From positions 1-32,647 of the IMG/VR virus record IMGVR_UViG_3300031746_000102: DNA of 32,647 nucleotides, one strand, 5' to 3'. The stretch comes from a virus. Below the pieces are notes generated by a model that made no database searches, was not told the origin of the DNA, and saw nothing but the letters and a program-made list of their open reading frames with translations. Both the position numbers and the translations under genes were made by a program. This document shows, piece after piece, positions 1 through 32,647 of this stretch. The first letter of the stretch is position 1, and every line of letters starts with the position of its first letter.

Positions 1-1173
1 TGGTACGAGCCGCGTCATCCGCAGGAGTTCCCCATCAGCGTCACGGATCCAGAGGCGCTGTGGAAGCCATCCCCGGAGAACGTCTCGGGCGAGACCGCGA
101 TTGCGGCGCTTGGCGCTGCGTGGTCGCCCGCGGCTGTGCCGGAGACGCTCGATCGTGATGTGTTGACGACCACCACCTACACACTCACTGGCTCGGGTGG
201 GTACGTCCCGTATTCGTATCAGTTCCTTCGAGTCACCGGAACCGGATCTGCGAACTTCAGCGTTGTTCAGCAGGGCGTGAACACCTTCAAGATCCGCTCG
301 CTATCGACAACGCCTTATGCGGTGTACAACCTGACGGTGCTCGGTACTGTCGTCGACTTTTTGGGCCAGCAGGTCACCGCAGCGCTCAATCTTGTCCTGA
401 CGCTGGCAAGTCCGCTACCAGCAACGCTCGCGCTCTACATCACGCAGCTCGCGCCACAGCATCTGTGGAAGTGGGACGAGTCATGGCTGTTCATGCCAGA
501 TACGATTGCCGATACGGGCAGCGTCGGCAACGAGACCATGACGATCTCTGCGCCGGCATCGTTCAACAACTTTAACCCCGGCCCAGACACGCTCAACTCG
601 ACCAAGTCGTGGGAGTTCGATTCTGGCGCGGCGTCGCCCTGCATCGACAACGGTACGAGCCCTGCCATGGGCGCGTCGGCGGTCGGGTCGTTCGTGTTCT
701 TCGTGCGGCGCAACACCATCGGCGCAATCGACTCGCATCCGCTCTTTGTCTCAGATAGCTCGCCGGTAACGGATCAAATGCGATTCAGCATTGGTGGGTT
801 TGGAGCGACGCGGTGCCCAGAGATCTCCTTCATTCCGACGCCGGGCAACGGGCTTACCACATACACGACCGTGGACCCATTTACCGCCAACGACACGTGG
901 CAATGCGTCGTGTTTGTGCAGCCCAACGATGGCACTGGCCCCAAGATCTACGTCAACGGAACGGTGCGCGCGACGAGTACAATCGTGTTTGGTACGGGAT
1001 CGTCGAACAATTTCTGGTGGGCCAACACAACCAACACCCGCGCGCAGATGTTCGCCGGCAACTGGGGGACCGCTGGTGCGGCAAAGCTGCGTGTATCCAG
1101 CTTCTTCTCGATCGATCGGGTGTTGACCGCAACCGAGATCAGCAACCTCATGACTTACCTGCCAACACCGTAA
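1..1173 (+). CDS. Tail/fibre protein with Ig-like and LamG-like domains (5' partial)
   Basis: The frame is open from base 1 to the TAA at 1171-1173 (390 residues), so the true start lies left of the window; the GTG at 136 is in frame but is not needed as a start. The visible part begins with a Pro/Trp-rich segment, then a Thr/Val/Leu-rich beta region (about residues 50-140) like a bacterial Ig or cadherin-type domain. From about residue 150 there is a LamG/concanavalin-like lectin pattern: an LWKWDES opening, repeated D..G motifs, an FVRR strand, a DGTGPKIYVNG strand and an FSIDRVLTATEI closing strand. Such domains occur in phage tail and receptor-binding proteins, where they bind glycans. 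It sits directly upstream of the connector gene. Virion role is inferred from domains and context; the exact position in the tail is unknown. Confidence 0.7.
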   Translation, partial: WYEPRHPQEFPISVTDPEALWKPSPENVSGETAIAALGAAWSPAAVPETLDRDVLTTTTYTLTGSGGYVPYSYQFLRVTGTGSANFSVVQQGVNTFKIRSLSTTPYAVYNLTVLGTVVDFLGQQVTAALNLVLTLASPLPATLALYITQLAPQHLWKWDESWLFMPDTIADTGSVGNETMTISAPASFNNFNPGPDTLNSTKSWEFDSGAASPCIDNGTSPAMGASAVGSFVFFVRRNTIGAIDSHPLFVSDSSPVTDQMRFSIGGFGATRCPEISFIPTPGNGLTTYTTVDPFTANDTWQCVVFVQPNDGTGPKIYVNGTVRATSTIVFGTGSSNNFWWANTTNTRAQMFAGNWGTAGAAKLRVSSFFSIDRVLTATEISNLMTYLPTP

Positions 1174-1183
1174 AGGGGCGATC

Positions 1184-1861
1184 ATGGCACTCAATACTTA
1201 CACCACTCTAATCGCCGGCCTGCAGGCTTGGGTAGAGGACGACGACTCGGAATTCACCGGATCGATCAATGACGTGCTTGACTTGGCGGAGTTGCGGCTG
1301 ACGAAAGACTTGGATCTTGCGCTGTTTCGGCGCACCGACTCCACGGCGGTGATGTCAATCGGTTCTCCGAGCGTCACCAAGCCAACTATCGGTGCGCCGA
1401 ATGTCCTGATTGCGACAAAGGTTATCTACCTGACGAACGGCGGGCTCACTGTGTTTCCGCAACTTCGCGGCCAAGACTACTGCGTCGACTATGAGGCGGG
1501 CGTCAGCGCCAACGGAGTCCCAAAGTACTGGGCGGAGGCGAGTGAGACGACCTATTTCATCACGCCGCGGCCGGCGCTTGCGTGGACAGTGAACGTTCGC
1601 TACCTGTCACGCCCGCCGCAGCTTACGCCGTCCAACCAGACCAATTGGTTGTCGACCTATGCGTATGACCTGCTGTTCAAGGCGGCCCTTGCGGAGGCAG
1701 AGAAGTTCCTGAAGTCGGACGAGCGGGCTCCCATCTGGGAGGCCGATTACGTGAAGTCGATGCCGACAACCCGGCGACAGTTGTACCAGCAGTACCAGAA
1801 CCAATACGACAGGCTTGGCGCTACGCCCCTGCCGAATCTTGTTAGGAGTCTCGCGCAATGA
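1184..1861 (+). CDS. Phage adaptor (head-tail connector) protein, SU10-adaptor-like
   Basis: A 225-residue protein that starts at ATG 1184 with an AGGGGCGAT ribosome site just upstream. The N-terminal pattern (a helix 'LIAGLQAWVEDDDSE', then 'DVLDLAELRLTKDLDL') is typical of the short-tailed-phage adaptor family related to the SU10 and P22 gp4 adaptors, in which a helical bundle docks under the portal. The middle (residues about 60-150) is beta-rich with PKYWAE and YFITPRPA motifs. The C-terminus is helical (YDLLFKAALAEAEKFL, then a QLYQQYQNQYDRL tail). These proteins form a dodecameric ring joining portal and tail nozzle. Its stop overlaps the next start as ATGA. The family call rests on recalled sequence pattern. 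Confidence 0.8.
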   Translation: MALNTYTTLIAGLQAWVEDDDSEFTGSINDVLDLAELRLTKDLDLALFRRTDSTAVMSIGSPSVTKPTIGAPNVLIATKVIYLTNGGLTVFPQLRGQDYCVDYEAGVSANGVPKYWAEASETTYFITPRPALAWTVNVRYLSRPPQLTPSNQTNWLSTYAYDLLFKAALAEAEKFLKSDERAPIWEADYVKSMPTTRRQLYQQYQNQYDRLGATPLPNLVRSLAQ

Positions 1862-2694
1862 CCACTTATTCGTCGCTGCTGCGACTCACCCTGCAGGATG
1901 TTGGGGAGAACTCCACGACGTGGGGCACTGTCGCCAACAACGGCGTCTTCAAGCTGCTTGAGGACGCCATCGCCGGTCTCGCCTCTATTGGACTCGCTGG
2001 CGGCAACGTCACGCTGTCGTCGAACAACGGCAGCACCGATCAGTCGCGCGAGATGATCTTGAGTCTGACCGGCGCGCTGGGAGCCGCGAGATCTGTGACA
2101 GTGCCGTCGCTCTCGAAAGTGTATCTGGTCATCAACCTCACGACCGGCGCGCAGAACGTTACAGTGAAGACGGCGGCTGGATCAGGTGTGGTTATTCCGT
2201 CGACCGGCGCTGTGTGGGTCTACTGTGATGGTGTTGATTGCTTCCTCGCCAAGGTGGGGACCGCCGACCTCGCGACAACCGCAACGACCGCGGCGAACGC
2301 TACAGCCCTTGGCGGGGTGGCTGCGGCTTCGTATGCGCGCCTTGATGCCCAGCAAGGCTTCACCAAAGGCCAGAACTCCACGCGCGTGACGCTCACGGAG
2401 TCGGGCGGTTTGGTGGCAGTGAACGCATCGCTATCGAACGCGTTCTACCTTGCCATGTCGGGCAACTGGACGCTCTCCAACCCGAGTGCGGGCCTCGATG
2501 GGCAGCCGATCCGCTTGATCATCAAACAGGACGGCACAGGGTCTCGCGTCATCACGTGGGGCGCGAAGTACAAGTTCCCCGGAGGTGTTGCGCCGATCCT
2601 ATCGACCGCGCCGAATGCGCGCGACTACTTCGCCTTCGAGTACTTCCTCGCGGACGATGTATGGGTTGGTAACGGCATCAAGGGCCTCGCGTAA
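1858..2694 (+). CDS. Putative tail fibre/structural protein
   Basis: A 278-residue protein whose ATG overlaps the adaptor stop (ATGA). The N-terminal part (LRLTLQDVGENSTTWGTVANNGVFKL) is a recurrent opening of phage tail/fibre proteins from metagenomes. Residues about 40-135 are Thr/Val/Ser-rich beta strands. An alanine/threonine-rich stretch follows (TATTAANATALGGVAAASYARLD), which is typical of the trimeric shaft of tail fibres. The C-terminal part holds WTLSNPSAGLDGQPIRLIIKQDG and a VITWGAKYKFPGG motif, which is a common fibre-tip module. No enzyme motif is visible. Role in host recognition is inferred. Confidence 0.65.
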   Translation: MTTYSSLLRLTLQDVGENSTTWGTVANNGVFKLLEDAIAGLASIGLAGGNVTLSSNNGSTDQSREMILSLTGALGAARSVTVPSLSKVYLVINLTTGAQNVTVKTAAGSGVVIPSTGAVWVYCDGVDCFLAKVGTADLATTATTAANATALGGVAAASYARLDAQQGFTKGQNSTRVTLTESGGLVAVNASLSNAFYLAMSGNWTLSNPSAGLDGQPIRLIIKQDGTGSRVITWGAKYKFPGGVAPILSTAPNARDYFAFEYFLADDVWVGNGIKGLA

Positions 2695-3563
2695 TGTTCA
2701 GCACGACGATTGCCTGTATGGGGCAGGGAGATCTGGCGGTCGTCATCACGACCGAGCAGACCGACCTGAACCTGCACAGCTTCTTCGGCTCTCCCGCAGC
2801 GCCCGGCGTCGTCTCGGTGATCGTCATTGGCTGCGACATCAGGTCGCTCGTCATCGGGCCATGGGCGGCCGGATCAATCATCAATATGGAGCTTCGCGCA
2901 GGCGCTCGGATCCTTGGTCGTGGCGGCGTTGGCGGCTTCGGCGGACCGGTCAATACACACACGTCCGGTGGGTCGAAGAAGAACATCTCAGCGATCGGGC
3001 AGCCGGGATTCGCCGGGCAGACGGCGCTGGACGCAACTATGACCAGCGCGGTGCTCAACCTGAACCCTGACGACGGGTTCATCTGGGGTGGTGGTGGAGG
3101 TGGTGGTGGTGGCGGATCTGCTGGACGCATTACAGGCGGCCAAGGCACGCGACGTGGCGGCGGTGGTGGTGGTGGCGGGCAAGGCTGGAACAACGCCGCT
3201 GGCGGCATCGGCGGCGACGTGGCGCAGGGTTCTGGCATGATCGATCCGGATGGTTCGGCGGGCACGGCCGGATCGATTGTGCTTGCGGGCGTTGGTGGTG
3301 AGAGCGGCTATCCAGATATCCCCCCTGATGCGACTGACGCCACGGGTGGAGACGCCGGCAGCTGGGGTGAGGTTGGTGCCGCGGGCGAAACGGGGTCCGG
3401 TAACACGGGCATTGGTTTTGCGTGGTCGAACTTTCAGCCCGGCTCAGCAGGCGGCGCGGCCGGCAAGGCAATCGATTCTGTCGGCACGGTGAATTTTGTC
3501 GGAGCGAAAAACGAAGCTACGCTGGTCGCCGAGTTCAGGCTCTTTGGGGCGGTTATCCCATGA
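2694..3563 (+). CDS. Glycine-rich phage adhesin/tail fibre tip
   Basis: A 289-residue protein joined to the previous gene by TAATG. After a beta-rich N-terminus (residues 1-70) it becomes glycine-rich: an RGGVGGFGGP segment near residue 80, a run of ten glycines (132-141), a run of eight (155-162), and many GGxGG motifs to about residue 260. The C-terminus returns to a mixed beta sequence. This resembles glycine-rich adhesins that cap the fibres of some T-even-like phages and fold as packed polyglycine-II helices. Such tips set receptor specificity. The polyglycine tracts are coded mainly by GGT/GGC repeats (3087-3116 and 3156-3179) that could slip. Adhesin function is inferred. Confidence 0.65.
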   Translation: MFSTTIACMGQGDLAVVITTEQTDLNLHSFFGSPAAPGVVSVIVIGCDIRSLVIGPWAAGSIINMELRAGARILGRGGVGGFGGPVNTHTSGGSKKNISAIGQPGFAGQTALDATMTSAVLNLNPDDGFIWGGGGGGGGGGSAGRITGGQGTRRGGGGGGGGQGWNNAAGGIGGDVAQGSGMIDPDGSAGTAGSIVLAGVGGESGYPDIPPDATDATGGDAGSWGEVGAAGETGSGNTGIGFAWSNFQPGSAGGAAGKAIDSVGTVNFVGAKNEATLVAEFRLFGAVIP

Positions 3564-6073
3564 CGCAAAAGACCCTCATCCCTCTGCCGATTCAGTCCGG
3601 TATCAACACCGAGCAGACGGCGCGCGGCGCTGCACCAAACTGGAAAGATGGCGACAAGGTGCGCTTTCGGCTTGGCTTGCCCGAGAAGCTGGGCGGCTGG
3701 GTGCGTCTTGCTGGCGGCCAGTTCCTTGGGATCGCGCGAAAGCTCTGGGACTGGGCGAGCCTCGACTCGCTGAAGTGGGTCTCGGTTGGCACGGAGTCAA
3801 AGCTCTATCTTTGGCAGAGCGGCGTCTATTCGGACGTCACGCCGTTGCGCGCGCAGGGAACGCTCAGCAACCCGTTCTCGACCACCAGCGGCCTGAGCAC
3901 CGTTGTGGTCAACCATGTTGCTCACGGCGTGCAGCCGCTCGACTACGTGCGGTTCTCGGGCTCAACCCCATTGGGAGGGCTCACGGTCGATGGTCAGTAT
4001 CAGGTCCAGAGCGTTACGGATTCGGACAACTACGTCATCGTCGATGATCAGGTTGCCAGCAGCACAGTGAACCTGTCGGGCGGCACGGTCGGATTTCAAT
4101 ACGACATCTCGGTAGGTCTTTCGAGCGCAAGCTTCGGTGTTGGCTGGGGAACGGGCACATGGTCGCAGGAAACGTGGAGCACGCCGCGCACGGTCTCCAA
4201 TACGGTGCTCGCGCTGCGCCTATGGTCGCTCGATAACTGGGGCGAGGATCTCATCGCCAACCCGCGCGGAGGGTTCATCTATTGGTGGGATCGCGGCACG
4301 GGCGTGTCCTCGCGCGCCGCGCTGCTCGCGGCGGCCCCGCGCGCCCTCTACACCATCGTCTCTCAGCGCGACCGACATCTCATTGCATTCGGCTGTACGG
4401 ACGCGGTCACCGGAGAGTTCGATACGCTGCTGATTCGCTGGTGCTCGAAAGAGGACTTCAACGACTGGATCCCGAGCACGCTCAACACCGCGGGTGACGC
4501 GCGCATCGAGTCCGGATCAAAGATCGTTGCCGCCGTGAAGACGCGCGGAGAGATCCTGATCTGGACCGACATTTCGGTTCACCAGATGAACTACGTTGGC
4601 GGCAACGACGTCTACACGGTGAATGGTCTCGGGCAGAACATCTCTCTGCTTGGCCCCAACGCGCTCATTGAGGTGAACTCGCGCGTGTACGCGATGGCCG
4701 ATGGCGACTTCTTCATCTACGACGGTCTGATGCGACCGCTGCCATGCACGGTCCGCGACTATGTGTTCAAGAACCTCAATGTGTTCCAGAAGGAAAAGTC
4801 CTTTGCTGGGTTGAATCGAGCGTTCAACGAGATCTTCTTCTTCTATCCGGGCAAGGCCGATAACGTCTGGATCGAGCTGGACTACACGGCGGGTCTCTTG
4901 GAGAACCTGACCGCCATACAGAGCATGGCCGGCACGCAGCGCTACTCTGTGTTGTTCAATTCGCTGGGGTTTGTGTATGCAGGCACGCACACCAACAACA
5001 CGCTCTACGACTCAACCTACTTCCTTTCGGCTGCAGCTGCCGCGCCAATAGACGACCTGCTTGCCGTCGACTACGAGGCGACGTTCACGCTCAACGGTTT
5101 GACCGGCAAATTCGGTCTCATTATCGAGGCGACCGATCTGACGGGAACGGCGGATACCTCCGCCGACAACATGAAGGGCATCTCGGTCGACATAGACTGC
5201 ACTACCGGTCGCGCCTTTTTCAGGAACCGTAGCGCTGGCGGCGTGCTGAGCACCCTCACCAATTCCGTTGGCGCGGGATACTTGTTGTCTGCGCTTGGTA
5301 CGCCGATCACGCTGGTCAGCGGTCGCGCGTACGGCATCCTGATTACGCGATCGGTCAACAACATCAGCGGTTACCTGTACGACGCGAACAGCGGTGCCAC
5401 GCAGCTCATTGCGACCGTGGCCCTTGCTGCCGGCGAGATCACGCTGTATCCGGGCACTGTCGGCAGGCCGGGATTTGTATTCAGGTATGCCGGGCAAACG
5501 ATTCAGGCGGGTGATGTTCGCTTGCTCTCTCTGCGAGCCGCGCCAACGGGCGTATTGATTGCGCAGACGCAGCGCGGCGTGGCCTCCGAAGTGAATCGAT
5601 ACGTCATCTTCAACTACCAAGAAGACACATGGTCCATCGGAACCATGTCGCGATCGACGTGGCACGACTCATCGCCTGTGCTCGAAGCTCCCTACGCTGC
5701 AGGTTTGGATGGGTTTCTCTACCAGCACGAGACCACCAACGACGACAACGGCGCGGCGATGGTCTCCTACCTGAAGACCTACGACATGGAGATCCCCGAA
5801 GAGGGCGACCAGATCGCGCACATCGACAAGTACATTCCGGACTTCAAGGAGCTGGAAGGGACGGTTCAAGTCAGCTTCACGGGGAAGAAGTACCCGCAGA
5901 CGACGACCAGTCAGACCAAGGGTCCGTATACCGTTAGCTCGGCTACCACAAAGCAATCGATGCGAATTCGCGCCAGACAGATCTCGTTAGAACTACGCTC
6001 CTCTGCAGTGGGTGACCGTTGGCGCATGGGCACCCTTCGGCTGCGCGCCATGGGTCATGGGAAGCGTACCTGA
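3560..6073 (+). CDS. Tail nozzle/hub-like structural protein with inserted lectin-like domain
   Basis: An 837-residue protein. I place the start at ATG 3560 because it overlaps the previous stop (ATGA) and begins with the family's usual N-terminus (MTQKTLIPLPIQSGIN, then a KVRFRLGLPEKLGGW motif at about residues 34-48); the frame upstream to 3422 is only read-through. Proteins opening this way are common in podovirus-like genomes as large beta-propeller-rich nozzle or stabilisation proteins below the adaptor. Residues about 504-655 look like a LamG/concanavalin-type insertion (YEATFTLNGL, then GRAFFRNRSAGG and YGILITRSVN). The family-type C-terminus then resumes (VNRYVIFNYQEDTWSIG, and RMRIRARQISLELRSS-like strands). 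The nozzle role is inferred from pattern and context. Confidence 0.7.
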   Translation: MTQKTLIPLPIQSGINTEQTARGAAPNWKDGDKVRFRLGLPEKLGGWVRLAGGQFLGIARKLWDWASLDSLKWVSVGTESKLYLWQSGVYSDVTPLRAQGTLSNPFSTTSGLSTVVVNHVAHGVQPLDYVRFSGSTPLGGLTVDGQYQVQSVTDSDNYVIVDDQVASSTVNLSGGTVGFQYDISVGLSSASFGVGWGTGTWSQETWSTPRTVSNTVLALRLWSLDNWGEDLIANPRGGFIYWWDRGTGVSSRAALLAAAPRALYTIVSQRDRHLIAFGCTDAVTGEFDTLLIRWCSKEDFNDWIPSTLNTAGDARIESGSKIVAAVKTRGEILIWTDISVHQMNYVGGNDVYTVNGLGQNISLLGPNALIEVNSRVYAMADGDFFIYDGLMRPLPCTVRDYVFKNLNVFQKEKSFAGLNRAFNEIFFFYPGKADNVWIELDYTAGLLENLTAIQSMAGTQRYSVLFNSLGFVYAGTHTNNTLYDSTYFLSAAAAAPIDDLLAVDYEATFTLNGLTGKFGLIIEATDLTGTADTSADNMKGISVDIDCTTGRAFFRNRSAGGVLSTLTNSVGAGYLLSALGTPITLVSGRAYGILITRSVNNISGYLYDANSGATQLIATVALAAGEITLYPGTVGRPGFVFRYAGQTIQAGDVRLLSLRAAPTGVLIAQTQRGVASEVNRYVIFNYQEDTWSIGTMSRSTWHDSSPVLEAPYAAGLDGFLYQHETTNDDNGAAMVSYLKTYDMEIPEEGDQIAHIDKYIPDFKELEGTVQVSFTGKKYPQTTTSQTKGPYTVSSATTKQSMRIRARQISLELRSSAVGDRWRMGTLRLRAMGHGKRT

Positions 6074-6990
6074 TGGACTCCAGAGAGCGCCTGCCAGACT
6101 GGCTGCATAAAGACTTCGATGCCGAGAGGATGCGCGAACTCACGCAGATTCTCACTCGGCGTCTTGCCGGCATGGGCGCGTCTATTCAGGAGCTTCGTGA
6201 TGATCTCGATGCGGGTGGTGCGGTTGGATATCACACCCACGTAGTCGCCGACATTACCGACTTCCCGTCCTTTGCGGTTGGTGATTTTGTCCTTCGTGCC
6301 GGCGACTCGATGCTTGGCAATCTGGTGTTTCCGGAAGGCTTCAAAGTAGTGATCGGTGATGCCAACCAGATGAACATCTGGCACACCGGTTCCGATGTGC
6401 GCTTCGAGCAACCGACGACGATGGATGTTCGCTTTGTGCGTGGTGGCATCAACACGATCTGGATGAAGCAGTCTGGTGAGATCGAGTTCCAGACGGGTGG
6501 CTTCCTGAGCTTGTTCAAGGGCTCGATGCGCGTCGAGCAGATCCTCAGTGCGGCAAATCTGCGCACGTGGGGAGATCGCGTGCAGTTGTTATCCGAGACG
6601 GTGGGTGCGCCAACGCGCAACGCACTGCTGGAGGTGGTCCGCGGAGGCCTGCCTAACGTAGCGCTGCGCTGGAATGAAACGCTCGATCGCTGGGAGATCA
6701 CGCGGGACGGCAACAACTACTACCAGATCCTCGACTTTCAGAACATCGATGGCGATAAAGGCGACATCACCGTTTCCGCTACCGGCACGGTATTTACGAT
6801 CGACCCGCAAGCCGTGACCTATGCGAAAATGCAGAACGTGAGCGCCGCATCCAAACTCCTTGGAAGGGGGGATTCAGGAGCCGGCAGCCCACAAGAGATC
6901 AGTCTGGGCACAGGACTTGCCATGACTGGTGTAACGCTCTCCGCAACGGGTGGCGGCGGCGACAGCTGGATGGCATGGGCGGGTCTATAG
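6073..6990 (+). CDS. Putative tail fibre protein
   Basis: A 305-residue protein starting at ATG 6073, which overlaps the previous stop as TGATG; the longer frame from 6019 lies inside the nozzle gene and is rejected. The N-terminus is helical (residues 1-45, RLPDWLHKDFDAERMRELTQ), suited to docking on a tail component. H54-T-H56 followed by VVADITDF is the HTH-type metal-binding motif with a DITD tail often seen in phage fibres. The C-terminal part includes GDKGDITVSATG and VTYAKMQNVSAASKLLGRG, a widely shared fibre-tip module, and ends in a glycine-rich stretch. It is followed one base later by a small gene. A fibre or fibre-linker role is inferred. Confidence 0.7.
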   Translation: MDSRERLPDWLHKDFDAERMRELTQILTRRLAGMGASIQELRDDLDAGGAVGYHTHVVADITDFPSFAVGDFVLRAGDSMLGNLVFPEGFKVVIGDANQMNIWHTGSDVRFEQPTTMDVRFVRGGINTIWMKQSGEIEFQTGGFLSLFKGSMRVEQILSAANLRTWGDRVQLLSETVGAPTRNALLEVVRGGLPNVALRWNETLDRWEITRDGNNYYQILDFQNIDGDKGDITVSATGTVFTIDPQAVTYAKMQNVSAASKLLGRGDSGAGSPQEISLGTGLAMTGVTLSATGGGGDSWMAWAGL

Positions 6991-6991
6991 G

Positions 6992-7324
6992 ATGTCCTTC
7001 GTAGGAAAAACGCTCGCTGATGGTCAGCTGCCGACCACGCAGACCGCGATCTATACGGTGCCCGCGAGCACGCGCGCGATCATCAAGTCAGCCGACTTCG
7101 TCAACAATATCGCTACCGTCCAAGCGATCCAGTTATGGATCAAGCGATCAGGCGGGACGTCGAGGCGGGTGTGTGCCGTCAGCAACCTTTCTGTTGATGA
7201 AAAGATAGAAGCGGTCAGCGATGGCGAGTCTTGGAGCCTTGCCGCTGGCGATATCATTGAGGGGATGACCACGACTGCAGCCGCGGTCGACTACACCATC
7301 ACCGGGGCCGAGGAGACGCCGTGA
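6992..7324 (+). CDS. Small tail accessory protein
   Basis: A 110-residue protein. I choose ATG 6992 (MSFVGKTLADGQLP), one base after the preceding stop, over the in-frame codon at 6950, which lies inside the previous gene. It is beta-rich, with YTVPASTRAIIKSADFVNN and an AVSDGESWSLAAGDIIEG motif, a pattern shared by small beta-sandwich proteins encoded next to phage fibre genes. No membrane segment, signal peptide or enzymatic motif is visible. Its end overlaps the long repeat fibre gene as GTGA, suggesting coupled translation. It may be a decoration or fibre-attachment protein; the function is not known. Confidence 0.6.
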   Translation: MSFVGKTLADGQLPTTQTAIYTVPASTRAIIKSADFVNNIATVQAIQLWIKRSGGTSRRVCAVSNLSVDEKIEAVSDGESWSLAAGDIIEGMTTTAAAVDYTITGAEETP

Positions 7325-10300
7325 GAGTTCTACGATCTGACGGCAAGCTTAAGGTTGACGCCGGAATCGTTACCGGCGCGCAGCCCATCGCGATCAGCGC
7401 CGGTACGCAGTCGGCATCAACCGGCACAATCCTCTTCTCCAACTCGAACAGCATCTCGTTCGGGATGTCGAACAGCTCGATCATCACAGCCAGCGTCGAT
7501 GCTGTATTTCGCGCTGGCGTCTCCACGGGCGGGAACACCACGGGCGACACCCGAGTTACTGGCGGGCAGATCGTCTTCCAAGGCTCTAACAACATCACGC
7601 TGAGTCAGATCACGGGCGCTGGCAACGCCAACACAGTAGTCATCTCGGCGTCGAGTGGCGGCGCATCCGTCGATGCATCGTGGAACTTCGATACGTCGAC
7701 GGTCGCTGCGGATCCGGGGAACAAGAAGTTCCGCCTGAACAACGCGACGCTGGCATCGGTCACCGAGATCTACGTCAACGATACGACGAACCAAGGCTTT
7801 GATATTGGTCAGATCGCCTCGTTCTTGGCGTCGGGAATGCGGATCTATATCCAGCAGAAAAACGACTCAACGCGCGCAGCTCTCTTTCAGGTAACTGGCG
7901 CAGCAACAGACAACACCGGCTGGTGGACGATCCCGGTCTCCGTTGTGAATAGCGGGACGATCTATCAGGCCAACGCTGATTGCGCATTCGTATTCGTTCT
8001 TTCCGCAGCCAGCGCGTCAGCGAACATCACTGCGTTCGCAACCTCGAACACGACCCAGTCGAGCACCGGAATCCTTTCCACCAACTCGATGATCTTCGCG
8101 GGCGCTGGCGGCGTCTCTGTGGGGATCAGCAACGGTAGCGTTGTGATCTCGGGCGGTGGCGGCGCGCCGTTCGGTATCAGCGCGGGTACGCAAAGCGTAT
8201 CCACCGGCACGATGGTGTTCTCCGACTCGAACGGTGTTTCGTTCGGCATGTCTGGGTCCTCGCGAATCACCGCCTCGGTCGACGGCATTAAGTCGATCAG
8301 TGCCGGCACTACGCGCGCGACGAATGGAGAGGTGGTCTTCTCCAACAGCAACAACGTGTCGTTCGGAATCAACGGCAACACAGTGACGGCGTCAGTGACG
8401 ATCGCCACGTCGCTGACCAACATCAACGTCAGCGCGGGCACCACGTCGAACAACCTGAGCGCGATGGTCTTTTCGAACTCGAACAACGTCTCGTTCGGTC
8501 TCAATGGCTCTACGATCACGGCGACCATCACGGTTCCGCCAGAGACGCCGTTCGGCGTGAGCGCTGGTACGCAAAGCGTATCAACTGGAACGATGATATT
8601 TGCGAACAGCAACAGCATCACTTTCGGGATGTCTGGCTCTTCGCAGATCACGGCAAGCTTCTCCACGCTCCCCGAGACACCGTTTGGAATTAGTGCCGGA
8701 ACGCAATCAGCGTCGACCGGAACCATGGTCTTCTCGAACAGCAACAACTTCACGTTTGGCATGTCGGGCAGCTCTCGAATCACTGTGAGCTACACCGCGC
8801 CAGTGGTATCGAATGCGCTGCAATCCGTTGGCTCGGCGACGGGGTCAGGCACTAACACCTCGCGCTTCGCTGCAGATGATCACGTGCATGCCGGCGTGTT
8901 CTCCATGGGCGTCTCAACCGCTGGTAACACAATCGGCAACACGCGCGTCGACGTGGGTCAATTCGTCTTCCAAGGCGGCGCGAACGTCACGCTCAGTCAG
9001 ATCACTGCGATCAACGCTCTGAACACGATCCTCATCTCCGCTGCTGCGGGTGGTGGCGGTGGCATGGGCATCAGCGCTGGCACCCAGTCAGTCTCGACCG
9101 GCACGATGATCTTCGCGAACAGCAACTTCGTTACATTCGGGATGTCGGGTTCATCGCAGATCACCGCGAGCTATACAGCTCCGGTGGTATCGAATGCAAT
9201 TCAGGCTGTTGGTTCCGCGACTGGATCCGGAACGAATACCTCGCGCTTTGCCGCTGACGATCACGTTCACGCGGGCGTGTTCTCTATGGGTGCCTCGACT
9301 GCCGGCAACACGCTGGGTGACACGCGTGTAGGTGCCGGGCAGTTCGTCATTCAGGGAGGCCCCAACATCACGGTGAGCCAGATCACCGCCGCTGGCGCGC
9401 TGAACACCATCGTTCTCTCTGGTGGCGCAGGCGCGGCCGGTAATACCGGTTCCCTCAGCGCGGGCACAACACGCGGAACGCTTGGCGAGATCGTCTTCGC
9501 GAACTCGAACGGCGTCTCGTTCGGCATGAATGGTCAGACCATGACGGGGTCTGTCGCCACGAGTCTGACCAACATCAACGTCAGCGCCGGGACGACCTCC
9601 AACAACCTCAGCGCAATGGTGTTCAGCAATTCGAACAACGTTTCGTTCGGAATGAATGGCTCGACCGTGACGGCAACGATCACGGTTCCGCCAGAGACGC
9701 CGTTCGGCATCAGCGCCGGCACTCAGTCAGTCTCGACTGGCACGATGGTCTTCTCGGATTCAAACGGCATCAGCTTCGGGATGTCGGGCAGCTCGCGCAT
9801 CACCGCAAGCTATACGGTCCCGACTGTTATGGGCATCAGCGCCGGCACGCAGAGCGTGAACACCGGCACGGTGGTGTTCTCAAACTCGAACAACGTCACG
9901 TTCGGTATGTCCGGAAGTTCAAGGATCACGGCAAGCTTCTCGGAGACGCCGTTCGGTATCAGTGCGGGCACTCAGTCAGTCTCGACCGGCACGATGATAT
10001 TTGCGAACAGCAACAGCATCACCTTTGGGATGTCGGGTTCGAGCCAGATCACGGCGAGCTTCTCGACGGCACCCGAGACGCCGTTCGGCGTGAGCGCTGG
10101 TACTCAGAGCGTGTCCACCGGCACGCTGGTATTTAGCAATTCGAACAACATCACTTTCGGGATGTCTGGCAGCTCGCGGATCACCGCGAGCTTCTCGACC
10201 TTGCCGGAGACGCCGTTCGGGATCAGTGCCGGCACGCAAAGCGTGTCGACCGGAACCATGGTGTTCTCCAACAGCAACGGCATCAGCTTCGGGATGTCGA

Positions 10301-11610
10301 ACTCGAACGCAATCACCGCGAGCTTCACGCGAAACGTCGCCTCGAACGCGATTCAGTCTGTTGGCTCGGCGACCGGATCCGGAACAAATACCAGCAGGTT
10401 CGCCGCTGACGATCACGTGCATGCTGGTGTCTTCAGCATGGGCGTCAGCACGGGCGGCAACACCGCCAACCAGACGCGCGTTGATGCGGGGCGCTTCGTC
10501 TTCGAGGGCGGTAACAACGTCACCCTGTCGCAGGTCACCGCGGCCGGCGCGCTCAACACCATCGTCATCTCTGCCGGGGGCGGCGCGGGCGGCGGCAACA
10601 TCAACGCGTTCGCAACTTCGAACACGACGCAGTCGAGCACCGGGGTTCTCTCGACCGCGTCGATGATCTTTGCCGGTGCTGGCGGCGTGTCGGTCGGGAT
10701 CAGCAACGGTAGTGTCGTCATCTCTGGTGGGGCCGGTGGAGGCGGCGCGTTCTCTGCGGGTATCTCGACGCAGGGCAACACGGCTGGCACGACTGGCTTT
10801 ATTGGCAGCCAGATCCAGTTCGTCGGATCGGGTCCGATGTCGCTCTCGCAGTCGGTGAACGGTCAGTCAGCAACGCTATCGATCATTGGCCCGGCAACGT
10901 CCAGCTTGTCAGCGACAGGCATTGTCTCAATCTCTGTTAACGCCTCGACGATCAGCATCGGCGCGCCGCTGGGCGGAGGCATTACCCTCGAAGGCTTCAT
11001 GCCAGCCGGTTTGATGGACGCATTGTGGGTAACCACAGTAGCCGGTCAGAGCACGGTGATGGTCGAGCCGATGGACGTGCCTCTCGCGTTCAAATTCGAC
11101 CGCATCCTTCAGCCGATTTTCATGACGGCTACATCGAATTCGTCGGGCTCTCACACGCTGTCGTTCCATGTCGGAATTTTCACTCGCAACGGCTCTACGT
11201 TATCGTTGCTGAGCAGCACATCGACAACTTACGCGCTCACACATTCTGGAACGGCGGGCAGTTATAGCCGGTGGTCAGGCCTGCGTTTCATGTCGATTCC
11301 ATGGACGGGAACGCTGACAGCCGGCAACTACTGGATGGCGTTCTTGAGTCGCACCACGACCGCTGGAGCGGGCGGTGCCAGCTATTCGCAGATGGCTATT
11401 TCAAGGCTAAACTCGAACATCGTCGGCCACTTCAATACGGCGGCTCTCACGCTCGGCATCCAGTTTCCTGAAGGCCTTGGAACATTTAACGCTGGAGTGT
11501 CAACTATGCCCGGTAGCATGGGATTTTCCGACTTGCGCGGGACGGCATCGCAAGCGATTCGCCCACTGGTGTATTACTTTGCGAGCGACACGCACAACGC
11601 CGTCGCTTAA
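7321..11610 (+). CDS. Long repetitive tail fibre protein
   Basis: A 1429-residue protein with a GTG start that overlaps the previous stop (GTGA). Most of it is a mosaic of three repeat types: about 14 copies of a roughly 35-residue unit (SAGTQS..TGT..F.NSN...FGM..S..ITAS), three full copies of a 78-residue module containing GSGTNTSRFAADDHVHAG, and two copies of an AFATSNTTQSSTG...SNGSVVISGG module. Residues about 113-230 are an extra beta-type insert. From about residue 1220 the sequence becomes non-repetitive (LEGFMPAGLMDALW, then a jelly-roll-like region with YWMAFLSRTTT) and is the likely receptor-binding head. Such periodic Ser/Gly/Thr/Asn-rich sequences fit a trimeric beta-structured shaft. 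No tail-spike glycosidase motif is evident. Confidence 0.8.
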   Translation: MRVLRSDGKLKVDAGIVTGAQPIAISAGTQSASTGTILFSNSNSISFGMSNSSIITASVDAVFRAGVSTGGNTTGDTRVTGGQIVFQGSNNITLSQITGAGNANTVVISASSGGASVDASWNFDTSTVAADPGNKKFRLNNATLASVTEIYVNDTTNQGFDIGQIASFLASGMRIYIQQKNDSTRAALFQVTGAATDNTGWWTIPVSVVNSGTIYQANADCAFVFVLSAASASANITAFATSNTTQSSTGILSTNSMIFAGAGGVSVGISNGSVVISGGGGAPFGISAGTQSVSTGTMVFSDSNGVSFGMSGSSRITASVDGIKSISAGTTRATNGEVVFSNSNNVSFGINGNTVTASVTIATSLTNINVSAGTTSNNLSAMVFSNSNNVSFGLNGSTITATITVPPETPFGVSAGTQSVSTGTMIFANSNSITFGMSGSSQITASFSTLPETPFGISAGTQSASTGTMVFSNSNNFTFGMSGSSRITVSYTAPVVSNALQSVGSATGSGTNTSRFAADDHVHAGVFSMGVSTAGNTIGNTRVDVGQFVFQGGANVTLSQITAINALNTILISAAAGGGGGMGISAGTQSVSTGTMIFANSNFVTFGMSGSSQITASYTAPVVSNAIQAVGSATGSGTNTSRFAADDHVHAGVFSMGASTAGNTLGDTRVGAGQFVIQGGPNITVSQITAAGALNTIVLSGGAGAAGNTGSLSAGTTRGTLGEIVFANSNGVSFGMNGQTMTGSVATSLTNINVSAGTTSNNLSAMVFSNSNNVSFGMNGSTVTATITVPPETPFGISAGTQSVSTGTMVFSDSNGISFGMSGSSRITASYTVPTVMGISAGTQSVNTGTVVFSNSNNVTFGMSGSSRITASFSETPFGISAGTQSVSTGTMIFANSNSITFGMSGSSQITASFSTAPETPFGVSAGTQSVSTGTLVFSNSNNITFGMSGSSRITASFSTLPETPFGISAGTQSVSTGTMVFSNSNGISFGMSNSNAITASFTRNVASNAIQSVGSATGSGTNTSRFAADDHVHAGVFSMGVSTGGNTANQTRVDAGRFVFEGGNNVTLSQVTAAGALNTIVISAGGGAGGGNINAFATSNTTQSSTGVLSTASMIFAGAGGVSVGISNGSVVISGGAGGGGAFSAGISTQGNTAGTTGFIGSQIQFVGSGPMSLSQSVNGQSATLSIIGPATSSLSATGIVSISVNASTISIGAPLGGGITLEGFMPAGLMDALWVTTVAGQSTVMVEPMDVPLAFKFDRILQPIFMTATSNSSGSHTLSFHVGIFTRNGSTLSLLSSTSTTYALTHSGTAGSYSRWSGLRFMSIPWTGTLTAGNYWMAFLSRTTTAGAGGASYSQMAISRLNSNIVGHFNTAALTLGIQFPEGLGTFNAGVSTMPGSMGFSDLRGTASQAIRPLVYYFASDTHNAVA
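8176..10329 (+). repeat. Coding repeat array: ISAGTQS-type units in the long fibre gene
   Basis: Units 2 to 14 of the short fibre repeat lie here, unit 1 being an outlier near 7393. Each unit has the core ISAGTQSVSTGT, then an FSNSN- or FANSN-type strand, FGM, and SSRITASF. Copies differ at the DNA level mostly in third positions, but some share long exact stretches; for example the units near 8590 and 9988 share the bases coding for TMIFANSNSIT. The spacers are variable and coding (for example PPETPFG), so this is not a CRISPR array. The array invites unequal recombination and changes in fibre length. Confidence 0.85.
8809..10575 (+). repeat. Three copies of a 78-residue DHVH module in the long fibre gene
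   Basis: Near-identical modules lie at about 8809-9042, 9190-9423 and 10342-10575. Each runs from SNA.Q.VGSATGSGTNTSR through FAADDHVHAGVFSMG and GNT...TRV to LSQ.TA..ALNTI. A partial N-terminal copy of the second half lies near 7510-7650 and a degenerate one near 10750-10880. The DHVH is an HxH pair of the kind that binds metal in trimeric phage fibres. The order of modules suggests duplication and shuffling within the gene. Confidence 0.8.
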
Positions 11611-11631
11611 CGATCCAACAGAGGGGATAAG

Positions 11632-12135
11632 ATGGCTGATAACAAGATTGAATACGGTGCCAGCGCGGCAATCGCGATCACGCTGGCGTCACTGGCGAGC
11701 GACACCAGCCTTCTCATTGGCCGTCAGTCAGACATCGTCAACAACACGGTCAACAAGTACCTCGACTACATCGTCGCCGGGAAGATCACCACCGGGACCA
11801 CGCCAACCACCGCGCGGTATCTCGACGTGTGGCTCTTCGGTCAGGTTGAGGACACCCCCATATACCCAGATACCTTGGCTGGGATAGACGCGGCGAGAAC
11901 CCTGACCAGCGCAGAGATCAAATTCAACGCGCTCGCGAACCTCGCATCAATACTGGTGAGCGCGACAAGCAACATCACATACTGGATTAGGCCAACCAGC
12001 GTAGCGTCGCTGTTTGGTGGCGTGGTGCCGAAGCGGTGGGGGGTCTGGGTCGCGCACTCTTCAGTGGCCGCGCTTCATGCGACGGGATCTAACCACGCGT
12101 TCTGGCAAACCCCGGTGTACGCGACGCTGATATGA
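11632..12135 (+). CDS. Small virion-associated protein
   Basis: A 167-residue protein with a good ribosome site (AGAGGGGAT) before ATG 11632. It opens MADNKIEYGASAAIAITLASL, followed by a conserved-looking beta core (YLDYIVAGKITTGTTP, YLDVWLFGQVED). It ends with a GGVVPKRWGVWVAHSS and ATGSNHAF pattern that recurs in small proteins coded among phage fibre genes. No membrane segment or catalytic motif is seen. It overlaps the following gene as ATGA and is probably produced with it. The likely place is the fibre or tail surface, but its role is not established. Confidence 0.6.
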   Translation: MADNKIEYGASAAIAITLASLASDTSLLIGRQSDIVNNTVNKYLDYIVAGKITTGTTPTTARYLDVWLFGQVEDTPIYPDTLAGIDAARTLTSAEIKFNALANLASILVSATSNITYWIRPTSVASLFGGVVPKRWGVWVAHSSVAALHATGSNHAFWQTPVYATLI

Positions 12136-12938
12136 AGCGCGCAACATTCAACGGCACGAGGATTCTCAGGCCGTTTCGGGCTGCGTCAGGTGTCGCAACC
12201 ACGCGCGTTCAGACTGCGCTCGGCGGGCAGCCGCGGCGCATTTACATGGGGATGTGGTGTAGGGTTTACGCATCGACGACCAACATCCCATTGATGTCCG
12301 CATGGGATCCAACGACGCTCAGCACTGAGACGACCCTGACCATTGATGGGGCGGGCCTGTTCCGGTTGACGGTCACGGGTGCCGTCACCGTAACGCAGAT
12401 CGGGCCACCGGCTGATGGGACTTGGTTCTACATCTTTTTTTACGCTGACGACACCATTACGCAGGCGACGTGGGCGCAGTACGGCAGGCGCTTCCAGACG
12501 ACCATTCTCAGTGCTGTCTCGTGTTCCTATACCGACCAGACGCAGTCATTCGGGAACATATGGTCGCTCTCCGCAACCGGTCCGGCCGCGAGCTTCGGCG
12601 TCGACTATCTCTTCCCGAGGTTTTATCGCATCAGCGATGAGAGCATCGAAAACGGTGGGGACATCAGGCTCTTTGCTTTTAGAGAAATGTATTCACCGAA
12701 GCCGACCATAGCCTCGTTGGAGTCGAGCTGCTGGATTGATGCGTCCGACAGAAACGTCTATGGCAACGTGGATGGCGCGAGCAAGGCGCTCTGGTCCCAG
12801 ACCCAGTACGACACGCCCGCTGGCGAGGTTCCGATTGGCCCGCACAAAATCACTCGGCTGCTAAAACCGATGGCGAATTACCCGCTCGTGGCTTCGTTCC
12901 CGCCGATTCCATCAACCATGGCGTGGATACGAGCGTAA
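12132..12938 (+). CDS. Putative surface/tail protein with lectin-like fold
   Basis: A 268-residue protein that overlaps the preceding stop as ATGA. The first 200 residues read like a LamG/concanavalin-type sandwich: MGMWCRVYAST, then a DGAGLFRLTVTG strand, PPADGTWFYIFFYAD, and a late FRISDESIENGG-like turn. The last 60 residues are different (LESSCWIDASDRNVYGN, IGPHKITRLLKPM). This is the last gene of the first virion block and is followed by the only clear intergenic gap and a promoter-like sequence. A glycan-binding or decoration role is inferred from fold-level pattern only. Confidence 0.6.
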   Translation: MKRATFNGTRILRPFRAASGVATTRVQTALGGQPRRIYMGMWCRVYASTTNIPLMSAWDPTTLSTETTLTIDGAGLFRLTVTGAVTVTQIGPPADGTWFYIFFYADDTITQATWAQYGRRFQTTILSAVSCSYTDQTQSFGNIWSLSATGPAASFGVDYLFPRFYRISDESIENGGDIRLFAFREMYSPKPTIASLESSCWIDASDRNVYGNVDGASKALWSQTQYDTPAGEVPIGPHKITRLLKPMANYPLVASFPPIPSTMAWIRA

Positions 12939-12940
12939 CG

Positions 12941-12968
12941 TTGATCCGGGTCGAATAAGCTATACAAT
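12941..12968 (+). promoter_or_regulatory. Sigma70-like promoter ahead of the sugar/modification cassette
   Basis: A TTGATC -35-like box (12941-12946) and a TACAAT -10-like box (12963-12968) are separated by 16 bases, in the only intergenic gap of the plus-strand block (12939-13010). A short hairpin (CCACC-AAA-GGTGG, 12978-12990) follows in the predicted leader, before an AAGGATGATGA ribosome site and the ATG at 13011. The boxes match consensus at four and five of six bases. Function is inferred from position and match. Confidence 0.5.
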
Positions 12969-13010
12969 CACAACGCCCCACCAAAGGTGGCGCTCGAACA
13001 AGGATGATGA

Positions 13011-13748
13011 ATGAGCAAACCGCAGATAGTCTCTCTGCCGTCTGGACATCACAACGAAGATCTGCCGAGATCAACCGACCGCATCCTCAGAGGCGGCTCG
13101 TGGAAGAAGCAGCGCATCGTAGTTATCCTCCCCTCTGCGGATCTGATCCCGGCCAAGGTTGCACTGTCTCACTGGTCGCTGATCTTCCCGCCAAACCAAG
13201 CCACTCATCGGATGCTCGCGCTTGGCATGGAGGTGGGTGATGCCTATTCGAATACGATCAACGAAATCATTAACCACCCAGAGCTTTCGCAGTGGGAGTA
13301 CATCCTCACGATTGAGGCCGACAATTGCCCGCAGCAAGACGGTGTCGTGCGTCTGGTGCAGCAGATGGAGGCGCACCCCGAGCTTGCGTGTGTCGGCGGC
13401 CTGTACTGGACTAAGGGTGTTGGTGGCGTACCGCAGATCTGGGGAGACCCGCACGACCTGCAGCTGAACTATCGGCCGCAAGCGCCAGTGAGCGGACAGC
13501 TGGTCGAATGCTGCGGCACCGGCATGGGGTTCAACCTCTGGCGCATCAGCATGTTCAAGGACGCGCGCCTGCGTCGCCCATGGTTCAAAACGCTCAATGG
13601 TACGGAAGGTCTGGGTGTCGGCACGCAGGATCTCTACTTCTGGGGTAACGCGCGTCAGTTCGGATACCGCTGCGCGGTCGATTGCGGAGTGCTCGTAGGG
13701 CACTACGACTACGCTGGCAACTTTGGTTCTCCTGACAAGATGTGGTGA
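13011..13748 (+). CDS. Glycosyltransferase-like protein (GT-A/GT2 type)
   Basis: A 245-residue protein with ATG 13011 and an AAGGATG ribosome site. After about 34 leader residues it has a beta strand (RIVVILPSAD), a helix region with ALGMEVGDAYSNTINEII, then YILTIEADNCPQQDGV (residues about 97-112). The EADN segment sits where GT-A enzymes have the DxD-type metal site that holds the nucleotide sugar. A second part contains LACVGGLYWTKG, VECCGTGMGFNLWR and a final VDCGVLVGHYDY strand, consistent with the acceptor half. It heads the surface-chemistry cassette. The fold call is fair; the donor sugar and acceptor are unknown. Confidence 0.7.
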   Translation: MSKPQIVSLPSGHHNEDLPRSTDRILRGGSWKKQRIVVILPSADLIPAKVALSHWSLIFPPNQATHRMLALGMEVGDAYSNTINEIINHPELSQWEYILTIEADNCPQQDGVVRLVQQMEAHPELACVGGLYWTKGVGGVPQIWGDPHDLQLNYRPQAPVSGQLVECCGTGMGFNLWRISMFKDARLRRPWFKTLNGTEGLGVGTQDLYFWGNARQFGYRCAVDCGVLVGHYDYAGNFGSPDKMW

Positions 13749-13752
13749 TGCT

Positions 13753-13884
13753 ATGGCGAAGATGAAGTCGAAGAAGCAGGTCGGTTTGCTGTTGAGCAAG
13801 GGCAGCCCACTGACGCCGGCTCAACAGAAGAAGCTCAAAGGCGAACTCCATTCTGGCGCGGTGAAGGTCAAGAAAGGAAAGTGA
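13753..13884 (+). CDS. 43-residue Lys-rich small protein
   Basis: A short open frame, MAKMKSKKQVGLLLSKGSPL followed by TPAQQKKLKGELHSGAVKV and a KKGK tail, fills the gap between glycosyltransferase and dehydratase. It ends in a GTGA overlap with the dehydratase start at 13881, which argues that it is translated. It is very basic and probably helical. The ribosome site is weak, so it may depend on coupling to the upstream gene, whose stop is four bases away. Function unknown; nucleic-acid binding or a coupling leader are possible. Confidence 0.6.
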   Translation: MAKMKSKKQVGLLLSKGSPLTPAQQKKLKGELHSGAVKVKKGK

Positions 13885-14921
13885 AGATACTCATTACCGG
13901 TGGGGCCGGGTTCATCGGGCACCACATCGTCGAGTACTTCCTGCGCCACTCGACGCATACGATGACTCTGCTGGACCGGCTCGATCTGTCTGGCAATCTC
14001 AATCGGCTCTCTGAAGTAGTCGCTCAGCAATACGTGAGCGCGTTCGACAAAGAGAACAAGAGCCGCGTTCGATTCATTTACCACGACCTGAAGTCGCCGA
14101 TCAGCGATCAGCTCGCGTATCAGATTGGCGCGCACGACATCATCTTGCACATGGCGGCAGCAACGCATGTTGATCGCAGCATCACGCACCCCATGGAGTT
14201 CGTGATGGACAACGTCGTCGGGACAACCAACATCCTCGACTTCGCGCGCAAGGTTGGGTGCCTGATGTTCATTCAGTTCTCGACTGACGAAGTGTTCGGT
14301 CCCGCCCCGCCCGGCGTCGCGTACAAGGAAGACGATCGCTACCGGTCAGGGAATCCGTACGCGGCATCCAAAGCTGGCGCGGAAGAGATGGCGATTGCCT
14401 ATCACAACACTTACGGCGTTCCGGTAGTTGTGACTCACACCATGAACGTTGTTGGCGAGCGTCAGCATCCAGAGAAGTTCGTTCCGCTGGTGATCTCAAA
14501 GGTAGCTCGCGAGCAGACCGTAACCATTCACGCTGACAAGACTCTCAAGGTGTCAGGCTCACGCTTCTACATCCACGCGCAGCACGTCGCCGAAGCGATT
14601 CGATTCATCATTCGCCACGGCTCGCCGGGCGAGAAGTACAACATCTGCGGACGCAAAGAGGTGAGCAACCTTGAGCTTGCGCAGCGGATTGCCGAAATCA
14701 TGGAGATCCCCCTTCTGTACAAGATGGTGGACTTCCATTCCAGTCGCCCCGGACATGACCTGCGTTATGCCTTGGACGGATCGAAGTTGCAGTCGATGGG
14801 CTTTGTGCCGAGTTCGGATGACGATCTCCGCCTCAGCGAAATTGTGTCTTGGTATACCAGCAACCCGGCGTGGTTACACACCTTGGGGGAGAAATTGAGT
14901 GATGAAGAAGAAGTTGCCTAA
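13881..14921 (+). CDS. NDP-sugar 4,6-dehydratase-like (RmlB-like SDR) enzyme
   Basis: A 346-residue extended short-chain dehydrogenase with a GTG start overlapping the small upstream gene. The NAD-binding GGAGFIG lies at residues 7-13. The dehydratase signature S134-T135-D136-E137-VFG, with the Asp/Glu pair used for water removal from C5/C6, is present, as is the catalytic Y160-xxx-K164 pair. The substrate-side RPGHDLRYALDGSKL motif near residue 290 is typical of dTDP-glucose 4,6-dehydratases. Length is normal for the family. The product would be a 4-keto-6-deoxy sugar nucleotide in the cytoplasm, which the neighbouring transferase enzymes could use. The exact NDP-sugar is not known, so I give no symbol. 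Confidence 0.8.
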   Translation: MKILITGGAGFIGHHIVEYFLRHSTHTMTLLDRLDLSGNLNRLSEVVAQQYVSAFDKENKSRVRFIYHDLKSPISDQLAYQIGAHDIILHMAAATHVDRSITHPMEFVMDNVVGTTNILDFARKVGCLMFIQFSTDEVFGPAPPGVAYKEDDRYRSGNPYAASKAGAEEMAIAYHNTYGVPVVVTHTMNVVGERQHPEKFVPLVISKVAREQTVTIHADKTLKVSGSRFYIHAQHVAEAIRFIIRHGSPGEKYNICGRKEVSNLELAQRIAEIMEIPLLYKMVDFHSSRPGHDLRYALDGSKLQSMGFVPSSDDDLRLSEIVSWYTSNPAWLHTLGEKLSDEEEVA

Positions 14922-15555
14922 GCCGCGCCCAGCGGCAAAAAAGAAGTCACCCAAAAAGATTCGGGTGATCAAACCTAAGCCGGTGGCACAAGAGATCAAG
15001 CTTGATCTGGGCTGCGGCATCAACAAGGTCGCCGGCTACATCGGCGTCGATGCGATGTCGTTCCCCGGCGTCGATGTCGTTACCGATCTGCGAGAGCCGT
15101 GGCCTTGGGAAGACGACAGCGTCACCGATGTGCATTGCTCGCACTTCTTCGAGCACCTCACCAATCCGGAACGCATTCACTTCTGGAACGAGCTGCATCG
15201 CGTGCTGAAGGTTGGTAAACAGGCGCGCGTGATAACTCCGCACTGGTCTCATGCATGCGCGTACGGCGATCCGACGCATCAGTGGCCGGGCGTCAGCGAG
15301 TGGACGGTGTTCTACACGAACGCTGCGTGGCGGGCGGTCAACGCGCCGCACGTGCCGCTGACGTGCGACTTCGACTGGCAGTACACGGGCAGCTGGGATC
15401 CGTGGCTGAACGACCGGAACCAAGAGTTCAAAATGGACAACATGCAACACAACGTGAACAGCTTCAGGGACATCACGTTCATCGTCTCGAAGCGCGACCC
15501 AGCCATGAACATGGCGCAGGCTCCAGTGCAGCCGTTGGCGAATACCGGAGGGTAA
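14902..15555 (+). CDS. SAM-dependent methyltransferase-like protein
   Basis: About 217 residues from ATG 14902; an in-frame GTG at 14899 is an alternative, and a GGGGGAGA ribosome site fits either. The gene overlaps the dehydratase end by 20 bases. The N-terminus is Lys/Pro-rich (residues 1-35). The Rossmann core begins KLDLGCGINK (motif I, residues about 33-42), then YIGVDAM (motif II acidic residue), VVTDLREPWPWED, and HCSHFFEHLTNPE, the usual post-core helix. The last part (WQYTGSWDPWLNDRNQE) is unlike common small-molecule methyltransferases. In this cassette a sugar or lipid methylation is plausible, but the substrate is not shown. Confidence 0.7.
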   Translation: MKKKLPKPRPAAKKKSPKKIRVIKPKPVAQEIKLDLGCGINKVAGYIGVDAMSFPGVDVVTDLREPWPWEDDSVTDVHCSHFFEHLTNPERIHFWNELHRVLKVGKQARVITPHWSHACAYGDPTHQWPGVSEWTVFYTNAAWRAVNAPHVPLTCDFDWQYTGSWDPWLNDRNQEFKMDNMQHNVNSFRDITFIVSKRDPAMNMAQAPVQPLANTGG

Positions 15556-15558
15556 TGC

Positions 15559-16077
15559 GTGACCATTACGGTACGCAGGGCTAAGCCGTTCGACGCCTCG
15601 AACCTGTGTCGATTGCTCGATCAGGCATACGAGGACTCGGGCGGCGGCGTCTACCCGGAGGTCGACCAGCGATCAATGCTGGCGTGGGTGGCTGACGTCC
15701 TTAGCCGTGGCTACGTGATCGTCGCGGAGAAGTCCGGACGGATCGTTGGATCGATCGCTTTGTGCGATTTCCAGTTCCCGTGGAACCCCAGATGGTATCT
15801 TTCAATGGAGTGGTTTTACGTGAGCCCTGCTTTCAGAGAGAATGGCACAGCTGACGCCCTCATAAAGGCCGCGCACGCTTTCGCTGACACCGGGAAACCG
15901 GGTGGTATTAGCATCCTCGCCGGGTTGACCTCGGCCAAGCATGCCGCAGTCAAAGATCGCCTTATGCGTATGAAGGGGTACACCTACATGGGTGGCACCT
16001 TTATGAGGAAGCCAAATGAGCTGGAAGTCGGGAAGCACGAAACAGACGTCGACGTACAAGCCCCCGTCGTGGGTTGA
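15559..16077 (+). CDS. GNAT family N-acetyltransferase
   Basis: A 172-residue protein with GTG 15559, six bases after a GGAGGG ribosome site. It shows the GNAT order: VRRAKPFDASNLCRLLDQAY (strand 1, helix 1), YVIVAEKSGRIVGSIAL (strands 2-3), MEWFYVSPAFRENGTADALI (strand 4 and a degenerate acetyl-CoA-binding loop, RENGTA in place of the usual R/QxxGxG/A), then GGISILAGLTSAKH and YTYMGGTFMRKP near the end. Typical substrates are amino groups, including amino sugars. The C-terminal 20 residues overlap the next gene by 62 bases in another frame. Catalytic competence is uncertain because of the altered loop. Confidence 0.65.
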   Translation: MTITVRRAKPFDASNLCRLLDQAYEDSGGGVYPEVDQRSMLAWVADVLSRGYVIVAEKSGRIVGSIALCDFQFPWNPRWYLSMEWFYVSPAFRENGTADALIKAAHAFADTGKPGGISILAGLTSAKHAAVKDRLMRMKGYTYMGGTFMRKPNELEVGKHETDVDVQAPVVG

Positions 16078-17077
16078 GGACGCATCGAAGTCCGCGCTCG
16101 CGAAAGCGACTGAGTACTCGAACAAGCCCTACGAAGACTATTCCACGGCGAGCCGGTTTGCGCCGCTCACCGGTAATGAGAACCAAGCCTACGATCGAGC
16201 CGCTGCCGGCGACCCGAACATTCAGGGCGACATGGCGGCGTCGCGCGCCGCAATTCAGCAGGGTCAGCGTCGCTTCACGGAAGCCGACATGGGCGCGTAC
16301 ATGAACCCCTACATCAAGGGGGCGCTGGACCCGGCCGCGCGCGAGCTGGAGAAGCGCATCGCGTCGAGCAGAAACGATCTCGCCAGCTCTCAATCAAGTC
16401 GCGGAGCCTTCTCGGGTTCGCGCGCCGTGCTTGCGGATCGTGAGATGGCTGCCGCTGGCGACCAGCAGATGAGCGACCTGTGGGGCAAGGGATACGCGAA
16501 CGCCTTCGAGAGCGCCTCCGACAAGTGGTACAAGGACCAGCAAAACCAGTTCACCGCGTCGGATCATTTCATGAGAAGCGCCGGTCTGGGTTCGGACCTG
16601 ATCGATGCCGACACTCGTCGACTCATGGGTACAGGTCAGATCAAGCGCAGCGTCGAGCAGTCGATGAAGGACTTCGATTACGGGAAGTTCATTGAGAATC
16701 GCGACTGGGGTGTCAAGCAAGCCAGCGTGATGATCGATGCGCTGCGCGGCATCAAGGGTTCCTACACAGAGCAGAACGTCACCAAGAGCGTAAGCAGCCC
16801 GTCAGGCCTGAGCACAGTCCTTGGCGCGATGTCGACGATTGCCGGGCTCGCCCAGCCAATGGGTGGTCAGTCTGCGGCCGGCTCGCAGCTGCTGTCTGGT
16901 GGCAACGCGATGCTCAGTGGCGGGCCTGCGCTTGGCGGCGCTGTAGGCGGCGGCGCGGCGATGTCTTCTGGAATGGGATCGGCAAGCATGTTTGGTGGTG
17001 CTGGGACCGCTGGAGTTGGCGCTGGTGCCGGCACCGGGGGGTCGATGCTTATTGAGGCCGGTGCGTTGCTCGCGTAA
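16016..17077 (+). CDS. Putative internal/ejection protein, smaller component
   Basis: A 353-residue protein starting at ATG 16016, supported by a GAGGA site at 16005-16009 inside the acetyltransferase gene. Residues about 100-150 carry the motif YMNPYIKGALDPAARELEK followed by SSRGAFSGSRAVLADREM, which is frequent in phage DNA-transfer or internal virion proteins. Charged helices follow to about residue 240. From about 255 to the end the protein is Ala/Gly/Ser/Met-rich and hydrophobic (STVLGAMSTIAGLAQ, then GGAVGGGAAMSSGMG), fitting a membrane-inserting or channel part. It is first of three proteins of rising size, as with T7 gp14-gp15-gp16. The ejection role is inferred from order and composition. 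Confidence 0.65.
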   Translation: MSWKSGSTKQTSTYKPPSWVEDASKSALAKATEYSNKPYEDYSTASRFAPLTGNENQAYDRAAAGDPNIQGDMAASRAAIQQGQRRFTEADMGAYMNPYIKGALDPAARELEKRIASSRNDLASSQSSRGAFSGSRAVLADREMAAAGDQQMSDLWGKGYANAFESASDKWYKDQQNQFTASDHFMRSAGLGSDLIDADTRRLMGTGQIKRSVEQSMKDFDYGKFIENRDWGVKQASVMIDALRGIKGSYTEQNVTKSVSSPSGLSTVLGAMSTIAGLAQPMGGQSAAGSQLLSGGNAMLSGGPALGGAVGGGAAMSSGMGSASMFGGAGTAGVGAGAGTGGSMLIEAGALLA

Positions 17078-18664
17078 GTGGCCGCCCTCGATAGCGATCC
17101 GTTTGATTACAGCGCGCGCTACAACGCGACGCTGACTCCGGAGGAGGAGGCCAAGTTTCAAGCATGGGCAAAGGATCACCCGAAGCAGGCGCGAGACACG
17201 TACGACTACGACGTCCGCGGCGCATGGAAAGCGAACCTTGTTGCGGAGCCCGGCAAACACGGGACCGATCGTTTCAAGAAACCCAACCACCCAACCTTCT
17301 CGACCCAGAGCGACCTGAATGGGAAAGAAGGGTTGCGGGGTGGCGTATGGGGCGAAGACAAGAGCGGGCAGGTGCAGTTCACCCCGTCAAAATTGAATCT
17401 ACAAATGCATTCACCGGAAGAACTCGCGCGCTACTTCAAGGAGCGAGAGCCCGGCGTAAAGTTGGTACTGCCGGAGGATCACATGGATAGTCAAGGCCTC
17501 ATGACCAAACAGCCTGACGGAAGTTATGAGGTGCGCCCCGGTGGCGCGCCTCTGACTGGGACGCAGGGGATTGGTGTGCTGAATCCAGCAAGCATTGCCG
17601 CCAACAGAGCAAAAGACCCGGCGCTCGCTATGGCGGATGCCGGCTCTAGCCCAACCTTGACCGCTTCCGCAAACGCAGCCCCGTTGGCAACGGCCGGAGG
17701 GAAGCCGGGGGTGCTGCCAAACAATCCAGCTCAGCCGCAAGCGGCGGCCGACCCGAAAGCCAAAGCAATGACACAGAAGGCGATCGATGATTCGACGCAC
17801 GTAGTCAAGACCGCTTCCCCGAAGGTCGCGCGTGATGTAACCCAGCAGTTCAGGGAAATGGGCGTAGACATCGCCGCTGCGTACAACGAGATGATCAAGA
17901 AGCTTGGCGGATTCAAGACGCCTGACCTGAAGATGAGCGAGTCCGATAAGGGTCTCTTCCTCATGGACTTCGGTCTTCGCCTGATGGCGAACTCGAACGG
18001 CTACTGGACCGAAAACGTTGGCAAAGCGGGCATGGGGACGCTGGCTGACTACAAGAGCGAGATGGACAGTCGCACCAAGGCTGCCACCGACTACAACACT
18101 GAGCTGGGCAAGACCGCTGGAGCGCTTGCAGAAAGGCAGAACACGGGACAGATGGCGGCGCTGGGCGATACGTCAATCGTCGGCGACGCGCAGGGCGGCG
18201 CGGTTGAATACAACCCATCGCTGGGCGTTCTCGGTGGGGCCTACAACCCAGACACTGGCGCGCCATTGAATGCGACCGGGCCAAAGGGTGCGGCCGGAAG
18301 GGCTCCGCCGCGTCCGCTCGACGTTCAGGTGAAGTACCAGATGCTGCTCGATGCTGGATATACGCCAGCCCGAGCGGCCGAGACGGCCATCTCCGGTCTC
18401 ACTGATGATAAGAAGTGGATGGAGGCGATGAAGTCCTACCTTGCCGCGTCTCAGTACACGGCGGAGTTCAACGTCGATGGCCGGGTGATTCCAAAAGACC
18501 AGATGACCGACGAGGACATCAACAAGTGGATCGCCAAGACGTACAAACTCAGCGGTCAAAGCGTCGTCAACCCGAATCCTGCGGCACCCGGCGCGCCACC
18601 CGGCGCAGCGCCCGCCCTCGACCCTGCGTATGAAGCGAAGCTGAAAGAAGCTGGCGTACTGTGA
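17078..18664 (+). CDS. Putative internal/ejection protein, middle component
   Basis: A 528-residue protein with GTG 17078 directly after the previous TAA; no good ATG lies nearby, and the ribosome site is weak. Residues about 10-85 include LTPEEEAKFQAWAKDH, YDYDVRGAWKANL and HGTDRFKKPNHPTFS, a segment I recognise from many phage virion proteins of this genomic position. The middle (160-240) is Ala/Pro-rich and low in complexity. Residues about 245-340 are helical, and the C-terminus is Pro/Ala-rich and ends YEAKLKEAGVL. It overlaps the giant gene as GTGA. By analogy with T7 gp15 it may be part of a periplasm-spanning ejection tube; this is inference. Confidence 0.6.
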   Translation: MAALDSDPFDYSARYNATLTPEEEAKFQAWAKDHPKQARDTYDYDVRGAWKANLVAEPGKHGTDRFKKPNHPTFSTQSDLNGKEGLRGGVWGEDKSGQVQFTPSKLNLQMHSPEELARYFKEREPGVKLVLPEDHMDSQGLMTKQPDGSYEVRPGGAPLTGTQGIGVLNPASIAANRAKDPALAMADAGSSPTLTASANAAPLATAGGKPGVLPNNPAQPQAAADPKAKAMTQKAIDDSTHVVKTASPKVARDVTQQFREMGVDIAAAYNEMIKKLGGFKTPDLKMSESDKGLFLMDFGLRLMANSNGYWTENVGKAGMGTLADYKSEMDSRTKAATDYNTELGKTAGALAERQNTGQMAALGDTSIVGDAQGGAVEYNPSLGVLGGAYNPDTGAPLNATGPKGAAGRAPPRPLDVQVKYQMLLDAGYTPARAAETAISGLTDDKKWMEAMKSYLAASQYTAEFNVDGRVIPKDQMTDEDINKWIAKTYKLSGQSVVNPNPAAPGAPPGAAPALDPAYEAKLKEAGVL

Positions 18665-21600
18665 ACGAAGAAGAGCTTCGTAAGCTTGCTCAAGAGGCGC
18701 ATCAACGCGGAGATAAGCCGCACGCTCTGGCGCTCGCCAACAAGATCCTTGAGCTGCGCAAGGCGAGTTCCGCGCCCGGCGAGCCAGCGCTCGGAACTGC
18801 TGGCGATCTCGGCAAGTCGGCGGAGATCAGCGCGCTTATGCCTGTGTCGAGCACGCTCGACACCCTTGAGCGCGGCTCCCGTCAATTCGACCGCACAGCC
18901 AAGGGTGCTCTTTGGTCCGACGAAGGCGGCGTTCTTGATCCGGTAAACGTGAAGGACACTATGGGGACCGCCCTTTGGGGCGCTAACCAAGTCCTCAACG
19001 TAGGTACGGCGCTCGCGGGCAAGGCGTACACCGCCATTCGTGGCGAGAAGCCGCCCGAGTCGAAGTTCCTCAGCGACAAGATGGAACAGCTGAAGGCTGA
19101 GCGTAGCGCCCCTGTGAAGGCGCAGTACGACTCGGTGATGGATGCTGCGAACAATTCCGACAGCATCATCGACTTCGTGAAAAAGGCCCCGTCTCCCCTT
19201 GATGCGGGGGCGGGCTACTTCCACGCGTTCGTTGAACAGATCGGCAATACCGCTGCGTCGATGGTGGCAACCAAGGGCGCATCAATGATTAAGGCTGCGC
19301 GCGTACGCAGCAAAATGGCAAAGCTCGGTGCTACCAGCGAAGAGGTTCGTAGACAGGTTCTGAAGGACGCAACCGCGGTTGGTGTCGCTGTCGGAACCGC
19401 GACTGAGTACCAGATGGTTGCGAGTCAGGTTGGTCAACAGATCGACCAGCAGATGATGGCGATGCCGCAGTCGTCGTGGGACAAGAACGAGGACTACAAG
19501 AGGCTTCGCGAACACACCACCGATCAGGAGGCCAAACAGATCGTCACCGATCGCTTGGCTCGGCAGTACGGGCGCATCGCTGGCGTTGGCTCTGCGCTCA
19601 TCAACATGCCCTTCTCTACCATGCTGGCGAAAGCTGGGGCCGGCAAAGGCGGGCTCAAGCATTGGGCTCTGGGCACCGCCACGGAAACAGTCAGCGAGGG
19701 GTCGCAAGAGTTCTGGGAAGGATTCAACCAGAACCTCGCCGCACAGAAAGTGGATCCAGATACCGAGCTGCTGAAGGGGCTCGGCGGTCAGGCCGCGTTC
19801 GGCGCGTTGATGGGCGGAGCGATGGGCGCTGTCGCATCGGTCTCGCCACGCTCGAAGGACGAGAAGGATCTCGCGAAGGCCGGCATCGATGACTACGAGA
19901 AAGCAGTAAAGGTCCGCGCCAAGCTTGAGCAGACCATGCGCGAGCCGAAGACCTACAACAAGATGTCTCCGGCGCAAAAGATCGAGACATTCCGAAAGCT
20001 TGAAGACGCGCAGCTGAAGGAGAACGAACACTTCCTTGATGTCGCGAAGGGGATGCGCAAGATCCTCACGCGCAACGATGCTCAGCCCGAAGAGTTCGAT
20101 CAGATCGACGTGCTTGAGAAGATCGCGCGCGATCATATCGACAGGATCACATCGAAGCGCGAGATCCTGAAGACCGCCGCCGAGGAATCCTCCCGCCAAC
20201 AAGCTGTCGCTGACCAAGTTACTGAGCTGCGCAGCGCGCGCGATCAAGGGCTCGCTTCTATAGACGACGAGAAGCGGTGGCTCGGCAGCCTGCAGCATCT
20301 GGCGGGCGGTAATGTTCTTGAAGAAGAGGCGGCCAAGGAGTTGCTCGGTAAGAAGTGGATCCGTTACCCGGACCTGACTAAGAGCCACGCTGTGCTCACC
20401 CCTTCGGGTCGGCGCGCGATCTCTGGTCTTACGCTATCGATTCAGAATCACGAGGGGCAGGGCGCGCGCACTGAAGCCGCTCTGGAGACCGTCTCGGAAA
20501 CGAAACAGCCGGTTCCGGAAGTTCCGACAGAGCGCCGCGTCAACGAAAACGTGGACCGCCGCGCCAAGCTTGAGGAGATGAAGAAGCTCGATCCGGAGGC
20601 GTTCCATCGAGAGATCTTCGTCGACAAGAAGAGCGGGATCCTGAACAAGCGCGCCTACGTTGAGGCAGAGAAGACACCTTCCCCGCACACAGTGTCGATC
20701 GACGCTGACTCCCTCGCGTGGGTGAACGACAACATGTCGCACCTGAAGGGCGACGAGATGCTGGAACGCATTGGCCGCGTCCTTGGCGAGGAGTTCGGGG
20801 AGGACGCGTATCACGTCTCAGGAGATGAATTCATTGTCCGCGGAGACGACGCCGCCAAGCTCGAAGAGGGCATGCAGCGCGCCAAGCTTCGCCTGCGCCG
20901 GATGCGCGTACAGGACGCGCAGCGTGTTGTTACGCCAAGCATCACGTGGGGCATTGGCGCAAACAGAGAAGCCGCTGACGTCGTGATGAACGAGGCCAAG
21001 GTGCGCCGCCTGAAAGAAGGCAAGCGCGCCGACCGTAAGTTGCCGCCCGTTGGTATGCGGCCAAAGCCCAATGCGGCTGCCGCTGCAGGGGCAACAACCG
21101 AGCAGACGACCGACGTACCTCCGGTGCCGCCAGATGTATTGGCGTCGGAGGACAACCTCGACGACGACGAAGCTTGGAAGGAAGAGGTGACCGAGACGGC
21201 CCTTACGGCGTCGACCTTCGCTGAGCGCATGCGCAGCATGGCGATGAAGATGCGCAACCTCTACAAGGCATCAGTCGGAGAGCAGCGCGCGCTCGAAGAC
21301 AGTCCTACCGCTCCACAATTCAACACGCGTCGACTTACGGATCTCGCTGCCGAATGGCGGATCCTGCAGGCGCAGGCGGTCGACGAATTCGAGGCGTGGC
21401 GTTATGAGGTCACTCCCGATACGGAGCTGAATGAGGCGCTCGTCGCCAAAGCGCGTTTCCGATATCACAACCTGCCGGCAAACATCCGCGCGGTTTACGA
21501 CGGCAAGGCTCGCGACTTCTACAGCTTGATCCTTGCGGAGCCATTCCTGACCGGGCAGGACGCGTGGGTGATCGAGTACACGGGCCTGCTTGCGTATCGT

Positions 21601-24600
21601 GTTTGGGATGAGACTTTGCTCGCTCGACAGCTGAAGCTCCCCGCCCCGATGACGACAATCGGTGGCGGCAAATTCACGCACGGCATCATCTCAACGTCAG
21701 ACATGGCTGAGCGTATAAGGCAGCTCGTGCAGGACTCGGGTGATGCGTACGCTGAAAATGATGCGAACAATCAATTCCTGAGCGAGTTCCTGCTCAGTGA
21801 TCTGCGCAAAGAGGCGACCAACCGCAACCGTCAGCTACAGATCAAACCAGACGAGGCGAAGTGGTCGTCCATTCACCTGCAGCCGGAAGGCGCGGTGCGC
21901 CCAGTGACTGCCGCGGACGTGTTGATCTATCGCGTCGAGCGCTACATCACCAAGGGTTACGAGAGCGGCGGGCAGCACCCGTTCGTTATCAACCAGAAAG
22001 AGATGACGGCATATCGTGAATCCGACGACAAGCTTGCGTCGTGGTACGCGCGCATGCACGCCGCAACCGACTCGGTCATGGCTCCGGGGTTTTACGACAG
22101 GGTTGCAAAGGGGCGATACATCGAAGTAGCGGTGGGCGGAAAGTCCGTTCGAGGCAGAGTCATCTCATCCACCGAAAAGGCGCTCACCGTAGAGTGGGTT
22201 GGCCCGCAGGCGTGGGATCCGGATGAGGGGCAGGTCTCGAACACCGCTCGATTCGCCAAGTCGACTGGACTCCAGATCAGTCAGCGCGTTTCGAAGGATG
22301 GAATTCCAATTGATGAGCAGATGTTCCGTTGGCCCGGACAGGCTCGGCTTGGTCGCGTCCATGTCAATGGGCACTGGCGCACCGCAAGGGAACTAAGCAG
22401 AGAGATTGACGCGCTCGACAAGGAGATCGAGAACCGCATGCCGCGCACGCTCCAAAGCTGGCGCGCAGGTCAGCGGAAGAACTCCGCAACGAGTGAGGAG
22501 CACGCGGCTGCGGAAGCGATCATTCGCAACATGACGGCGGGGATCAACCTCCCGGCTGACTACATCTATGCTCATTCGAATGGCACGACCATCCCAAGGG
22601 CGATGCAGGGATGGCAGGCGAACCGACCCAACGCGAGACGCTATGGATGGTGGGACCAGAACGACGTCTCTGACGGAATTCATCTGGTGCTCAGCGACAT
22701 CAAGAAGGGCGTTGAGGCCGGCGTGTTCCCCAGCTTCGAGCACGGTGTTGCAGAGACGATTGCTCACGAGCTGTTCGGCCACTTCGGAATCCGCGGTCTC
22801 ATCGGTAATGACCCAGATCTGATCAACATCATGAAGGCGGTAGTCGAGGCGTTCCCGCAGGAAGCCGCCTACTTCGCGTCCGAGTTCGGGTACACGCCAC
22901 AGGTTGCTGGTGAAGAGATCATCGCCGCGCTCGCGCAGCGAATACTGATCGACAACATGAAGCTGTCGACTAAGCAGTTGAGCATCTGGAAGAAGTTTTT
23001 GTTCTGGTTGCGCGAGGCGATGGCGAAGCGCGGCTGGCATAAATGGATGAAGGGTCCGCTTGCGTTCAACGACGAGCAGCTCGGCTACATGGTAGCGCGC
23101 GCTCAGGAGGCACTACAGCGATCGGCCAACTGGAAGTACAAGCACGGCGAAGGGCGCGTCAGCACGCCGCTGTCGATGCGCGACAGCGATATGTTCCAGT
23201 CTGCCCTGCTGCACGACATGAGTCGCTTCCGCCCGACCAGCAAAGCGGAACGCAAGGCCGGCATGCCGGTTGGTGTGCCAGTCATTCCCGATGAGGCCAC
23301 CGCTGGGGGATTCCTCAACGCATTCCGTGCGCTGATCAAGGACAAGGACAGCGCCGTCAAGCAGCTGGACCTTGATACCGCCGCGCTTGAGGAGTGGCTG
23401 GAGAATCTGCGTAACGCGGACGTCTTGGCTTACGCTCCAGAACAACTCGAACAGATCATTGGCGAGGTTCCGAATGACGTCAAAGAATTCGCTGCTGGGC
23501 TGATCAACCCGGCGCTATCAGTAAGCCAAGGCATGGCTGTTGTGATGGGTCTGCAGGAGTGGGCTTCGAAACCTCTTCATAAGAAGGCGCGCATTCCATC
23601 GAGCATGATCGAGACGTATTTGATTGACGCAGTTCCGGCAGTGATGGTTCACCCAGCTGCCGGCTACCGGAACGGTGACTACAACCCGTTGGTTGGCCGC
23701 GACGACGAGGGCAACTGGCTGCCTGATCCCGCGATGGATCCGGGCAATCCGCAAGGCGAAGGCGTTGGTTGGTGGAGCACCGCGCTATCCGGCAAGAACG
23801 TGCGCAACTACTTGCTGGCGCAGGTCAATCCGAAAACACGCGCCCCGTATGTCGAGCCGCACTGGACCAAAGCACCGAAGTCGAAGGGAGAGAACGTCTA
23901 TCTGCACATTCGTGTGTCTGATACTCAGGATGCTGAGGCGGTATTCGGCACAGCGACCCCCGCCCCGAACCCAGCCAAGACGGGGCGTGCGTATCACGTT
24001 GGCGAGGTGCAGTCGACGTGGAATCAAAACCAAGGTCGCTTCATTCAAGGGGAGATGGACAAGCGCAACACGCAAGCGATGGCGCATATGGTCTCGCGCG
24101 AGCTGGCAGCTGGCGGCTTGAATGGATTATTTGGGGAGATCGGGCGACAGCTTGCCGCAGGGGTTGAGTTCGGTCACGAGAAAGCGAAGAAGATGCGGGC
24201 GGAGAACGACGGGACCAGCACCTTCTACCGCGCCCTGCAAAAAGCACAGCTGAAAAACTACGCGTCGCACATCGAGAAGACCAAGCTTGAGGCACAGCGT
24301 TCGCTTCGAATTCTTAGCGAAAAAACGATCAGCCCAAACGATATCCGGTGGGACGAGTTCAAGCGCCTGAGCGTGATGATCGCTTCATACGACAACCTGA
24401 TCGAAATCTTGGAAGATAAGTTTGATCCGGTTGGCCGTCACAACCCTAATGGGGCGCTCGATTTTCCAGAGACGCAGGAGTCTTTGCGGTCGATATTCGG
24501 CAACATCACGCAGATGTTCTTGAACGGAAACACCGAACACACGCACGCGGCATTTCTTGCCGGTGACGACATCCTGTTTGAGCGATTCGCCAATTCGCTC

Positions 24601-27600
24601 CTTGGGTTCTTTGCGGCAGGCGGCGGCCTTCAGACGGGCGACAAGAAGGGTTATGACGCGCTCGGCGACGTTATCGAAAAGCTGAAGTCGGAGCGCGCGC
24701 TGGGCGATTCGTTGCGCATCGTGATTCCCGATGGCGTGTTGCCGTGGACGCGCGAGATTCGGGCGCAGGGGCAAGTAGGGCCGGCAGCCAACCCGTTTGA
24801 GTACGTGTGGACGAGCCTCGGGCTCAAGTACTCCATGAAGGATATCTTGCGAGGCAAGTCGTTGGACATTGGTGTACCGCTAATAGACGCGGACATCTGC
24901 GGCGACCTGTTGGATAGTTCAATCGCCGTATCGCAAGCCTCCAACGGCGACATGGTCATCGACATTCCGTGGGGTTCCAATTTCGAGGCGAACCTGCTTG
25001 AGCGGAGAGTAGCCGGGAAGATCTTCGAAGCTGGCTTTCGCGAAGCGTTCGCCGATCTCGCCAGACTTACCGAGCATGGTCGCGAAGAAGACGACCGTAT
25101 GCGTACGAGTTCGATCGTGAACGTACTTCGCAACGCGTCAATGCGCAACGAGGAGCAGTGGGCCGACACCATCGCCGGAAAGATGATGAACACCACGGGC
25201 CACATGACAGCGCCGCGGCACATCCCGCGGGTATCGACGCTGATGTCTGGATTCCCTGTTCGCGCCCTGAACGCGCTCGCCAAAGAGGATGCGGATGTTC
25301 GAAACCAACTCGACAATTTGCACCTTGGCGGCATTCCATCGCTCGAAGAGTTTTCCGAAGATTGGGTGGGTTCCGTTCTGTTCAACTACGTCCTCAATCC
25401 ACCAGAGGATGACCCGAAGATCTGGAGTCGCATAAGCGACGAAAACGGGCCGCTCGACGAAAGGAACACGGAATATCTCCTGACGTTGGCCGAGGTATCG
25501 GATACCAAGATTCCGTTGGATGAGGCCAAGGGTGCGCTGGAGAGCGCGCGTCGCAAGTGGCTCATGGACCAGCACTTCCATGTTTCCGACCAAGACAACG
25601 AGCACGCATTGTTTGCGTACGCGCGGCAAGAGACCGCCTCGCGTTGGTTCAATCTTGAGGGCGGAACTGTCCTAAGGACCGTTCCCAGAAAGTGGGACAA
25701 ACAAACCGGCGTGGTGACAGCGTCGTATCAGGTCTACGTGACCGCTGTTGATACGGATGAAGAGGGCGTGTTCGGGCCAACGAATGTCAAAGGTTGGTTC
25801 ATCTACGACGACCTCTACAATCGAATCGAGCAGGATGCCGTTTTCGACACTGACGACGACATGACGCAGGTGCGCAGCGAGGCCGCTAGATGGCTTACGA
25901 CGCTATGGATGTACCACGAGGTCTTGCCTGAGCTGAGCGTCATGCAGAGCCTGTACGGCGACAACCTCGCCCACCACAGCGCTCATGAAGCAATTGCTTG
26001 GCTTCCCGAGAAACTTGACTGGGAGGCGGTAGCAAAAAATCTCACCGAGAAGACGCAATACATTTCGGTCCACGATCCCGCCGACTTCAAGAAGGTCTAC
26101 AAGCAGGTTCGCGATGCCGCGACTAAGTCGGCCATGGGGGTGGATCAATACGCCGTCGACGAATCCGTGTTCAGCCACGATGACGTGTGGCGCACGCACG
26201 CGCTCAAATTCATTCTCATGGATGCGATCCGTCATGGCTACGCAAAGATCCAGTGGCAGCCGGGCGAGGCCAACACGTCGCGCGGAGGGGTGAGCCCGAA
26301 CCTGATCGACAATGTCGACAGTATCAAGTTCAGGCGTGCGCAGATGGACGGGAAAGAAGTCTACGTCGTCAAGTACCACGCTGAGCAGATCTACATTCCG
26401 ACAGAGTCGCTAGACGCTGTGTTCGGAATTGATGTCGCCGACTTCATGAAGAAAGCGGTTCCTCCTGAAGGGCCGGCAATAGACGCCCCGATACTCTCCG
26501 TCTCGAAGGCTGGTGACAGATGGGTGGTGATCGATAAGTCCGATCGCATCTACCAACCGTACAACACTGGCGCGGTGGTAGCGACCTTCGATACAGCGGA
26601 AGAGGCGTGGGGCTATGCGGGAGAGCGAGCGGCTCAGCCCGGTGAGGTTCAGGCCAACAAGCCTGTGTACATGAGCGCTACGCGCGCCGACTTCAACGGC
26701 CCCATCAATGTCGTGCTCGCGCGCAGGTCAAACGACAAATTTGACCCCATGTCGAGTTTCATTCCGCACAACGCGCGCGTTATTCAGGGCGGCCGGATCG
26801 CATACGACAGGGCGCTGGTGAAGACGTGGAATAAGTACCTGAAGAACTTCGGCGTTCAGATCTCCTCCGGCGCTGCAGCTGTCACAGAGGAGGCTGCCCA
26901 AAAGGCGATCAAGGGCGAGGGCGGCAGGCGCGTCAACTTCATCACGCCAACGTACGAGAACGCGTATCCGAACCCGCGCGTGGCAAAGCTCGATGGGGAA
27001 GACCTCTACGTGCTGTTGTCCGACAACAAGCAGATCGACAACACGGTTTATCAAAACGAAGAGGCGGCCTACATAGCGCTCGAAGCGAGGATCGCTGCGT
27101 GGGGCGGGTCGATCGATAGGGAGGCGGTCAACAAAGCGATCAAGGTCCACGAGATCGTGATCAACGATGCGTTGCGCGAGTACTTCAAGGAAGGCTCGAT
27201 CCCGCTGTTTCATCAATCACCAACGCAACCGCCGAACAGGCTGACGGCCGAAGAGCGGCTGATGACAAAGGTTGGGGTCAAGAGGCGGAAGCGCCCCTTG
27301 AAGCAAGTGGTTGCCGAGGCGATGGAAAACATCCGCAACATCGCGCACCAGAGAATCTTCGATCGCTTCCATGGAATCAGGCAGGCGTTCGTTGACGCGC
27401 AGCTGTGGGACACGGTAGCTGACGAGAAGAACCCGTACTTTGCTGCGCGCCTTGGAACCAGTCTCGACTCGCACGTGAAGTCGGCGCTTGAGTACGGCGT
27501 TCCGGTTTGGAAAAACGGCGTGTTCTCAGCTGATGGCAAGGGGTTGCTGGAGGTACTCAGTCCCATTGCGCACGAAACCAGTCGGTGGGGTGCGTTCATG

Positions 27601-30342
27601 GCGGCTCGACGCGCGCAGCGACTACTTGGCGAGGGCAAGGAGAACCTCCTTGAAGCCGATGAGATCGCTGCTGGCCTCGCGCTTGGGGTGAAGTATCCGA
27701 TCTTCCAGCAGGTGGCTGACGAATACGCTGCATGGAACAAGCGGTTGCTCGACTTCGCGCAAGAGTCGGGGATCATCAATGCGGAGACGCGCGCTCTTTG
27801 GGAGCACGCGGACTACGTTCCGTTCTACCGCATCAGTGACGATCGCCTGATGGGCGCGCTGGGCCGGAACATTGGGCTGGCGAATCAGAAGAACCCCATC
27901 AAATCCCTCACGGGCGGCACCGACTATCTGGGCGACATCGTCACCAACATCATGGTGAACATGGTCAACCTGATCGACGCATCGGTGAAGAATCGCGCGG
28001 CGTTGCTGGCGGTCGACGGGCTTGCCGGATCCGGAAAGATCCAGCTGTCCGCCAGCCAAGGCGCGCAGACGCTTCACCCGAAGCTGATGGCGCAGATGGT
28101 TGGCCCGAACATGATTGACGGAGCTGACATCGGGCCGAAGCTGAAGGCGATCCAGAATCAATTTCTCGTGACGGACTCGGCGCTGACCGCGGCGATCCCC
28201 GGCATGACCGCGAACCGCATGACCGCAACGATGACGGGCAACCGAGCCAAGATATCGCTCACCGAGGTCAACCAGATCCTCGAAGCGATAGAGACGGTCT
28301 CCGGTGCCGGGAACGTCGTGCCGCGCGCAACCGTGCTCACCGACAACGTCATATCGCGGGTCGGGCTGGCGCGCGAGCAGAAGCTGGTGCCAGCGGCAGA
28401 GATCAAGCGCTCGCTGCAGCAGGCCGGCGTGAGCGCGAAGCTGATCAACTCGATACCGCAGGCGGCCTTCGAGGGGTTGCGCATGATGTGGACCCTGTCG
28501 CCGCCCAAGGCGAAGGGAACCTTGTCCGTGATGCGCGATGGCAAGGTGGAGTTCTACCACACGCCAGACCAACTGCTCTTCGACGCGATGACCTCGCTCA
28601 ACATGCCAAGATTTGGATGGTTCGTTGCGGCGCTGCGCTACCCGAAGCGCTTGCTGACGTCGACCATCACGCTGGATCCGGGCTTCATGATCGCCAACTT
28701 CCTCCGCGACTCCGTGTCGTCGTGGGTTATCGCGCGCGACTGGCAGACGCCATTCGTGCATGCAGCGAAGGGTGCGGTCGACGCGTATCGCGAGGACAAG
28801 GACTTCCGGACGATGATGTCCGCTGGCGCGGCGTTCGAGAACGGCTATCTGAACTACGGCGACCCTGACGCAGTACACCGCCTGATGCGCAGGAGCATGC
28901 GCAAGAAGGGTTACCGGGCGAGCCTGCTGGATTCCCCCAAGAAGCTCTACGAGGCGTATCGCGCGATCGGCAGCGCCACGGAGAACGCTTCCCGCATGGC
29001 AGTGATGCGCGCCGCCAAACGCAACGGCGCGAGCGATGTGAGGGCCGCGTACGAGGCGAAGGATCTGATGGACTTCTCGATGGGCGGCTCATCGAAAGTG
29101 ATTCAGTTCCTCATCCAGACCGTGCCGTTCTTCAATGCGCGTCAGCAAGGCATCTACCGGCTCGGGCGCGGGGCTGGGCTACGCGGTGAGGGCGGCGCTG
29201 GTGCCTTCGCCCTGCGTGGCATGTTGGTGGCTCTGGCGGGCCTTGCGCTGTTCTGGAAGTACAAAGACGACGATCGCTACAAAGATCTGGAGGAGTGGGA
29301 TAAGGACACCAACTTCCACTTCTGGATCGGTGACGAGCACTACCGCCTGCCCAAGGGGTTCGAGGTTGGAGCGATCTTCAACACGATCCCTGAGCGCGCG
29401 GTGGAGTACTTCTTCAACGAGTCGGGCGACGACGAGAAGCTCCTGTGGGACCGCTTCGCGTTCATGGTCACGCAGACGTTTGCGTTCAACCCGATCCCGC
29501 AGGCGTTCGTGCCTTTGGTGGAAACCGCTGCCAACTACAACTTTTTCACTGGCCGATCGATAGCAAATGAGTATGAGATCAGCGCCAAGTTGCCGCAGGA
29601 CCAGTACCGTTTCTACACGAGCCCCACGATGATCGAGCTGGCGCGCCACATTCCCGGCGAGGTTCAGTTTCGGGCGCAGAAGCTTTCGTCGCCGCTGTTC
29701 CTGCAAAACCTCTACGGAGGATATTTTGGCACGCTGGGACGATACGTCCTCATGGGGTCGGATGCTATTGTGCGCTCGGGGTTCGGGTATCCGGACATCC
29801 CAACGCTCGGTCCGCAGGACTACCCGGTGCTCGGCCGCTTCTCGCGCGGGCCAGATGTGCCACGGCGCACGAAGTACGAGGAGCAGTTTTACGATCTGCT
29901 CTCCAAAGTGAAGCAGGTCGACGGCAGCTTCAAGTACTACGAGGCGAAGGGGCCAAAGACGCGGGTCCAAGAGACGTTCGAAAAGTTTGGCGACTACGTG
30001 CGGATTTCGGAGGGCGTCAACGATATCCAGAAGGAAGTGACGCAGATCAATTCCGAGATGCGTGACGTGTACAACTCGACCTCGAAGTCGAGCGATGAAA
30101 AGTACACGAAGCTCAACCAAATGCAGGCGAAAAAGAACCTGCTGCTCAAAAAGGGCGCGGCGCTCAGGCCGAACGCGGCGGAGTCACCTGACGTGCGGTC
30201 GAGCGTTCAGAAGAAGCTTTCTTCCGCGGACCCGCCAGAGAAGATTTCGGAGAACATCAAGGGGGTTGCCCCTACAATGGCGGCGTTGATTTTGGACGTG
30301 GCTGGGATGTCCATGCGCGACGCTGAGAGCCTGATGTCATGA
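18661..30342 (+). CDS. Giant polyvalent internal virion/ejection protein (3893 residues)
   Basis: One uninterrupted 11.7-kb frame with GTG start overlapping the previous stop. Estimated mass is above 400 kDa. Order of regions: a helical N-terminus (HQRGDKPHALALANKILELR); Ala/Gly-rich membrane-active-looking segments with ETVSEGSQEF (342-351) and a GGAMGA stretch (385-390); a GGDEF domain (about 640-795) between low-complexity linkers; a HEXXGH zincin-like region (about 1345-1425); a two-part region recalling large polyvalent protein domains (EVQSTWNQNQGR at 1782-1793, and a GYAKIQWQPGE half near 2526); a VPFYR motif near 3053; a C-terminal region like LPD38 (TVPFFNARQQG at 3487-3497, a hydrophobic stretch 3521-3532, FEVGAIFNTIPER near 3567). 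No lysozyme or RNA polymerase motifs were found. Packaging and ejection are inferred from place and size. Confidence 0.85.
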   Translation: MNEEELRKLAQEAHQRGDKPHALALANKILELRKASSAPGEPALGTAGDLGKSAEISALMPVSSTLDTLERGSRQFDRTAKGALWSDEGGVLDPVNVKDTMGTALWGANQVLNVGTALAGKAYTAIRGEKPPESKFLSDKMEQLKAERSAPVKAQYDSVMDAANNSDSIIDFVKKAPSPLDAGAGYFHAFVEQIGNTAASMVATKGASMIKAARVRSKMAKLGATSEEVRRQVLKDATAVGVAVGTATEYQMVASQVGQQIDQQMMAMPQSSWDKNEDYKRLREHTTDQEAKQIVTDRLARQYGRIAGVGSALINMPFSTMLAKAGAGKGGLKHWALGTATETVSEGSQEFWEGFNQNLAAQKVDPDTELLKGLGGQAAFGALMGGAMGAVASVSPRSKDEKDLAKAGIDDYEKAVKVRAKLEQTMREPKTYNKMSPAQKIETFRKLEDAQLKENEHFLDVAKGMRKILTRNDAQPEEFDQIDVLEKIARDHIDRITSKREILKTAAEESSRQQAVADQVTELRSARDQGLASIDDEKRWLGSLQHLAGGNVLEEEAAKELLGKKWIRYPDLTKSHAVLTPSGRRAISGLTLSIQNHEGQGARTEAALETVSETKQPVPEVPTERRVNENVDRRAKLEEMKKLDPEAFHREIFVDKKSGILNKRAYVEAEKTPSPHTVSIDADSLAWVNDNMSHLKGDEMLERIGRVLGEEFGEDAYHVSGDEFIVRGDDAAKLEEGMQRAKLRLRRMRVQDAQRVVTPSITWGIGANREAADVVMNEAKVRRLKEGKRADRKLPPVGMRPKPNAAAAAGATTEQTTDVPPVPPDVLASEDNLDDDEAWKEEVTETALTASTFAERMRSMAMKMRNLYKASVGEQRALEDSPTAPQFNTRRLTDLAAEWRILQAQAVDEFEAWRYEVTPDTELNEALVAKARFRYHNLPANIRAVYDGKARDFYSLILAEPFLTGQDAWVIEYTGLLAYRVWDETLLARQLKLPAPMTTIGGGKFTHGIISTSDMAERIRQLVQDSGDAYAENDANNQFLSEFLLSDLRKEATNRNRQLQIKPDEAKWSSIHLQPEGAVRPVTAADVLIYRVERYITKGYESGGQHPFVINQKEMTAYRESDDKLASWYARMHAATDSVMAPGFYDRVAKGRYIEVAVGGKSVRGRVISSTEKALTVEWVGPQAWDPDEGQVSNTARFAKSTGLQISQRVSKDGIPIDEQMFRWPGQARLGRVHVNGHWRTARELSREIDALDKEIENRMPRTLQSWRAGQRKNSATSEEHAAAEAIIRNMTAGINLPADYIYAHSNGTTIPRAMQGWQANRPNARRYGWWDQNDVSDGIHLVLSDIKKGVEAGVFPSFEHGVAETIAHELFGHFGIRGLIGNDPDLINIMKAVVEAFPQEAAYFASEFGYTPQVAGEEIIAALAQRILIDNMKLSTKQLSIWKKFLFWLREAMAKRGWHKWMKGPLAFNDEQLGYMVARAQEALQRSANWKYKHGEGRVSTPLSMRDSDMFQSALLHDMSRFRPTSKAERKAGMPVGVPVIPDEATAGGFLNAFRALIKDKDSAVKQLDLDTAALEEWLENLRNADVLAYAPEQLEQIIGEVPNDVKEFAAGLINPALSVSQGMAVVMGLQEWASKPLHKKARIPSSMIETYLIDAVPAVMVHPAAGYRNGDYNPLVGRDDEGNWLPDPAMDPGNPQGEGVGWWSTALSGKNVRNYLLAQVNPKTRAPYVEPHWTKAPKSKGENVYLHIRVSDTQDAEAVFGTATPAPNPAKTGRAYHVGEVQSTWNQNQGRFIQGEMDKRNTQAMAHMVSRELAAGGLNGLFGEIGRQLAAGVEFGHEKAKKMRAENDGTSTFYRALQKAQLKNYASHIEKTKLEAQRSLRILSEKTISPNDIRWDEFKRLSVMIASYDNLIEILEDKFDPVGRHNPNGALDFPETQESLRSIFGNITQMFLNGNTEHTHAAFLAGDDILFERFANSLLGFFAAGGGLQTGDKKGYDALGDVIEKLKSERALGDSLRIVIPDGVLPWTREIRAQGQVGPAANPFEYVWTSLGLKYSMKDILRGKSLDIGVPLIDADICGDLLDSSIAVSQASNGDMVIDIPWGSNFEANLLERRVAGKIFEAGFREAFADLARLTEHGREEDDRMRTSSIVNVLRNASMRNEEQWADTIAGKMMNTTGHMTAPRHIPRVSTLMSGFPVRALNALAKEDADVRNQLDNLHLGGIPSLEEFSEDWVGSVLFNYVLNPPEDDPKIWSRISDENGPLDERNTEYLLTLAEVSDTKIPLDEAKGALESARRKWLMDQHFHVSDQDNEHALFAYARQETASRWFNLEGGTVLRTVPRKWDKQTGVVTASYQVYVTAVDTDEEGVFGPTNVKGWFIYDDLYNRIEQDAVFDTDDDMTQVRSEAARWLTTLWMYHEVLPELSVMQSLYGDNLAHHSAHEAIAWLPEKLDWEAVAKNLTEKTQYISVHDPADFKKVYKQVRDAATKSAMGVDQYAVDESVFSHDDVWRTHALKFILMDAIRHGYAKIQWQPGEANTSRGGVSPNLIDNVDSIKFRRAQMDGKEVYVVKYHAEQIYIPTESLDAVFGIDVADFMKKAVPPEGPAIDAPILSVSKAGDRWVVIDKSDRIYQPYNTGAVVATFDTAEEAWGYAGERAAQPGEVQANKPVYMSATRADFNGPINVVLARRSNDKFDPMSSFIPHNARVIQGGRIAYDRALVKTWNKYLKNFGVQISSGAAAVTEEAAQKAIKGEGGRRVNFITPTYENAYPNPRVAKLDGEDLYVLLSDNKQIDNTVYQNEEAAYIALEARIAAWGGSIDREAVNKAIKVHEIVINDALREYFKEGSIPLFHQSPTQPPNRLTAEERLMTKVGVKRRKRPLKQVVAEAMENIRNIAHQRIFDRFHGIRQAFVDAQLWDTVADEKNPYFAARLGTSLDSHVKSALEYGVPVWKNGVFSADGKGLLEVLSPIAHETSRWGAFMAARRAQRLLGEGKENLLEADEIAAGLALGVKYPIFQQVADEYAAWNKRLLDFAQESGIINAETRALWEHADYVPFYRISDDRLMGALGRNIGLANQKNPIKSLTGGTDYLGDIVTNIMVNMVNLIDASVKNRAALLAVDGLAGSGKIQLSASQGAQTLHPKLMAQMVGPNMIDGADIGPKLKAIQNQFLVTDSALTAAIPGMTANRMTATMTGNRAKISLTEVNQILEAIETVSGAGNVVPRATVLTDNVISRVGLAREQKLVPAAEIKRSLQQAGVSAKLINSIPQAAFEGLRMMWTLSPPKAKGTLSVMRDGKVEFYHTPDQLLFDAMTSLNMPRFGWFVAALRYPKRLLTSTITLDPGFMIANFLRDSVSSWVIARDWQTPFVHAAKGAVDAYREDKDFRTMMSAGAAFENGYLNYGDPDAVHRLMRRSMRKKGYRASLLDSPKKLYEAYRAIGSATENASRMAVMRAAKRNGASDVRAAYEAKDLMDFSMGGSSKVIQFLIQTVPFFNARQQGIYRLGRGAGLRGEGGAGAFALRGMLVALAGLALFWKYKDDDRYKDLEEWDKDTNFHFWIGDEHYRLPKGFEVGAIFNTIPERAVEYFFNESGDDEKLLWDRFAFMVTQTFAFNPIPQAFVPLVETAANYNFFTGRSIANEYEISAKLPQDQYRFYTSPTMIELARHIPGEVQFRAQKLSSPLFLQNLYGGYFGTLGRYVLMGSDAIVRSGFGYPDIPTLGPQDYPVLGRFSRGPDVPRRTKYEEQFYDLLSKVKQVDGSFKYYEAKGPKTRVQETFEKFGDYVRISEGVNDIQKEVTQINSEMRDVYNSTSKSSDEKYTKLNQMQAKKNLLLKKGAALRPNAAESPDVRSSVQKKLSSADPPEKISENIKGVAPTMAALILDVAGMSMRDAESLMS
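20578..21045 (+). other. GGDEF (diguanylate cyclase-type) domain inside the giant protein
   Basis: Residues about 640-795 follow the GGDEF plan: D655-x-x-SGILNKR, D681-ADSLAWVN689-D, G697-D698, S720-GDEF, SITWGIG (760-766) and K785 in the final helix. Measured against PleD, the spacings from the metal Asp to the guanine-binding Asn (8) and from that Asn to the next Asp (9) are the same; the Asn-to-signature spacing is two shorter. The first Gly of the signature is Ser. No RxxD inhibitory site precedes it. The domain is somewhat shorter than usual. Activity is not proven. Confidence 0.8.
22660..22940 (+). other. HEXXGH zinc-peptidase-like domain inside the giant protein
   Basis: The motif AHELFGHFGIRG (H1369, E1370, H1374) is followed 49-50 residues later by GEEIIAAL (E1418, E1419). 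HEXXGH plus a downstream EE pair resembles the M49 (dipeptidyl peptidase III) zinc site, and HE..GH..LRG motifs also occur in large phage and plasmid polyvalent proteins. Preceding strands (DGIHLVLSDI, near residue 1340) fit a zincin active-site layout. A protease role, on host proteins or on the ejected protein itself, is inferred. Confidence 0.6.
29041..29420 (+). other. LPD38-like C-terminal region of the giant protein
   Basis: The order TVPFFNARQQG (3487-3497), a hydrophobic segment (MLVALAGLALFW, 3521-3532), DLEEWDKDTNFHFWIGDEHY and LPKGFEVGAIFNTIPER is the signature I associate with the LPD38-type domain of large phage proteins thought to be ejected. The hydrophobic segment is long enough to enter a membrane. 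The label comes from memory of the family pattern. Confidence 0.55.
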
Positions 30343-30656
30343 TTATCACGACGGGTATTTGGCTTTGGATCATGGGTTCTGTGATCGCCCTAGTCGGGTG
30401 GGAGTGGAAGAAGATGGCGCAACTGCGCGAAGAGTTTGCGGCTGTCAAAAAGGAGATGGCTATACTGCATGCTGAGCACGCAAAACTCCTGACAGGGAAC
30501 TCCATAGAGAACACCGCTGTCCTGCGCGACCTGACGCACGCGGTCGAGCGCCTGTACGATTCGATGGACGATCTCGCCCACTACATTCGTTGGCTCGGCG
30601 AGGCCGTCACCAACACCAAGCCGCCGCCACCCATCTCCAGAAAGACGCGATCGTGA
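30339..30656 (+). CDS. Small membrane protein of the lysis cassette
   Basis: A 105-residue protein whose ATG overlaps the giant gene's stop (ATGA). One N-terminal membrane segment (TTGIWLWIMGSVIALVGW, residues about 4-21) precedes a charged helix that looks like a coiled coil (KKMAQLREEFAAVKKEMAIL, about 24-43, continuing to about 85). The C-terminus is Pro- and Arg-rich. It stands just ahead of the holin-like gene and overlaps it as GTGA. It could be an antiholin, a holin partner or an unrelated inner-membrane protein. No enzymatic motif is present. Confidence 0.6.
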   Translation: MIITTGIWLWIMGSVIALVGWEWKKMAQLREEFAAVKKEMAILHAEHAKLLTGNSIENTAVLRDLTHAVERLYDSMDDLAHYIRWLGEAVTNTKPPPPISRKTRS

Positions 30657-30967
30657 TCGCAGACGATAAATGGAAAACCGTCGCCCAGCGTATCGATCTG
30701 TTCCGCGTGGTCCCGCGGGCGATTGTTTTCGGGTACTACACCTTCTTCGCCCACGCGTGGTACTACGTTGTCACGTGGTTCATGCACTTCGATTGGGCGC
30801 AGGTCAAAGGCTCGGAGGCTTCCGCGCTCGCTGTGGCCGCGTTCCCGGCCGCTATCCTTGGTGTGCTGACAGGCGTACTCTCGACGATCACTAAAAGCTA
30901 CTGGGAGAGCGGGGTAAAATGGGAGTCTTCAAATGCCCCCGGTGATCCTAAAACTCCTGACCAATAA
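30653..30967 (+). CDS. Holin-like membrane protein
   Basis: A 104-residue protein from GTG 30653, chosen because it overlaps the previous stop (GTGA); the longer frame from 30590 lies inside the neighbour. The N-terminal stretch KWKTVAQRIDLFRVVPRAIVFGYY leads into a first membrane segment (IVFGYYTFFAHAWYYVVTWF), and a second follows (ASALAVAAFPAAILGVLTGVL). A hydrophilic C-terminal tail ends the protein. Two membrane helices with a charged tail, a size near 100 residues and position just before spanins fit a class II-type holin that opens the inner membrane at lysis. The call rests on topology and context. Confidence 0.65.
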   Translation: MIADDKWKTVAQRIDLFRVVPRAIVFGYYTFFAHAWYYVVTWFMHFDWAQVKGSEASALAVAAFPAAILGVLTGVLSTITKSYWESGVKWESSNAPGDPKTPDQ

Positions 30968-31397
30968 GTTTGTTTGGGGCGGCATCGCCGCCGCGCTGAT
31001 CCTCAGCTTCGTGGCCATTCAATCGTTGCATCTCAAGCACGCGCACGCAGAGATCGAGGATCTGAAGGTGCAGCTGAAAGATGCGCGAGCGGCAACCGAT
31101 GTGGCAATCAACGCCAACGGCACCAACCTCGAAGTGATCAACGCGCTGCAGGATCAGCTTCAGACCATGATCGAGCAGCGCGCCTTCGATGCCGAACAGC
31201 GCAAGGCGGAGATCGTCAAGCGTGACGCCCTGCTCGTCGCGGCGCGCAAAGAGACCGACACGCTCAGGAGAAAGATCAATGCCGGCTTCCAGAGCAGCGC
31301 AAGCTGCACTTCGCTACAAACGCTTCGTGTGGATACTGCTTGTTCCGATGTTGCTGATCGGCTGCGCGAGCGAACCGCGAGTCATCACTCGAACTGA
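30933..31397 (+). CDS. i-spanin (Rz-like)
   Basis: A 154-residue protein starting at ATG 30933 inside the holin-like gene (35-base overlap), with a GGGAG site upstream. A single N-terminal membrane anchor (FVWGGIAAALILSFVAIQ, about 13-30) is followed by a long periplasmic helical region (HAEIEDLKVQLKDARAATD, about 38-105) and a C-terminal part with two cysteines (SSASCTSL, DTACSDVADRL). This is the Rz layout: an inner-membrane coiled-coil subunit that binds the outer-membrane o-spanin and fuses the two membranes at lysis. The downstream lipoprotein starts within it, as in Rz/Rz1 pairs. Confidence 0.8.
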   Translation: MPPVILKLLTNKFVWGGIAAALILSFVAIQSLHLKHAHAEIEDLKVQLKDARAATDVAINANGTNLEVINALQDQLQTMIEQRAFDAEQRKAEIVKRDALLVAARKETDTLRRKINAGFQSSASCTSLQTLRVDTACSDVADRLRERTASHHSN

Positions 31398-31599
31398 GAA
31401 GGTTGAGGTCAAGGTCGAGGTGACCAAACCTCTGCCGGAACAATTGACCGCGCCGCTTCCCTACCCCGAGCCACTAGGTGAGACCTTCACCATCGGTGAT
31501 ATCATCGAGTCCCTGATCGGATCGTATGACACGATCGATCAATGCAACCGAGATCGAGCTACCGCAAAGAGGATCACCGACGATGCCGGCCAAGAGTAG
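31279..31599 (+). CDS. o-spanin (Rz1-like lipoprotein)
   Basis: A 106-residue protein; the start ATG 31279 has an AGGAG site at 31266-31270, and places a signal peptide (KRFVWILLVPMLLIG) before the lipobox LLIGC with C29 as the lipidated residue. The longer frame from 31189 would bury the signal and is rejected. The mature part is rich in Lys/Val/Pro (EKVEVKVEVTKPLPEQ, then LPYPEPLGE), as is usual for o-spanins, and ends in a helix. It overlaps the i-spanin by 119 bases in another frame and extends 202 bases beyond it. It would sit on the inner face of the outer membrane. Confidence 0.8.
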   Translation: MPASRAAQAALRYKRFVWILLVPMLLIGCASEPRVITRTEKVEVKVEVTKPLPEQLTAPLPYPEPLGETFTIGDIIESLIGSYDTIDQCNRDRATAKRITDDAGQE

Positions 31600-31783
31600 A
31601 GCGAACCGCGAGTTCAATCAGTTCTCGGGTGAAGGTCGCAAGTACGCGCCGAAGGAGAAGCCGCGCGCGGAGCGCAAGACCGAGGAGTTTCCCGAGCCGC
31701 CCGGTCCGGAAGAGCCCGACACCTACGTCGAGTCGAGTCCGTACATCGGCGGAAACCGCGTCAGAAACACGCGCACCCTTTGA
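31583..31783 (+). CDS. Small hydrophilic protein of unknown function
   Basis: A 66-residue protein from ATG 31583, with a GAGGA-type site near 31569, overlapping the o-spanin end by 17 bases. It is rich in Lys/Arg/Glu/Pro (EFPEPPGPEEPDTYVES) and appears largely unstructured. There is no signal peptide or membrane segment. The stop overlaps the next frame as TTGA. I do not recognise a family; its place just after the lysis genes gives little clue. The longer frame from 31526 is less likely because it lacks a ribosome site of this quality. Confidence 0.55.
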   Translation: MPAKSRANREFNQFSGEGRKYAPKEKPRAERKTEEFPEPPGPEEPDTYVESSPYIGGNRVRNTRTL

Positions 31784-31965
31784 GGCAGACGCTCGGCCTA
31801 TTCCTTCTGATCGTTGGCGGCGTGAGCTTCATGCCGTTTCCGTTCGCCGGTAGCATTGTCATGCTGGTCGGCCTGCGAATCATCTGGCTCGGTCGGAACA
31901 GCGAGTCGCTTGAGATGCTGTTCTTCTACGGCTCGATCGCGTCGATAGCGTTGCTCTTGGCGTGA
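31780..31965 (+). CDS. Small two-helix membrane protein
   Basis: A possible 61-residue protein with a TTG start overlapping the previous stop (TTGA). It has a hydrophobic first helix (TLGLFLLIVGGVSFMPFPF), a second hydrophobic run (AGSIVMLVGLRIIWLG), and a third at the end (FFYGSIASIALLLA). Composition is clearly membrane-like rather than random. The start is weak and the last 40 bases overlap a convergent minus-strand gene. It might be a second holin-like or membrane-stress protein of the lysis region; this is only a suggestion. Confidence 0.45.
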   Translation: MRQTLGLFLLIVGGVSFMPFPFAGSIVMLVGLRIIWLGRNSESLEMLFFYGSIASIALLLA

Positions 31966-32255
31966 GGATCTAGATACACCACCCCGTCGAACCGCAGCCA
32001 CTCGCGCGCCTCGTGCAGCTCGCAGTATTCGATCGACTTCAGGATCGCGTCCTTCAGCCCCACATCATCCGCCACCTTGTACTCATGGGAGCTGTGGAAG
32101 TCTCGCTGCGCGTGGGGCGGGACTGAGTCGGCCGCGCGCCAACTTACCCGAATGCGCACCTTCCAGCAGCGCATCATCTCGGAGTACTCAGACGACTCGT
32201 AGACGATGTCCCAGCCCGGCTTGTACGTGATCTTGGGCAGCCAGCCGATGCTCAC
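31926..32255 (-). CDS. Phage protein of unknown function (109 residues)
   Basis: A minus-strand protein whose GTG start at 32255 overlaps the upstream stop as GTGA; the frame further up to 32306 lies inside that gene. It begins VSIGWLPKITYKPGWDIVYES, then WKVRIRVSWRAADS, and ends with ILKSIEYCELHEAREWLRFDG and VVYLDPHA. The GW..K..YKPGW opening and ELHE..EW.R.DG..Y.DPH closing recur in small uncharacterised phage proteins as I recall them. It is mixed alpha/beta and has no membrane segment. It converges with the late genes, with 40 bases of overlap. Function unknown. Confidence 0.6.
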   Translation of the reverse strand: MSIGWLPKITYKPGWDIVYESSEYSEMMRCWKVRIRVSWRAADSVPPHAQRDFHSSHEYKVADDVGLKDAILKSIEYCELHEAREWLRFDGVVYLDPHAKSNAIDAIEP

Positions 32256-32476
32256 GTGGTTGCCACCAGAAATTTGTTCAGTCTGCCGTAGTCCTGCAGC
32301 GCGCAATGCTTGATGCCCGGCATGAAATCGTCAACAACTGCGCGCCCCATCTTGATCAGCTTGCGCTGATTGAGGATCTCCATAGCGCAATCTGATATCA
32401 GCGTCATCATCTCCACATCATCGATGTCCTCTGACGTCACAGCGGCGGCGCACCGATCGATAATGTCGTCACCCAT
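32252..32476 (-). CDS. Small acidic protein of unknown function (74 residues)
   Basis: A minus-strand frame from ATG 32476 with a strong ribosome site (AAGGAG nine or so bases upstream). The protein is acidic and helical (TSEDIDDVEMMTLISDCAME, then LNQRKLIKMGRAVVDDF) and shows no known motif. It starts within the 3' end of the preceding gene and ends in a GTGA overlap with the next, so the three minus-strand genes look like one unit. I do not recognise a family. Confidence 0.55.
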   Translation of the reverse strand: MGDDIIDRCAAAVTSEDIDDVEMMTLISDCAMEILNQRKLIKMGRAVVDDFMPGIKHCALQDYGRLNKFLVATT

Positions 32477-32647
32477 AGTTGTTGCTCCTTCAGAAGGACG
32501 TTGTCAGCGATGTAGTACGCTTTCTCTGCCGCCATCTCTTGCGCCTTCGCAGCTTTCTTGAAGTGCGCTGGTGCAATTTTGCCAAGTTCGTCGCGAATCT
32601 CCCGCATCGAATCCTTCAGCCGCTCCACCTCCGCTGCCTGTGCGTCG
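32437..32647 (-). CDS. Coiled-coil-like protein (5' partial at the window edge)
   Basis: The frame is open on the minus strand from the right edge to its stop at 32437, about 69 visible residues; the GTG at 32628 is in frame but the frame continues beyond it, so the start probably lies outside. The visible part is helical and charged (VERLKDSMREIRDELGK, then AHFKKAAKAQEMAAEKAYY) and ends LWVTTLSIGAPPL. It overlaps the next gene by 40 bases. Heptad-like spacing suggests a coiled coil. Function unknown. Confidence 0.5.
   Translation of the reverse strand, partial: DAQAAEVERLKDSMREIRDELGKIAPAHFKKAAKAQEMAAEKAYYIADNVLLKEQQLWVTTLSIGAPPL

Follow-up and report, generated by a model that had tools for sequence, protein, structure and literature searches.

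The giant gene and its surroundings

The stretch of viral DNA analysed here (32,647 nucleotides, in the following called the window) carries on its plus strand an open reading frame for a very large protein (Table 1). Families of virion structural proteins are encoded at positions 1184-6073, on the same strand as the giant gene and the gene for a predicted DNA ejection protein upstream of it. Thus, the giant gene is located near virion and late genes and its product is large and multidomain with an LPD-type domain, as is characteristic of polyvalent proteins. Between these groups of genes, a 1,429-aa protein with many SAGTQSxSTGTMxFxNSN-type repeats (7321-11610) is probably a tail fibre or appendage. 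It is followed, ahead of the ejection protein gene, by genes for an NAD-dependent epimerase-like protein, a methyltransferase-like protein and an acetyltransferase (phrog_1249) at 13881-16077, which perhaps have a role in glycan modification.

Table 1. Features of the giant gene and its upstream neighbours. Conservation counts for the GGDEF domain refer to viral relatives retrieved by motif patterns.
Feature	Position	Strand	Evidence or conservation
Predicted DNA ejection protein	16016..17077	+	phrog_4287, E 3.9e-18; two genes upstream of the giant gene
528-aa protein	17078..18664	+	Immediately 5' of the giant gene; stop overlaps its GTG start
3,893-aa polyvalent-type giant protein with GGDEF domain	18661..30342	+	Open frame, GTG start, translation; LPD38 and GGDEF matches
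GGDEF domain as modelled, residues 626-809	20536..21087	+	AlphaFold2 pLDDT 95.9, pTM 0.88
D681, metal aspartate (PleD D327 position)	20701..20703	+	71/71 distinct viral relatives
N689, guanine contact (PleD N335 position)	20725..20727	+	71/71
D698, guanine-specifying aspartate (PleD D344 position)	20752..20754	+	D 63, N 5, T 3 (n=71)
SGDEF signature, residues 720-724	20818..20832	+	GDE 71/71; first residue S 52, G 18, A 1
K780, conserved lysine (PleD K442 position)	20998..21000	+	68/69 rows having a residue there
Pro/Ala/Thr/acidic low-complexity linker 3' of the domain, residues about 796-850	21046..21210	+	Sequence
HELFGH, zincin-type HExxxH motif, residues 1369-1374	22765..22782	+	HExxxH in 15/15 relatives
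E1418-E1419, glutamates downstream of HExxxH	22912..22917	+	15/15 relatives
C-terminal platform	27343..30153	+	Common to GGDEF-less Vibrio phage 1.232.O giant and PTXU04 gp25; 31-34% identity, stretches of about 200-600 aa, E down to 8e-92
LPD38 domain (PF18857), residues 3537-3723	29269..29829	+	133.6 bits, E 1.1e-38

The giant had been described as an ejection-type protein in the original prediction. In agreement with this, it is of a kind that is found in virions, as judged from its LPD38 domain, the nearby DNA ejection gene and the precedent of gp69 of the Burkholderia phage JC1, an LPD38 giant that, with 51 unique peptides, came second in the protein list of purified virions (PMC9144972). 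By analogy, the window giant is likely packaged in the virion. For the window protein or any relative with an embedded GGDEF domain, a literature search retrieved no report of enzymatic activity, of a bound ligand or of peptides detected in particles by mass spectrometry. The protein gp25 of the Escherichia phage PTXU04 and the giant of Vibrio phage 1.232.O are, like JC1 gp69, LPD38-type giants encoded after structural genes, and these two also share the C-terminal platform and the HExxxH motif with the window protein. In contrast to the latter, both were tested and have no GGDEF domain, and the 1.232.O giant as well as JC1 gp69 differ from it further by helicase- and methylase-type domains. 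Knock-down of PTXU04 gp25, which has been called a putative polyvalent protein, sharply lowers plating efficiency (PMC11879866); peptide fingerprinting of PTXU04 assigned only four bands, gp25 not being among them (PMC6563267).

The HExxxH motif and the downstream glutamates form the pattern that one would look for in a zincin-like peptidase, a domain typical of polyvalent proteins. A model of this region reached a pLDDT of 71 and a best Z of 4.3, with some zinc peptidases among the low-scoring structures, and a sequence search of the PDB with the zincin-like region gave no match. Residues 1-620 of the giant have no relatives at 1e-5 among annotated phages.

A GGDEF domain with a cyclase fold

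Positions 20578-21045 encode residues 640-795 of the giant, for which a GGDEF domain, the module of the enzymes that synthesise the bacterial signal c-di-GMP, had been proposed. Analysed in isolation, the domain matches PF00990 with 25.2-25.5 bits, above the Pfam cut-off of 23.8, while the full-length giant scores 19.6 bits and stays below it; the match is therefore weak in the context of the whole protein. It nevertheless goes far beyond chance. All 69 aligned relatives match PF00990 at E <= 0.01 (best 7.9e-19). When a profile built from them was run against the PDB, 52 distinct sequences scored at E <= 1e-3 (from 9e-19), nearly all of them GGDEF enzymes. An AlphaFold2 model of the domain, built with 69 related viral sequences, is of high confidence and cyclase-like. 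Its best structural match is 3ign, a GGDEF domain with bound c-di-GMP (Z 16.5, 1.8 A, 135 residues), and comparison with PleD (1w25) gave a Z of 15.1 and 2.8 A over 138 aa. Re-alignment to the PDB yielded Z scores of about 15 for PleD (1w25, 2v0n), WspR and others, in agreement with Foldseek, and many of the structures nearest to the model are diguanylate cyclases solved with c-di-GMP or GTP. The giant phage protein thus contains a genuine GGDEF domain of the cyclase fold, in which D681, D722 and E723 are predicted by fold and sequence register to occupy positions equivalent to the metal site of the cyclases.

Active-site residues and flanking linkers

The residues read from the sequence beforehand were found at the positions given, i.e. 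SGILNKR from residue 658, D681, N689, D698, SGDEF at 720-724 and SITWGIG ending at 766, with the PleD-like spacings of 8 between D and N and 9 between N and D. The window protein thus possesses the signature and metal aspartate as well as the guanine-reading pair N689 and D698 of diguanylate cyclases. The domain is also flanked on both sides by low-complexity stretches (residues about 608-627 and 796-850), which bears out the suggestion of a separate module. One assignment had to be corrected. K785, originally named as the key lysine, lies at a position that varies in the family (A 24, R 15, K 9) and was rejected as the catalytic residue; the conserved lysine is K780.

Other well-conserved columns of the family are D683 (70/71), G697, G787 (69/69), R789 (Arg in 64/69) and R792 (Arg in 63/69). 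A basic Lys/Arg/Gly tail at residues 780-796 (20998-21048) with K780, R783, G787, R789 and R792 replaces the bacterial GRN motif. With respect to the phosphate-binding residues K442 and R446 of PleD, the lysine is conserved and GRN is absent; R783 or a later arginine may substitute for R446. The position of PleD K332 is occupied by A686 in the window and by Lys in 64 of the 71 relatives.

The RxxD product-inhibition site is an optional feature of diguanylate cyclases. Its predicted loss proved correct, as the window has EFGE at this place and 70 of the 71 relatives lack the site; the one RxxD upstream of the signature among the 71 viral sequences looks like a chance match. Concerning the signature itself, ECA3270 is an example of an active enzyme with SGDEF, and VCA0965 lost its activity when the first signature residue was changed to Ser (PMC3974145). 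Hypr enzymes carry Ser or Thr at the position of PleD D344. The window protein has D698, which argues against a Hypr-type specificity. D698 fits a specificity for GTP, since a Ser to Asp exchange at this base-reading position turned the Hypr enzyme GacA into a pure diguanylate cyclase (PMC6456294).

A viral GGDEF subfamily

Scans of viral contigs yielded 80 loci with 71 distinct domain sequences, the window included. As this set was fetched with the motif patterns DSLKWVND and GDEF, the conservation of these motifs could be inflated; all 23 sequences fetched solely via DSLKWVND, however, have GDE[FY], and all 22 fetched solely via GDEF have the metal aspartate and the asparagine. K780, G787, R789 and R792 lie outside the fetching patterns. 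Embedding in larger proteins of up to >4,000 aa is seen for 61 of the 71 sequences, the other 10 being stand-alone, and the least variable columns of the 61 embedded relatives are D681, N689, G697, G721, D722, E723 and K780. Given these near-invariant active-site residues, often in giants that have nothing else in common with that of the window, selection appears to keep the enzyme working.

In a maximum-likelihood tree the viral set is split from 40 sampled bacterial GGDEF domains, picked with the same motif patterns, by a branch with a support of 100/97. The window domain is therefore placed, on sequence grounds, in a viral subfamily separate from the bacterial GGDEF domains sampled. With bacterial cyclases of the PleD, WspR and DgcZ type it has the fold and active-site residues in common (Z 14-16.5), and it differs from them in the absence of the I-site, in its C-terminal basic tail and in its separate branch. 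The stand-alone viral forms fall on one branch (100/95), apart from the embedded forms.

In the annotated phage collection, the domain is matched by stand-alone proteins of YuA-like Pseudomonas phages and of Bordetella phages as well as by five unannotated faecal phage contigs. A cultured phage carrying the embedded form did not turn up among the annotated phages. The closest annotated relatives are YuA gp44 and the "diguanylate-cyclase GGDEF domain protein" of Vojvodinavirus (Mesyanzhinovviridae) with about 30-33% identity. These share DxDSLKW(V/I)ND, GDEF and the conserved Lys/Arg/Gly tail with the window protein but are stand-alone proteins of about 155 aa, whose genes have anti-restriction genes as neighbours in a non-virion cluster. 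Stand-alone GGDEF genes immediately precede anti-restriction genes in YuA and in Bordetella phage CN1 (L009 7986-8944, L010 8049-9640). Bordetella LK3 lysogens, which carry the stand-alone form, make more biofilm, with the gene not isolated as the cause (PMC8471281).

The GGDEF domain as an exchangeable module

Among 79 viral loci with the C-terminus of the window protein, the 11 with a GGDEF domain are closest (43-51% identity), and the 68 without it, eight of which are cut off upstream, are more distant (30-38% identity). The window GGDEF domain matches all 68 other giants compared by BLAST, only 25 of which share at least 100 aa outside of it. When 19 further giants were aligned, almost every invariant column lay inside the domain. 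The partner domains found in 29 GGDEF giants include LPD38, InPase, RadC, LPD22, ART-PolyVal, helicases and methyltransferases. These comparisons show the domain, which is common to giants that are mostly unlike elsewhere and have varied partners, to be an exchangeable module.

A Pfam InPase (inorganic pyrophosphatase) domain is located upstream of the GGDEF domain in 9 of the 29 giants scanned (e.g. residues 588-726 in L027 and 621-754 in L049). A partnership in which the pyrophosphatase clears the by-product PPi was considered and rejected: a search with one InPase domain led to 80 viral ORFs that encode InPase, and only four of these contain the GGDEF domain. As InPase thus occurs mostly without GGDEF, there is probably no special link between the two.

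GGDEF domains in giant phage proteins are as such not new, because Iyer et al. described them in 2017 in polyvalent (pro)phage proteins, with WP_004096050.1 of Acetonema longum as an example (PMC5512222). These proteins resemble the window protein in that GGDEF is fused to other domains in a (pro)phage giant which also has a zincin-like metallopeptidase, and essentially the same role is proposed for them: they would interfere with nucleotide signalling of the host or respond to rival elements. The domains are termed "not very widespread" there, whereas 61 of the 71 distinct viral proteins here are embedded forms and the fusion turns out to be frequent in phages. The portion of that paper available describes no GGDEF subfamily, no conservation of residues and no exchange of the domain. 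Our work adds that the viral subfamily is large and coherent, that its active site is conserved, that the I-site is lost and that the domain is exchanged among giants. A literature search found no test of the 2017 proposal. With a well-delimited domain, obvious residues for mutagenesis and numerous natural variants, the subfamily now makes the proposal directly testable.

Possible function of the embedded domain

We consider it most likely that the domain is an uninhibited, GTP-using cyclic-dinucleotide synthase that would be delivered with the DNA. In the full form of this reading, to which we give a probability of about one half, the giant polyvalent protein is packaged in the virion and enters the host together with the phage DNA. 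The C-terminal LPD38 part and the metallopeptidase-like region would constitute a widespread delivery platform, and the GGDEF domain one of many exchangeable cargo enzymes on it. Inside the host, the domain would act as a dimer or after its release by proteolysis, bind two molecules of GTP and convert them to c-di-GMP, free of product inhibition because the I-site is absent. The result would be a brief push on host signalling, i.e. on motility, envelope, biofilm or nucleotide-based defence, in favour of the phage. It counts against this reading that cyclases must dimerise and that the domain sits inside a protein of 3,893 aa, that not every enzyme tolerates SGDEF, that Ala takes the place of PleD K332 in the window copy and that the GRN motif is replaced by the basic tail. 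If the domain is active and injected, such phages would alter a host second messenger already upon entry, ahead of any expression of their own genes, which has a bearing on the ways in which phages may interfere with defence based on cyclic nucleotides.

An improbable, though serious, alternative is that the domain binds GTP or c-di-GMP without synthesis and serves as a sensor, switch or sponge within the giant. Some GGDEF domains do bind nucleotides without cyclase activity, and the missing I-site, the Ala at the K332 position, the Ser as first signature residue of the window copy and the divergence evident from the full-length Pfam score could be read in this way. Degenerate sensor GGDEF domains, however, normally lose GG(D/E)EF, whereas GDE, D681, N689 and K780 are essentially invariant among the 71 relatives, including residues needed for catalysis and not for mere binding.

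Synthesis upon entry would also be the wrong description if the giant were made late and its GGDEF domain acted in the cell that makes it or in a lysogen. Such a role has been suggested for YuA gp44, whose annotation reads "contains diguanylate-cyclase domain; putative role in host cell conversion". The location of the stand-alone relatives in non-virion clusters adjoining anti-restriction genes is in line with this. We regard it as unlikely for the window protein, however, as the genes for structural and DNA-ejection proteins precede that of the embedded form, LPD38 giants are known from virions, and stand-alone and embedded forms are found on separate branches.

Another product directed against nucleotide-based defence (cGAMP, a linear dinucleotide or a Cas10-like oligonucleotide) would be compatible with the GDEF or GDEY of all 71 sequences, the only motif that goes together with Ser or Thr at the base-reading position (PMC6456294), with the Thr and Asn found there in three and five relatives, and with the cyclic-nucleotide anti-phage systems known, such as Panoptes (PMC12657218), but is unlikely for the window protein given D698, the driver of GTP specificity in the GacA mutants, and sequence and PDB structure neighbours that are diguanylate cyclases and led us to reject a Cas10-like identity.

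Returning to synthesis of c-di-GMP by an injected giant, a broader version can be put forward tentatively, with the odds against it: many unrelated phages may share a dedicated, virus-specific GGDEF subfamily that moves between injected giants, cyclic-dinucleotide synthesis at entry may be widespread, and some lineages, those of the Thr type, may make cGAMP-like signals instead of c-di-GMP. The Asn at the base-reading position is found in the GGDEF domains of L014, L017, L036, L038 and L072. The most surprising point is that three relatives among the viral giants (L005/L006, L034/L048 and L059) pair Thr at this position with a retained GDEF, a combination as in the cGAMP-making Hypr enzymes.
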